A stretch of 64,000 nt of DNA from Picocystis sp. L7. Lineage: Eukaryota > Chlorophyta > Picocystophyceae > Picocystales > Picocystaceae. The position numbers and the translations under genes were made by a program. Shown here piece after piece: positions 1 to 64,000 of the stretch (position 1 is its first letter; each line of letters begins with the position of its first letter). The stretch is from positions 1 to 64,000 of the forward strand of contig QXJR01000025.1 in assembly GCA_020975725.1 (NCBI GenBank). The letters are read 5' to 3'. Below the pieces are notes generated by a model, which saw nothing but the letters and a program-made list of their open reading frames with translations, was not told where the DNA came from and searched no databases.

Positions 1-16
1 CCCTAAACCCTAAACC
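1..16. repeat. Plant-type telomere repeats
   Basis: Two tandem CCCTAAA units plus CC open the window. This is the C-rich strand of the TTTAGGG telomere repeat known from plants and many algae. Only two units are seen, so this is either the inner edge of a telomere or an interstitial remnant. It abuts retrotransposon sequence directly. Confidence 0.7.
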
Positions 17-893
17 AGTCGTGCAAGCAAGGTTCTTGCTCGAGCTCATGGACGGCTCAACTCGCCTGGAGTTTTGGACTGGCCTTGTGGAGCGCTTTCG
101 AAAAGCAACGAAATCTTCTCCCGCAGCTTACGTCATCCGGTGGACGGACGGGACTACTTCCTCCTACCGTCCCGATGACGCACACACGATCCTATTTGAT
201 CCTGTGGCGGCCGTGTACGGCCAAGCTTCCCTCGTCTGGCCAGAGCCACTCGACGATCGGGCTGAGTTGCGCTTAATGGTGGTCCGGGAGGGTGTTGCGC
301 CCAGCCCTCTCGAGACACCAGTCTTGCCGAGGTTGTCCTTCGACGATGAGGAATATGCACTCAATCGTGAGGCTTTTGAGAGGTTCTCAATTATATTCGG
401 GCCATTCACTTGGGACTTGTTTGCCTCGCCAAACAATGCCCAATGTCCGGCCTTCTTTACACGGGAGACCAATGCTCTCGCCCAAGAATGGGCTAGTCTT
501 GGCAACCTATGGGCACACCCACCCTGTTGCCTCATTGACTCCGTGATAGGCAAGCTGGAGGCCGAACCTAGAGCCCTTGTGACCATGATCACTCCGCATT
601 GGCCAAAGGCTCCCTGGTTCCCTCGCTTGCAGCATCTCGCTACCTACCAGGAGGTACTAGGGAGGCATGAGGGAATATTCTTGGATGCCCAAGGAAGGCC
701 CTTGCCCTCCCCTCACTGGGACGTCCTCCTTAGCCATGTCCCTAGGCGGATGCAGGGCCAGGACTAACCCGAATAGGGACCGGTTTGTCCCCCTTTCTAA
801 TAAGGGCTCTGTGGCCGATGAACCGGATAAATACGTGGCTTAGCCACGGGCGGATTCCCCAATGGAGTTAAGATGTAATATTAATTGCGGCGC
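17..893 (+). mobile_element. Subtelomeric retrotransposon fragment (RNase H region, DIRS/Ngaro-like)
   Basis: A 248-residue open stretch (21-767) holds the pattern DLFAS..N then a run of Trp/Pro-rich positions ending HWPKAPWFPRL. This matches the region after reverse transcriptase (RNase H and connection) in DIRS/Ngaro-like retrotransposons. The reverse transcriptase itself is absent, so this is a fossil piece. About 600 bp of it (from about 297 to 893) recurs inverted at 13350-14410. The shared sequence ends near 893, immediately before the Gypsy element, which suggests the Gypsy element inserted there or close by. The family call is from motif resemblance only; another reverse-transcribing family with the same domain is possible. 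Confidence 0.5.
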
Positions 894-3800
894 AGGGGAA
901 CGAGAACAACAACAACGTTCCTCAACGTTCCGCCCAACGGTCTCGAGCACCGCGGCGACACGAACGCACGAGCGAACGAGCGCGAACGCACGCCGACGCC
1001 ACCACCCTCGTCGTCTTCGCGCCACAGGAAAAGGAGGTGGGCGCGCAAGCGCCATAGCTCTGCCTCACGAAAAGTGCTTTCATCCAAGCTTACGGCACGG
1101 TGATTTGTCGTGCGAGTAACAAGAACCACAACAGAGTGTACGAGTTCCGTCGATCGTGATGCCCGAAGCAACCGTGGACGACACCACCTCAGTGGAAGTT
1201 CTCATGGAACGGATAAAAGAGTTGGAAGAGGAGTTGGCCAATGCTCAGCCATCTCCTGAAGACCACAATCCAAAGCATGTCCCCGCTGAATTCCGCGACA
1301 TGTTCGAAGCATTGCGCAAATCAGGAGCTGTCAAGGGCATCGACTTGCCTACGCCCACGATCTTCACTGGTGAAGAACTCAAGAACGACCCCTATGCCTT
1401 GCATAGGTGTTACAAGGAAGTGTCTTGCTGGGTAAAAGCAAGAGTTGGCAAGGACATACCACAAGCTGCCATGGCGTTGCAAACGCTTGGCGGTACGGCG
1501 AGACTGGCCATGGAGAATAGGGAGTCATCTCATCCTGGACAGTTGAAATCAATCAATGCGATCTTCCAGGCCCTCTTGGACATCTTCCAAAGATGTGATT
1601 TAGGCCCAAAGGCATACGATGAGTTCTTACGAACTCGTATGCGCCCTGAAGAAACGGCCGTTGATTTCCTCAACAGGTTGTTGTCCCTTTCTGTGGTCAT
1701 CAACAGCAGCAAGGACCCAACAGTCCATCGTATTACCGACGAAGAACTTGCTGCCCGCTTCCGTGCAAGACTGCCAGGGTGGATGATGCAACAGCTTCGT
1801 GAAAAGCATCAGTTGCTGGTCAGCCTCCATCAAGTTCCAGATGTGAGTGCATGGGGACTGGCAGGAACCGCAATAGAGATTGAGCAAAACAAGTCCCACG
1901 ACCAGGTGACCACAGGGAAATTCAAAAAAATGTATGTCCCCGGACGTACGAATGCCATTCTGGACAGCAGGATCCAAGATCACCAGCCCAACAGGCAGCA
2001 ACGCTCATCGAAGCGATTTCAAGACCTGGAGGAACAATACAAGGATGCCATCAGGACTCTCCAGGAAGACCTCAAGCCTTACGAACTGAAGGCCACACTG
2101 CCTTCTCGGATTCTCAAGCGATGCCGCGAGTTGTCGGTCTGCGAATCATGCCACCGATATGGACACAACAGCAAAGGGTGCAAAGCCCGCGATGTGTTCA
2201 GTCCAAAAAACTAGGTAAACTCCAGTGGTCAATGGGGCTTGACCGCATGGAGCCGGGAGCGTCAGCGAACGCTCCCCCAAGTATGGATCTGCCCCCTTTG
2301 AAAGATCCAGAAACCAAGCAAAGAGATTGGCAGACTTTGCAGGAGCACGCTGTCCGTAATCGCCGACCAGGGCAGGTGCTGCCACTGCATGCCATCAACA
2401 ACCTTACACCAAGAAAAGAATTTCTCACCTCGCAGTGTTCGTTTGCCCACAGACGATCGCCGGTGAACAGTCAAGCCTACCTGGATACTCTATCCAGTTT
2501 CTCCTTTGTGACGCCCCAGCTCTTACGAGGGATCCAAGAGTCCGATACCAGGGGCACAACTTGGAGGACAACCCAAGAATTTGTGGAATTTGGAGTTGCT
2601 GTGGGTAGCAACATCCACAAAGCACCCATCGTCAATCTACAGATCAATATCGACAGTTTCTGTGTGTGGCACGACTTCGGAGTGGCCCCTATACAAGAGT
2701 TCGAATGTATACTGGGCAGTGACTTTTCGAATGCTTATCTCCAGGTGCTCAATTGGCAGCAAAGAAAAATGGTCCTGCTGGACTCAGCAGGAAAGCGCCA
2801 CACCGTTCACGGGGACGGCAAGTTCATCCAGGCACGACGGCTCGACTTAGTCGTCCCTGCCGCTGAAGTTCGAAAAGCCGTTCGCACACCAGGATGCCTT
2901 TACCTGATCGTACAAGCGCAAGACGCTCGATGGGAGCTTGAAGCTGAAGAACAAGAGCTCCAGTTGGAAAAAAGCCAACTCAGCTCACAGGTAACACTCA
3001 CAAAACAGGAACAGCAGCGATTGCAGGATTTGCTGGACTCATATGCAGACTGCTTCCAGCCCCGGAAGGAACCACCCACTGAACGGGTCCCGGGCGAAAA
3101 CTTCAGCATCCCGTTACAACCAGGAACATCACCCCAGTTCACCCAATATTACAGGCTATCGTCATCGGAGCGCGAGGAGTTACGCAAATTGATTGCAGAA
3201 TATGTGGATGCAGGAAAGATGGATATTTGTGCTGGCTCAGCATGGGGGGCGCCCGTGATCCTCTTTCCGAAGAAGGACGGTGGATGGCGCGTCCTCTTTG
3301 ACTATCGTAAACTGAACAACGTTGCGATCAAAGACCGATATCCCCTACCGCGCATCGACGATTTCTTGCAAGGTCTTGGTGGATCCCAGTTCTTCTCAGC
3401 AATGGATGCGTTGGATGGGTTTCACCAGCTGCCCATGAACCCAGCAGACATTGACAAGACTGCAGTACAGACCCCTTTTGGTAGCTACACCTGGAGGGTG
3501 ATGCCAATGGGAATTGCAAATGCACCTGCAGCTTTTCAAAGGATGATGAATAGAATCTTCGGTCACCGACCTTTGCCAAGGTCTATGTGGACGATATTCT
3601 GATTCACTCCAGTAGCAAGGAAGCCCACTTCCAGCATCTGGAGGAGTTGTTGCAGGTGTGCAGGACTGCCGACATCCGCTTGAAGCGGTCAAAATGTCAT
3701 TTTTTCTGTACCACTCTGGACTGGGTAGGTTTCCGCATCGAAAACCAAGAGCTGCGATGTTCGCCCCAAAAGCTCAACAAGATACAGCATTTCCCAAAGC

Positions 3801-6620
3801 CAAGGACACACAAAGAAAATATGGTCTTTCTTGGCCTCTACCAGTTCTATCTCAGATTTGTGCCACACAATTCAGACATTGCAGCCCCACTTACAGAATT
3901 GAACAAGAAAAAATACGCTCACGATTTCCAACGCTATTGGATGGAACAGCATGATCAAGCCTTCCAGCAACTCGTAAAGCATCTCACCACTGCCCCAGCA
4001 CTGGTGATGTTCAATGAGGATCGCCCCACTCGGGTAGAGACCGATGCGTCCAGCATTGGGATGGGGGCTATGCTGCAGCAAGAAATCGCCCCAGGCGAGT
4101 GGCGACCAGTCGAATACTGGAGTCGCAAGTTCAATGCAGCCCAGCGTAACTATCACGCTGCGGAACGCGATACTTGCGCTATCGTCTACGCACTGGCGCA
4201 TTGGAGACATCTGCTATTTGGGTGCCCATCTACTGTCATCACCGACAACACAGCATCCAAATACTTGACAACCAAAAGTGTCCAACAGTTATCGCCACGG
4301 GATGCCCGCTGGATCGAAAAGTTAGCGTACTGCGCTCCGTTCAGCGTGGAGTATTGCCCTGGAAAAGAAAATGTGGGAGCCGACTATTTCTCCCGTCATC
4401 TGGTTAACGATGCAGCAGTACCGTTACGAACAATGACGATCCTTGACCTCTGTGCAGGAATGGGCACGACACTTCGCGCCCTCGAACAGGCCATACCTGA
4501 AGATGCAGCACTCACTATAAATTACATTGCAGTGGAACAAGATCCAAATTGTAGAGCAGTAATTCAAAGGGTCTTCAACTCAGTACACTTGACCCGTCCT
4601 GGACTCTTCATACGGGAAGATATATTCAGATATGGAAACGACGTGCGCACCCTTGCGCATCGCCGGAAACTTCCCGCGGTGGACTTGGTGATTGCGGGAG
4701 TACCCTGCCAGCCATTCTCACGTGCCAACACTTCAACCACAGACCCGCCATTGGGCCTGCGTGACGCACGAGAGTTACTCACAGCCATCAGGGACATACG
4801 AATCCGTATACCAACACAACACTCCTACATCGTAGAGTGTACTCCGTTCGCAGCCCACCTGCAGAATGATCTGGAGCGCATCAGCGAGTGGTTGGGAGAA
4901 CCCCAGGAACACCACATGGATGAATACTCCGCGCAGCAGCGAACAAGACTTTGCTGGACGAATCTTCCACCGCCGAAACCCGATCATGACTTGCTATCCA
5001 CAGTACCGCTTACGTGGCAGGACTGCCTGGAAGAAGGATCGACGCCCCCGCTCGATTCACGGGGCCTGCCCCGCTTAAAATGCCCAACACTCATGGCCTC
5101 CGCCAACAGTCACAGTGACCGTTCGCGTACCACCTGGGTAGTGGGACAAGACAATCTTCTGCGCGAACTTTCCATCCAGGAGCGCGAAAAACTGGTAGGC
5201 ATGCAACCTGAAGATACTGCAGGGTACAAAATCACACCTGCAGCAAGACGACGAATGTGCGGCAATGCGTTCCCCGTCGGCTGGCTCGCTGTCCTTATTG
5301 CAGACATGCACAAGCTGTGGAATCGTACACTGCTAGGTACCCGTAGTGGAGATAATACAACTTGTGGTTCTGTGAACGCAATACGGACGCAGCGCAGCTC
5401 GTCCAACGACAATGGGTCAGCAGCACACATCACCAACGTACCACTGCTATCGCGTATTCGCACAGCAATCTTGCATGACAAAGACTATCAAAACAAACTG
5501 AAGCATCCACCTGCAGAGATGGCCTCTTATTCCGCGACAACGCAACATCACCACTGGGACACTATGCAGGACCAGCAATTCTCCAAGCCCCCTTGGACAA
5601 CGCTCTCCGCCAAGACATGCTCCACCTGGTGCACGATCGCGCCCACTTTGGCGCCCATCGTACATATGAAGCTGCCCGCCGACACTTTTATTGGCCCGGC
5701 ATGAAGGCCCACATCAAGCAGTTTGTGGCACGGTGTCCCACCTGCCAAAGGATGAAGCCTACAAACGCCAGCCGTGCGCGCCCGCAGCTGCCAGAAATGA
5801 GGTATTATCCACATCCTTTCCATACAGTAGTGCTTGATGTGGTAGAAGGCCAGCCACTCACCCCTGATCATCACAATGGAGTGATCACGGTAGTGGATCG
5901 GCTTACGAAGTTCGCTGTTTACGTTCCCATGCATACATCATGGTCAGCCACTCGTCAAGCTCGTGCCTTGCTAGACGATGTGGTGTACAAGTACCACACA
6001 CCCACCATCATACATACCGATAATGGTCCAGCCTATCGGAAGCTGTTCGCTGCTTATTGCACAGCTTTGGGGTCTAGCCACAAGACAGGCACCCCTTATC
6101 ATTCACAGTCTCAAGGTCCGGTCGAACGCCAACATCGCACGCTGTTGCAGACACTGCGAACAATGACCGATAAACCAGAGAATTGGGATCAGTATTTGCA
6201 GGCCGCAACGCACGCATACAACGACAGCGTGCACTCGCTTTTGGAACGCAGCCCCTTTGAAATGCTATATGGCTGCCCTTCCCGCCTACCGTGGCACCTG
6301 CAGCTGGTGACCACTGGTACTGGAACAAGAAATCTGCTTACTTCCCCAAACAAAATGATCACTGGATTGCTTACAGCACAGAGAAAAGTATACAGTGCCG
6401 TTCAAGACTTACTGGTGGACCGCGCCAAACAAAAGGCTGCCTCCACCCAACATCTTCCTGCTCTGAAAGGGACTCTGGGTCCCAGGCCCCCCTACGAGGA
6501 GCCTCGGTCTCCCCTCCATCTTGGGTCACCCAACCAAGGGCCCCAGGATTCGGTTATACTAGCTTATGCGTGGGTGGCCCCTACTGGCTTGATTGGAGAC
6601 AGACAGTCCCCCTGTTGAAA
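894..6620 (+). mobile_element. Ty3/Gypsy-type retrotransposon carrying a DNA cytosine methyltransferase
   Basis: Parts in order: gag (about 1156-2214) with a CX2CX4HX4C zinc knuckle near its end; a retropepsin-like protease region (about 2430-2870, with DT and ILGSDF motifs); reverse transcriptase (about 3060-3750, with the YVDDI box); RNase H (about 4020-4410); a DNA cytosine-5 methyltransferase domain (about 4433-5320); and integrase (about 5600-6330) with an HHCC-type zinc finger and the HTDNG and PVERQH core motifs. This order is that of Ty3/Gypsy with an added methyltransferase between RNase H and integrase. The copy looks nearly complete in coding content, with about two or three interruptions in reading, of which the gag-pol step may be the family's normal read-through. 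I could not find matching LTRs, so the outer ends are approximate and no LTR-based age can be given; the good preservation suggests a fairly young copy. Confidence 0.85.
4433..5320 (+). other. DNA cytosine-5 methyltransferase domain inside the Gypsy element
   Basis: This part of the retroelement shows the ordered C5-methyltransferase motifs: motif I DLCAGMG (AdoMet binding), motif IV GVPCQPFS with the catalytic Cys of the PCQ loop, a motif VI-like IVECTPF, a motif VIII-like QRTRLCW, and a motif X-like GNAFPVGWLAVLI near the end. It sits between RNase H and integrase. Family knowledge: cytosine methyltransferases captured by Gypsy-type retrotransposons have been described in Symbiodinium and the charophyte Klebsormidium. 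Inference: the domain could methylate the element's own DNA copies. Confidence 0.85.
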
Positions 6621-7034
6621 GGATCTGCTGTTTAACCGCAAGGTTAGCAGGCAGCGTTGGAGGACCTGGGTTCGTGAAGGTCCTTGGGAGTTCGGAGCAC
6701 GGAGGTGCACGGAGGAGCGAGGTTGGAAAGAGTGTATATGTTCATTCAAGGCGTGGCCCCTTGGGCCCTAGTAGCCGCCACAATGCCTACGTGGCATTGT
6801 GGATAGGGTATCCTATCCACAGCCGCCGCCGAACGTGCGGCTGTCCTGGTCGGAAGGGACGACCTGCACGACCAGTCCCATAGAGAATAAACTCCATAGA
6901 ACTGGTCCTGTACTTAACTTTCCAATATCAGTCCTTACTAAGGGAAGGCCTCTCCCCACTATTCACTGCAATTGTTACTGTCTATCCTTTGAATGGGAGC
7001 TACCCGCGATGGGGGCAGGGTGACCTTGCATAAC
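6621..7034. other. Gene-free stretch with four adjacent hairpins
   Basis: No credible reading frame is present. This is probably the 3' noncoding part of the Gypsy element or its flank. Four stem-loops lie end to end at 6778-6875: CCACAATGCC/GGCATTGTGG (6778-6802), GTGGATAGG/CCTATCCAC (6799-6820), CAGCCGC/GCGGCTG (6820-6843) and CTGGTCG/CGACCAG (6846-6875). Confidence 0.55.
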
Positions 7035-7584
7035 AGGAGGCATCAGCCACATAGAAACCAGCCAGTGAACAACATGAACTTTATTTTCAATGGTCTGGGC
7101 AGCTTCGACCAAGACCTCTCAAGATGGTTTGTGTCCCAAGTTTGCGCAAAACCATCCTTGCTTGATTCAAGAAGTGCATTCGACGGCCAAACTGCGAAGC
7201 ACCCTCAGTGGGCTGTTATGCCAGGTAGGCCTGTCACTCCAATCAAGCAATGCCCCTACGAAATACGAATTCCTCCGCTGCTCTTGGACGAAAATCTGGT
7301 CGATCGGGAGGAAATATAGCCGTCGACCCGAGACAACAGACATACCGATCCTTCAATTTCGAAGGGCATTGCTTGATTGGAGTGACAGGCCTACCTGGCA
7401 TAACAGCCCACTGAGGGTGCTTCGCAGTTTGGCCGTCGAATGCACTTCTTGAATCAAGCAAGGATGGTTTTGCGCAAACTTGGGACACAAACCATCTTGA
7501 GAGGTCTTGGTCGAAGCTGCCCAGACCATTGAAAATAAAGTTCATGTTGTTCACTGGCTGGTTTCTATGTGGCTGATGCCTCCT
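7035..7584. repeat. Large palindrome built from DUF285-gene 3' fragments
   Basis: Two arms of about 220 bp (7035-7255 and about 7363-7584) are near-perfect reverse complements around a spacer of roughly 108 bp. Each arm, read toward the centre, encodes the last repeat and tail of a DUF285/BspA-like protein (NNMNFIFNGLGSFDQDLSRW), resembling the C-terminus of the gene ending at 10872. Neither arm has a start or signal peptide, so this is an inverted duplication of a gene tail (pseudogene). Transcription through it would give a long hairpin RNA. Confidence 0.85.
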
Positions 7585-7851
7585 TGCTAGCGTCTGGGAG
7601 GTATGGAATGATCACCACGAACTTCTTGTGCATGATTCGAGAGCTACTCCCGCCCATGTCGAAGACTGACCTTGGTACCCGCGTAGATCTACTGATGATG
7701 AGGACACAAAGACAGATCACCTCTATTACACAAAGTCTCGAAGCAAGCAAAGCGCTGGTTATGTGGTCCATGGGTCATGCTCTCCACACAGAGTAGCAGG
7801 CCACATGCTCCTCTCCCAAGCGGCGGCTGAATGTTCTGCATGTGGTGTCGA

Positions 7852-8793
7852 CTACGGTGTACAGTTCTGAAAGCCTGGAAGCTGACCACTCAAATCTGAG
7901 AATCCCGCATCGGTAGCAAAATTGTCACACTCGACCACAGCAGCCACATTCCAACCGGACAGGTTTTGGTTGAAGACGCCCGCACCATTGAACATGCCCG
8001 CCATGTTTTCCACCTGGCCAGTGTCCCAACCACTTATGTCTTGATTGAAGCTGGTGGCTCCAGCAAACATGTCTTCCATGTCAACCACCTGGCTAGTTTC
8101 CCAATCACTTATGTCGTCGTTGAAGCTGTTGGCACCATTGAACATGAACCGCATGTTCGTCACCTGGCTGGTGTCCCACTTGCTGATGTCTTGGTTGAAG
8201 CTGGTGGCAAGAGCGAACATGCCTTGCATAATGGTCACCTGGCTGGTGTCCCACCTGCTGATGTTCTGGTTGAAGTTGGAGGCAGCACCGAACATGGCCA
8301 ACATGTCGCTCACATTGCTGGTGTCCCAGCTCCCGATGTCTTGATCAAACGTGTCGGCCTCAAGGAACATAAACTCCATGTTCGTCACCTGGCTGGTGTC
8401 CCACTTGCCGATGTTTTGGTTGAAGCTGGCGGCTTCTTTGAACATGGATTCCATACTGGTCACCTGGCTGGTGTCCCAGGTGGAGATGTTCTGATTGAAG
8501 GTGCTGGCGCCGTCGAACAGTTCACTCATGTCCGTGATCCCGGTCGTGCAGGTGGTGGCAAAGTCCGGATTGTTCTGATCGGAAACCTTCAATGCGTCCA
8601 GGCCGGCTCTGTCGCGTTTGGTGTAGCTTATCCCGTCCACCACGCCGGTTTCGCCCACGTCGGCGTCGGGACACAGTACGGTCACGCCGTTGGCGGCCCG
8701 AAAAAACAAGCTCGGACCATCACCTGCGAAGGCTTGTTGGAGGCCCGATCCGACGAGCAGGAGCAAGGCCAGGAAAGAGGAAGACGTGGCCAT
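7852..8793 (-). CDS. Secreted DUF285 (BspA-like) repeat protein
   Basis: A 313-residue protein starts with a clear signal peptide (hydrophobic residues 6-23, AFAG cleavage region) followed by a roughly 50-residue leader. From about residue 85 to 290 there are about eight repeats of 25 residues with the core [17 protein letters not shown]. This is the DUF285/BspA-like repeat, a leucine-rich-repeat relative known from Mycoplasma surface proteins and from many protists and algae. The protein has no transmembrane anchor, so secretion or cell-surface attachment is likely. It is divergently arranged with a homologue starting at 10008, and the two share upstream sequence. The ligand or role is unknown. 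Confidence 0.9.
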
Positions 8794-10007
8794 GGCGGAT
8801 GCGTGGTGTGGTGGCGCGCGACCACACCGAACCTTCCTGCGCTTCTTCGACGGCGCAACGCGTGGGCGGCGGGAAGAAGGTGGAAATGGGGAAGGAGGCA
8901 GGGGGATGGATTGGTCGCCAGTAGGGGGAGAGAAGATCTACCCCTTCCTCCAGACCCCTTTCCCCCGGCTGGGAGGGAGGGAGGGAAAGGGAGAACGACG
9001 TGGAGAAAGACCCCGCGGGATCGAAGGTGGGGTCGGGGGTCCGGGGCGCCCCGATCCGAGGGAGGGTGGCGGCGGACTGGATCCTGTCCACGAGGATACC
9101 TTGTGGGGAAGGAATCAGAGGAAGGGGTCGTATTCGTGGTCCACGAGAAGGGAGCCAGGTGGTTGGGCCCCCTGCGGCTCCTTCTCCGATCGTACGAAAG
9201 CGGGGCGGGTGGGGACAGGTGCATAGGGAGGAGAGGACGCAGATCTTTTCGAACCAACGGTCTTGCTTGGGGCGACCCGACTCTGTGGTGACGGGGCGTG
9301 GACGTCACCCTCCCACCTTCGCACCCTTTCACTCCCTTCCTCATTGGTACGGATGGTGAAGCAGGAAAAATTCATGCCGGGGAGAAAGACCCTGGACCGT
9401 GGAACGGAATCCGTTCCAGGGACTCGATAGAATCGGGATCCGTCGAAAAGGTTGTGGTGCGTGGATCGGAGGGGAAACAGAAGCGACCCCTTCCTGAACC
9501 GACCGAGGGGGTGACAATCGAAGGGGGGTGAAGCAGAACGCAGAACGGGATCTTTTTCGTTCCCACCGCTGACAAACGCATCACAGCCGCAGGTTTTTCC
9601 CCCGCTCGCCCCGAAGGCAATGGCAACGGCATGCTCACCCCGGACCCATCCACCCTTCTGGTCCAACGGACCGCGAGTGGTCCCCCTCCTTCCTCCTGTT
9701 CCCTCACATGGTCCATCCCTACCCTTCGGGGGGGATGTGGGGAGGACAGCGCAGATTTACCCTTCTCAAAGTGGGGCGCCCCACCCCCCGACCCCACCCT
9801 GGAGCCATCGGGGTCTCTCTCCACGTCACCTTCCCTCTCCTTCCCTCCCAGCCGCAAGGGTTGTGGAGGAAGAGGGAAATCTTGTTCCGCCTACTGGCGA
9901 CGAATCCATCCGCCTGTCTCCTTCCTCATTTCCACCTTCTCCCTGCCGCCCACGCGTTGCCTCGTCGAAGCAGCGCAGGAAGGTTTGGTGGGGACACGCG
10001 ACAGCCA
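8794..10007. promoter_or_regulatory. Divergent upstream region shared by two DUF285 genes
   Basis: The roughly 250 bp immediately upstream of each gene are inverted copies of one another (8794-9060 against 9775-10007), including CT-rich tracts and a GGGGCGCCCC block (about 9045 and 9775). The centre of the region (9401-9417) holds a near palindrome, GGAACGGAATCCGTTCC, almost at the midpoint between the two start codons. No RNA gene or credible coding sequence was seen. Confidence 0.5.
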
Positions 10008-10872
10008 TGGCCACGTCTTCCTCGTTCCTGGCCCTCTTCTTGCTCGGTGGAACGGGCCTCCAACAAGCCTTCGCAGGAGATAGGCGGATCCTTTCTTTTT
10101 GGCCTCGAACGGGGTGACCGTGCGGTGTCCCGAAGCGGCCGTGGGCGACATCGGGGTGCTGGACGGGATAACCTACACCAGACGCGACAGAGCCGGTCTG
10201 GATGCCTTGATCAATGATGATGAGAACAATCCCGAACTCGCTCGTACGTGCACGACCGGGATCACGGACATGAGTTCTGTGTTCGAGGACGCCGAAACCT
10301 TCAATCAGAACATCTCCACCTGGGACACCAGCCAGGTGACCAACATGGACCGAATGTTCTACAAAGCCACTATCTTCAACCAGGACATCGGGAACTGGGA
10401 CACCAGCGAGGTGACCACCATGCAGAGCATGTTCTTCTTTGCCACCAGCTTCAACCAAGACATCGGGAGATGGAGCACAAGCAAGGTGACCAACATGATT
10501 GGCACGTTGGATGGAGCCGAAGTCTTCAACCAGGACATCAGCACCTGGGACACTAGCCAGGTCACTAAGATGGATGGCCTGTTCTTAAGTGCCAGAAAGT
10601 TCAACCAAGACATCGGGAACTGGGTCACCAGCGAGGTGACCAACATGGCGCAAATGTTCCAAAATGCCGAAGAGTTCAACCAAGACATCGGGAGCTGGGA
10701 CACCAACAAGGTGACCGTCATGAATTTTATGTTTTCCGCTGCTGCCAAGTTCGACCAAGACCTCTCCAACTGGTGCGTGTCCCTAATTGACAACGAACCC
10801 ACTTGGTTTGCTCTTCAATCCGGATTCGAGAATGAGGCTGCCAAGCAGCCCGTGTGGGGCAGTTGCCCTTGA
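10008..10872 (+). pseudogene. DUF285 (BspA-like) repeat gene with a frameshift after the signal peptide
   Basis: The ATG at 10008 opens a signal peptide nearly identical to that of the 7852-8793 gene, but the frame ends after 36 residues. The mature part (VTVRCPEAAVGDIGVLDG onward, then about seven FNQDI..W.TS.VTNM repeats ending GSCP at 10872) is in the next frame. Aligned to the sister protein, exactly one T is missing in the T-run at about 10096-10100; with it, the two proteins align without a gap over the junction. Either the gene is recently inactivated or the homopolymer was miscounted in sequencing. Upstream sequence is shared with the divergent sister gene. Confidence 0.8.
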
Positions 10873-13349
10873 GCTTGATCAATGTGCGGGGACAGCGGGA
10901 TTCGTGTGACGTGTGCTTCACTTTCCTCGTATTTCAGAGGCCTGTCATCCTTCCATGGCTCTGCTTTTGCTTGACCATGTTGAAGTTGCAAGCGTAATAG
11001 TATTATCTTCGTTTTGTGCTCCATGCAAATCCAGTCAAAGGGAATAGCGCCGGGTCCCCTACAAGCAGATGTGCAATTGCTGCATGACAAACGCGACCAA
11101 TACAGGTCCCGAGTTTGCATGCGGCAGATTAAACACAGTCATCGAAGATGGGAACACCCGCTGGGAGACCATCAGCTAGCAAATGTAGCCAATTGCCACC
11201 AGCTTTGACCATGAAATCGAGGGCCGGGACGAATAAATAGGGTAGAAATGCGTACCCGGAGCGCACGCCCAGGTTGTCCTTGTGGCAGGTAGTTGAGTGA
11301 GCCCTTGATACCTGGGCCCTAGTCTTGGATAAACGGGTATTCATTATCATTCTCCTCAAATGTCCAAAATTTAATAGCCCTATTGTGGAGGGAGGAATGT
11401 TCTTCTTGCCGTTTGCATTTGTAGCAATGTTTAGAAAGCTCCTATCTGTTTATTTGTTTGTCGTTTGAGAATGGAGGTGGTCACCGGGTAGTTCCCATTG
11501 CAATGGGTACCCTGCCCTTTGCATTAACACGGGCGTGTTCAAAGGAGGTACGAGATCACCGCCTCACATTTGCACTCGCATAAAGCATCGTTCTCAGACC
11601 ACGTAGGACCCAGCATTGCCATTGCTTTCCTCTACGATTGACTATTGAGTGTGTGCAAAAAATACTAAGAACTGTGATAACAACTCGGTGGGGTAAGACA
11701 CAGCAATAATTTTGATTGCATTGCTAGTCCGATGCGGCAAATGCAACTTTTAGACCTGACACATTTGTCCGCTAGCGAACAAGAGCGCAAGCAAACGAAT
11801 GAGCATCGGATCTCCTGCTTGTGCTTTGAAGGACAGTTAGTCTTCCCGTCCAGTCGCGTGTTCACTCCAAGCCACATATTGCACCGAACCGTTTGGCACT
11901 GGAAGTATTATAGCCTGCGATGTCTAATCACTAGGCACATGGTGTGGCGTCTTGTTGTGGATGTAGCTATAGTCTTCTCCTCGCCAAAACGACTGATGGC
12001 ATACGTGGAGGGTTGAAGGCGCGTGGAACGATGGTTCAACGGCAAGAAGAAGTGAATTTCATGATCCCTCGAGGGCCCAACGTAGCCTCTCACAAGGGGG
12101 AGTGCTTCAGCCTTATCCGCCGAAAGATCCCGCCAAACAGGATCTTCCGGATTCTCGGGTGACCAATCAAACGTTTAGGACAGTTCCGCAGCAAGATCCG
12201 AGTGGCTGCTGTGTACATGACCGTGCGATCCTTCGGGGGAGTGCCCTCGGGATCGGGGTGCCCTCGATCCCGTCCACCCCACCGCCACTTGGGGGGAGCG
12301 TGAGTCCTCGGGCTTTTTCTTCACATCAGGCCTGTTCCCCGTTCTTTTTTGTGGTGTATCTAGGTGATTCGACGAGGACAATCCGAATCTGCGCTTGGTT
12401 GGTCCTGGATCGTTTGTCTTCTGGGTGATCTCGGCGCGGCTGGCTTGGGGAGTTCTCCAAATTCACCCTTTTTTGGGCGTTTTGGCCAGGCGGTTGAACA
12501 TGCGCTTCATGGCACCAGGAGCATCGACTCTCGATCCGATTTTTCTCATGAAGGTGTCCTATCTCTCCGTATTTCCTTTCCCCGGGTTTGGCGCTCCGGT
12601 TCTTTGTGGATGCCTGGCTGCCGTTGGGAAGGTGCGCAGCAGCGGTGCCGTTTGGGGTCCCCACCACCTGCCGGTGGTTTTTCGCCTGTAGAAATCGCAC
12701 CAGGCAGAATTTGGCCATATTGAGAGCACCGTTCGAAAGAACGCGCCGAGATCTATCTAACGAGCTATCGTTTGTTCGGTTTAAACCCATATTCGAAGAG
12801 ATACGCGCGTCGAAAGGAAGGAGCACCCGCCACGGGAAACGACGCACGATCGAGCCCCGAAAGACCCTGGGACGTGCACGGGCCTCCCGGCTCTTGCACG
12901 GGCCGAACCAGGTCGGGATCCATCGATCCAAACCCCTCAAAACGGAGTGCTCTACAAGTTCGATTGGAAGAGCAACGACTGGAGAGGTCCTCCGGAGGCT
13001 CCACGGATCCCACAGCGACACCCCCTCTCTCCCTATGAAGAAAAAGTGGCGGTGGGGTGGTCCCTAGTACCCATCAGCCCTAGCAAAGGTGGGGGACTGT
13101 TCCTTTATCAGGGTTCGGGGATCCCTTCTGATTGATTGGGAAAGGGGGACTGCCCCTCCCGACTAACCCTTGAGCTGAAGCACCAGAACAAAGCACGTCT
13201 TTTCGAGCCCGGAGCCTGTCGAGGGGCGGTCCGGGTCTAACAAGGTAGGGGCTCCCTAATGAGGAGCCCTGATCCCAAGGTCACCACAGGACAAGGTCTT
13301 CGAAGGAGACCTGGCTAAAGGCCCTTTTCGAATGGGGCCTTACACCCTC
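10873..13349. other. No supportable gene
   Basis: Intergenic. The open frames here (for example 12326-13021 on the minus strand) have no recognisable domain and look like chance frames. Near 13248-13272 there is a short hairpin (GGGGCTCC/GGAGCCC) in sequence joined to the inverted retroelement copy that follows. Confidence 0.4.
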
Positions 13350-14410
13350 CGCCGCAATTAATATTACATCTTTACTTCATTGGGGAATCCGCCCGTGGCT
13401 AAGCCACGTATTTTTCCAAATCATCTGTTGTCCGAATAATCTTTCTCAATGGGTTTTGGGTGAGAGAGATCGATGATTATCACCAGTAATTCACTACCTA
13501 GTATTACAGTTCAACTCACGAGCGTGCGAGTCACAAACTTGGTTCCAAGTTTGATTGTACATGTGTTCCAACGGTTCCAGCAGCCGTGCTCTTCAGGTCT
13601 TATCGTAGGCTCACGAGTCCAACGCAGCAGCAAGCGTCCACACTTCTCTCTACCCGTCCCTTCTGACACTCCACTGGAGTATATCAGATGGGGGGCAGTG
13701 CTACAGTCCCATGCACTATAGGCTACCTACCACTGCAGTCTTCTGTGACGGGGTGACCCAATCCCTTCGGTCCCTTCCGAGACTCGAAACCACGTGGGGT
13801 GGGAGGATCTTCTCCGAACTAGGGTGACTCGAGTGAACCATCATGATTGCACCGAGGTGCAGCCAATTGACTAACATCATCGGCCACAGAGCCCTTATTA
13901 GAAAGGGGACAAACCGGTCCCTATTCGGGGTTCGTCCTAGCCCTGCATTCGCCTACGGACATGGCTGAGGAGGACGTCCTTGTGAGGGGAAGGCAAGGGC
14001 CTTCCTCGGGCATCCGAGAATATTCCCTCATGCCGCCCTAGTACCTCCTGGTAGGTAGCGAAATGCGGCAAGCGAGGGAACCAGGGAGCCTTTGGCCAAT
14101 GCGGAGTGATCATGGTCACAAGGGCTCTAGGTTCGGCCTCCACCTTGCCTATCACGGATTCAACGAGGCAATAGGGTGGGTGTGCCCATAGGTTGCCAAG
14201 ACTAGCCCACTCTTAGGCTGGAGCGTGGGTCTCCCGTGTAAAGAAGGCCGGACATTGGGCATTGTTTGGCGAGGCAAACAATGCCCAAGTAAATGGCCCG
14301 AATAGAATTGAGAACCTCTCAAAAGCCTCGCGATTGAGTGTATATTCCTCATCGTCGAAGGACAACCTCGGCAAGACAGGTGTTTCGAGAGGGCTGGGCA
14401 CAACACCGTG
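13350..14410 (-). mobile_element. Inverted second copy of the subtelomeric retroelement fragment
   Basis: Read on the minus strand this repeats 297-893: the FTWALFASPNNAQCPAFF segment, the HWPKAPWFPRL segment, and the noncoding tail including the block ACGTGGCTTAGCCACG. Relative to the first copy it has about 450 extra bases (about 13413-13862). It is diverged and broken in several places, so it is a fossil older than the Gypsy element. Together with the first copy it makes an inverted repeat enclosing the Gypsy element and the DUF285 cluster. Confidence 0.75.
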
Positions 14411-16713
14411 TGGTCCCTGTGGGTTGCTGTTTACAAGGGATTTTTTAGGCTCTTCCTTGTGGTTCAAACAAGGGGGTCCTTTCGCTTGGGGATCCTACCG
14501 AGTCGCACTTCGTGAAGTTCTTTGAATTGACCGAAAGGGGGGGGTCGAAATTCATCATTGGGGGAGGGGGGGGGGGCAAAATTCATCCACAACCCCTCTC
14601 CCCCCACGCGTGATGGGCTGGGATGCGCCCCACGCGCGATGGCGATGGAGAGGCCCTGACGACGCCCCCGCCCCGCTCCCCGGCCGATAGGACGCCCACA
14701 AACGAGGTCTCGTTGCGATGGCGGGTTCCGCGCCCCCCACCTGAATCCCCGACGCCCGAAAAAAAAAAAGGAACGAACGAAGGGCGGGGGAGCTGCCCCA
14801 CGAGAAGCGGAAGTAAAAAAGGGGGGCACGGAAGATTTCAAAAAGGGGGGCAAGCATCTACTTTGCGCAACTCAGCTTAGCTCGAAGCGTTTTGGAGAGC
14901 AAATGCTAACCCCTAACCCGTACACCCCCCCAATTGCATCGCAAAAAACTTCTACCTTAACCGAATGCCCGGCAATCGTTATTGTCCTTGATTGTCCTCT
15001 ATATAGGACAATGAGCTGGAGATCTACACACTTCCTACCATGGACAAGTCGTTGAATGAGAGATTATCCCTATGTGGTGAAGTTCCAATTCATCAATCTA
15101 TGGGCACCGTCTTGATGTTGGTTGCACCGCGTAAGTCCCGCAATATCCGCTGCTAGGTTGACTATTTCTCTCTTCCCTTAAACCAAAAGGCGCTCGCAGC
15201 AGAGCCTCTACAATGGGCATAATAGGGGGTCGTAAGCCGAAGCATAGTCCTCTACGTAGCACATTGCCCTGTTTGCCGACACATGCAAAGTCAGACGTTT
15301 GATACGCTTCCAGCACAAGCATACATTAAAAAAGGAAGCAGATTCATGACCACGAAAGGGGTCACAGGTCCATCAAGCAAGGTGTCCAACTTCACTTTGA
15401 TAGGCACGGCCCTTCAAATATCACAAACAATATCAGTAAGTAGGAGCAGCATTTTGGTTGTATGACCAGCCCTTGCCATGATTCCCATCAGTATGACGGC
15501 ACAAAGGAGCAAAGTCACTCCCATTGTAAATCCTTGGCCTTGGTCATGCAGAGAGTAGGCTTGCTTTTAAAAAAATCTCTCAGCAAACAACGAAATTCAC
15601 ATTCTGCCACAGTTCTACAATCAAGAAATAAGACTGCCAGTGAACAATTTCTCTTGTTGATGGGTCAATGTTCCGGTACAGTTGCCAAGGAATGATGGAA
15701 TAAATTGGGCTTTGAAGCAGCAAGGATGGTGGTGCATGGGGGTGGAAAATCAAGATAAATAAATGTGTCGGCCGAAGCTGCCCTCGAGAACTTCCCGGCA
15801 TTGCTACACTCCTTGGGAATCACGCAGGCAACCAGGATACAGGAAGGTTTCGTCATGCAACAACGGCTCCATTGGCTACAACAAGAAAGCTTCAACTCCA
15901 AAAAGCAAGGATCTACGATAACAAGGCCTGCCTCCTGTATGAAGCAAGCTCGATGCAATGAAGAGATTGGGTCATCCTCGCACGCAGAAGCATGACAACT
16001 TCATTGGTGTCAGGAGAATGCAGAGGAGCAGCGCCTGAATGGTTTCCTGTCTGCGCCAGGGTGACGTTCGGAACCCTGACGATCAACGAATAGCTTCCAA
16101 TCCACCACATCCGTGTATTAACTGCCTATCGCGTATGTCTCAATATGACAGAATCTGCGCTGGGGATGGAAACCATTCCAGGAATCATCAGCGAGGTGCA
16201 TGACCCAAGTCCAGCATGTGCCTGACTTGCTCGTCATTTGAATCTCACAAGCACACAACGAATCGTATCCGGCAAACATGTGAATCGGGCGCACACAACA
16301 CGGAATAAGCATTAAAATGACCCAGGCCAATGCTGCACACGTTGGTTCCTCATCGCTACCGCAAACGGAAAGCATGCATCTTTCTAGATTCGACCCACAA
16401 TCAAAAGAGCAGGGAATAGCCCCACCGACCAGCAGGGAGTACTAGCTCCCCGAAATGCTGCCTTCATTGGAAGGGCTCACTCGCACGCAGAAAAAATCGC
16501 ATACCACAAAACCACTACAGGACTTCTCACTTGAGTTCCATCTCCCCTTGCAGACGCCCCAAGTTCGTGTTGCTACCATCCCTTTTCGCACACGACCGCG
16601 AAGCCTTGTCTGTGATCCAAAGAGGTCGGATTACCATGATAAGCAGCGACGATCCACGAAGGTGGGGCAGAAAGGATGCCCGTTTCCCGAAATCTCATGG
16701 AGAGCCTGCCATG
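14411..16713. other. No supportable gene; G-rich tracts and telomere-like CCCTAA
   Basis: 14534-14577 has runs of 8, 4 and 11 G. 14815-14852 has two copies of an AAAAAGGGGGGCA block. At 14909 there is a short interstitial CCCCTAACCC. Small frames at 15665-15958 and 16118-16375 (minus strand) could be exons but show no domain. Confidence 0.4.
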
Positions 16714-17922
16714 CTACATACAATCCAATGCATGCAAGTCATCCGGTCCCAAGTAGTTGGCCAAAGCAACCTTCATTCCTCCCAGCAGAAGAGCGGCTCG
16801 CTGCTGGAGAAGCTGTGCAGCTAACAGGCTTGGCATTTGGTACTCCTCGTATAAGTTTTCTGCAGATGTGTTCTGCAAACGAGCGAGACATTGCGCAAGC
16901 TGCGGTGGATAGTCCGATTCGGTGCTTGCATCCTGGACGTAACAACCAATGTACATGGACGACGCAGGTTCCAAGAAGACAGAACTGTGTACTTGCTTGT
17001 CTTCGAGCTCTACGTGCCCGAGGTATTCGCCGAAGCTGGAATCCAGGTTGTCGATCAGATGTACACTTCTATTGCTGTCCAGGAGAACGTTCTTACTTAC
17101 CCGATCAAACTGCACGGTTAAAAAGTCGAATGCTGCTGCCAGCAACACGTCCCTTCCGGGAACGCTTCGCAGAAATGCACGAGCTTTGGCACGTGCCTCT
17201 GCACTCTTCGAGGCCACGTGATGGATGCTCGCTAGGCTGACGCCTTCCCTGTAATCGGATATGTGGGCGTTTCTGATGCTGACCTGCTCAAGGAACGATC
17301 CCTCTCTGGTATAAACGTCTGCGACAATGTCGCGAATGACTGGGCGTGCAACCACTCCATTGAACCCACAGTCATCGACCAACTTTCCAATTCCGAACGC
17401 GCTCTGCACTGCATGCATGCCACTTGTTTTGTGAGAGCTCGTGTCCTTCACAATATACCACGTGCCATCGTTGTCTTGGAAGGAAAGCACGGTGTCGTGC
17501 ATGCTTCCACGATCTCGTTGGGTCTGTTTTCCGAACACTTCTTCGGTTGGGTCCAACCTCCATGCACGAACGTGCAAGAGCCCGTGTCGAGAGCACTCTG
17601 TTTTCGGCAAGCATACGTTCTTGCGCGAGAGTGAGGACCAGAATGACCGGGATGGCTTGAGGACTGTCCAGGACGCTTTTTCAGACTTTCTGCTGCACAT
17701 GGCCAGCATTGGTGGTCCTTCTTTCCAGGGCCATCCTTCACCAGTGGTGCAGGTATCGTTCTGTTCACCCACCACGTCTCCGTTCTGGTGTGCAGGCACC
17801 GGGATCTTCAGCCTCGTTCCACTTCCGTCTTCGTTCTTCCACAGGAAGGCGCCCACACACGCGAGGACGATGAGGGTTGCACACCCTCCGATGGTTCTCC
17901 GACCTCCATGTCCAAGCATCAT
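16714..17922 (-). CDS. Type II membrane protein with FAM20/Fjx1-like kinase core
   Basis: A 402-residue protein with one N-terminal transmembrane segment (about 11-27) and a short basic cytoplasmic tail, the layout of a Golgi type II enzyme. The C-terminal half carries FDFLTVQFDRVSKNVLL (266-281) and HLIDNLDSSFG (288-298). The D..xxN and DN..FG spacing resembles the catalytic and metal-binding segments of the FAM20/Four-jointed secretory kinases, which phosphorylate proteins or sugars in the Golgi lumen. A K near 159 (WYIVKDTSS) may be the ATP-binding lysine. Seen: membrane anchor and motifs. Inferred: kinase activity. It lies in a row of minus-strand secretory-pathway genes. An inactive homologue is possible. 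Confidence 0.65.
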   Translation of the reverse strand: MMLGHGGRRTIGGCATLIVLACVGAFLWKNEDGSGTRLKIPVPAHQNGDVVGEQNDTCTTGEGWPWKEGPPMLAMCSRKSEKASWTVLKPSRSFWSSLSRKNVCLPKTECSRHGLLHVRAWRLDPTEEVFGKQTQRDRGSMHDTVLSFQDNDGTWYIVKDTSSHKTSGMHAVQSAFGIGKLVDDCGFNGVVARPVIRDIVADVYTREGSFLEQVSIRNAHISDYREGVSLASIHHVASKSAEARAKARAFLRSVPGRDVLLAAAFDFLTVQFDRVSKNVLLDSNRSVHLIDNLDSSFGEYLGHVELEDKQVHSSVFLEPASSMYIGCYVQDASTESDYPPQLAQCLARLQNTSAENLYEEYQMPSLLAAQLLQQRAALLLGGMKVALANYLGPDDLHALDCM

Positions 17923-19528
17923 CCCATCTACCCCGTTCCGTTCCTACCTACTTGTGGCGGATCCGCGGTTCGATCCTCCTTTCTACCACCAGGGAGTTCC
18001 CATGTGCCTTGTTTCCACACCGCACGTCCCAGGAACGGACGGGTTTGAACGTTCAAACGCGGTGGGACAGGACCTGCACCGCCTCCATCCGATTGGTTTG
18101 TGTGGTGGACCCCACGTTTCCCCCCCTCCGGGGCGAGGGTTGTGTTGGGGCGTGGTGAACCCAGGACAGAACTGGTTCCCATTGGTTTCCAAACCGCCAA
18201 ACCGAAAGGGGAGGAAACCCGTCCCCCCGGGGACGAAAACGAGGGGACCGTGGACCGCAGAGGAACGGGGGGGATGGGCTGTGGGGTTGGACCCCGGACC
18301 GTCCTCCACGGTTGCTGGAGCACAGGTGGTGGATGGGAAGCTTGGACAGGGGCCACACCGGGCAGGTCCTCAAGGTGGGGAACTGCGATCACGAGGTGCT
18401 TCGGATGGCCAAACAGTACACCACATGGTGGAATGGTCAAGGACGAGGTGCAATCCACCTGGATCAGGTGGATGTGGAAAACCCACCACCATAATCGTCC
18501 GCAAGCCAATGCAATGGATGGGACATAAACTGCACACAAGTGTGCCTCCCGTGCTCGATCCCAACTTCCACGGATGCACCAACGTCATGCATGCAAGTTG
18601 CCCACGTCTGGTGAATTCAAAATTTACGAGGGCGAGAGCCACTGCCATTCAGCAGGGAAGGTACGTATCTTGAGATGTGCAAGGTATGTGGGTGAATTCT
18701 TCTACTGCGCTGATGCATGTGGGTTGCCTCCTGTACTGCATGTGAAAAAATGGCTTGGCGAAGCATCCATGCAAGTGCCTGGGGTGGATGGTCGCCTCCT
18801 CCAGTGGCTGACACATGCGGGCGCCGTCAAGAGCATGCAAACACACATCCTGTCGACAGGGCCAGCATCGATCTTTGGCCAAAGAAGAGTAAGAGCAAAA
18901 CCCAAAGAAATGAGACAAAACCAGCAAGCGCATGGAAGGTACCTTGAAATGTCTACGTTTTCATCCTAACGGTGCAATCGATAAATGTTGGTGTTCGAAT
19001 GGATTTGTGTTGTGATGGTTGCGTCGGTTTGCGCGCAGGATCTCACATCTTGCTGCTGCACATGTCAAAGAAGGCTGCCGGATATCAGTAGCCGGGCCAC
19101 GAACGGTGGTGGCAAAGGTGATTGGTTGAAAGACACCTTTATCCAAAACACGGTTTGCTCAGGCCGGTATACACTCCATGGCCAAGTCTGCATTCACATA
19201 AAGATAGACTGAAATCTATGGCACATGCAAGCCATTGAGCGGCCTATTTCAGCTCTCCAAAGAATGCACCTGATGCATGTAAGAGATGGCATCTCAGTAT
19301 GAGGGATCCCAATCGTGAAAGGATCAATCCTGGATGTTATGTCCCCATCCAGACTCACCATTCGAAACGCACGTTGGTATCGAACGGAGGCGCCCCGGTT
19401 GAATAGATGGGTAGCAGGGAGTTTTCCAGCTATACTTGCAGCCCAAGAGCAAAACATACACTGAAGCGCAACCAAAGCCGTGGAACCATCCGACTAAACG
19501 GTATATCTGTCATTGGATCCAGAAACGC
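17923..19528. other. No supportable gene
   Basis: Intergenic between the FAM20-like and GT29 genes. 18119-18130 (TCCGGGGCGAGGG) is a half-match to the CCCCGGGG palindrome seen upstream of other genes. Frames in 18053-18539 and 19194-19475 show no domain. Confidence 0.35.
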
Positions 19529-20788
19529 TCAGCACTTGGGAAATTTCACGAGCTCTGAGCAGTTGTAAAACAGAAAGAGTGCACGGTTTGTGAGCAGTCC
19601 GTGTCCCTTGTCTTTGAAAAACTCTGGTTCTGGTTTCTTGCTTTTCCGGTTGTAGTAGTGACCGTACGTGAATTCTTCCTCCGTCGTGAAGCCATATGCT
19701 GTGGTTTTGTTGCACAGGTCCATGGCCAGTCTCAGCGCCACCACGCCCGAGCTGGTATGACGGATCGGCAGGGTGGTCCCGTTGTATTGGTAGGTGTGAT
19801 GCAAATTCACGTAAGGCACTGGCGTGTGCAGCACGAACCAGAAGACCCGACCTTCCCGTTTCATGGACTGCACATCGGCATGTAGGATGTGCATGGGGAT
19901 CAAGACCGTGGCGTTGTCCACGCCTCGCTTGCTCACGTCGTTCAGCAGGCGGTAGGTTGTCTTGGATCCCACCCACCTCTTGAACTTCTTGGTGGGCGAG
20001 TCGTTCAGCCGAAACACAGCATCGTGCTGGTCGATGTCCTTCCCAAACTTGCAGTCCAGCATCCTAGAGGAGCTGCCTACCACTGCACAGGTATCGTGCA
20101 AACGTTCGGAAGGACCCAATGCATTGGCTGGGATGACCTTGGGCAGGATTCTTTGCAAGGTTTTGAGATCGCGCTCATCGGCCACGACCCTTTTCGTGCT
20201 CCTGGACATGTGCAGCTTGAGGGAGGATGCTTCTGGTTTCTTTCCTTCCAATGCACGTCCAAGGACTTGCTGATCCAGGTACAAGCCTCTCCTGCTTGTG
20301 GTCTGGCGCTTCTTCGTCGGCGTGGACAATGTGAACTCGAATGCTGCAGTGACCGACTCCTTCTCCCATCCTGCACCGTCGCCGATCCCTTTCATGCGGG
20401 TTTGGAGTTGGAAATGAATGGCTTGTGTTCCTTCCTTTTCCTCGTGCACGTGTGCTTGGATGCCTCGATCACGAAAACATCGTTCTACAGGAGAAGGAAT
20501 CCCCACCACGTCCTGCAAGAGGTTTCCTCCCTTCACCAGGAGCAGCAAGTACAGAAGCTCAGGACACCAACCTGCAGGTCCGCTTCCCATCGAAACGCGA
20601 CGCCAAACAACCATCCATGGACGTGGCAACCACGCCTTGGATGCCATCCATTCGTTCTTGGACGTTGCATGTGCGACCCTGCCATTCCAATGCCATGGAA
20701 AGGAAAGGTGGGATGGGTCATCCCATCCCTCTGTGCCAAGTTCGTGCAGGAGCAGGGTCATGTGGAGAACCATCCAGGAACAGGACAA
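19529..20788 (-). CDS. Sialyltransferase-like protein, GT29 family
   Basis: A 419-residue frame. The eukaryotic sialyltransferase motifs are in order: the L motif (about 234-283, beginning CAVVGSSSRMLDCKFG and containing FRLND), the S motif (about 344-367, HTSSGVVALRLAMDLC) and the VS motif (HYYNRK, 377-382). GT29 enzymes transfer sialic acid, or a related nonulosonic acid or Kdo in algae, from a CMP donor to glycans in the Golgi. A short hydrophobic run (PELLYLLLLV, 76-85) would be the signal anchor. Several in-frame Met codons precede it; Met48 (20647) places the anchor at a usual distance and may be the true start. The algal acceptor is unknown. Confidence 0.85.
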   Translation of the reverse strand: MSCSWMVLHMTLLLHELGTEGWDDPSHLSFPWHWNGRVAHATSKNEWMASKAWLPRPWMVVWRRVSMGSGPAGWCPELLYLLLLVKGGNLLQDVVGIPSPVERCFRDRGIQAHVHEEKEGTQAIHFQLQTRMKGIGDGAGWEKESVTAAFEFTLSTPTKKRQTTSRRGLYLDQQVLGRALEGKKPEASSLKLHMSRSTKRVVADERDLKTLQRILPKVIPANALGPSERLHDTCAVVGSSSRMLDCKFGKDIDQHDAVFRLNDSPTKKFKRWVGSKTTYRLLNDVSKRGVDNATVLIPMHILHADVQSMKREGRVFWFVLHTPVPYVNLHHTYQYNGTTLPIRHTSSGVVALRLAMDLCNKTTAYGFTTEEEFTYGHYYNRKSKKPEPEFFKDKGHGLLTNRALFLFYNCSELVKFPKC

Positions 20789-21348
20789 GTAGCATGGTTG
20801 TTCAGGAAAGGAAGAAATGGATGAGGATGGAATGGATAGCCAAAGGCTGGACCGTCGCCTTGGATCTCGTGGAAAGCGGGCGTTCTATGTACATGTCCCT
20901 TCCTGGAAGAGGACAGGGATGAAGGAAAAGAGGACGGACGAGCGTTTGAACGAGGAACTGCCCAAGAAAGCAATCCCGAGCCTTTATAGGGGGGGTGGCT
21001 TGTTACAGTCCCTGTAAACCGCAGATGATGCTCTTACGCACGATTTCTGACCAAGACGAAAGGAGGGACTGGAACGGAAGCTCATGCAGCAGGTGCATGC
21101 TTCACCCAGAGCAACCGTGACAGCCAACCATATTGGTGGCCATCCACTGATCATGCGCGTTGCTATTCATCCTCCTTGTGGAGGTTGTCCCTGGCACTGC
21201 CCTTATCATTGAGCAACAAAAAATCTACCAAATGTAGCTGAAGAAAAAGCGGGTCTTGCTAGCAAAGCGGCTTGAAAGCACTCCAATGCATTGCAGAGAA
21301 TACTCCCAGTACTAATGGCAGCACTTGGACAATGAAGATCAAGTGTTT
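20789..21348. other. No supportable gene
   Basis: Intergenic between GT29 and the expansin-like gene; no coding, RNA or repeat signal recognised. Confidence 0.35.
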
Positions 21349-22809
21349 CTACCAGACCATGCTCGCTGCCAATGCAATCTCGAACACAGCCAACGCTTTC
21401 GCGAATGGGAAGAATACAGACACCGCACCATTGTCGCTGCTGTCTGTGCCTTCGAGTTCGGTCTCGTTGGCTGGGTTTCCTTGGAGACAATCTTGAAAGA
21501 GACTTTTCTGCGGTGGTTGCCACTCTGCATCGATGGGGCAGTTCTGAAAATTTTTGGAATCGCAGCCATTCAACCAGTATCCTTCCTTCTTCTTGCTAGT
21601 TTGGGGATCCCCAGCGATGGGGGAACAGGCAATGACTTCGAATTTGGTGAGCATACAGTTTTGCTTCTCTGGGCAGATTACATTCGCCACATTGTCCGAC
21701 AGGTCAAAGTGCGGATGGGAATTGTGTGCGCAATGGTCTGCGATGTCCCTCCCGAGCTTGGAAACGAACATCGTCCTGTACTTATCCTCCCCATCGGTCG
21801 TGGAAGGAGCCATGGAATCTGCCACGCTGCCTGTCTCATAACCAGTGCTGATGAAGTTGTTAGAGCAATCCGTGTTGACGAGATGCTCAAAGATATCGGG
21901 TTCATCATCGGCCACGTACTTCCAGTTTGCCCCACGTCCTGCATTCGCCAGCCACCTGCTGTAGGCCCTGGCACCGTACTTGTCCGTGATTGTCTGCTCC
22001 AGCTCTTGGATCACGTCTGCCCCGGGGTAGGCAAAGCAGTTCCCACCGCACCTATCCCCGATCACCACCGTTACGTTGATGGCGCCATTGTGGAGCCGGA
22101 AACAAGTCCCGCATCCTGCTCCGGAAGCTTGGTAATCGTTGTACACTGTTCCGTCCTCCCGGAAGTTTGTGGGATTGGGATAATTGGGCCGATTGTCGTG
22201 GCTATCCCAGTTGCGCACGATCCTTTGACCGAACATCAAGGGGTTGATGGCAGCCACCCCTTCGATGCGATCCCCGACCGACCCGTCCGACAAGATCTCG
22301 TAGGGCAAATTATCCTGCACGTTGAAGTTCCAATTCTGGCCGCACATCCCGAAGGTATTTTGGAGTTGTCCATAGTTCGTGGTGGAAGCCACCCCCTTGC
22401 CAGCCACTTGGAGTTCTCCACCTTGGACGGCATAGGTTTCGAACTGGTCCTCTCCGGGGGTTGGGAACGGCATCTGGTTCTCACCCACGGTTTGACCTGC
22501 AGCCACGTGGACCGAGCAGGCCATGCCGTCCCATCCTTCGTCGCAGATGCACTTGGCTGTGTTGTTTCCAGGCCAGGTCCCAAAGTGCGGATTCTGGCAC
22601 CACGCTGCTGCGCCTTGTGGTGCGCCCAGGTTGATTCCATGGCTGTCATAGAGCTGTCCGTCGCATTTTCCATGTCCAGTGCATGATTCTGGATCCCCTC
22701 CATGGGAGCACAGGGAGAATTCCGTCCATGGATGTGGCAAGGCGTGGACCATGGACAGGCCTATCCATCCCCACCAGGCGAATCTCATCCATCCTACACG
22801 TCTTTCCAT
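21349..22809 (-). CDS. EGF/expansin-like secreted protein with GPI-type tail
   Basis: A 486-residue protein with an N-terminal signal peptide (about 1-24), then a cysteine-rich EGF-like region (C34 to C98, ending CICDEGWDGMAC). Next is a double-psi beta-barrel-like domain (about 150-275) with CGTCFRLHNG, VTVVIGDRCGGNC and a following DVI segment, resembling domain 1 of expansins and RlpA-like proteins. The last 24 residues are hydrophobic after a Ser/Asp/Asn-rich linker, as in GPI-anchor signals. Expansin-like proteins loosen or bind cell-wall glucans; a cell-surface role in wall or scale handling is inferred. The C-terminal CBM63 domain of plant expansins is not seen. Full length by start, signal peptide and tail. 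Confidence 0.8.
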   Translation of the reverse strand: MERRVGWMRFAWWGWIGLSMVHALPHPWTEFSLCSHGGDPESCTGHGKCDGQLYDSHGINLGAPQGAAAWCQNPHFGTWPGNNTAKCICDEGWDGMACSVHVAAGQTVGENQMPFPTPGEDQFETYAVQGGELQVAGKGVASTTNYGQLQNTFGMCGQNWNFNVQDNLPYEILSDGSVGDRIEGVAAINPLMFGQRIVRNWDSHDNRPNYPNPTNFREDGTVYNDYQASGAGCGTCFRLHNGAINVTVVIGDRCGGNCFAYPGADVIQELEQTITDKYGARAYSRWLANAGRGANWKYVADDEPDIFEHLVNTDCSNNFISTGYETGSVADSMAPSTTDGEDKYRTMFVSKLGRDIADHCAHNSHPHFDLSDNVANVICPEKQNCMLTKFEVIACSPIAGDPQTSKKKEGYWLNGCDSKNFQNCPIDAEWQPPQKSLFQDCLQGNPANETELEGTDSSDNGAVSVFFPFAKALAVFEIALAASMVW

Positions 22810-25513
22810 GCTTTCCCGGACCAGGGTCTTGCCTTTTCAGGCCGTCCTCCTCCGCTTGTGCGTCCCGCACTGCTTCCCAGGCGAAGACGTGGTGGGGTCG
22901 GAAGCGGATGGTTGGGTCCACGGGAGTGGACCGTTGGTCTGGTTTATATTTGAATTCTGAGTGATCATGGATGTGCAATCCAGACGCCCCGATCCCTCTC
23001 GAATCGAGAGAGAAACAGAGGGAGACAACGGTCCCCCTCCCCAGGGGAGTTTCTTCTCCACGGGGGAGGAGCACACGTGGACCTTGCTGGCGGCGCACAG
23101 GGAAACAGCCGCATCTTGCGGATGCGGATGTCGCGTGGATGCGTGGAATCCGACTTGTCGCGAGGCGTGTCAAAGGGAACCCTTGGAAGCCACCTTCGAC
23201 GCAACAGTCGGCGCAAGCGAAGGATGGGCTTGCATTTACCCGCCGATCCGAACCGGAGGTTCCAATCGATCGGGGCATGCTCCGGGTTCAAACTCCCCTT
23301 AGTTGGGGCCTTCTCCCGGTTCAGTAAGCAAGAGTCCGTCCATCTCCCTTTCGGACGTTCTGGGGTCGGGGATGATCGATGATGCTTCCAATCAAAAACG
23401 GAGCTTGAAAGGCTTAGAACTGCCAACGAATAGAAAGGACGATCCAGAAGACGTCCCCAGGACGTCCGTACAGCAGGGCAGGACGTGCCACGTGGACGTC
23501 TTCTTCGAGAGGGATCGGTGCGAGTTTGACATCCAGAAGGACAGGACGGATGGCCAACTTGGACCGCGAATGATCCCGAAAAAGGTGGATGCTTGACAGG
23601 CATTTGTTCGGGCCCCATCGAGCGCTCCTCGACGCCAACCCACACGGCTGTCTCCAAGTCCATCCCGAATCGATCGGTTTCCATCCGTCCAATCGATTGG
23701 GTTTGAACTGAAAACCTGAAAGGGATCCTTCAGGGTGAAAACCAGGACCAACCCGGGTCGAACGAGGTCAACGGATTCACCCAGTTCGAAACCCATCCTT
23801 TGGGATCGGTTTGAAAGGGACGAACCCAGGTGACTCTCCAATCGAAAGGGACCCACCTGCCTTGTAGAAACCAGGTCTCGTTCCGGGAACCCAACAGCAG
23901 GATGGAAGTGTCTGTTCACCAGAGCCTCCCGGTTTGTTGTGATCCAAATGCAACAAGTCAACATGCTGCGCAGGTGCATCCGCTCTCTTTCAATTCATGT
24001 CCTGAACGTGAATTGCCTCTCGTTGGGGATGCTCCTCTGCGGCCACCATGGGAGCGGAATCACCACTGCATGGGAGTAGATGCCCATTGCAAGGCAGAGG
24101 AACCGTGTTTGATCACAGCACCGGAAAATAGATGGACCGATCGATCGTACTGATGGGGATCAACCATCATCACTCTTCATCCCACAGGGAACATTCGAGT
24201 TCCCCTCACCCGATGGTGGTTCGATTGGTCATGCATCAAACTGACAATCATCTCCTCCTGGGATATTGACGACGTGGCAGCACAATGCACGCCAAGTTGA
24301 TTCTTGGACGGGCCTTGGAATAAAGCCGAGGAAACAGTAAAAGCAGGGCGGGACACAGGGAACCTGCAACGATGCACTTGGGATGGCGGGGATGGAATGC
24401 GACCGCTGGGACTTTCACCCTGCAAAGATGCCCAGAGAGTCAATGTCTAGCAGAGTGGTACATTTGTCCGGCATGTCCTGCAGTGGCAACTTTCTCTTGG
24501 CTATCCACAGTCAAGTGCTTGCTGGGTTGCAACAAAAGATGGCTTTGTTCGAAGACCAGCAAGGTTCGATGCACAACATTCCATGCCTCCTTACCCTCTC
24601 TGGAAAACGAAGCCCCAGATCAATCCTCAAAAGTGTGTTCACCGTCCTGCCATGCAGCCCCGTTCAGATGCCTTCTCGTTGGCAAGACCAAACAAGACCG
24701 AGATGTTGCCCCATGCACATTTAGCTGTACTGCGCAAAAAAGACTGACCCACATGACTCGACATCTTGGTACCTGCCTTTCGCAGCAGGAGAGAAGGTCA
24801 CGTGTGGTCGGCACATTGGGACGGACGAGCCAGCATGCCGCATATAACTGCGAATGTTCCAGTGATATGTCCTTCTATGGCGTCGGTAGCTTGGATGGAC
24901 GACACGAATGTCCGGCACATCCCACCCACAATGTGTGGGGAGGTCCGTCCGGGCTTTGGGCAGGATGACACTATTTTCCATCGCAAGAAAAGTGCCATTG
25001 ACTGCACTGAGAAGGAAGATTGGCCTCCATGATTCGTGCAGGTCCCGCTGAATGTCAACACGCGTCTTTGTAGTGCTTGCATTGCGTGGAACACTTCGAT
25101 ATCCTTCTAGCTAGACCAAACAAACTCAAGAAGGTGAATACCATCCATCAGAAGGCCAGTGGTAACTATGCCTGCTGTTCACATCTGCGAAACACTTCAG
25201 ATGGCAGTTGAAGGCAGAACTCGATTTATTTCAAATTCCGTCTACTTTTCTCGTAAAGATGTTGCAATCTAGAAATTTCATCTCATGAATTAGATGTCAT
25301 ATCATCTCCAGTAGTTTAGAAGGCCCAATGGAGGATGTACCCCATACAGGGGGGGGAGTTTTCACAGGAACCTGGTAACCCTACAGCACAAAGGTTGCTG
25401 CAACGGCAAAACCAAAACCAACGAGCACGGCCGCATCTGTCTCGTTGCTGCATTACCATGATGAGCCGATCGGACCGATTCGGCATCCGTCCCGCTTGGC
25501 ACGGGTGGGACCC
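22810..25513. other. No supportable gene
   Basis: A 2.7-kb stretch. Frames at 22965-23684, 23392-23979 (minus) and 24372-24968 (plus) have no recognisable domain. An intron-split gene cannot be excluded. Confidence 0.3.
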
Positions 25514-26562
25514 CTAGGATTCACTTGGGCTGCGTTCCACGAGCCAATCAATCATCTCCGCCAGCACTTCTTCGTTGTTCGGCTCGTGCACGAGGAAATG
25601 ACACCGGTCCTCCAGCATTCTCAATGTCTTGTCGGTGGAGGATGCCTTTGCATACATCTCTTCGCTTCCTCCTTTGTCCACGAAGGTGTCTTCCGCACTC
25701 TGAAAGATGATGAACGGGAACCGGATGTTGGGCATCTCCTTGACCAGGAACGAGGTAGCCCTCACGTATTCCATGGCCACGTGGACCCTGGGATTTTCTT
25801 CGTAAGTCAGCTCATCCACTTCGAATTCTTCCTGCAGGGCCGGAAACTTGACGTTTTTCCCGATCTTTCCCAGCTTGGCTTTGGGCGTCAACACGTCGAA
25901 CACCCTGGACAGAGGCAAGAGCACGTTGTTTGGGAAGGACTTCTTCTGCTTTTCCAAGGAGAGCATGGGACAGAGCAGGCAGACCCCCTGCACCAGCTCG
26001 GGACGGGCATGTACGGTCAGTGTGGCCAAGCATCCACCCATGCTGGTTCCGACCAAGAAGAGTGGTTTTTGCTCTCCTTCGTCCTGCATCTTCCGCAGGG
26101 TCTCGAGGAAGAGGACGGCATCTTGCACGAGGTCATCGAAGGCTTTGAAGTAGCATCGGTTGTCCGGATCGATCCCTTCGGACAGCCCGTGGCTCTGGAT
26201 GTCGAACGCATGGACTTCCAACCCTTTCTGGTTCATGGTTTCCACCCAGGATCCGTCGTAGGTGTGCAGCTTCCCTCGCCCGTGGGACTTGAGGAATTCA
26301 TAGCAAGCGTAGGCGCCGTGTCCGTGGAGCATCACCACCTTGGCCAGGACCTCCTCTTGTTGGCTGGGCCATGTGTAGGCTGCCAAGGTGGTCCCTTTGG
26401 TGTTCTGGAAGGTCCAATGACGCCCTCGAACGCCCTGCCACCGACCCCGAACCCGTGTCAGCCACGTGTCCGCCCCGCCCCGATCCCTCGATCACGTGAC
26501 GAAGAACCCTTCTCGCCCTCCACCGCACGTACCAGCCAGGCTGGGGGAGGCGCAGCCGCCAT
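25514..26562 (-). CDS. Alpha/beta hydrolase, monoacylglycerol-lipase-like, with a predicted 98-nt intron
   Basis: The main exon (26434-25514) encodes a complete alpha/beta hydrolase: VVMLHGHG oxyanion region, FDIQSHGLSEG, the nucleophile elbow GTSMGG, a late Asp in FQSAEDTFVD and the His in RCHFLVHE. This is the hydrolase-4 (monoglyceride lipase/lysophospholipase) pattern. The main exon has no suitable in-frame ATG before the conserved WTFQNTKGTTLAAYTW start segment. An ATG at 26562 in good context (AGCATGGCGG), ten codons, a GTACGTGCG donor at 26532, a CTGAC branch-site match and a GGCAG acceptor at 26435 give a phase-0 join and a 316-residue protein. Substrate is probably an acylglycerol or lysolipid. 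The intron is inferred from sequence alone. Confidence 0.75.
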
Positions 26563-27823
26563 GCTCCTGGCGCCTGGCGAAATGGCCCGGGATCCGGACC
26601 CCCCCGGTGGAGACCTGGATCTCCTTCGAGGGAGGGGGAGCGGGAGACCGGATCCGAGGACGAGGAGGGGGGTCGATTTCACCGGCGAGTGGCGTGGAGG
26701 CGCGCCATTCGCGACGGACGGCGGAATCCGGCGACCAGGCGCGCCTCCACGTGCGCGGAAGGAGCCGAACCGCGTCCTGGCGCGGTCGGAGGAGAGGGAA
26801 GCGAAGGACACGCGACGCCGTGGCGCAGGAAGCCCTGCTCCCCTCCCCCTGGGAGAGAAGAAACTCCCTTGGGTGGTGAAGGATCGAATTTCACCCAGGA
26901 CCAGCTCATCAGTAGGAAGAGAGGGTTGCACCTGTCTCGGGGGATGCACAGGTCCGAATCCAAGGTGGATCGTGTGACCTGGCACGGTTCAGCCCTGCTG
27001 GATTGAAATACAAGACAAAGGAATGGACAATAGGGATGGGCAAGAGTTGGGAAGCGAACCGGCCACGCGAACGGAACTGGTGTGAGCGGGTACGGATGCA
27101 ATCATCCGACTACTGAGCATCGAAGATTGAGACACCTTCCAAAGGCAGAAACCATGCCGCAGTGTACAGCTGTGTCGTCAGAGTGCTGGTCCACAATGTG
27201 CCATCACTCGTGTGACTTCTGGGAATCCTCCGCCATGGACCGCCAAACCATCCCGAGAACAGGGCAACTGACCGCCCCTTCACCTAGCCGCATCAAATTC
27301 ACAACCGACGAGTAAAAAGGAATGCGCAACACACAACCGGAAGCCACACTCTGACGAGTCAGAAGCATCTGCTCACGTTTGTAATCAGCGATGCCACTAC
27401 AGCATCGACTGAAAGTTTCGTTCTCGTGCAAGGAACAACCTTCTAAGACCATCGGGCTAACCCCCTCTGGAATGTTCCTTATGTTCGCAGAAAAAGAATG
27501 AAGCATTACCTGCTAGAAGCTACGTTGCACAATCCTAGAAAAATGTAAGCTCTACGGAAAATTTTTACTCAAAAGGATGTCACGCTGCACATTGTGCTTC
27601 CCTTCCCGTTCTGATTCTACTCTGAATGTATAAGATCCTCTATCAACTTTCGCCAAAACTGACTCTACAAAAAAAACAAAAACAGGCTATCCTACTTCTC
27701 GCCAATTCTATGCTCCATCCATCCAGCGACGGAGTCTGCAAAAAAAGTCTCGTCTTCACCTTCACCGTGAAGACAACGACATACGGACCTGAAGTGAGGG
27801 CAGCATGGTGCAAGATCCCCTGT
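26563..27823. other. No supportable gene
   Basis: Upstream region of the hydrolase gene (GC-rich to about 26980, with a CACGTG box near 26740), then a lower-GC stretch forming the 3' side of the NRPS-like gene. No coding signal recognised. Confidence 0.35.
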
Positions 27824-30800
27824 TCACCAGGTACGCGAAACCTCCTCCTTCCATTCCCTCTCAAACACCAATTCTTTGTTGTAAAAACTGCTCAGATTCG
27901 TTGTGACATGAACCACACCGTGCACTTCTGTCATCCTGCATTGCAGAAGTGACTCAGTCTTCCATGCATCCCTTTCCACAGCAGTTCTCCATGAAATCTC
28001 GTGAGAAAAGCCGTGAGTTGAAGGACTGTCAACACTGCCGATCGAGAACTTCTCAACCTTGGCAGAATCCAAGACCAAGTTGATGTCCTCGAACCTACGA
28101 GCCCCGTTGTCATCGGTTCGAGTTACAGTGAGCTTCCTCGTGGACGAACAGTGTTCAACATCACGGGACTGCTTTCCACCCCTGATGGTGGACACCTTTC
28201 GGCCACTGGAAATGAGTGCATCTGGCAACTGCTGAGACTGGCCACATTGGACAGCTTTTGCCACACCAGGGCTCTCTGCTGGAGCAGTCGTCAAATGCAA
28301 GGTGCTCACACCAGTAAACACGCTTGCCATAGATGGTGAGGAAGACGGCCACGCAATCGGCCAGTAATCCCTCGTCAATGCCATGCGCAGCTGCCAACCT
28401 CTAGGTACTATAAATGCTGTGAAGTTGAGGGCAAACTCAATGTGCAAGTATCCTTGCTGAGTCTCTTTAGCACTCCTGAGGCTGGCCACTCCGTATGAGA
28501 GGCGTTGTGAGATAGCCTTGGATGGCGACACGGCCTCGAGCCTTACACATATGTTCCCCCTTTCAGCTTTGGATGCATCGACACAATCTAAGAAAAGGGA
28601 GACCTTGGGGTTCCCAAGGATGATTGTATCTTCGTCAAACTCTTGCATGTCAAAGAGGGCAGACAGGTCATCATCCTCAATCTGATTTGTTGCAGAATCG
28701 GGGCCGTTGCCGAAAGAGACGCAAGCCCCACCCTTGAGGCCAGGCGGTTGGCTTGGCGACCCCCCTGCTATTTCCTTTGCACAGGTGATACAGCTCCCAG
28801 GAATGGCAACTCTTTCCTTTGCCGATGGATGGGCCTGCAATGCAGATCTGGGCGCGAGGTGCATTGTAAGGTCTGAAGTACAATCCAAGAGGGCGCCGTC
28901 ACATTTGGCTGCAATCCAAGTTCCAGGTAAGTTGCTTGGTTGTTGGCTTGGTTCCTGCCCAGAGGGTCTCTGAGCATACACAGCCATCTTTGCAAGGTTA
29001 TCATCCTTCGTCCCAAGAAGGTGAGCATCCAGCCAAGTCAAGACTTGTTGCAGGAATGGCCCTTGGGGGCCCAAGGGAGAGGTATGCGGAAAATTATGAG
29101 ACCATGGTCCAACAATACCTTTTGCAGTGGGGACTTTCGAGACAATCCTGGAAACAGCATTGTGGTAATTTCCAGCAGCGGTTCCACCAACAACCAGCAT
29201 TGGAATGTCTATCTTGTCCAGATTGTCTTTGATAGAGCCCATCTTCCAATACTGGTCCTTCCCTCCACCATGCTCCATCCACTTCGTGAAAGGGGGTTGC
29301 AGCATTTCAAGGCGTTCTTTCCACTGTTTTAGCCAAGTGTCTTCCCCAACAAACCCTGGATCAGGGGGCTGCGATGCTGTGTGAAGCATCCAGGCACCCC
29401 ACGATAAGTTGTCGGTGAGCAGTGCCCCGTTCATAAAGTGCATATCATCTTGTTGACGATCGTCCGTGGAACAAACGGCTATGGCTGCTGCAAGGTGGGG
29501 AGCTTTACGTGCAGCAAGCTGCAGGGAAGTAAATCCTCCCCAGGAGCAACCCATCAAGACCACTTGTCCAGAGCACCATGCTTGAGAGGCTGCCCATGCA
29601 ATACATTCTTCAGCATCCTGTTGCTGTCTCTCGGTGTATTCATCATCCAAGATACCTTCGCTGTCCCCGCAGCCCCTCACATCCACCCGGATGCACGCGT
29701 AGCCATTACCTGCCAAGAAGGGATAGGTCATGGCATCAATCTCCAATGTGCCATGGTCCTTCAGGTAAGGAATGATGTCAATGATGGCAGGGACAGTCGT
29801 ACCATCAGGCACCTGCGGCAGCCACAGTTTGACGCTCAGCCTTGTGCCATCTGACATAGGAACCCAGCAATGAGGAATTTCTTGGACTTTGTGTTTCAGC
29901 TCATTCGGTAGCACTGCCCTTAGCTGTGGGGCGACCGAGTCGGAAAGAACTAGCGATTCAGGCAGCTCGTGTTTAGCAGCGTTCGCCCCAGCACACTTCT
30001 CAGATACAAGCTCGCCAAGAGAACGTAAGACAGAGTTGTCATGTAGCTCACTGACTGACACCTCCACTGACCACATCTTTCGGATCTCTCCAACAAGTTG
30101 GATGGCCATCAGGGAGTGCCCCCCAAGGTTGAAAAAGTCATCCAAGGCAGAAATCTCTGGATCTCTAAGCAAGGTGCTCCATATGCCGGCAAGCGCAACC
30201 TCGACATCACCCTCGGGCTGCACGAATTCAGTTCTTGAAGAGTTGGTATGCATATCCTCCAATGAGGGAGCAGGCAAAGCCTTTCTGTCCACCTTGCCGT
30301 TATTCGTGAGAGGCATCTGCTCCAACGAAATGAACACGGGTGGCACCATGTACTCTGGCAAACAGTCTCTCAAGCTTGCTCTTATCGAGCCAATGTCTTG
30401 CGGAGAGAGACCATCCGTTTCCTCGATCCATTTGTTCGTATACCGGTCAATCGGGTCCAGGAGCTGCGTGTCTACAGCTTGCTCGTTTAAAGTAAGTTCT
30501 ACAACACTTGGATAAACCTCACTTGAATCTTTGGGAACAAACAGGGCATCAAAAAATGTGCTACCAGGTTTGCTCTGCCAAAAAAGCTCTGCTTGATACC
30601 CGTGCTCTTCAGCCTTGCGGTACACAACCTCTGGTTCTACCTTCGTTACAGCCATACTTTCCTTCTCAACCAGTTCCCTGAGTTCTCTCACCTTACTAGG
30701 CATTGGAGAAGGTGATTGTCCAAACAAGGTCTTGATCAGGACGGATTCTTGGGCAAGCCTTCCATCAAGCAGCCCTGTCACAGCAAAGGCTTCCTTCTTC

Positions 30801-33800
30801 TCCTTCAAAAGTTCTGTCAAAGTTTCTTCAGGGCGATGGTCGTCCTTCAGTTCCAGGACCGGCACGTCGGAGCTTGTAATCTGATATCCAGAATCACCCT
30901 CCTTGTAAAATGTGACATCATAGCGGAACATGCTGAACTCACTGTGGTGTATGCCTCGTTTCATCTCCAGCTTGACATGCGCCAGTCCTGGCACAAGACC
31001 AGACTGAGGAAGGGCCAAAAAGAACTGGGGATCAACCAGAAGCTCCTTCTCAAACTTGATTCCCTTCTTGATCAGGAGCTGGAGCTCTGAGACGCTGCTC
31101 TCGTCCCCTGCCTTGAACGTCTCAACCGATGCATGGAAGTGTCGCAGAAGCTGATTGTTCCGCACATCACCAAGGAAGAACTTTCCTCCTGGAGTAACTG
31201 CAGAAACTGAGTTTCGTATGACATCCAGGAGGTAGGCTGCCGAAGGGAAATACATGCTCACGCCATTGCAGACGATGGTGTCCAGCTTCTCATCTGCAAA
31301 CTGGAGACTCTCATGGGCACCGGCTAGAGTGACAGAGGCCCAGGGCATGGTAAACTTGGGCTGCTTCATCACCGTCTCTACATATCGAACAGCTTGCTCC
31401 GACAAGTCAGCCCCAATGTAACGATCACAGGATTTCGCACACCGGAAAAATATCATGCCGTTCCCACAACCTTGCTCCAGTACCCGCACTGGATTGAGTG
31501 CGGCGATGCGGTCGCAAGTCGTCTCGACCCACTCTCGCACAACCGCTGCCTGGTGGGGCACACGCGGAGTGTAGCTGTTGTCATACCCACTGAAGTTCAG
31601 TGTGGGATCATCAGTAAGCGCATTCTGACTGGCATATGCTTCGTCGTATATGCTTGCCCACATACCCACTGTTGACAAGTCGGCTTCACTTGATTTGGCT
31701 CGATCCAAGTTGTCTTCACCTTCATTGCTTGGTAGACTCTCGCTGAGGGAGTCGTCTTCTGAGGCGTCCTCACTGCCCACAGATGGGACCACGTAGGCAA
31801 CCAGCTGTTCATCACCGCTCTCAATCAGGGGCCGTGCATCAACCACCGCGTGATGAACAAGCGGGTGCTTGACCAGCACAGATTCAATCTCACCAAGTTC
31901 AATGCGAAATCCGTGAACTTTGACCTGATGATCGATTCGACCCATGCACTCCAGCTGTCCCTTCCAATTCCATCGAGCATAATCTCCAGTCCCATAGAGT
32001 CTGTCCCTTGAGTCAAAAGGGCTTGCAATGAACCGCTCATGAGTAAGGTCCGGACGTCCCAAGTAACCTTCGGAGACACCTACACCGCCGATGAAAAGCT
32101 CTCCCTGCACTCCAACTGGCTGTAGCTGGTGCTGGGGATTGAGGATGTATACCGTTGTGTTGTCGATCGGATGTCCGATGTGAACCACTCCATCGTCCTC
32201 GATTTCTGCAAACGTGGACCAGATCGTGGTCTCTGTTGGCCCGTACACGTTAAGCAGTCGCTTCACGGCTGGCTTGAGCGCAGCTGCAAGGTCTGCTGGC
32301 AGGGCCTCGCCACCACAGAGGCAAATCAGGTCGGAGGATCCCTCCCATCCAGATGCAAACAGCATCTTGTAAGTCACTGGAGTCGCTTGCATCATGGTGA
32401 CCTTGGCATCGGACATGACCTTTTGAAGCAAGCTCGCGTCCGCCGCCTCCTCCTTCAGGGCCAGTGCCACAGTTGCACCGGACACAAGCGGCATGTACAG
32501 CTCCAATCCAGCAATGTCAAAGCATATGGTGGTCAGGGCCAAAAACTTGTCTTGCACGTTGATCTTTGTGGACTTCTTGAAACTATGGATGGTGTTCACC
32601 AAGGACAAATGCTTCACAATCACCCCTTTCGGCCGACCCGTGCTGCCAGAGGTGAATATTACGTACACTGGATCTTCTGGGGAGCATGCATGCAGATCCA
32701 GACCGGCTCCATCCATACTGTGCACACCGGCCTCCGGATCATCCATGGCGATTGGTTTTGCACCAATGTTCCATTCACGCAAGTACCGGGCAAGGGCCAC
32801 GTTGGTGAGCACGAGCTTGCACTTGGAGTCTTCCAACATCATGCGGATTCGATCGTGGGGATACACCGGGTCCAGGGGAACGTATGCGGCTCCCGATTTC
32901 ATGATCCCCAGCAATCCAGCGATGAGGTCCGGGGAGCGATCCATGTAAATGGCCACGTACTCACCCCTGCCTGCGCCTTCCTGCTTCAGCTTTCGGGCGA
33001 TTTGATTGGAGAGACGGTCCAGTTCTCCATAGCTGACCGGCTTTTTACCCGTGCACACGATCGCAGGATGATAGGGGCTCGTCTGAGCCACCAAGGAGAA
33101 AAGCTCATGAATGCACTTGCCTTTGGGGAACGGCTGGCTGGTGTTGTTGACACCGTGAAGGAGGGCATCTTTCTCCTTCGTCCCAAGGAAGCAGACCTCG
33201 TTTGCTGGGCTGCGAGGTTGTTGATCCAGGAGCCGGAGAAGGTTTCCCAGGTGTTTAGAAGTGGTCTTGGGTTCTGCCTCGAGGAAGCACTCTCCCGCAT
33301 CGAACGAGAGGAAGCACTTCTGCATGGACGATTCGGGCGTGTCTGGAACGGTCAGGGTAACACACCAGGTGTACTTTCCGCTGGGCAATGTCTTTCGAGC
33401 GGTCTCGACTGCCCTGGTCACGCCTCCCTGGGATTCCCTGGCGATGGCGAGGACCAGCTCGGGGAGGACCGCATCCTCTTCTTCGTGCTTCCTCTCCATG
33501 GCATCCGCCACACCTTCCCATGTATCCCAGCGGGCATCTTCCAGCGATGCTTGAGCCCTGCACACGGCATCGTGCAGGGTGGCCTGGGCCGGGCATTGAT
33601 GTTCCACCCAGGCGGCGGTTTTCCTCCTCGCTTCGGTGTCGAGGTCGAGGGCCAGCACATCCAGACGTTCTGCATCCCCCGTGTAGCGCTGCAGGAGTGC
33701 CATGGTGGCAGCCATGAGCTTGGCCAGCCCTCCCTCGGATCCCATCTGCACCCCTTCCACTTCCACGGTGCTGGAGGCTGTTTTTTTCCGGTTCCCTGCT

Positions 33801-34054
33801 TCCCTACGCATCCCATGGGGCATGGCCTGCACCCAGGCCACCCCTTCGCTGTGCACCAGGGTCATGCTGGAGGCGCCTCCGCGTGGCGCACGTCTCCCTT
33901 CCACACGTGAAAAATGATCCATGGATCTGGATCCACTGCTGCCATGCCCTGCTGCTCCCTGCCTGGGCCTCAGGGCTGGGAGAGACAGGGGGGGGGGAGA
34001 GCACGTGAGGCAGCTGCCAGTCGGGCGTGCTGGGGGGGGCAGTGAGGGAGACAC
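27824..34054 (-). CDS. NRPS-like protein: C-stub, A(methyltransferase)A, carrier, CocE/S15-type hydrolase
   Basis: A single 2076-residue frame (numbered from the Met at 34054; Met45 at 33922 is an equally likely start). About 100-260 is unassigned. About 265-330 matches the tail of a condensation domain and its linker to adenylation, but no HHxxxDG is present. Adenylation spans about 330-755 (FTSGSTGRPKG 467-477, YGPTE 604-608, GRIDHQVKVHGFRIELGEIE 705-724). A methyltransferase with E-x-GCGNG (860-866) is inserted at about 795-1055, as in N-methylating modules. The adenylation A10 motif NGKVDRKAL is at 1252-1260. A carrier domain has GGHSL with the phosphopantetheine Ser1314. About 1390-1720 is a CocE/NonD or X-Pro-peptidase (S15) hydrolase: RGCGDSEG, nucleophile Ser1504 in GCSWGG, GPWSHN; then a jelly-roll-like C-terminus. 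It probably activates, methylates and releases or hydrolyses one amino acid; the substrate is not readable by eye. Confidence 0.88.
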   Translation of the reverse strand: MSPSLPPPARPTGSCLTCSPPPLSLPALRPRQGAAGHGSSGSRSMDHFSRVEGRRAPRGGASSMTLVHSEGVAWVQAMPHGMRREAGNRKKTASSTVEVEGVQMGSEGGLAKLMAATMALLQRYTGDAERLDVLALDLDTEARRKTAAWVEHQCPAQATLHDAVCRAQASLEDARWDTWEGVADAMERKHEEEDAVLPELVLAIARESQGGVTRAVETARKTLPSGKYTWCVTLTVPDTPESSMQKCFLSFDAGECFLEAEPKTTSKHLGNLLRLLDQQPRSPANEVCFLGTKEKDALLHGVNNTSQPFPKGKCIHELFSLVAQTSPYHPAIVCTGKKPVSYGELDRLSNQIARKLKQEGAGRGEYVAIYMDRSPDLIAGLLGIMKSGAAYVPLDPVYPHDRIRMMLEDSKCKLVLTNVALARYLREWNIGAKPIAMDDPEAGVHSMDGAGLDLHACSPEDPVYVIFTSGSTGRPKGVIVKHLSLVNTIHSFKKSTKINVQDKFLALTTICFDIAGLELYMPLVSGATVALALKEEAADASLLQKVMSDAKVTMMQATPVTYKMLFASGWEGSSDLICLCGGEALPADLAAALKPAVKRLLNVYGPTETTIWSTFAEIEDDGVVHIGHPIDNTTVYILNPQHQLQPVGVQGELFIGGVGVSEGYLGRPDLTHERFIASPFDSRDRLYGTGDYARWNWKGQLECMGRIDHQVKVHGFRIELGEIESVLVKHPLVHHAVVDARPLIESGDEQLVAYVVPSVGSEDASEDDSLSESLPSNEGEDNLDRAKSSEADLSTVGMWASIYDEAYASQNALTDDPTLNFSGYDNSYTPRVPHQAAVVREWVETTCDRIAALNPVRVLEQGCGNGMIFFRCAKSCDRYIGADLSEQAVRYVETVMKQPKFTMPWASVTLAGAHESLQFADEKLDTIVCNGVSMYFPSAAYLLDVIRNSVSAVTPGGKFFLGDVRNNQLLRHFHASVETFKAGDESSVSELQLLIKKGIKFEKELLVDPQFFLALPQSGLVPGLAHVKLEMKRGIHHSEFSMFRYDVTFYKEGDSGYQITSSDVPVLELKDDHRPEETLTELLKEKKEAFAVTGLLDGRLAQESVLIKTLFGQSPSPMPSKVRELRELVEKESMAVTKVEPEVVYRKAEEHGYQAELFWQSKPGSTFFDALFVPKDSSEVYPSVVELTLNEQAVDTQLLDPIDRYTNKWIEETDGLSPQDIGSIRASLRDCLPEYMVPPVFISLEQMPLTNNGKVDRKALPAPSLEDMHTNSSRTEFVQPEGDVEVALAGIWSTLLRDPEISALDDFFNLGGHSLMAIQLVGEIRKMWSVEVSVSELHDNSVLRSLGELVSEKCAGANAAKHELPESLVLSDSVAPQLRAVLPNELKHKVQEIPHCWVPMSDGTRLSVKLWLPQVPDGTTVPAIIDIIPYLKDHGTLEIDAMTYPFLAGNGYACIRVDVRGCGDSEGILDDEYTERQQQDAEECIAWAASQAWCSGQVVLMGCSWGGFTSLQLAARKAPHLAAAIAVCSTDDRQQDDMHFMNGALLTDNLSWGAWMLHTASQPPDPGFVGEDTWLKQWKERLEMLQPPFTKWMEHGGGKDQYWKMGSIKDNLDKIDIPMLVVGGTAAGNYHNAVSRIVSKVPTAKGIVGPWSHNFPHTSPLGPQGPFLQQVLTWLDAHLLGTKDDNLAKMAVYAQRPSGQEPSQQPSNLPGTWIAAKCDGALLDCTSDLTMHLAPRSALQAHPSAKERVAIPGSCITCAKEIAGGSPSQPPGLKGGACVSFGNGPDSATNQIEDDDLSALFDMQEFDEDTIILGNPKVSLFLDCVDASKAERGNICVRLEAVSPSKAISQRLSYGVASLRSAKETQQGYLHIEFALNFTAFIVPRGWQLRMALTRDYWPIAWPSSSPSMASVFTGVSTLHLTTAPAESPGVAKAVQCGQSQQLPDALISSGRKVSTIRGGKQSRDVEHCSSTRKLTVTRTDDNGARRFEDINLVLDSAKVEKFSIGSVDSPSTHGFSHEISWRTAVERDAWKTESLLQCRMTEVHGVVHVTTNLSSFYNKELVFEREWKEEVSRTW

Positions 34055-36694
34055 AGGGGATAAGATCCTCGCGTCTGAAAACCGACCCGGGGGAGGGGTC
34101 GGGAAGGGAGGGAGGGGAGGGAGATGCGTGTTCCTCGGGGAAGGAGGACCACGTCACGCCCCCCGGGAAAGGGGGGCATGGAAAGACCGGAAAAGGATGT
34201 GCCCCCCTTCCGGGAGGGAGAACGGACCGAGAAAGGGGGGCATTGGTGCGCCCACCATCGGGGTGCCAGGGTACGGCGCGTGGGATCCACGGAGGCAGGA
34301 AAGGGGGGCATTGGGAACCTCATGGCCGGCTCCGACCGCGAAGGACGGCGTTCGCGGAGCCGCACGAGCCGATCCGAACGCCTCCAGGCGTCCTGGACGA
34401 CCCACCCGGTCCTCCAGACGCGCGAGACGCGTCGCTGCCGCGCCCACGAGCGTCCGACGTCCTGCGCCGCCACGCGTCCCTGTCCACCACAGGGAAACGA
34501 CACGTCGACGTCGCCTGCGATCCCCTTCTCCCCCCTTTGGACCGCAAAGACCGCGGTCTTTCACGGTCCATGACGGTCCTTCCAACCACCGTCTGCCCCG
34601 CTGGATCGATCCGAGCACCGGTCCCCAATGCCCCCCTTTGGGAGGAGATCCCATCTCCACCGTTCCTCGAGGGGGAAAAAAACGTGACCTTCCCTCGGGG
34701 GGGGTGCCGCCATGCCCGATGAATCTACCGCCCCTGTGCCAACGGGAGGGAGGGGGAGACCAGTCCCATGGGTCGAGTGGTTCGGTCTCCTGGGGTTGGG
34801 AAGCGAAGGCGGGAAAGGAACACGCACACCACGCGTGAGGATGAACCGAAGCACGACTGCTCCTTCCCGTCCCTTCGAACGGGAACTGTCGAACCGAAAG
34901 TGCTTGTTCTTGCACGGACGACTCGCCTCTCCTCCCCGGAATCCTAGCTTCGTCAAACCACAATGGCACAAGAGCCACCTCTCCGATGGCATAGGGGCTC
35001 CCTCTCTCCGGAAACGCAAGTCGCCACAATCGTGGTGGTGATCCACCGAGTGCATCTCAGACCTCGAATGAAACATGCTAGCTTATCCCGCATCTAAACG
35101 ACGTTACAACATGCATTGCACGGAGCTCTGTTGCCATCATGCCCTTCCTCTCCTAGAAGTTGGAGCAACGAATGGGTCCTTGCTTCGTGCGCTTCTTTGT
35201 CTCCTTGTAAAACCGTCAAGGTTTTGTTGGAATTGCTTGCTTCCATGAGCAATCGCGTGTTGGGGAGCTCCATGGGTATAGTGAAACAAGCATCAACGTG
35301 ACCTTGGCAACTTTAAGAAACATTGCCTTACATATATAGCAGAGCACTCGAAAACGATAGCTTGAGAAGTTTAGATGCTGGCCTCGTTCGTGCCTAAAAA
35401 GCCAACAGCCAAACATCGTTTTTCCGACAAGATAGATATTGCTACTCGCACATTGCCTTTCGGACTGCGTCATGAACTACGTTTGTGAGGTTTCCACTCC
35501 GCCATCTTTTGCAAGGTTTACAGGTCTGCTCTATCGTGGTCACTTGTAGAGGGTGAAGATGCGAGGGACATGTGATGCGCTATGGAGTTAGATTACCATG
35601 CCGAATGCACTTTGACTCGGTTGAAATTGTGCGCTTTGCAAAACCCCTTGGTGTAAAAGCACCACACAGATTGGCTCAATCTTTGGGCACCCCGTGGAGG
35701 ACTTAAGGCTCATCAAGATAGCCTCCTTCGAAAGGAAAGCACCCGCTCGCCATCGCTTTGAGACAATAGAAGAAATCATCGAATGGACTTTGTCTTAGGG
35801 ACCCTTCCAAAGGTCTCCCATCATCACCCTTCTCAGAGGGCGAGCTTCAAGCCATTCTTGGTCCTAATGGGACTTGTTTGGGCAATCTACCAATTGGGTG
35901 GCCACGACGAGTTCGAGAAAGGTCCAACCGTTTTCCTTGGTGAGTTCCGGTCGATGCAGCAAGATGTCCTTCCTCCAATCACTTCGATCGCCATTCAACA
36001 AGACTCGTCGACAAGGCGGATGCCTCTGTTCACAAGTTTTGTAGTCCATCAATACCATTGTGAACAATAGGATTCAACGCAACCTAGACCTCTTCGACGA
36101 TGTCTTTTTCTTTTGTTTCATCTTGGCGATGTTATTTGTCCTCACGCAAGCTGGCTGACTCATACCGATTTGAGGTGATTGCCAAAATGTTTTGGATTGT
36201 GAAGGTATGTGCATGAGAAAGATGTGCTTTTCCGATCTCATGCCGCACCATGTATGCACGAGAACGAAATCGTTGCAGCCGAGCCCCCTTTAATCTTGTG
36301 GGATGGTTCGAACGAAAGAGATTCTCGAAGCGATGCTTTCGTTACAAAATCTCTTTGGACGGATGTGTGGGTGTTTGCCACCTTCCGTCAATGCGAAGAG
36401 ATTCACAAATCGGGATTTTCTCGTTCAGCATGCCTAGCTTCGGATGGTCTCCAAGCGGCATCTTCACCGCGACACATGCACGTGAGTTGTTCCTTATCAC
36501 CTCGTCTCCACTTCACTCTCACTTCCCTCGTCATCCGCTTTCACGGTGTCCTCTTGGCTACTCTTCGATCCCCCTCCCCGTTGAGAAATTGGCCTTGTTT
36601 CCCATCCCTCCATGTTGTGGGCCATTCGGTTGGGTGGCAGACCCTGACCCTGAATAGAGACCCACCGGACAGGACAGGGTCTTTGCACAAAACA
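34055..36694. other. GC-rich upstream region of the NRPS-like gene, then low-GC gene-free DNA
   Basis: 34055-34900 is GC-rich and has three direct copies (about 34168, 34232, 34299) and one inverted copy (34625) of a GAAAGGGGGGCATTGG-like block, also found upstream of the P-type ATPase. It also holds a GACCGCAAAGACCGCGGTC segment at 34536-34555. 35060-36560 is lower in GC with no recognised gene. The open frame that runs from 36209 into the first GT17 gene shows no family resemblance before 36695. Confidence 0.4.
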
Positions 36695-38125
36695 ATGTGG
36701 AACCGGCGTTCGAAGCGGTTTTCGGGATGCTTGGGTGTGCTGACGATGCTCCTGGTCCTTGCGTTCCTCCTCAACGTGCAGTTCTTGGACACACTGCAGG
36801 CCTGGTGGATGGACGGCAAGAGGAATGGAGAAGCGATGGAAGAAAGAGCCAATCCAAAGCCCAACGTCCGACAGATGTCCGAACAGGAACGCTCGTTGTG
36901 GGAGATCTGGAACCAAGTGGACGTGCCTGTGCGTTGGAACGGTGCACCCCCTCCCAAGACCCAGCTGCTGGAAGCCTTGGCGCTGGTGGCCAGCCTGCCA
37001 CCCTCCCATCCCATCAACCAATCCTGCACTCCTCCACCATTGGATCCACAACCCACCTGCACCGGCGGGACCGGCTTCACCGGCACACCGCTCCCCAGTC
37101 CGCGCCGGATCGTGCACATGGCCCTGCTTGGCTTTGAGACCGACACCCTGGAGATCTTGCTGCGCGAGGAAGTGGACGTGGTGGATGTGATATTCCTGGT
37201 GGAATCCACCCGCTCCCACAATCCCCAAGGCCAGGACCCACGCGCCACCAAACCTCTGATGTGGGATCGATTGAAGCACAGCCCGCGGTTCCGGTTTGTG
37301 CCCCCAGACAAGGTGGTCCACATTGTGGTGGACGACTCTGAAATCTTTGCTGCCTTGCATGAGCCACCCGATGAAAAGTTTGCGGTGGAGTGGCTACAAA
37401 CAAAAATGGGAGTTGCACATGTGAAGTACTGGGCGCAACAGGCAGGAGGGTTTGGGACACATGACTTGCTCATCAGCGGTAATGTCGACGAGTTGATTAG
37501 CCGCGAAACCATCCAGAAATTACGGTGGTGCGAGATCGCAGATACTGTGATTTCCAGTGCTACGTGGATGCCTTTGGGAACGCTGGACAGGGTATTCAGG
37601 ACAGACTGGCCTGCTGTCGATTTGGAATATACATTCGCTCTCCCCACAATCTACAGATGGGATGGTATACTGAAAGGTGACTTCAAAGGGGGAAGGATGT
37701 TTTCACTGGAGGAATTCCGGGGATGGGAATGGAAGTACGTGCAAGGCGGCCTCCACATGACCAACATAGGATTTCTACCACACGCACTTCTGAAGGACCT
37801 CACAGGAACCGAGTACAAGGGTGAGATACTCCTCGACAATCACACACTGCACATGTTAGACAGGGCGCAGCTCGATATAAGTGGTCTCACAAACAAGGAG
37901 TTGCTTTCAGAAAGAACCTCTAGCTTGAATACTTTAGACGAACGGTACCAAGGTTGGCTGCCGTACACTCCATGGTTCTTAGCGTGTAATCAGAAGCGTT
38001 ACCCGTACTGGTACAGTAATCCAGATCCTCGCAACCAGGCACTTCTTTATGTCTTGAAGATGCTAGCTACCGGCAAAGACTACAAAGCAGTGCACTTTTT
38101 TGTAGAGCAGCCAATTTCTCCATGA
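36695..38125 (+). CDS. GT17-family glycosyltransferase, copy A
   Basis: A 476-residue type II membrane protein: a short basic cytoplasmic tail, a transmembrane anchor at about 12-31, a stem, then a GT17 domain (FETDTLEILLREEVDVVDVIFLVEST, a KPLMW region, and LLISGNVDELISRETI for the DxD-like site). GT17 is the family of MGAT3, which adds beta-1,4-GlcNAc to the core mannose of N-glycans in the Golgi. The ATG at 36695 was chosen because it gives the basic tail and anchor seen in the sister genes; the frame is open further upstream without homology. 36908-37335 is identical in DNA to the sister genes, while the rest differs strongly, including a divergent C-terminal half. Confidence 0.88.
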   Translation: MWNRRSKRFSGCLGVLTMLLVLAFLLNVQFLDTLQAWWMDGKRNGEAMEERANPKPNVRQMSEQERSLWEIWNQVDVPVRWNGAPPPKTQLLEALALVASLPPSHPINQSCTPPPLDPQPTCTGGTGFTGTPLPSPRRIVHMALLGFETDTLEILLREEVDVVDVIFLVESTRSHNPQGQDPRATKPLMWDRLKHSPRFRFVPPDKVVHIVVDDSEIFAALHEPPDEKFAVEWLQTKMGVAHVKYWAQQAGGFGTHDLLISGNVDELISRETIQKLRWCEIADTVISSATWMPLGTLDRVFRTDWPAVDLEYTFALPTIYRWDGILKGDFKGGRMFSLEEFRGWEWKYVQGGLHMTNIGFLPHALLKDLTGTEYKGEILLDNHTLHMLDRAQLDISGLTNKELLSERTSSLNTLDERYQGWLPYTPWFLACNQKRYPYWYSNPDPRNQALLYVLKMLATGKDYKAVHFFVEQPISP

Positions 38126-40331
38126 AAGCAACCTTGTATAACTTGGCATATTAGCTTTTTCCTGTGAAGCACCCTGCAAGACCAGCCCCAGGGCATCTTT
38201 GCCTTTCCTAAATATCGCACCAGCTGACTCTAGAAGTGGAGAGAGGAACCTGAGGGGTGGCGATTGATGATTCACCACGGTTAGACTGCTCTTACTGCAT
38301 CATTTGACTTAGAAATATTCAATCGGTAAACGCATGTCATTCTTGACTTGGTCTAATGATGCGGCAACGAACCCACTCTTCTAGTTAGGTGGGCGCTCAG
38401 TTTGTTCGCAGTAGACACACTGCAGCCTTATATTCTGGCCAATTTCTAGTTCGAAGGTCCCACGTGGAAAATCGATTAACAAACGGATCATGACTCGTTT
38501 TGTGGTCACGTAGCTTGTTTGCTGCACTTGCATTCTTGTGTGGGCCTCAAATGCTCCAGCTGCAGCATACAGAAGTGAGTACTGCACATCTACTTTGTTG
38601 TTTTCCTTGTGGCTTTTACTCTCAAGTAGTCGTAGCAGCAGTGGAGCAAGTGTAATCCCCATATTGAACAAGAGTCGCTATCTATCGGCTGTATCTGGGG
38701 ATAAGTTGAAGAAGAAGATATAATTTTATCCCTGCGTAACAACTGCTAGTTCAGACATGCCAGCTTTTGGGAAGTATGCCACTGAAACGGTATATACATG
38801 GTGGTGCTTCGCTAGTTTCTGAGAGTCCTGGGTATGAGTTTTACTGTCGTGAGCTTATAAAGCGGCATTGGAACGTCCAAGTGTGTGCAATTGACTGTGG
38901 TAAAGTGTCAGGAAATGGAGCCTCCGAGAATAGCTAGGAACAGCTTTGAATGTGGTTTTCTGCGTAATATGTGGTGTTTTTGTGTGTGGTAAATGCAGGC
39001 CAACGGATGACCTCAGGTGGTTGGATATCAACACCAGAGGAATGCTTTTATTCCATCATAAGGAAGGTAAATGAAATTGTACCTGATCAGATAATTGCTC
39101 TGTATCCGTAAACACTGGCATGTACGTTGGATAGGAGAAGCATCGAAAAAGGGAAACAAAGTTGAACAACCAGGAACACCATCCTAGAAGTTTCGATGCT
39201 GTTTGCTCTGCAGGTTGTGTACTTCACGTTTCTCTTTCCTCTGTTTTGCAGGAAAGTCATCACCCAGCCTGTGTGGAAAAGCTACAGCCAAAGGCTTGGA
39301 AGTTTTGGGACATGCAATGTACTATTGCTCAGGAATGAGATCAAAATGCATCAAGCATACAGATTCACCCCCCTATCTATTCGTAAAGAGAAAGACATTG
39401 CCTATCTTCTGTGGAAAATTGCGATAGCCAGGAGCACAATCGTTCAGTAAGCCTGCACTTTGTAGCCTACCAGGGTCTCGAGCAGCTTAATCAAGCATTG
39501 AAGAGTGGGATGCATTGCATCTGTCCACCAAGCCCTTGTGTGCTACGTAAAGGTATAGAGCCTTGCACGTCAATGCCAAACGAAGCCTGAGGTCCCCCGA
39601 ATGTTGTATACTTGAAACTTCAGAGGCTATAGAAAGAATAACAGGGTGGGTTCTGCTTGACTGGTTCGGGCAAAGTTGTTAAGAATCTTTGCGCAGTGCC
39701 CGAGCTTCACATTATCGCACGGAGTGCGAGATAAGGCAGTCATGGCAGGTGCGAGTCTGCCACTGGCACTTTCTTGGAGGCTTGAGAGCTCGCATGGTAA
39801 GTCACCCGATCTTCCTGCAGTTTGTCAGAATCGGCAGGGGTGGTTCGCATCGCTTGTTTTTTTGCTCGGTCTGCAGCATCCGAAAGGTCCTTGCCCACAT
39901 TCAACGTCGATCGCAATGTCATGGGGTGCTGCCTTGGGCCGATGATATTCCCAGGAGGCATGTGTACCCTGGTTGATTCCTTCGTTGTGCATTTTTCGAT
40001 CCTTCCATCCCTGCCTCTCCTGTGCCTTCCGTCTCTGCTTGGCTGTCCACCAAACCATCCCTCTACCATGGACCTTTGCCACGAGATGGAACCCTTGGAA
40101 CCCAGAGGCATTCCATCCGAACATCCCACGATCCCCTTTCAACGAAAGGTTTCACCCTTACTATCCACCCCGTTTCAAACCGTCCAATGCCAGGATGAAC
40201 TGGGGCGAACCCCCCCTTTGGGATTCCTGTGGTGTCTCTCGGTTGAGATTCTGGATGGTTTGGTAAGCTTGCGAACCGCTTCATGCAACCATCATGGCGG
40301 CTTTGTAAAGGCGTCCTGAACGCGAGGTGTC
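38126..40331. other. No supportable gene
   Basis: A 2.2-kb spacer between GT17 copies A and B, low in GC to about 39700. A minus-strand frame at 38381-38671 (96 residues) reads smoothly but has no recognised domain. The last 300 bp form the upstream region of copy B. Confidence 0.35.
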
Positions 40332-41765
40332 ATGTGGAAGAAATGCAGCAGTCGCATGGGATGGAAGGCGTGGAAAACGCGACAGGTGCAGCTGACGTTC
40401 GGGCTGGTGGTGATGGGGATGCTGCTGCTGAGCAACCTGCACTTCTGGACCGTGCTTCCCAGTCGCAAAGCATCCATAAGCAGGGCAGAAGCATCCATAC
40501 AAGCCTCTCCTGACGTACCTGGTTCCCTGCGTCGCGCCTGGGAAGAATGGAACCAAGTGGACGTGCCTGTGCGTTGGAACGGTGCACCCCCTCCCAAGAC
40601 CCAGCTGCTGGAAGCCTTGGCGCTGGTGGCCAGCCTGCCACCCTCCCATCCCATCAACCAATCCTGCACTCCTCCACCATTGGATCCACAACCCACCTGC
40701 ACCGGCGGGACCGGCTTCACCGGCACACCGCTCCCCAGTCCGCGCCGGATCGTGCACATGGCCCTGCTTGGCTTTGAGACCGACACCCTGGAGATCTTGC
40801 TGCGCGAGGAAGTGGACGTGGTGGATGTGATATTCCTGGTGGAATCCACCCGCTCCCACAATCCCCAAGGCCAGGACCCACGCGCCACCAAACCTCTGAT
40901 GTGGGATCGATTGAAGCACAGCCCGCGGTTCCGGTTTGTGCCCCCAGACAAGGTGGTCCACATTGTGGTGGACGATGCGGAGATGCAGCGTGCCAGGAGC
41001 GCATCGGTGGAGGATCGGTTCTCCGTGGAAGACATGCAGACCCGTGCAGGGATCGATCGCGTGAAGCACTGGGCGGAAGCGACGGGTCACCTCTCCCCAA
41101 CCGACATCTTCATCAGCGGGGACGTGGACGAGGTTCCCAGCCGCTCGACCCTGCATCGTTTGCGTTGGTGCGAGCTGACGGACCCCATGGTGTCCAGTGC
41201 GCTGTGGATGCCCATGGGGAGCCTGGATCGAGCTTTTCGAACGGATTGGCCTGCTTTAGGCCTGCCGTACACCTTCTGCAGCCCAACGATATATGAATGG
41301 GGTAGCATCTTGTCCGGCAAGCTTTCTGGAGTCAGACAGCTAGCGCTGCAAAAGTTCAGGAATTGGCCAGTAAAGTATGTTGTCGGAGGAATTCACATGA
41401 CAAATGGGGCCTTCTTACCTAGCCAAATGCTGAAAGAAGCGAGCGCAACTTCCTACACAGGTAGAATCAGCTTTGAAAATTCAACACTTCAAAGCCTAGA
41501 TCTATTGCAGTGGAAGCACTATACGTTATCTTTGCAACCTCACCTTCTGAAGCGTACGGTGCCTTTAGGTTCTCTCGGGCCAAAGTATACAAGCTGGTTG
41601 CCGTCTCTTCCCTGGTTCTTGGAATGCAATCCGGCCACTTTTCCTTCTTGGATTGGTCAACCTGACCCTCGTAACCAGGCTCTACTGTTTGTCCTGAAGC
41701 AATTGGCCTCAGGTAAGAACCTCTCCAGTGTAGATTTTTTGCTAAGCATGTCAACAGCAGGTTAG
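40332..41765 (+). CDS. GT17-family glycosyltransferase, copy B
   Basis: A 477-residue protein with the same plan as copy A: basic tail, anchor (about 20-40), stem and GT17 domain with FISGDVDEVPSRSTL. Its DNA is a mosaic: 40500-41233 is identical to copy C but for one base seen by eye, while the N-terminal anchor and the part from 41234 to the stop are unrelated at DNA level and only similar in protein. The shared junctions fall inside the coding frame, as expected from gene conversion. It probably acts on N-glycans in the Golgi, with a changed C-terminal half that could alter the acceptor. Confidence 0.88.
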   Translation: MWKKCSSRMGWKAWKTRQVQLTFGLVVMGMLLLSNLHFWTVLPSRKASISRAEASIQASPDVPGSLRRAWEEWNQVDVPVRWNGAPPPKTQLLEALALVASLPPSHPINQSCTPPPLDPQPTCTGGTGFTGTPLPSPRRIVHMALLGFETDTLEILLREEVDVVDVIFLVESTRSHNPQGQDPRATKPLMWDRLKHSPRFRFVPPDKVVHIVVDDAEMQRARSASVEDRFSVEDMQTRAGIDRVKHWAEATGHLSPTDIFISGDVDEVPSRSTLHRLRWCELTDPMVSSALWMPMGSLDRAFRTDWPALGLPYTFCSPTIYEWGSILSGKLSGVRQLALQKFRNWPVKYVVGGIHMTNGAFLPSQMLKEASATSYTGRISFENSTLQSLDLLQWKHYTLSLQPHLLKRTVPLGSLGPKYTSWLPSLPWFLECNPATFPSWIGQPDPRNQALLFVLKQLASGKNLSSVDFLLSMSTAG

Positions 41766-42943
41766 CCTGAGCCGTGCGCTGATGGGACTACACCTTTGCG
41801 TTGTATGCTTTCTTTCTTCTTCAATGGAATGCACTGTGTACACCAAACTGAACAGTGCTCAACCGGGCCTGAACTGTGGTATTATTTCTATCAAGCCTTC
41901 CCTTTCTCCTCAATGTTCTTTGAAAGATACTACAAGACGGGTGCCTTATCACAAGAATCTCCTCTGAATACTGGCCAGTGTTCATCAATCGTTGGCATTG
42001 CCGAAACAGCATCTTTGAGGATCTTGCCTTGCTTCACCACTTTCATGTAAGGGATGCAGGTGGCTGTCTTCAGAAATGGCAGATTGAAGGCCTGCCAAAA
42101 ATGCCCTTCTGCCAAACCTAAATTTGCAGGGGAACCAAGAGCCCAATTTCTATCCTCCATCTGGTCCTGGAAATTTTCTTGTTTTCGACATCCGCAAGTT
42201 CTCAGGCCTCAAATCACCCACTGCACGACAGGTTTGACGATTCGCAGATACTCTTTGGCATTGTTTTCGTCCCACTGCCTGTATATTCTCTTCCAATTCT
42301 TATTGTAAGTTTGCTGAGTACCTGCCAAGGGTCGGACAGTTTCTGCAAAGCACAAGAGTGCATGGCGAATTCATTTCGCAACCGTTGGCCAGGGCGAGAG
42401 GCAGTTGAGAAATTCTCCCCCCTTTCTGTCCGGTCTCATGGTTGCATTGGTTGCCTTGGAGAAAAGCTATGCTTCCAGGAGCCTCCACTGTGCTTGTCCC
42501 GATCAGCACGGGTCCGAGAGAAGCGCATGGTATGTTGGGGTCTGGTTTAGGACAACTCGAACAGATGGACATGCCCTGAAGGGTTGGATGCGGTTCTTTC
42601 GGGTTGAGGAGAGGATGCCGGGTGCCTCCATCACCATCGCTCTTTGTTCACAAAGGGCTGCCTTTTGATTCCAATCAAGGGGGACGAAGATTGAAGTTGG
42701 AGCCACGTGAGTGAACCTGTTGGGTATAGACACCTTCCTGGGCCACCCATATTTCCCCCCCCATCCACCAGGTTTTCTCTCCCATGCATCCACCACCACG
42801 TCTGCCATCCATGTGGGATGTGCTTTTGTTCCAAAGCACTTCCCCCACCGGTCCACCCGTCCCGTTCAAACGTTCGAATCGCCACCCCATCTTGGCCGTT
42901 GCCCCGTTCGAACCTTCGATCACGTGATCTTCCCCGCTGTTCC

Positions 42944-42956
42944 CGCCCCGGGGCGA
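42944..42956. promoter_or_regulatory. CGCCCCGGGGCGA palindrome (near copy)
   Basis: Lies about 135 bp upstream of the ATG of GT17 copy C, one of two such sites there. Function as a factor-binding site is inferred from its recurrence upstream of other genes. Confidence 0.4.
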
Positions 42957-42985
42957 GGGTGGAGGGAGCTTTGAACCACTGTACA

Positions 42986-42999
42986 TCGCCCCGGGGCGA
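42986..42999. promoter_or_regulatory. TCGCCCCGGGGCGA perfect palindrome
   Basis: A perfect 14-bp palindrome about 92 bp upstream of the ATG of GT17 copy C. An identical copy is at 56324-56337 and a 13-bp match at 53384-53396, all near gene starts. Confidence 0.45.
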
Positions 43000-43061
43000 A
43001 TGGATGACGTGTCCAAGGAGGTGGACACGTGAGTGGCTTCCCGCAAACATCCAGAAGCGAT

Positions 43062-44938
43062 GATACCACCACAGCAAGCGTATCCATACGATGGTGACGA
43101 AGCAGATGGACGCAGGAAAGCACCAGGTGTGGCCGCCACGGTTCTTGTACGTCACCCTCGCCCTTGCAGCCACCGCACTGGTCACCAACACGTGGGTGTG
43201 GGTGGAAACCCTCACGTGTTCCCACTGCAACCACGACGAAATCGTGCCAGTCCAAGCCTCTCCTGACGTACCTGGTTCCCTGCGTCGCGCCTGGGAAGAA
43301 TGGAACCAAGTGGACGTGCCTGTGCGTTGGAACGGTGCACCCCCTCCCAAGACCCAGCTGCTGGAAGCCTTGGCGCTGGTGGCCAGCCTGCCACCCTCCC
43401 ATCCCATCAACCAATCCTGCACTCCTCCACCATTGGATCCACAACCCACCTGCACCGGCGGGACCGGCTTCACCGGCACACCGCTCCCCAGTCCGCGCCG
43501 GATCGTGCACATGGCCCTGCTTGGCTTTGAGACCGACACCCTGGAGATCTTGCTGCGCGAGGAAGTGGACGTGGTGGATGTGATATTCCTGGTGGAATCC
43601 ACCCGCTCCCACAATCCCCAAGGCCAGGACCCACGCGCCACCAAACCTCTGATGTGGGATCGATTGAAGCACAGCCCGCGGTTCCGGTTTGTGCCCCCAG
43701 ACAAGGTGGTCCACATTGTGGTGGACGATGCGGAGATGCAGCGTGCCAGGAGCGCATCGGTGGAGGATCGGTTCTCCGTGGAAGACATGCAGACCCGTGC
43801 GGGGATCGATCGCGTGAAGCACTGGGCGGAAGCGACGGGTCACCTCTCCCCAACCGACATCTTCATCAGCGGGGACGTGGACGAGGTTCCCAGCCGCTCG
43901 ACCCTGCATCGTTTGCGTTGGTGCGAGCTGACGGACCCCATGGTGTCCAGTGCGCTGTGGATGCCCATGGGGAGCCTGGATCGAGCATACATGGACAAGC
44001 GCATGGCTTTGGATTTGCCTTACACCTTCTGCAGCCCGACGATCTACCAGTGGGGCAGTGTCCTGGCGGGGCAGCACGACGGGACACGGATGACCACGTA
44101 CTCCACCCTCCGCGATCAGCAAGTCCCCTACCTCCTGGGAGGTTTGCACATGACCAACGCCGCTTTGATGCCCAACGTGATGTTGAAAGAACTGTCCGCC
44201 ACCTCGTACGGTTCCAAGGCCCCCACGCATGCGTACACCCAGATGCTGTTAGACCAGGAGCAGCGCAGCCGATATGCATTGAAAGCCCAGCCTGAGCTCT
44301 GGGAACGGGTTGTCCCCTTGCATGCCCTGGGAAGTCAATACGACGGCTGGCTTCGCTTTCTCCCCTGGTTTTTGGAGTGCAACCCTTGGCGGTATCCATA
44401 CTGGTTTGGTCACTCCGATCCCCGCAACCAAGCGCTGCTGTATGCGATGAAGCGGTTGGCTGCCGGGGAGGACCCCACTATTGTCCAACAGCTTCACCTC
44501 GTGAACATCCACCGGTGAGATTCTGGATGGAGACAGGAGGCGTCTGCTTCCTTCCCCTCGTGTTTGAACTTCGGATCGCAGAGGGAGAGGATTTGGATCC
44601 ATGGTTTCTCGGTCTTTCCAGGTTGGGGTGGTTTGTCCTTGCATGCCTTGTGCCTGCTGTGGTCCTGGAAATCCCCGCGTGGTGTTCCCCGACAGAAATT
44701 GCTGCAGGTCTGGGATGGTGTCTTGCTGGTTCGGCACGTCCCGTCCCTTCTGGATTTCCCTGTGTCTGCTTCCATGGATCCTTGCAACAAGTCCATTCTT
44801 TTCCTGATCACAAAGGAAGAAGGGCCAGGATGGGTGGATGGAACTGAACTTCTCATCTACCCATCCCACGCTCTGGGTGAACATTCATCGTAAACTCGCC
44901 TGGATCCATTCCCTCTCCCTCAAACCTCCTTTCCTTCC
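43062..44938 (+). repeat. Segmental duplication, unit 1 (GT17 copy C)
   Basis: About 1.88 kb, from just upstream of the copy C start to about 420 bp past its stop, recurs at 47852-49728 with only a handful of base differences seen by eye. Sequences on either side are unrelated. Confidence 0.85.
43091..44518 (+). CDS. GT17-family glycosyltransferase, copy C
   Basis: A 475-residue type II membrane protein with anchor at about 18-36, a CSHC.H cysteine/histidine cluster in the stem, and a GT17 domain (FETDTLEILL, DIFISGDVDEV, HMTNAALMPNVMLKELSATSY). It is nearly identical to copy D and shares its central 734 bp with copy B. MGAT3-like transfer of GlcNAc to N-glycan cores is the family's known activity; the algal product is not known. 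Two CCCCGGGG palindromes and a CACGTG box lie upstream. Confidence 0.9.
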   Translation: MVTKQMDAGKHQVWPPRFLYVTLALAATALVTNTWVWVETLTCSHCNHDEIVPVQASPDVPGSLRRAWEEWNQVDVPVRWNGAPPPKTQLLEALALVASLPPSHPINQSCTPPPLDPQPTCTGGTGFTGTPLPSPRRIVHMALLGFETDTLEILLREEVDVVDVIFLVESTRSHNPQGQDPRATKPLMWDRLKHSPRFRFVPPDKVVHIVVDDAEMQRARSASVEDRFSVEDMQTRAGIDRVKHWAEATGHLSPTDIFISGDVDEVPSRSTLHRLRWCELTDPMVSSALWMPMGSLDRAYMDKRMALDLPYTFCSPTIYQWGSVLAGQHDGTRMTTYSTLRDQQVPYLLGGLHMTNAALMPNVMLKELSATSYGSKAPTHAYTQMLLDQEQRSRYALKAQPELWERVVPLHALGSQYDGWLRFLPWFLECNPWRYPYWFGHSDPRNQALLYAMKRLAAGEDPTIVQQLHLVNIHR

Positions 44939-47880
44939 GCTGTTTAATCTTTTCTTTGCCCCGTTGCATTATCCTTTATGTCACATCCCAGCATTGACTC
45001 ACCTGGCCGTGTTTTTAGTACAAATCAATGCACCGTTTTTGGGGTTCACGCATTTGAGCACGTTTGATGGACGGACCGCTCTTGCGTTGAATGTTTAGAT
45101 CTAGTTTAATCCGTGTTTGACCTTTCTTGTTACATATGGTCCCGATTGGGAAAGCGTTTTAGTTGTATGCATGTTAGGTCCGATAAGAAATGAAGAGGCA
45201 ATCTTATCGATGAAACACTCGTTCTTTGGTACTTAGGTTGATTCTGTGCGAATCCCCATATTAAAAGAGACAAGATGTGCCAACAGCAGAAGCGCTTGAT
45301 CTCACAACTTGAGGGAGGATTAAGTCACAAGAATAATGGTAAAGCACGTGCGTATAAAACACGGGGGGGATGTTGGCATCCATGATAACAGTGTACTAGT
45401 TGATTTTTACGACGTGCACTGTGGCATGGGAGGGGTGCATACCCAAACGGATCATGCGGAGTTATGTTCAACTTGGTTCAAATTAAAATCGGACACTCTT
45501 GCATCCCATGTGGATGTTTGTGGCTTTGTTTCCCTCTTCGCAATGACGATTGGTGGACGAACAAATTGTATTTGTGAGAGATGAAACGCACAAGCACAAC
45601 AAAAAATTGTACAATTAAAAGCTTTGTTACATGGATTAGAAGCACAAGTACTATTTGAAAGATACGCAAATGTATAGTTGTGGCGCAATTCAAGCATTTG
45701 CGGGAGGGCAACAAGCATGAAGCACAAGAGTCCTTCAGCTTTTTTTACTAATCATCCTCTACTTAGAGCTCATGGTTACCTGCGAATCAACTTTACCGTA
45801 TTCTATCATCGCAAAACTGCAGCTTCGAGTATCTGTCGCACACTTCGAATTCCAAGAATTCCTTTTGGCCGTTGTAATCAAGAAACGTTAGCCTCGCTCT
45901 AACATGAGTGGGTGATAGTTTTTGGACATTTGGTTGCTACTCTGATTGAACGGCAACTTCATGCATCATTTAAAAAGACTCACTCATGGCAAGGGTCTTT
46001 GGCTACATTTCGCGATGTATTAGTCCTTGGCAAATTGAGCATAATGCCTACTTTCGATATTACTCGTAAATGCTCCATAAACATGCGTCTTAAACAAGGC
46101 AAGTGCACACTTGGCATTCATTGACCCATGATGGGGACTCCATTCAAATATTTTTGAATAATGGAAGATGACACGAACCCACCACGATGGCATTCAAGGT
46201 TGAAATGCCGTTGAGTTGAGATCAAGGGTGCACGGTGGACATCTCGTTCACCCCTAAGCAATGTTTACCGATGAAAGTGGACCGGTTCCGATGCAAGTCT
46301 CGATTTACTCGTTCTACCACCCGCTTTTGTGTGGGGCGAAGAATGCCCCAACTAATGGTCTCATTAGTCAAAATGGGACAACGAATCTAGAGTTGGATTG
46401 GTTCTCATTATAAATCCTCGTCTTCCTAGGTGTCAAAGGTACAAAATGTCGATCCTAATTGAGCCCAACAAGGTTTGATTTTGGAAAAGCTTAAGCAAGA
46501 ATTTCCCATTTCCCTTCCCATCATCTTGTCCCGAGTGATTCTCGGGTTCAATAGGTGAAGCAAAGATGACAAGATGGCGAAATGTCAATCAATCCAAGGT
46601 GGTCACCTCAAGACACCGTTAGGAACCACAAGGCCCAGCAAGGGTTCCTAACCCATTGAATGGGGTTATCTACCCCTCGATGGGCAAGGGTACTTAACTC
46701 ACCCACATTCGACTTTGATATCAAGTTGATCTTGACTTAGAAGACCACGAACCGCCTTTCGAGCGCCTCTCATCCTATAAGGCAACTTCCTCCACATTGG
46801 TGGAGTTCGAGAGCAAGGAGAGTGCTCCTGAGAGACACGCAACAAATGCGTGGGGAGCAACGAGTCTCCTTGGGCTCAAACATAACGTGCACACCTTTAC
46901 GAGAACCAATGCGCAAGTGCCAGATTTTAGCAAACCTGTGATCTACAAGAGGCGGCTCAAAGAAGGGAAAGGCAAAAGATATTGTTGCATGGAAGAAAAG
47001 CATTAGGCCAATCTCATGAATCATTAGGAACTTAATGTGAGGTGTGTTCCTATCAAATCTTCAAGAAAATCTATCCTCTCTACTTGCAGCGTACAAAACC
47101 GAGTCAAGTTTCTTAATTGAACGAGTTATTTCCCTCAACACACCATTCGTAACCGGGTGTTTTGCAGGACGATGTGTTTCCTCATTGAGTTGCTTCATCT
47201 TCCTGCTTTAATCGAACATCCGGATCAAGTGCCCCCATCGACTTATAGTGCGTGGAGATCGGGTGCACTTGATAGGAGAATCAAGGTCACCATCGGGGTG
47301 AGAGTATAATCTTAATCATGGGGGTTCAAAGCTCAATCGCAACTCATGGGGATGCTCCTCGAACAGTCCATCGGCGTGGGTTCCCTCTGGAACACCGACA
47401 GTTACCTTCCGTTATTCATTCCATAGGTTTGCATGTCAACTTGGGCACTAGGCATGTCACGAACTTGGTTCCAAGGTTATTCATCGTGTTCCAATCGCTT
47501 CCTTTGCTTCGTCTTCTAGGTTTCCCATAGTCTTACGAAGACAACCAATTGCCTACTTCTAGGTACCTACCCGCACACCCATCTCTCATTCAGCGCGAAC
47601 CCACCGGAGTGACTCTCACCTACGATCTCCCGCCTTTGGTGCGACATCCTCCTTCCCAACATCGATGGGATGGCCCCATCCCTTATCCCAACGAGAATCG
47701 AGAACACCTTTGAGGGGGGAGGGCGAATATTCTCCGAATTGGGGCGACCCTGGTGGACGAACACGATTGTACACAACTCGATTGACCGACTGGTTGCAGT
47801 CAACCTTCAGTCGCAACACAAGGGCAAGGTCCACGTTCAGTCGTTCGAGATGACACCACCACAGCAAGCGTATCCATACG
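44519..47880. other. Low-GC gene-free stretch between GT17 copies C and D
   Basis: 44519-44938 is the 3' part of the duplicated unit. 44990-47560 is visibly richer in A/T than the flanks and carries only short frames without domains. 47450-47520 resembles 13520-13590 (shared TCACgAACTTGGTTCCAAG core), so both hold a piece of one dispersed repeat, probably a decayed mobile element. Confidence 0.4.
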
Positions 47881-49728
47881 ATGGTGACGAAGCAGATGGA
47901 CGCAGGAAAGCACCAGGTGTGGCCGCCACGGTTCTTGTACGTCACCCTCGCCCTTGCAGCCACCGCACTGGTCACCAACACGTGGGTGTGGGTGGAAACC
48001 CTCACGTGTTCCCACTGCAACCACGACGAAATCGTGCCAGTCCAAGCCTCTCCTGACGTACCTGGTTCCCTGCGTCGCGCCTGGGAAGAATGGAACCAAG
48101 TGGACGTGCCTGTGCGTTGGAACGGTGCACCCCCTCCCAAGACCCAGCTGCTGGAAGCCTTGGCGCTGGTGGCCAGCCTGCCACCCTCCCATCCCATCAA
48201 CCAATCCTGCACTCCTCCACCATTGGATCCACAACCCACCTGCACCGGCGGGACCGGCTTCACCGGCACACCGCTCCCCAGTCCGCGCCGGATCGTGCAC
48301 ATGGCCCTGCTTGGCTTCGAGACCGACACCCTGGAGATCTTGCTGCGCGAGGAAGTGGACGTGGTGGATGTGATATTCCTGGTGGAATCCGCCCGCTCCC
48401 ACAATCCCCAAGGCCAGGACCCACGCGCCACCAAACCTCTGATGTGGGATCGATTGAAGCACAGCCCGCGGTTCCGGTTTGTGCCCCCAGACAAGGTGGT
48501 CCACATTGTGGTGGACGATGCGGAGATGCAGCGTGCCAGGAGCGCATCGGTGGAGGATCGGTTCTCCGTGGAAGACATGCAGACCCGTGCGGGGATCGAT
48601 CGCGTGAAGCACTGGGCGGAAGCGACGGGTCACCTCTCCCCAACCGACATCTTCATCAGCGGGGACGTGGACGAGGTTCCCAGCCGCTCGACCCTGCATC
48701 GTTTGCGTTGGTGCGAGCTGACGGACCCCATGGTGTCCAGTGCGCTGTGGATGCCCATGGGGAGCCTGGATCGAGCATACATGGACAAGCGCATGGCTTT
48801 GGATTTGCCTTACACCTTCTGCAGCCCGACGATCTACCAGTGGGGCAGTGTCCTGGCGGGGCAGCACGACGGGACACGGATGACCACGTACTCCACCCTC
48901 CGCGATCAGCAAGTCCCCTACCTCCTGGGAGGTTTGCACATGACCAACGCCGCTTTGATGCCCAACGTGATGTTGAAAGAACTGTCCGCCACCTCGTACG
49001 GTTCCAAGGCCCCCACGCATGCGTACACCCAGATGCTGTTAGACCAGGAGCAGCGCAGCCGATATGCATTGAAAGCCCAGCCTGAGCTCTGGGAACGGGT
49101 TGTCCCCTTGCATGCCCTGGGAAGTCAATACGACGGCTGGCTTCGCTTTCTCCCCTGGTTTTTGGAGTGCAACCCTTGGCGGTATCCATACTGGTTTGGT
49201 CACTCCGATCCCCGCAACCAAGCGCTGCTGTATGCGATGAAGCGGTTGGCTGCCGGGGAGGACCCCACTATTGTCCAACAGCTTCACCTCGTGAACATCC
49301 ACCGGTGAGATTCTGGATGGAGGCAGGAGACGTCTGCTTCCTTCCCCTCGTGTTTGAACTTCGGATCGTAGAGGGAGAGGATTTGGATCTATGGTTTCTC
49401 GGTCTTTCCAGGTTGGGGTGGTTTGTCCTTGCATGCCTTGTGCCTGCTGTGGTCCTGGAAATCCCCGCGTGGTGTTCCCCGACAGAAATTGCTGCAGGTC
49501 TGGGATGGTGTCTTGCTGGTTCGGCACGTCCCGTCCCTTCTGGATTTCCCTGTGTCTGCTTCCATGGATCCTTGCAACAAGTCCATTCTTTTCCTGATCA
49601 CAAAGGAAGAAGGGCCAGGATGGGTGGATGGAACTGAACTTCTCATCCACCCATCCCACGCTCTGGGTGAACATTCATCGTAAACTCGCCTGGATTCATT
49701 CCCTCTCCCTCAAACCTCCCTTCCTTCC
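47852..49728 (+). repeat. Segmental duplication, unit 2 (GT17 copy D)
   Basis: Second unit of the 1.88-kb duplication that includes a whole GT17 gene. The left edge begins inside the shared CACCACAGCAAGCG stretch. Confidence 0.85.
47881..49308 (+). CDS. GT17-family glycosyltransferase, copy D
   Basis: A 475-residue protein differing from copy C by one residue seen by eye (VESA for VEST) and a few silent bases. Anchor, stem and GT17 motifs are intact. The upstream region differs from that of copy C just above the duplicated part: it lacks the CCCCGGGG palindromes, so the two near-identical proteins may be expressed differently. This looks like a very recent duplicate. Confidence 0.9.
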   Translation: MVTKQMDAGKHQVWPPRFLYVTLALAATALVTNTWVWVETLTCSHCNHDEIVPVQASPDVPGSLRRAWEEWNQVDVPVRWNGAPPPKTQLLEALALVASLPPSHPINQSCTPPPLDPQPTCTGGTGFTGTPLPSPRRIVHMALLGFETDTLEILLREEVDVVDVIFLVESARSHNPQGQDPRATKPLMWDRLKHSPRFRFVPPDKVVHIVVDDAEMQRARSASVEDRFSVEDMQTRAGIDRVKHWAEATGHLSPTDIFISGDVDEVPSRSTLHRLRWCELTDPMVSSALWMPMGSLDRAYMDKRMALDLPYTFCSPTIYQWGSVLAGQHDGTRMTTYSTLRDQQVPYLLGGLHMTNAALMPNVMLKELSATSYGSKAPTHAYTQMLLDQEQRSRYALKAQPELWERVVPLHALGSQYDGWLRFLPWFLECNPWRYPYWFGHSDPRNQALLYAMKRLAAGEDPTIVQQLHLVNIHR

Positions 49729-49902
49729 ATCGCTTAACATGGAGTTAACTCGACACCTCTCCGCCCCACTGAACCCGAGCAGTTTAGGGGTAAACTTCAC
49801 CCTGGCGTGGGGTGTAGACAGGAGATCCTTCGCTTAATGTAAGTGGATGTCGATCGTAAATTCCGTGCTCGGTGATGGCGACGGTTCATTTTTTCGAGCA
49901 CC
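49309..49902. other. Spacer; end of duplicated unit and upstream of the J-domain gene
   Basis: Duplicated DNA to 49728, then about 170 bp of unique sequence before the start at 49903. No gene recognised. Confidence 0.4.
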
Positions 49903-51255
49903 ATGACACGCGCGCGCGCTTGTTCTGCGGCGATGGCGGACGCTTTGTCGCGCTTGGAGGCGAATCCCCGCGACCACGAAGGATATCTGGCCCTTGCACG
50001 TTGCAGTGCACGTGCTGGTGATGCCTTGGCGGCGCAGGAGGCGTTCCGGATCGCACTTCGGATCCTGCTGGAAGCACCTGAGTGTCCACAGGAAAAGATG
50101 GATGGGAAAGACCGCCAAAGAATGGCTTTGAACGTGCAGATGGAACAAGAAAAGGTGCTGCAAGAAGCTAAGTGGAGGGAACAAGATGCCATGGAGGCCT
50201 TGCGGAGGAGACAGGACAGGCAAGGGGAACGGGAACAGACAGAAACCTCGCCTGGAGGTGCAGCAGATCGAACGAAGGATCCAACCACCTCAAACAGATA
50301 CGCAAGAAATAGCAGTGCAACAAAGTGGGATCGCGAGGAAGCCAAGACCAGATTTTCACTCAAGGAGGGTAGGCGAAGACCATCCAGACACATTCCTTCC
50401 CATGCACCGCACGCCACATACCACGGCCATCAACCGTATCAGCATGACCATTGGCGGAAGGAGGAGCCAGCAGGTACAGAAACCGGCCATGGGAACAATT
50501 CACACGAGAGGAATGTCCAAGAATGCGTGTCAAACGAGTTGAACCATTACCAACTGCTGGGGGTGGAAGAAAGTGCAGATTTCAGCACGATCCGAAAAGC
50601 GTACTTGAAGAAGGTGGTCACCGCGCATCCGGACAAGGGAGGAGATGCTTTTTTGTTTGCAAGAATGCAAGAAGCTTACAGTACACTGGGAGACTATGCT
50701 GCCAGACTAGCCTACGATCGACGGGCCCGGCGCAGTGTTGCCTCCCCTTCTGGACCAGGCCAAGAGCACTTTCCTGGACAGGAAGGCGATCCTGAAGTAC
50801 CTCAAAATCACACCCATCTTTCTGAAGAAGACTACAACAGGATGCTTTGTAACAAGGCAGAGCAGACGATCGCCAAAGCCCAATCACTGAAACTGGAGGG
50901 AAGGCTGGAAGAAGCATTGGAGATTGCCACGGAAGCCGTTCGAGTGGCCATTGCAGGCAAGATGGGGGATTTGCAAAAGTATTTGTTGACACGAGCGCGT
51001 ATCAACCATGAACTGGGAAGATACAGTCATGCCATTGCAGACGCAGAAGAAGCCTTGTCCAGACACGAAAACTGCGAAGAGTGCTTATGGCTGTTGGGCC
51101 AGCTTCATTTTCACGAGGCACAATGGGAAGAAGCAGAGGAAGTTTTGATGAGGTTATCTTGTGTTTCTCGGGACTCGTCTTTGGTTGCAAAGTCTAATGC
51201 CTTGCTTGAGAAAGTTACAAGCCAGTCTGCAAAGCTTGATTGTTTTTTTGCGTAG
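49903..51255 (+). CDS. J-domain (DnaJ-like) protein with TPR-like helices
   Basis: A 450-residue protein. The N-terminal 20-60 (PRDHEGYLALARCSARAGDALAAQEAFRIAL) looks like a TPR repeat. 75-110 is charged and probably coiled coil, followed by a low-complexity linker. The J domain (214-276, NHYQLLGV...) has the HPD triad at 242-244 that stimulates Hsp70 ATPase. Residues about 325-430 form further TPR-like helical pairs (ALEIATEAVRVA, HAIADAEEAL, QWEEAEEVL). It is therefore a co-chaperone linking Hsp70 to a TPR-bound partner; no signal peptide, so cytosolic or nuclear. Met11 (49933, GCGATGGCGG) is an alternative start with better context. Confidence 0.88.
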   Translation: MTRARACSAAMADALSRLEANPRDHEGYLALARCSARAGDALAAQEAFRIALRILLEAPECPQEKMDGKDRQRMALNVQMEQEKVLQEAKWREQDAMEALRRRQDRQGEREQTETSPGGAADRTKDPTTSNRYARNSSATKWDREEAKTRFSLKEGRRRPSRHIPSHAPHATYHGHQPYQHDHWRKEEPAGTETGHGNNSHERNVQECVSNELNHYQLLGVEESADFSTIRKAYLKKVVTAHPDKGGDAFLFARMQEAYSTLGDYAARLAYDRRARRSVASPSGPGQEHFPGQEGDPEVPQNHTHLSEEDYNRMLCNKAEQTIAKAQSLKLEGRLEEALEIATEAVRVAIAGKMGDLQKYLLTRARINHELGRYSHAIADAEEALSRHENCEECLWLLGQLHFHEAQWEEAEEVLMRLSCVSRDSSLVAKSNALLEKVTSQSAKLDCFFA

Positions 51256-53516
51256 GATTTGCCTTTCATTAGTTGGATGATCACTGTTTTCCCTGCTTTC
51301 AACTGTCTTTGCTTGCCCAGGACATCTACGCTGCCCATGGTTGAGATCCATAGCAATGTTGGGTTTTCGCACAGTGCTTGCATTCTTCATGTATGTACGC
51401 GACGTGCGGCAGGCCAGAATTCTTACGATGATTGGCTGCCGCTGGCCAGGATTCGGCAGTGGAAGTGGAGCTTCTGGACCCAAACAATGGCCAATTTCGT
51501 GGGCAAACGTGTTCACGTTAGTTGTGCAATGTTCATCTTGCGTTGTGCTATCTGCACGTTACGTTCTTTGAATCTGTACTAGCCCAGTACCGTTCATTTT
51601 CACAGTTCAAGGCTTCATGCTACCTAGGCGCAGGACTGCCCATGCATTGCTTGGTCAAACAATGCGATCAAAGATATTTGTTTTTGTGCAGTGAGCACTT
51701 CAAGGTCGTGGTTGGGCAACAGTCACAGATTTACCTATCCAGCTGAGGAGGTGTAAACTCTGCTGTTTCCATCCTGCTCGGAGCACTCGGTGCAGGAGCA
51801 TCTGTTCCTTGTTTGCATCGATATTGCAATGTTGGCTCTGCATCTTCTCACTTTCTTTACAGCATGCCAGGGATATGCAAACGCAAAGTAAGGAAGGAAC
51901 TTCTGCTACTGATGCTGGCAAGCCTTTTGACCCAACCCTCGCTTTGATTCTGCTTCAACGCTGCACATTTGTATAGGACCCTACCATTGTTATGTGCTAG
52001 ATTGGCACTTTGAGTCATGGAACGAAACAAAAATGCAGTCAGAAGGGCACGTAAAAGTTGGTGCTTTTACTGCATGCATCTCCTGTTGGCTACAAGTTGC
52101 ACCGACCAACAATGCATTCTCTTGAGTCATCCTTCACTGTGATGACAGTCAAATCAACGCGTAGAACTTCTAATGAGTGAAAGAAGGTGAAGCGTACTCC
52201 ATGGTATATGCGTGTCCCGCGGGATGTTCGAGACACCAATTGGGGGTGTGCATGGTTTGTTTTCCGAAGGAGCACGGTAATCTATGGTTGAAGACACCCT
52301 CTTGCTGCAAAGTAAACGATAGAGTTGCTTTTTGGTAGCCTTGAGAAGAAAGCGTTGGGTTCTTGCAAGCAATCCACTAGCGAGTGGCAGATGCACACCT
52401 AGCTCTCACCCACGGTGATTTTCTTGTACTCTTGGCATGTATGCCCACACAGAAAATGTCTTGATTTCCAATGGAATGTTACCATCGATTCTCTTCTGGG
52501 CAAAGCTTGCAGAGGTCGAACAAAGTGAATAAACCAATTTTCTTGTGCAGCAAGGGAGGGGTCGAAATCTATCTCAAATTCAATGCATGATGGGCATGGG
52601 TGGGATTCAGGTACGCGTAGCGAGTGCATTGCTGGCATCCATGCATACGGCACTGGCATACTTAAAGGAATAGGAATCAACGCAGTGCATGGAGCTTTCT
52701 TTCGCCAATGCACCTTCGCTAGGTATGCGAAAGGATCTTACGCTGTCATCTTCCTCCGCGTTTTGGGCCTGTATTCAGCATCAATGTGGTTTGGAAGGAA
52801 CCCCTTCCAAACCGTTCGAATGGGGGTTCCTCGGTCCTGGATCCGTTCCTTGTGTTTGCTTCAGCTCGGTGGCCGCGCTCTTGTGCGAGCCTCCCACGTT
52901 GGGCGGTCGCTGTTGTGTCCGCGTGCCCTTGGGATGATCATGCACCTCCTTCCTCCCCCTTGGCATCCATTGGTCAGCTGCTCCATGTCACCATCATCTG
53001 CTCCACCACACTTGTCCAGTGGCCAGCACCTTCCCCGACCTGCCAGCCAATCCCCATCCACCCCTCGAGAGAAGAAACTCCCCCTTTCCCGCCAAAACCT
53101 TCGGTCCGACCCTTCCCTCCCCTCCGAGTTAACTTCGTCAAAAACTCGAGCGCTTCGGCGTGGTCCAGGCGCGCCACCTCCGCACACGTGCGACACGCCT
53201 GTCCTTCGCCTCTTCCTTGGACGTTCGCAGCTGTGCAACGTGCTTGCAGAGCTTCACTCGCCTGCGAGGTCGAAACGCGCCGTTGGCCAAACAAAGCCAC
53301 GGCACGAGCCTGGACCAGGAGGTTCCTGGTGGTGTGGTGGACAAGCAGCTTCCCTTGTTCCCCCCCCAAAAATATTTGAACACCGCCCCGGGGCGAATAT
53401 TGGGTTGTGTTGGAGGTCCAGCAGCTGCACCAGCCACAGACGCGCGGATCGAGGGGAACCGCGGAGGGCCGCTCCGTCAACCGAGCAGGAGGAACAGGAC
53501 GCGACACGAAGGACGA
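51256..53516. other. No supportable gene
   Basis: A 2.3-kb stretch. The 334-residue plus-strand frame at 52583-53587 is low in coding character and overlaps a promoter-like GC-rich region. 53384-53396 is a CGCCCCGGGGCGA palindrome. Confidence 0.35.
53384..53396. promoter_or_regulatory. CGCCCCGGGGCGA palindrome (near copy)
   Basis: Lies 121 bp upstream of the ATG at 53517 and is followed by ATATTGG. Same motif family as 42986-42999 and 56324-56337. Confidence 0.4.
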
Positions 53517-53921
53517 ATGGCTGCACGTGGAGCCGTCTGGATGAAGGTGTGCATGTGGCTGTGGTTGGTGCTGGCTGCAGCTGCTAGCGATCAACTCAAC
53601 GTATCTTCCAGATACCACCGGCACACCGATCCAGAACGGACGAAGGAGAAAGGCTCGCAAGGAGAGCCCTCCATCGCCACAGCCATCCGCACGGCATCCA
53701 AGGACGTTCAATCCCTCGCTGCCCTCCTGGAAGAGTTCTATGGAAAGAGGAGCCTGGAGGAAAGGATGGCTCTGGTGCGTTTCCTGAACAAGCGAGCCAA
53801 GCAGAGGAGTGCGAAGCTGGAGGCGGTGGTTGACACGGCTTTGTCCGCCTACCGCATCATTGCACCGTTTGCGCTCATGCGAATGGCCCTACGATGGAAA
53901 ACAAGAGTGAAGCACGAGTGA
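53517..53921 (+). CDS. Small secreted or ER protein, unknown function
   Basis: A 134-residue protein with an N-terminal signal peptide (MAARGAVWMKVCMWLWLVLAAAAS) and a mature part rich in Lys/Arg and Ala that is predicted mostly helical (SIATAIRTASKDVQSLAALLEEFYGKRSLEE in part). The frame is open upstream, but the ATG at 53517 was chosen because it gives a signal peptide and lies 121 bp after the palindrome motif. No family recognised. Confidence 0.55.
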   Translation: MAARGAVWMKVCMWLWLVLAAAASDQLNVSSRYHRHTDPERTKEKGSQGEPSIATAIRTASKDVQSLAALLEEFYGKRSLEERMALVRFLNKRAKQRSAKLEAVVDTALSAYRIIAPFALMRMALRWKTRVKHE

Positions 53922-54374
53922 ACGCTTTCATTACGGTTCGAGGGTTGCCTTTTGTGCAATATTCTCTCGCAAACTTCCCTGGTTGTGCAGAGCTACGTGG
54001 ACCCAGCTGGAGAGGAAGCGACGTGTCCTGAAGGATGAACGCACGATGCAGGTTTAAGTCAGGAAGCTAATGCTCTGCAGTGTACTGTTTCCCGAAACAA
54101 ACAGCATGGATCCAAATCGAAGAATTACGTGTCCCCTTGTATCAATATAAACAAGTCGTGAATGGTGGTTTATTCAATTGCAATCGCATGGGAGGCAAGG
54201 CTATTGTCCTGCACGCCGCTGAAGGAAAGTTTTGCCCAGTGGCAGCCTTTCAATCTATCAAGGATGTGAAGGCAGTAGAATAAGCGGGCCGCCATTCGCA
54301 CATTTCACCGTAGTCATGTAAGTTATCACGTTTGCCCAGCCATTGATGTCAGATTGTAGAGAAAAAGTCGCGCG
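53922..54374. other. No supportable gene
   Basis: Convergent 3' ends of the small secreted gene and the ceramide synthase. A 67-residue frame at 54080-54283 has no recognised domain. Confidence 0.35.
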
Positions 54375-55977
54375 TTAGTAACAGCCGAAGAGCACCCCTT
54401 TCGTATCACTCGGCCATACACATGTCGTACCATCGTCATCGTCGTCCTCCCGAACGTCTCTTTCAACTTTGCCCCGGTTCTGGATCTGCCGAATGAGAAT
54501 TCTTGCAATGAAATAGGACCTGCAAATGGGAGGAATCATGTTAGTGCATCTGCATAGTTGGAAATCGCTGGCAACCTGTGGAAACTTAGACAGGCTTCCT
54601 ACACCGTGCACAAAATACGTAGGGGCACATTCACATACCAATAAATGTGCAATACTAGCAGTATCAACAGCATGACATTGAATATCGTATAATGAGGCTC
54701 CACAATTTCGCGGGTCTTCCCACTGTCTTCCCAGAGCACATCCAAGCATTCAAAACTTCATTGGTGAAAGTTATGAAAAGCAATGGAAAGCCGGGCAGGT
54801 CCGAAAAAGCAACCGTCAGCACGAGGAAACTCCAAAGCATGCTTGTGCTTTGTCACAACTAGCAGGCGATCACGGGGTTTTTGCAAGAAGCACCCAAACT
54901 CACATTGTGCTCCGTATGATTCGGAGGGGGAAGATTACTAGACGAAGGATTACCCAAGAGAGGAAGAACAGGACAAAAAAGAAGCTAGTCCCAAACTCAT
55001 TGTTGCTATAGCGACACACCTACGCGAAGATCACAGCTCCATTAGTTTTGCATACTGTGGAGAGGGTGCTCCAATTGGACGCTCTACCTTGCCCTACCTT
55101 TGCGCTCTCCATAAACACGTCACAGGCATCATGTATCAGAAGTACCATCAATCCGATGGGGCACTGGGTTGGACACGAACTCAGGTCAGTCCCGTGCTTT
55201 GCTGCAGGGCCCTTCGGTATTCCAGCAGACCAGTCGTTTTTTTTTTCCGAAGATGTTCTCTAGCTTACCAAGTTGACATAATCAGAATAAGCAAGGAGGC
55301 CTATGGTCGCAATATGATGAATAATCATAGCAATCCTATCCTTTCGTTTGGCCTGGAAAAGCAACATCGAAAAGTTAGCAGCAGAAGGTCGTCGCAGCTA
55401 GTAGAAAACGTGCCTGTCGAACGCTGACCCATTACGTACCTCCCAATGGAACAGGCAGACAGCAGCCTGAATATAGAATCCAAGCTGCATTTGGTATACT
55501 GCACCCAGCGTCTCATCTCGAGGCAAGAGACACGGCAACTGAAAGCAGTTCTTATAGAAAAGCCGCGTATTACTGAACCACGGCTTTCCATACCCCACCT
55601 GCAGGGCCGTCCCAAAGAAAGGTCAGCGTTTCCATCTGGTATCTAAGACTTCCATGAACACGTAAGTGCTGCAGCATTCGCGGCTGTCTACATCCAGAAG
55701 CTTTTCCACCCTGCAAGATCTCAAAGGAAGCCGAGCCTTGATGCATCGCGTTTACAACTTTTGCCTCCACCGGCCGCAGAGAAACGATAAACATGCCAAC
55801 CACGATGCTCTCGAAAGCGTCGTTGGTGGAAGCGTTTTCCGGTGCACGTACCGCAAGTTCTATACAGACAAAGGACAGGTAGGCCAGTAGCTTCCACAGG
55901 GATTCGGCAAACTTTTGCAGCTTGACGCGCTCTTTATCTGGCAGCTTCTGTTTGGGATCATATTTGCGTTGAAACAT
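54375..55977 (-). CDS. Ceramide synthase (LAG1/TLC family), intron-rich
   Basis: Seven exons could be joined in frame on the minus strand: 55977-55852, 55598-55440, 55352-55269, 55163-55098, 55019-54904, 54755-54639, 54519-54375. All have GT-AG introns of 78-253 nt, several with GTACGT donors, and CTGAC/CTAAC branch-site matches. The product (at least 270 residues) shows the Lag1 pattern in order: KFAESLWKLLAYL, GKPWF, LGFYIQAAVCLFHWE, the HHIATIGLL motif with the catalytic HH, IHDACDVFMESAK, FFVLFFLSWVILRLVIFPL, and an acidic tail after NRGKVERDVRE. LAG1 enzymes N-acylate sphingoid bases in the ER. The N-terminal exon is not resolved: an in-frame stop lies just before the Met at 55977, so a further 5' exon (perhaps starting at about 56150-56235) probably exists. 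Confidence 0.88.
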
Positions 55978-57654
55978 GGCGCGGCTCCCTATCTACCTCT
56001 CCGCCACATGCATCGACCGTCAGCAACATTCCACTCACACCTTCACGTGCGGAGTTCCTTTCGTCCAGGCGTCCTTTCCCCACCATCCCACCCTCGGTAT
56101 GGCGTCGGATCGCTCGCGCGCGTCTCTCTTCGGACGGGCTCCATGGATGCATGGTCGCGCTTGGATGCCTCCTGCAGCGCGTCTTTCATCCGAACGCGTG
56201 CGCTGACGATGCAGGAGGCGCCTTGCTGCATCCATACTCCTCCACCTGGTCTGATCTTGGTCCCTCTCCAACGCCAGGTGCGAGTCGCACCCGACCCGTT
56301 TTCCCCCACACAACGCGTCGTGTTCGCCCCGGGGCGATCCCATGACCCCCCATAACGCCCCAAACTCGTCCATCACCACGTGGTGTTGCACCTCGCCTGT
56401 CGCGGCACGGTGCAAAGCGCGCCGCTCCGAGGCGTCCGAGGGCCGTTTCGGACGCGGTTTTTTTTCGATCCGACCGAGGCCGCGTTCGCACGTGGACACG
56501 TACGTGAAAGCTGGCGCGCTGGGAGGCCAGACGAAGCAGAGGAAACGCGCACGACCACACCAACGCGCGCGCGAACGCCATGGCGAAAGGCTCGCTCGAA
56601 AAAAATGACGAAGAAAACACCGAAAAAGAGGGATTTGCGTCGTTGGTGCGGTTAAAATCCGGGCGAAAACGTGCTCGAAAAATCCCCGGAAATGCGAGTT
56701 TCTGGAGAGGGAAACACGGTTGTGATGTCGTTGTGAAATTCGGTCCGGCTGGTCCCCCCTGGGTTAACTTTTTCATTAAAATCGGGTCAGGGGGGTTGAG
56801 GATCCGGGTACACAACGGTATCTTCCCTTCACAATTCACAAGAAACTGTGCCTGTTGGATGGAAAATGCAACCCACGTGTTTGGCATCGATTCCAATGAA
56901 ACGCGGTAAACGAGGGAACTCATTGGATTGTGACCCTGGTGTCCAAGAAGGCTGGCATCGCGAAGAGGAAGCGAACGCTCATGGCGGATGCGCCGTTTGT
57001 CCACATCGCATTGAAGATGGGAATTTGTCGGTTGCAATTGGACCAAGGTGACCAATGAACAGGCACCCAAAAGTAAACTATGCGACAGGCACAAATTGGA
57101 GCTTCCTCAACACACCATACATGTCATGAACATGAGTTAAGGCACGACACAGACTCTCGTTTCGACCGAGCGAAAGCTAATGGCTTCGCTCGCGTCCCTC
57201 CAAGGATGGCCATGTCATGCACAAGCATCCGCCTCATCAACAACAACAAAACTGAATGGATGATGGACGAGGACTTGTGGGTAACGAACGTTGCAGCCGA
57301 TCCTTTTGAAGCCCGAGTGGAAGGCCAAGCTGTGCTGATTCCTCCAGTAGTTTAAAAGGACAAGAATGTCTCACAATGCGCAAAGGGACAACTTGCAACC
57401 CAAGCTGCCATCTAGAAGTCAATTACAAACCGCTCAAGCCAGTACATGGCTTTGAAATGCACGTCTTGACTGACATCTCAAGAACAGACTCAAATGCCCT
57501 GGACATGTCAACGAAGCCTTGTACTTAAAGTGTACAAGCCTCCAAAGTAGTTCGCCCCCTTCCTTGCATGATAGCCAGACCAAAATGAAAGGAAAAGAAA
57601 TGTTAACAGCTGCACCAAACTTTGGTAAGGTAAAGATCTGCTGAGTGTTCCCAA
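55978..57654. other. Upstream region of ceramide synthase and spacer to the ATPase gene
   Basis: 55978-56235 probably contains the unresolved first exon of the ceramide synthase; a GTGTGAGTG donor is at about 56035. 56324-56337 is the palindrome motif. The remainder has no recognised gene; the 302-residue minus-strand frame at 56186-57094 has no domain. Confidence 0.4.
56324..56337. promoter_or_regulatory. TCGCCCCGGGGCGA perfect palindrome
   Basis: Second perfect copy of the 14-bp motif, about 90-170 bp upstream (on the minus strand) of the candidate first ATG codons of the ceramide synthase. Confidence 0.45.
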
Positions 57655-60600
57655 TCAAGGCTTCGGCTCCGAGTTGCCATTGGTCTCCTTTGCTACATCC
57701 GCGCCTTTTTCCTCTGATGCCTCGCTGTACCTGGATCTCAGCCCTTCGTACCTTGGAGTCACTAAGCCAAGCTTCTTCAACAACGGCTTCACCATGGGAA
57801 ACAGAACGGGATCCACCAGTGCCTTCTCCACTTCAATCACCAGAAACAGCACGAATGAAATGATAAGGACACGTAGCCATTGCCAGCCATTTATACCGTC
57901 CACATCAAATACTGTATCATTCAACCCGGGGACATACAGGATGAGCACTTGAAGACTAGCGACGATCGCAATGGAAACATATGCCCACTTGTTACCTGTG
58001 AGGGTTTCTTTCCTGAAGGCTGACTGTTTCAAAAATCTTGTTGTGAATGAATACGCAATCTCCATGAAGATGAGCACTGTGAAGGCTTCGCCTCTACTTT
58101 TTTCAATAGTGTACCCACCATCTGGCCACACCTGCGCCCATTTGAAGACACCAATTACAGCAGCAACCATCTGGACAGAAACAAAGAGACATTTCCAAAG
58201 CACCAACTTTCCTAACAACCTCTTGTTCGGACGGCGAGGCGGCCTTTCCATGATGGTAACTTCAGCAGGTTCTGCTGCAAGCATCAGCCCCATTGTGACT
58301 GACGTGATCATGTTCACATACAGGACCTGGATCGCCGTAAGGGGGATGCCTCCTAAGCCACTAAATGCTAGCGAAATGAAAACAGACAGACCCTGGGCCA
58401 GGTTCACAGGTAGGTTGAAAATAAGAATTTTTCTAAGGTTGTCCCAAACCCGTCTTCCCTCTCTGACGGCCGCAATAATGGTGGCGAAGTTGTCATCTGC
58501 AAGCACCATCTGCGATGCTTCCTTGGAGACATCCGTTCCTGTTATGCCCATGGCGACCCCAATGTTCGCCGCCTTCAGCGCAGGTGCATCATTGACACCG
58601 TCACCAGTCATCGAAGACACTTGGTGGCGGGCTTGCAAGGCCTGGACAATCTGAATCTTGTTCTCTGGGGAGGACCTCGCGAACACGTTGCACTTCATGA
58701 CCGCTTCTTCCAGCTCGGGGCGCGTCATCTCATCCAGCTGGGGGCCTGTGTACACGATGTGCTCGTTGGTCTTGTCCACAATATTCAACATCTTTGCAAT
58801 CGCAAGTGCAGTTTGTGCATGATCCCCAGTGATCATTTTCACCTCAATTCCAGCGGTGTGGGCTTCGTTGATCGATGGAATACACTCCTCCCTAGGAGGG
58901 TCCAGGATTGCCACTAGTCCCACCATGGTCAGGGTCACATCTTTCTTGTAGATGTACGCAGGTTCAAGCGCTTCCATGTCGATGCTCTTCGGAACTTCTG
59001 TGATACAGAGGGCCAACACTCGCAGCCCCCTGGAACTAAGCTCTGAGGCTGCCTGTTGCCAGTAATCCTTGTCAATAGGTGCTCTCTTCTTCATGTCGTC
59101 ATCCGAGACCTGATCCTTGCATATATCGATGAGGCGGTCTGCTGCACCCTTCACATTCATCATGCGAACGCCATAGCTCTCGTTCACTGTGGCCATAAAC
59201 TTGTGGTCGGACTCAAAAGGGATGCTGCCCAGGAGAGGCTTGGCTTCGTAGAGGGCTTTGGTGTCGATGCCAGCCTTTCGACCGGCGGCCAGAATCGCCG
59301 CTTCAGTCGGGTTACCAGCTGCCTCCCACTTTTCACCTCCAGTGACATCCGTTGTCTGTACAAGGCTGGAGTTGTTGCACAGGGTACCCACCTCCAGCAT
59401 ATCTTTGATGAATGCTCGTTGACTGTCACCCACCGAGACTTTGTTTACATCCACAAAATCACCTTTAGGAGCGTATCCAATGCCGGTCACATCAAAGTGG
59501 GATTTCGCGCTGCGGACAGAAACCACCGTCATCTCGTTCTTCGTGAGGGTTCCAGTCTTGTCTGAGCAAATCACGGTCAGACTCCCAAGCGTCTCCACGC
59601 AGGGGAGCTGCCGAATGATGGCATTCTGCCGAGCCATTGCAGTGACGCCAAGAGCGAGCGTGATCGTCACCACGGCCGGGAGACCTTCCGGGATCATAGC
59701 CACAGCGATGGCCACGGCGTTCTTGAAGGCCTGCTCCCACACAGTCTTATCTTCTCTTTCCCAAATGTCCTTGAACGGTCCAAACATCCCAAGGAAGAAG
59801 GCGCCCACCGCAATGACGACTACAAACACAGCGATCCAGATCCCCAGAATTTCCAGCTGCACCAGCAAGTTGGTCTTGGTTTTCTCCACCGAACTCACCA
59901 GCTGGCTGATCCTCCCGATCTCGGCCGAATCGCCCGTTTCACAGACCACGCACGTTCCTTCACCGGTGGTGCACATGGTGGCGCTGTAAACCATGCACTT
60001 GCGATCCCCGATCCCCAGCTTTGCTTCCACCGGGAGCAGGTTTTTGGAGACGGGGTCCGATTCTCCGGTCAACATGGATTCCTGGACCTGGAGCTTGTTC
60101 ACATAGATCATGCGTGCATCCGCGGGCACCCGATCCCCGGACTTGAGATAGACGACGTCTCCCGGCACGAGCAGGTCCGCATCGATGCTGACTTTCTCCC
60201 CGTCTCGGAGCACGGTGGCCTTGGCGGAGAGCATGGCTTTGATGGCTTCAGCCGCCTTTTCAGCCTTTCCCTCTTGGATGAGTCCGATCAGGACGTTGAT
60301 GACGATCACGCCGATGATGAGTCCGAATTCGATCCATGCGTCCAAGGAATCGTCGCTGCTGACGGCGAAGTAGATGGAGAAGGCCGCCGCCACCAGCAGG
60401 ATGTAGATCAGGATGTTGTTGATCTGATCCCACACTTTCTTCCACAAGGGGACCTTCTTGGGCGGCGTGAGTCGGTTGTATCCGTACTCGTGGATCCTCG
60501 TTTCGGCCTGTGCGGTGGTGAGACCTTTGTCGGTGACGCCCAGCTGATCCAATACTTCCTGCACGTCGTGCAACGCGTGCCATTTGATGGTCTTGTCTTC

Positions 60601-60663
60601 CTCGTGTCCGGTGGGAAGGCTCATGCTCCTCGTGTCGTAAGGCGCGTCTCCGGCATCGGGCAT
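57655..60663 (-). CDS. P-type cation-transporting ATPase (P2, PacL/PMA1-like)
   Basis: A 1002-residue protein from the ATG at 60663 (the open frame extends to 61005 without homology). In order: N-terminal cation-ATPase domain (about 28-70), TGES (199-202), the M4 ion site PEGLP (325-329), the phosphorylated Asp368 in DKTGT, KGA (505-507), the TGDGVND hinge (686-692) and a C-terminal membrane domain. It pumps a cation across a membrane using ATP. The M6 segment reads NMITSVTMGLMLAAEPAE, without the TD of SERCA and without the DGPPA of SPCA. This is the form found in bacterial and archaeal cation ATPases, so the transported ion (Ca, Na or other) cannot be assumed. No introns. Confidence 0.93.
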   Translation of the reverse strand: MPDAGDAPYDTRSMSLPTGHEEDKTIKWHALHDVQEVLDQLGVTDKGLTTAQAETRIHEYGYNRLTPPKKVPLWKKVWDQINNILIYILLVAAAFSIYFAVSSDDSLDAWIEFGLIIGVIVINVLIGLIQEGKAEKAAEAIKAMLSAKATVLRDGEKVSIDADLLVPGDVVYLKSGDRVPADARMIYVNKLQVQESMLTGESDPVSKNLLPVEAKLGIGDRKCMVYSATMCTTGEGTCVVCETGDSAEIGRISQLVSSVEKTKTNLLVQLEILGIWIAVFVVVIAVGAFFLGMFGPFKDIWEREDKTVWEQAFKNAVAIAVAMIPEGLPAVVTITLALGVTAMARQNAIIRQLPCVETLGSLTVICSDKTGTLTKNEMTVVSVRSAKSHFDVTGIGYAPKGDFVDVNKVSVGDSQRAFIKDMLEVGTLCNNSSLVQTTDVTGGEKWEAAGNPTEAAILAAGRKAGIDTKALYEAKPLLGSIPFESDHKFMATVNESYGVRMMNVKGAADRLIDICKDQVSDDDMKKRAPIDKDYWQQAASELSSRGLRVLALCITEVPKSIDMEALEPAYIYKKDVTLTMVGLVAILDPPREECIPSINEAHTAGIEVKMITGDHAQTALAIAKMLNIVDKTNEHIVYTGPQLDEMTRPELEEAVMKCNVFARSSPENKIQIVQALQARHQVSSMTGDGVNDAPALKAANIGVAMGITGTDVSKEASQMVLADDNFATIIAAVREGRRVWDNLRKILIFNLPVNLAQGLSVFISLAFSGLGGIPLTAIQVLYVNMITSVTMGLMLAAEPAEVTIMERPPRRPNKRLLGKLVLWKCLFVSVQMVAAVIGVFKWAQVWPDGGYTIEKSRGEAFTVLIFMEIAYSFTTRFLKQSAFRKETLTGNKWAYVSIAIVASLQVLILYVPGLNDTVFDVDGINGWQWLRVLIISFVLFLVIEVEKALVDPVLFPMVKPLLKKLGLVTPRYEGLRSRYSEASEEKGADVAKETNGNSEPKP

Positions 60664-62144
60664 GGCGCCCCTCGTTCGATTCCCCTCCTTCCGCTCTTTC
60701 CACCACGCACCACGTCCCTCGCAGTGGACGAAGCGCGTGCGAAAGAAGGAGGCGCGATGGCGCGTGCTCCGATCGCGACGCGATGCGATTTCTGATCGGA
60801 GCGAAGCAGGACAGCAGGGAACCGATGGGAGCCCTTCCTCGACGGGCCACGGTCGATAGGGCTGCGTATGCCAGGGCGTTCCGGTTCGAACGGGGAGGAA
60901 AGGCACGGGAGGCGGGGAGGACCAGGTGGGAAGCGAAGGTATCGATGAAAGATATCGATGATCGAGGGAAGATATCGATGAACCGAGGGAACGAACCCTC
61001 GGCACCGGTCACGTGCGCCGCCCCGGATCGGACCAATGGGGAAACGGGACGTCCGGTTATCCGTACGGTCGGACGTAGGATCGTCCGCGTTCGAGAGGAA
61101 GGGTACGGGGGAGGGCTGTTGGATGCCCTGCCAACGGTCGTCCTCCCCCCACGTATTCCCGACGGACCAATCAGAACGCAGGAAAGGAGACACGTGCGAC
61201 CGAGGCGAAAGGGGGGCACACGACCCGACGTCCCTCCGGCGGGTCGAAAGGTTTCCCTGTTCGCCCGGAGAAGGCCCTCCCAAAGGGGGGTATTGGAGGC
61301 CGGATTTGCCCTTGGGTGCGGGAGGGGACACGTGTCTGTTCCTCGTCCAGAGGGGACGCCCCTCGATGCAGGGACCGTTCTTTTCCCGCAAAGACAGCGG
61401 TCCATGCGGTCCCCGGGGCGGGACCGACCCACATTGCCAGCTGGCAGGTTCTGGACCGTCCGTTTCGCGATCCCCCGAAACGCGTGGCGCAGGATGGCCC
61501 CGGTTCGCGACGCCCCGACCCTCCCTCCCATCGGACGGCGGAGAGCTGACGGTGGGGGGTCCACGTGACTCCCTTCGCACCGCACGATCGCCTCGACGCA
61601 TCGCGGGGGCGGTCCGTCCTGACCACATCGCTCTGCCACGTGGACAGGAGGCGCACGTGGAGGGTCGGGTCCGGGGGTTTACCCTTACATCGATGACGTG
61701 GATCTGACGTGGCAGTTTGGCCTGGAGATCCTGGGTCGTTGCAATCTGCATCGTACCCATGGAAAGGGACGGATGAATGGCAAATGTCCAGGAGGAATGA
61801 AGCCACAGGCCTGGATGGAACGACGCAAAGGAAGTGAATTCAGGTGACACCAAGCGATCAAACAGGCATCCGACTTGGGACTGCGTCGGCACGACGGCAT
61901 GGAAACCAAGTGCAGGGCACAAAGAGAACCAACCCACCAGATTGTATGGACGTGGGGCCGTTCCATCCATCCTCGAGCTGCACAAGGAGCAAATCAGGCC
62001 TCTTCTTGGTGCGCAGAACCCGGGAAGGAAAGAGAACCGATCACACGTGAGCAGGGTGTGCCAATCGTCCCTCGCACCATGCACGAGAACCAACACATAG
62101 ATCCCATGCAGCGAGAGAATCCAAAATCCGCCACGAAACCAAAG
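60664..62144. other. GC-rich upstream region of the ATPase gene
   Basis: No gene recognised. There are several CACGTG boxes (about 61195, 61332, 61563, 61638, 61656, 62045) and two GAAAGGGGGGCA-like blocks (61207, 61281) also seen upstream of the NRPS-like gene. Long frames on both strands (for example 60621-62096 minus) are products of high GC. Confidence 0.4.
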
Positions 62145-64000
62145 TCAAGGGTCGCCGCGATTCCTGGCCTTCCTGGCACTTTTGGGGCGGGGTGTGGACA
62201 TGCCCTGAGAATCCGCGCCGGTCAAATCAGCATCTCTGTCCCTTTGCTTGCTTTTTCTGGTCTGTGCAGGCTCGCGGCTAGTCGCTTGGCACGCCTCCAC
62301 GGAGACTTTGATCGATTTGAGCATGTTCTTGTGCTGCGTCAAAGCTGAAGGGTTGTTTTCCAAGGCCGTTGCCGCTTCAGTGATCTTCTGACACGAGGAA
62401 GCAGATAAAGACAGTCTTTGACTTGACTGCTTCTGAAGCTTGAGCATTTGCTGCATTAGTTGGTGAACAAGCTTGATGGCCTCGTTGGTTTTCTTCTGTT
62501 TCGTCCATTCCCGGGTCAAAGCATGCAAAAGCAAACCCACGAATTGCTCTCGGTTGAGGTGTACGGCATTGTGCAGCTCCATTGCAAACTTGGGGGTACA
62601 GCTACGCGAGACAACAAGCACGAGCTGCAAGCTCTCGAGGAGCAGAAACTCGTTGAGGCCCTCCTGCGCACTCATAAGCGGTGGTAACAACGATAGACCC
62701 ACCTCGGGAAACGCAGTGACCGTTCCTGCCAAGAAAAAATGAGACAAGTGGCACTTTTTCTTGAGGAAATAATCCATCAACGCGTGGGTTGCAATTTCCC
62801 TTGTGCCCAGATCCAGGGTAGTGGCTCCCGTTGCCTTGATTGCCCCAAAGGACGCGCGCAGGAGGTATCTGGAGCACTGCTCAGCGGCGCTTGACACCTC
62901 CTTTGAACTGGATTGACTTGCCTTCTCCAATGCCGCCTTCAGCAGGCCATGTACGACGTCGATTGACAGCTTGCTTCCCGAAGCCTCTGCCTTGGACTTG
63001 CAGATTCTCCCTTTCAAGAGCCCCGAGAGTCCTTCCTTGAGCTCCTTGCTCCCCAATGGCAGCTGCATGGACTTTAAGAGTGGATGGACCGCAAAGGGGA
63101 GTAGCGGGGACGAGGGACACTTTTTCACGTAGACCTCCAGAAGTCCGATCACACGCACCTTGAAGGACACAACCTGCTCTGCCGCTTGCTTACCCTCGGA
63201 AATCCTTTCCCTGGCTGAGTGGAATGCATCCACCAAGTACTTATCCAGCTTGAACATTTGTTCATCGGAGAACACTACATCGTCGTCCTCATCCTTCACT
63301 GGGTTGGAATCGCCCTCTACTTCCATGTCGGATCCATCATCGGTTTCTGCTTGAGACTCTTCTTCGCTATCACTGTCCTCCTGGGAGCTTTCCTCTTCCT
63401 CTTCCTCCTCCGATTCCGAATCATCTTCGTTTTCCACAGTAGCGGGTTGGCTGGAGATGTGATCGAGAAGATCTTCCAATCCACGGCGAGACAGATGATC
63501 TGCAAAGACACGGAATAGTGCTGAAGCAGCTTCGCATGGGACCGAGGAAGACTTGGTAAGGAATATCGTAATCGCATCCACAAGCACATCCATCCAATGC
63601 GGCTCTACACTTGCCTCCTGCTCCTCCTTTGCGTTCAATAGCTTGGTCCAGTCCGGCGATCCAACAGCCCATGCGTTTTCGAGCGCCATGCAGACATCAT
63701 CTACCACCTCCATGTACCCAGAGTAAGGGTCCACATAGAGTTGAAGCTCGTGAACCATCAGAAAGTGCTGCACGACGTTTAAGTTCGCTTTCGTGTAGGT
63801 CGTCTCTCCCGAGTCGGACAGTGCTTGCACTCTCTTGGATGCCTTTCTCAGCAATTTGACGGCTGGATTTATTTCTTCCACATCTCCAGAGACGAGAGTT
63901 GCACCACGTTTGAAGCTGGCCTGGATGAAATCCAAAACGACCAGCAAACCATCCGCTTTCTTACCATTTACTACCAACCCTTTCTTCTGCTCTGAATACA
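62145..64000 (-). CDS. DNA polymerase V / MYBBP1A-like nucleolar protein, partial
   Basis: The frame is open through the right edge of the window, so the N-terminus lies outside. The visible 618 residues contain helical repeats, a long acidic stretch (about residues 190-255 of the visible part, Glu/Asp/Ser-rich) and directly after it DDDVVFSDEQMFKLDKYLVDAF, the layout of the Pol5/MYBBP1A family. More helical repeats and a basic Lys/Arg-rich tail ending before 62145 complete it. Yeast Pol5 is a nucleolar protein needed for rRNA synthesis and ribosome assembly, not a replicative polymerase; MYBBP1A is its animal relative. The basic tail fits nucleolar targeting. Confidence 0.8.
   Translation of the reverse strand, partial: YSEQKKGLVVNGKKADGLLVVLDFIQASFKRGATLVSGDVEEINPAVKLLRKASKRVQALSDSGETTYTKANLNVVQHFLMVHELQLYVDPYSGYMEVVDDVCMALENAWAVGSPDWTKLLNAKEEQEASVEPHWMDVLVDAITIFLTKSSSVPCEAASALFRVFADHLSRRGLEDLLDHISSQPATVENEDDSESEEEEEEESSQEDSDSEEESQAETDDGSDMEVEGDSNPVKDEDDDVVFSDEQMFKLDKYLVDAFHSARERISEGKQAAEQVVSFKVRVIGLLEVYVKKCPSSPLLPFAVHPLLKSMQLPLGSKELKEGLSGLLKGRICKSKAEASGSKLSIDVVHGLLKAALEKASQSSSKEVSSAAEQCSRYLLRASFGAIKATGATTLDLGTREIATHALMDYFLKKKCHLSHFFLAGTVTAFPEVGLSLLPPLMSAQEGLNEFLLLESLQLVLVVSRSCTPKFAMELHNAVHLNREQFVGLLLHALTREWTKQKKTNEAIKLVHQLMQQMLKLQKQSSQRLSLSASSCQKITEAATALENNPSALTQHKNMLKSIKVSVEACQATSREPAQTRKSKQRDRDADLTGADSQGMSTPRPKSARKARNRGDP

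Follow-up and report, generated by a model that had tools for sequence, protein, structure and literature searches.

Within the window, the whole stretch of 64,000 nucleotides of Picocystis sp. L7 DNA that was analysed, a single uninterrupted frame encodes, in order, a decayed C-terminal lobe (C-lobe) of a condensation domain, an adenylation domain interrupted by a methyltransferase, a carrier domain and a full-length domain of the CocE/NonD (peptidase S15) family (Table 1). The frame is open from position 34153 to the stop codon at 27824-27826, and no stop separates the carrier from the hydrolase domain, the linker being about 50 residues long. The GTG at 34054, where the sequence-only reading began the gene, is an unlikely start in a eukaryote, and the first in-frame ATG is at 33922; a further exon of unrecognised kind could still lie upstream of the frame. 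Searches of the full protein with Pfam, which that reading had proposed, and with NCBIfam recovered adenylation, methyltransferase, carrier, S15 and PepX_C families, and the order of the Pfam matches in one frame agrees with the interrupted adenylation domain and carrier that it had described. With an adenylation domain and a carrier, both with their core motifs, in one protein, this is an NRPS-like single module; of the HHxxxDG-bearing condensation domain of a canonical NRPS (C-A-T) it has a C-lobe remnant only.

Table 1. Features of the frame, in order from the N-terminus
Feature	Position	Strand	Basis or remark
Whole open frame, 2076 codons	27824..34054	(-)	likely CDS 27824-33922, codon 45 = first ATG
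Decayed condensation C-lobe and C-A linker, residues 110-300	33155..33727	(-)	own HMM and shuffle/decoy fit
Adenylation domain to just past motif A8, residues 323-763	31766..33088	(-)	Pfam, NCBIfam, PDB, alignments
Inserted N-methyltransferase region, residues ~775-1225	30380..31732	(-)	SAM motif VLEQGCGNG; RGIHHSEFSMFRYDV motif
Remaining adenylation part, motif A10 NGKVDRK, from residue 1252	30260..30373	(-)	alignment to bacterial modules
Carrier (T/PCP), LGGHS, phosphopantetheine Ser1314	30008..30193	(-)	Pfam and alignment
CocE/NonD (peptidase S15) domain and PepX_C-like C-terminal part, residues 1402-2076	27827..29851	(-)	profiles, alignment, AlphaFold/Foldseek
Oxyanion-hole Tyr1430 (= CocE Tyr44), retained	29765..29767	(-)	alignment
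Nucleophile Ser1504 (= CocE Ser117), retained	29543..29545	(-)	alignment
Ala1627 replacing catalytic Asp (= CocE Asp259)	29174..29176	(-)	alignment
Catalytic His1653 (= CocE His287), retained	29096..29098	(-)	alignment

Genomic setting and condensation-domain remnant

Eukaryotic genes flank the frame on both sides, and bacterial contamination of the contig is ruled out by frames for a retrotransposon, glycosyltransferases 29 and 17, a P-type ATPase and DNA_pol_phi. Against the ATPase and DNA_pol_phi frames, codon usage shows a correlation of 0.84-0.87 for the A-MT part and of 0.75-0.80 for the T-hydrolase part, which has a lower GC3 (0.53) and a weaker correlation with an S33 hydrolase gene (0.57). 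No candidate acceptor gene is evident nearby, and neither Rfam (at gathering scores) nor ARAGORN gave any match in the window.

The condensation remnant was recognised with an HMM of our own, built from 18 bacterial condensation domains, extended into the adenylation domain and more specific than the library searches. Residues 255-327 match it at 4.9e-8 (with all window frames as the search space), and the fit of residues 110-254 to the C-lobe columns beats that of all 200 shuffles and all 66 decoy segments, although this fit rests mostly on a helix motif at residues 113-128, without which 13 of the 200 shuffles reach the score. Pfam found no condensation domain in residues 45-330 at E<=10 (an unrelated phage family, at 0.29, was the sole match), PDB matches to C-A regions are weak (0.0095-0.036, in residues 261-327), and the low-confidence AlphaFold model made for residues 60-330 from the single sequence (pLDDT 38.7) was set aside. 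No condensation N-lobe (HHxxxDG) occurs in the six frames of the window in stretches of at least 25 residues, and a complete condensation domain in an upstream exon within the window is thereby rejected at that length. The HMM match and the missing N-lobe together bear out the claim that the condensation domain is cut down to its C-terminal part.

Glycine-type adenylation domain, methyltransferase and carrier

The adenylation domain is matched by Pfam AMP-binding (4.5e-79, residues 323-665) and AMP-binding_C (2.4e-8, residues 722-763), and by the NCBIfam model AA-adenyl-dom TIGR01733 (417.8 bits against a cut-off of 317.4, among the best 25 of 118 families). Together with the methyltransferase it matches PDB 5wmm_A, which we take to be TioS A4-MT, continuously over residues 315-1055. 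The pocket letters were read by motif from alignments to 5u89_A and to bacterial A-MT modules, with presumed numbering of the pocket positions. They are D-I-L-Q-L-G-V-I-W-K, a glycine-type code of the form DILQLGxIWK, so that the pocket check proposed in the sequence-only reading points to glycine. The first eight letters are identical to DILQLGVI, for which a passage of PMC5466765 predicts glycine activation, consistent with the product. Glycine domains carry DILQLGMIWK, and Leu or Met at position 322 is traced to glycine domains, in the parts of PMC12283262 concerned; the Val at this position here differs and counts against the glycine reading. Val322 is also the letter found in the NcmD code. 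On balance the A-MT-T part appears likely to work on glycine, and given the pocket code the carrier-bound product would probably be sarcosine (N-methylglycine).

The methyltransferase, matched by Pfam methyltransferase families (best 4.1e-10, residues 858-957), sits with its SAM motif between A8 and A9/A10, the arrangement of an interrupted adenylation domain, and is predicted from its family to methylate the amino group of the loaded residue. Alignment to bacterial A-MT modules recovers its SAM and core motifs; where the cyanobacterial modules have the motif N-S-V-x-Q-Y-F-P, it has N-G-V-S-M-Y-F-P, which may weigh against our preferred explanation. The carrier is matched by Pfam PP-binding (5.6e-11, residues 1288-1349). 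Plasmid-borne NRPSs of Nostoc sp. NIES-3756 (L010) and Planktothrix agardhii (L011) contain interrupted (a8-a9) A-MT-T modules arranged as here, A(N)-MT-A(C)-T. Their best adenylation domains are 45% and 43% identical to that of Picocystis and have related pocket letters, but these NRPS proteins are larger, and their match ends near residue 1371 of the Picocystis protein; the tail of the Nostoc protein, reductase-like by eye, differs from the S15 ending.

An S15 domain with altered catalytic residues

The C-terminus matches Peptidase_S15 (PF02129; 4.4e-53, residues 1402-1653, 181.1 bits against a cut-off of 23), PepX_C (2.1e-8, residues 1785-1912, 34.8 against 22.5 bits) and CocE_NonD TIGR00976 (156.2 bits against 66.3, among the best 25 of 118 NCBIfam families). 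Thioesterase (PF00975), reductase and condensation (PF00668) families are absent from the 18 Pfam families found at E<=1, which rules out an ordinary thioesterase or reductase ending; the CocE/S15 ending claimed in place of these holds in the family profiles and the full-length alignment alike. Stand-alone bacterial CocE/NonD proteins align across the C-terminal ~690 residues at 29-39% identity over their whole length, so the hydrolase domain is full length. Their genes adjoin ABC transporter genes in L001-L004, whereas the Picocystis domain is fused behind a carrier and has lost the catalytic Asp and a Trp. AlphaFold gives the S15 domain a confident CocE-type fold (pLDDT 85.1). Its top PDB matches in Foldseek are to cocaine esterases; alpha-amino acid ester hydrolases and X-Pro dipeptidyl aminopeptidases rank lower.

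The catalytic Asp and the Trp two residues before it are present in every one of the 93 bacterial frames; here they are Ala1627 and Thr1625, and the Ser-Asp-His triad that defines the family is incomplete. The same loss, with Ser and His retained, is seen against all 42 rows chosen from the 80 genome loci and against cocaine esterase, whose Tyr44 pairs with Tyr1430. Invariant residues changed besides the Asp include Arg1431Leu, Asp1434His, Glu1477Gln, Trp1625Thr and Glu1670Gln, and acids are gained between residues 1526 and 1714 (Asp1572, Asp1684, Asp1685 and Glu1701). A frameshift behind the lost Asp is rejected, as positions 29194-29153 are in frame with conserved residues on either side; base errors are still possible. 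The domain is thus S15-fold by descent as judged from its sequence, a statement that claims no hydrolase activity. Two findings from the alignments, the glycine code and the missing catalytic Asp with its neighbouring Trp, go beyond the sequence-only reading; its idea of one activated and N-methylated amino acid gains support, and its idea that the hydrolase simply releases the product is weakened, because the invariant Asp is Ala here.

The fusion A-MT-T-S15 was found neither among the best 80 of 569 bacterial relative loci nor among the matches listed for the bacterial genomes sampled (1290 as counted by the search tool). Sampling was confined to the phyla to which four loci belong, those of a Streptomyces, a Mesorhizobium, a planctomycete and a desulfobacterium; no more than 2-3 first-look candidates were scored in each genome, and three of the four listings were restricted to E<=1e-40, the fourth being incomplete. 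Full-length searches of plasmids and phages gave no record in which 80% of the query was covered at a single place, a single-sequence scan of genome contigs gave three pattern matches and no relative, and a scan of viral contigs gave one locus (L092) with a 40-residue match. In the parts of the literature searched, we found no description of a CocE or S15 domain in an NRPS, and none of an interrupted glycine domain making sarcosine.

Possible function and significance

Our tentative reading is that of an NRPS-like enzyme that activates and N-methylates glycine; its S15 domain would take over the sarcosyl group through a Ser-His dyad and then either release or transfer it. Going by the pocket code, glycine would be adenylated and loaded on the carrier phosphopantetheine, and the inserted methyltransferase, going by its family, would use SAM to N-methylate it to a sarcosyl-S-carrier. 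The S15 domain would pick up the sarcosyl group on Ser1504 as an acyl-enzyme and may then deliver it by aminoacyl transfer to some nucleophile, whether an amine, an alcohol or another carrier; an ordinary condensation domain would form no peptide bond here, because its catalytic lobe is missing. Action of the S15 domain on the carrier-bound aminoacyl group is somewhat probable, and, if it occurs, the balance tips slightly towards transfer rather than hydrolysis. With one of three catalytic residues lost, the enzyme may hand over the amino acid instead of simply releasing it, and the absence of the triad acid beside a retained Ser, His and oxyanion Tyr favours transfer over plain hydrolysis, but Ser-His dyads are still capable of hydrolysis, which counts against this.

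Precedents exist for parts of this scheme. Alpha-amino acid ester hydrolases, which share the fold class of the S15 domain, take alpha-aminoacyl substrates and make amides by reaction of a nucleophile with the acyl-enzyme, and are defined by a triad and a carboxylate cluster binding the alpha-amino group (in parts of PMC3890990); the Picocystis domain has neither an Asp at residue 1627 nor an acid two to three residues later, where the ester hydrolases have their next two carboxylates; its bacterial relatives lack acids at these two positions as well. The missing carboxylates count against our preferred reading. In legonindolizidine biosynthesis, the type II thioesterase LgnA shifts an aminoacyl group between carriers for LgnB (A-T0), a similar pairing of an aminoacyl-carrier with a transferring unit, but LgnA is a separate protein of 29 kDa, the substrate is threonine and methylation goes unmentioned in the relevant parts of PMC8748450. 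Ebony and the algal 'Other(A)' enzymes likewise combine an adenylation domain and a carrier with a different domain replacing the usual condensation domain (passages of PMC10531068 and PMC7073580); Ebony differs in having an atypical condensation domain (PMC10531068), and the 'Other(A)' enzymes end in a thioesterase or reducing domain, with no S15 ending described in those passages of PMC7073580.

The retention of Ser1504, His1653 and Tyr1430 in a confident CocE-like fold could also belong to an ordinary releasing hydrolase, which would free sarcosine made from glycine through the Ser-His dyad or a replacement acid, and algal 'Other(A)' enzymes with an adenylation domain, carrier and thioesterase are on record (parts of PMC7073580). 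We regard this as a doubtful alternative, since it must contend with the loss of an Asp and Trp kept throughout the bacterial frames, with candidate replacement acids placed in sequence alone, and with the ATP cost of making sarcosine in this way. The loss of several invariant residues besides the Asp, next to a decayed condensation domain, would suit a catalytically dead S15 domain serving as a structural or binding platform from which another enzyme collects the sarcosyl group; this is unlikely, as drift would not be expected to spare the Ser, His and oxyanion Tyr, and ~690 residues are alignable end to end.

Decay of the condensation domain and loss of the triad Asp would also be expected of a relic that arose when a deletion joined an NRPS module to a hydrolase gene and that is now degenerating without a defined role. 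Such an origin is improbable for 2076 codons free of stops, with the core motifs of the adenylation, methyltransferase and carrier domains present and a codon usage resembling that of two host genes. An artefact of assembly or gene model, in which two genes are joined or an in-frame intron or upstream exon is missed, so that the condensation domain is whole or the hydrolase separate, draws some plausibility from the eukaryotic window and the uncertain start codon; the stop-free junction, the lack of an N-lobe among window frames of at least 25 residues and the eukaryotic genes on both flanks make it very improbable.

Under the transfer reading, the S15 domain without its triad acid may even have replaced the condensation domain as the acyl-transfer domain, yielding a stand-alone sarcosyl (N-methylglycyl) transferase, a proposal to which we assign a low probability. 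NRPSs are scarce in algae, found in 7 of 32 species in a survey that required an HHxxxD condensation domain (according to parts of PMC4661987), and an enzyme that has none goes uncounted by surveys demanding one. An S15-type transferase is a kind of NRPS terminal domain that we did not find described in the parts of the literature searched; if the S15 domain does act as a transferase, it would represent a new way of unloading for NRPS-like enzymes and give a eukaryote a small route to sarcosyl conjugates that can be tested.

The multidomain enzyme and its surroundings

The minus-strand frame 34054-27824 runs for 2076 codons without a stop (reading-frame analysis); upstream of 34054 it stays open to 34153 without an ATG in that extension, and the earliest ATG in this frame lies at 33922, as codon 45, residues being numbered from the GTG at 34054. 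Pfam and NCBIfam searches of the product, the window protein, recover in series the AMP-binding or adenylation (A) domain, methyltransferase (MT), carrier (T) and CocE/NonD (peptidase S15) domains that a sequence-only reading had claimed, the last of them at full length. That reading had also placed the C-terminus outside the usual thioesterases and reductases, which the domain search bears out: the 18 Pfam families found at E<=1 in the whole protein include no thioesterase, reductase or condensation family.

Neighbouring frames encode a retrotransposon, GT29, GT17, a cation-transporting P-type ATPase and DNA_pol_phi, and the setting is therefore a eukaryotic genome, which the sequence-only reading took to be algal. 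An S33-type hydrolase gene (25517-26491, minus strand; Hydrolase_4, 1e-42) lies next downstream on the same strand and is a possible partner of the NRPS-like enzyme. The 428-base and 1.9 kb copies are read as recent duplication or gene conversion, and at least two of the four 428-base stretches lie inside glycosyltransferase-17 frames. In the second retrotransposon frame (3554-5701), a match to a C-5 cytosine DNA methylase (2.3e-10) comes after RNase H domains. Read on the minus strand, the first 75-base repeat array codes for DUF285 repeats (8.7e-96); the second is an inverted copy of it, about 76% identical.

Repeated and mobile sequences in the window
Feature	Coordinates	Strand	Identity
428-base stretches (four)	36908-37335, 40548-40975, 43301-43728, 48091-48518		99.5-100% to the first
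1.9 kb duplicate	43059-44938 / 47849-49728		99.5%
Retrotransposon frames with reverse transcriptase	1884-5701	+	
75-base tandem repeats, two arrays	7963-10773		

Adenylation, methylation and the condensation remnant

Residues 315-1055, comprising the A domain and methyltransferase, align to PDB 5wmm_A as a single stretch. The A motifs through A8 are in register with bacterial A-MT modules, and the SAM motif VLEQGCGNG, the methyltransferase motifs GDVR and RYDV, A10 (NGKVDRK) and the carrier LGGHS also align with them; one methyltransferase motif deviates, NGVSMYFP standing against NSVxQYFP of cyanobacterial modules. The adenylation pocket, counted from motifs FDxxxLE, MQATP, LCGGE and NVYGPTETTIW and checked by eye against 5u89_A, consists of D, I, L, Q, L, G, V, I and W plus the A10 lysine. 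The pocket of 5u89_A, which we take to be the glycine-activating DhbF module, is the same in the nine aligned positions except for Leu in place of Val; position numbers follow PheA numbering. Sarcosine would be the product of glycine N-methylation by the window protein. The sequence-only reading had proposed a pocket-code prediction, and the code obtained, D-I-L-Q-L-G-V-I-W-K, can be set beside published glycine codes: in excerpts of two papers, glycine is predicted for DILQLGVI (PMC5466765), and DILQLGMIWK is listed among glycine domains, but with Leu/Met named at position 322, where the window protein has Val (PMC12283262).

The condensation (C) domain had been described as a degenerate stub, rightly so. 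Pfam finds no C domain in residues 45-330, and with these as query the PDB matches to C-A regions of NRPSs, at residues 261-327, are weak (0.0095-0.036). A custom HMM, trained on 18 C domains of fetched bacterial loci and extended past the C domain into A, hits residues 255-327 (4.9e-8); it also hits a helix motif at residues 113-128, in collinear order though below significance. No N-lobe with HHxxxDG was found within the window by HMM search. Global profile alignment scored residues 110-254 at -0.5. The 200 shuffles averaged -30.1 (sd 6.4) and the 66 decoy segments -37.5 (sd 5.8), and no member of either set scored as high as the segment; with the helix motif removed, 13 of the 200 shuffles equalled it. 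Because the segment was picked after the HMM match, the alignment is support rather than proof; the remnant is perhaps somewhat longer than a C-terminal tail.

The S15 domain and its bacterial relatives

Relatives of the S15 domain are present in 291 plasmid records, the top-ranked covering 98-99% of it at 33-34% identity, and in bacterial genomes, where identity reaches 36-39% among the best 80 of 569. Across 93 frames taken from 92 fetched loci, some of which contributed two or more, four residues are invariant at 93 of 93: the nucleophile Ser, both Trp and Asp in the GW-x-D loop, and the His; 42 genome loci, hand-chosen from the best 80 of 569 for spread and clean frames, have the same pattern. 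Compared with the 93 frames, the window protein keeps Ser1504 and His1653, and has Ala1627 for the Asp, Thr1625 for the Trp and one inserted loop residue. The Asp and Trp losses were already visible in a nine-row alignment, and further invariant residues are lost relative to the 42 loci. Direct alignment with cocaine esterase pairs Ser117 with Ser1504, Tyr44 with Tyr1430, His287 with His1653, and Asp259, which we take to be the triad acid of CocE, with Ala1627. The best PDB structure matches of an AlphaFold model of the domain (pLDDT 85.1, pTM 0.89) are cocaine esterases, followed by another CocE/NonD enzyme; alpha-amino acid ester hydrolases and X-Pro dipeptidyl aminopeptidases appear within the first 29 rows.

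The same fusion was sought in bacterial genome samples of 5, 296, 398, 294 and 297 (tool count 1290, four centres counted twice), the four larger ones drawn from the phyla to which Streptomyces, Mesorhizobium, planctomycete and desulfobacterial loci belong. Among the hydrolase matches listed (E<=1e-40), none lies in a frame long enough for the A-MT-T part; the two longest frames, 1116 and 988 residues, were read by eye as hydrolase only, behind a low-complexity frame. A or T domain matches in the 92 scanned loci are confined to the three fetched as NRPSs (L009-L011), with none at E<=1e-3 in the 80 genome loci (L012-L091, best 80 of 569) or eight plasmid loci (L001-L008), over flanks of up to 6 kb, some shortened by contig ends. 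ABC transporter genes (substrate-binding protein, two permeases, ATPase) adjoin the stand-alone hydrolase gene in four of the five annotated plasmid loci, L001-L004 and not L008; this hints at an imported amide or ester as the substrate of the relatives in these four.

Proposed reaction and relation to known enzymes

Glycine, ATP and SAM would yield a sarcosyl-S-carrier, from which the sarcosyl group would pass to Ser1504 of the S15 domain. A Ser-His dyad that has its oxyanion Tyr but lacks the acid would fit any of three roles: a slow hydrolase, a transferase for a chosen acceptor, or a domain without activity. Transfer of the sarcosyl group is slightly favoured, because it would be analogous to the alpha-amino acid ester hydrolases (excerpt of PMC3890990) and to the aminoacyl-translocating thioesterase LgnA (excerpt of PMC8748450), and because C, the ordinary transfer domain, has been lost from the same protein. 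The likeness is one of analogy and not of membership, since the S15 domain lacks the acid of the triad.

According to the portions of the literature consulted, algae have few NRPSs (PMC4661987, PMC7073580), algal 'Other(A)' enzymes combine an A domain, a carrier and another domain (PMC7073580), and in animals Ebony is a single-module enzyme whose condensation domain is atypical (PMC10531068); unlike the window protein, none of these is described there with an S15 ending. We rate the window protein as a variant of the NRPS-like enzymes, new by its S15 ending.
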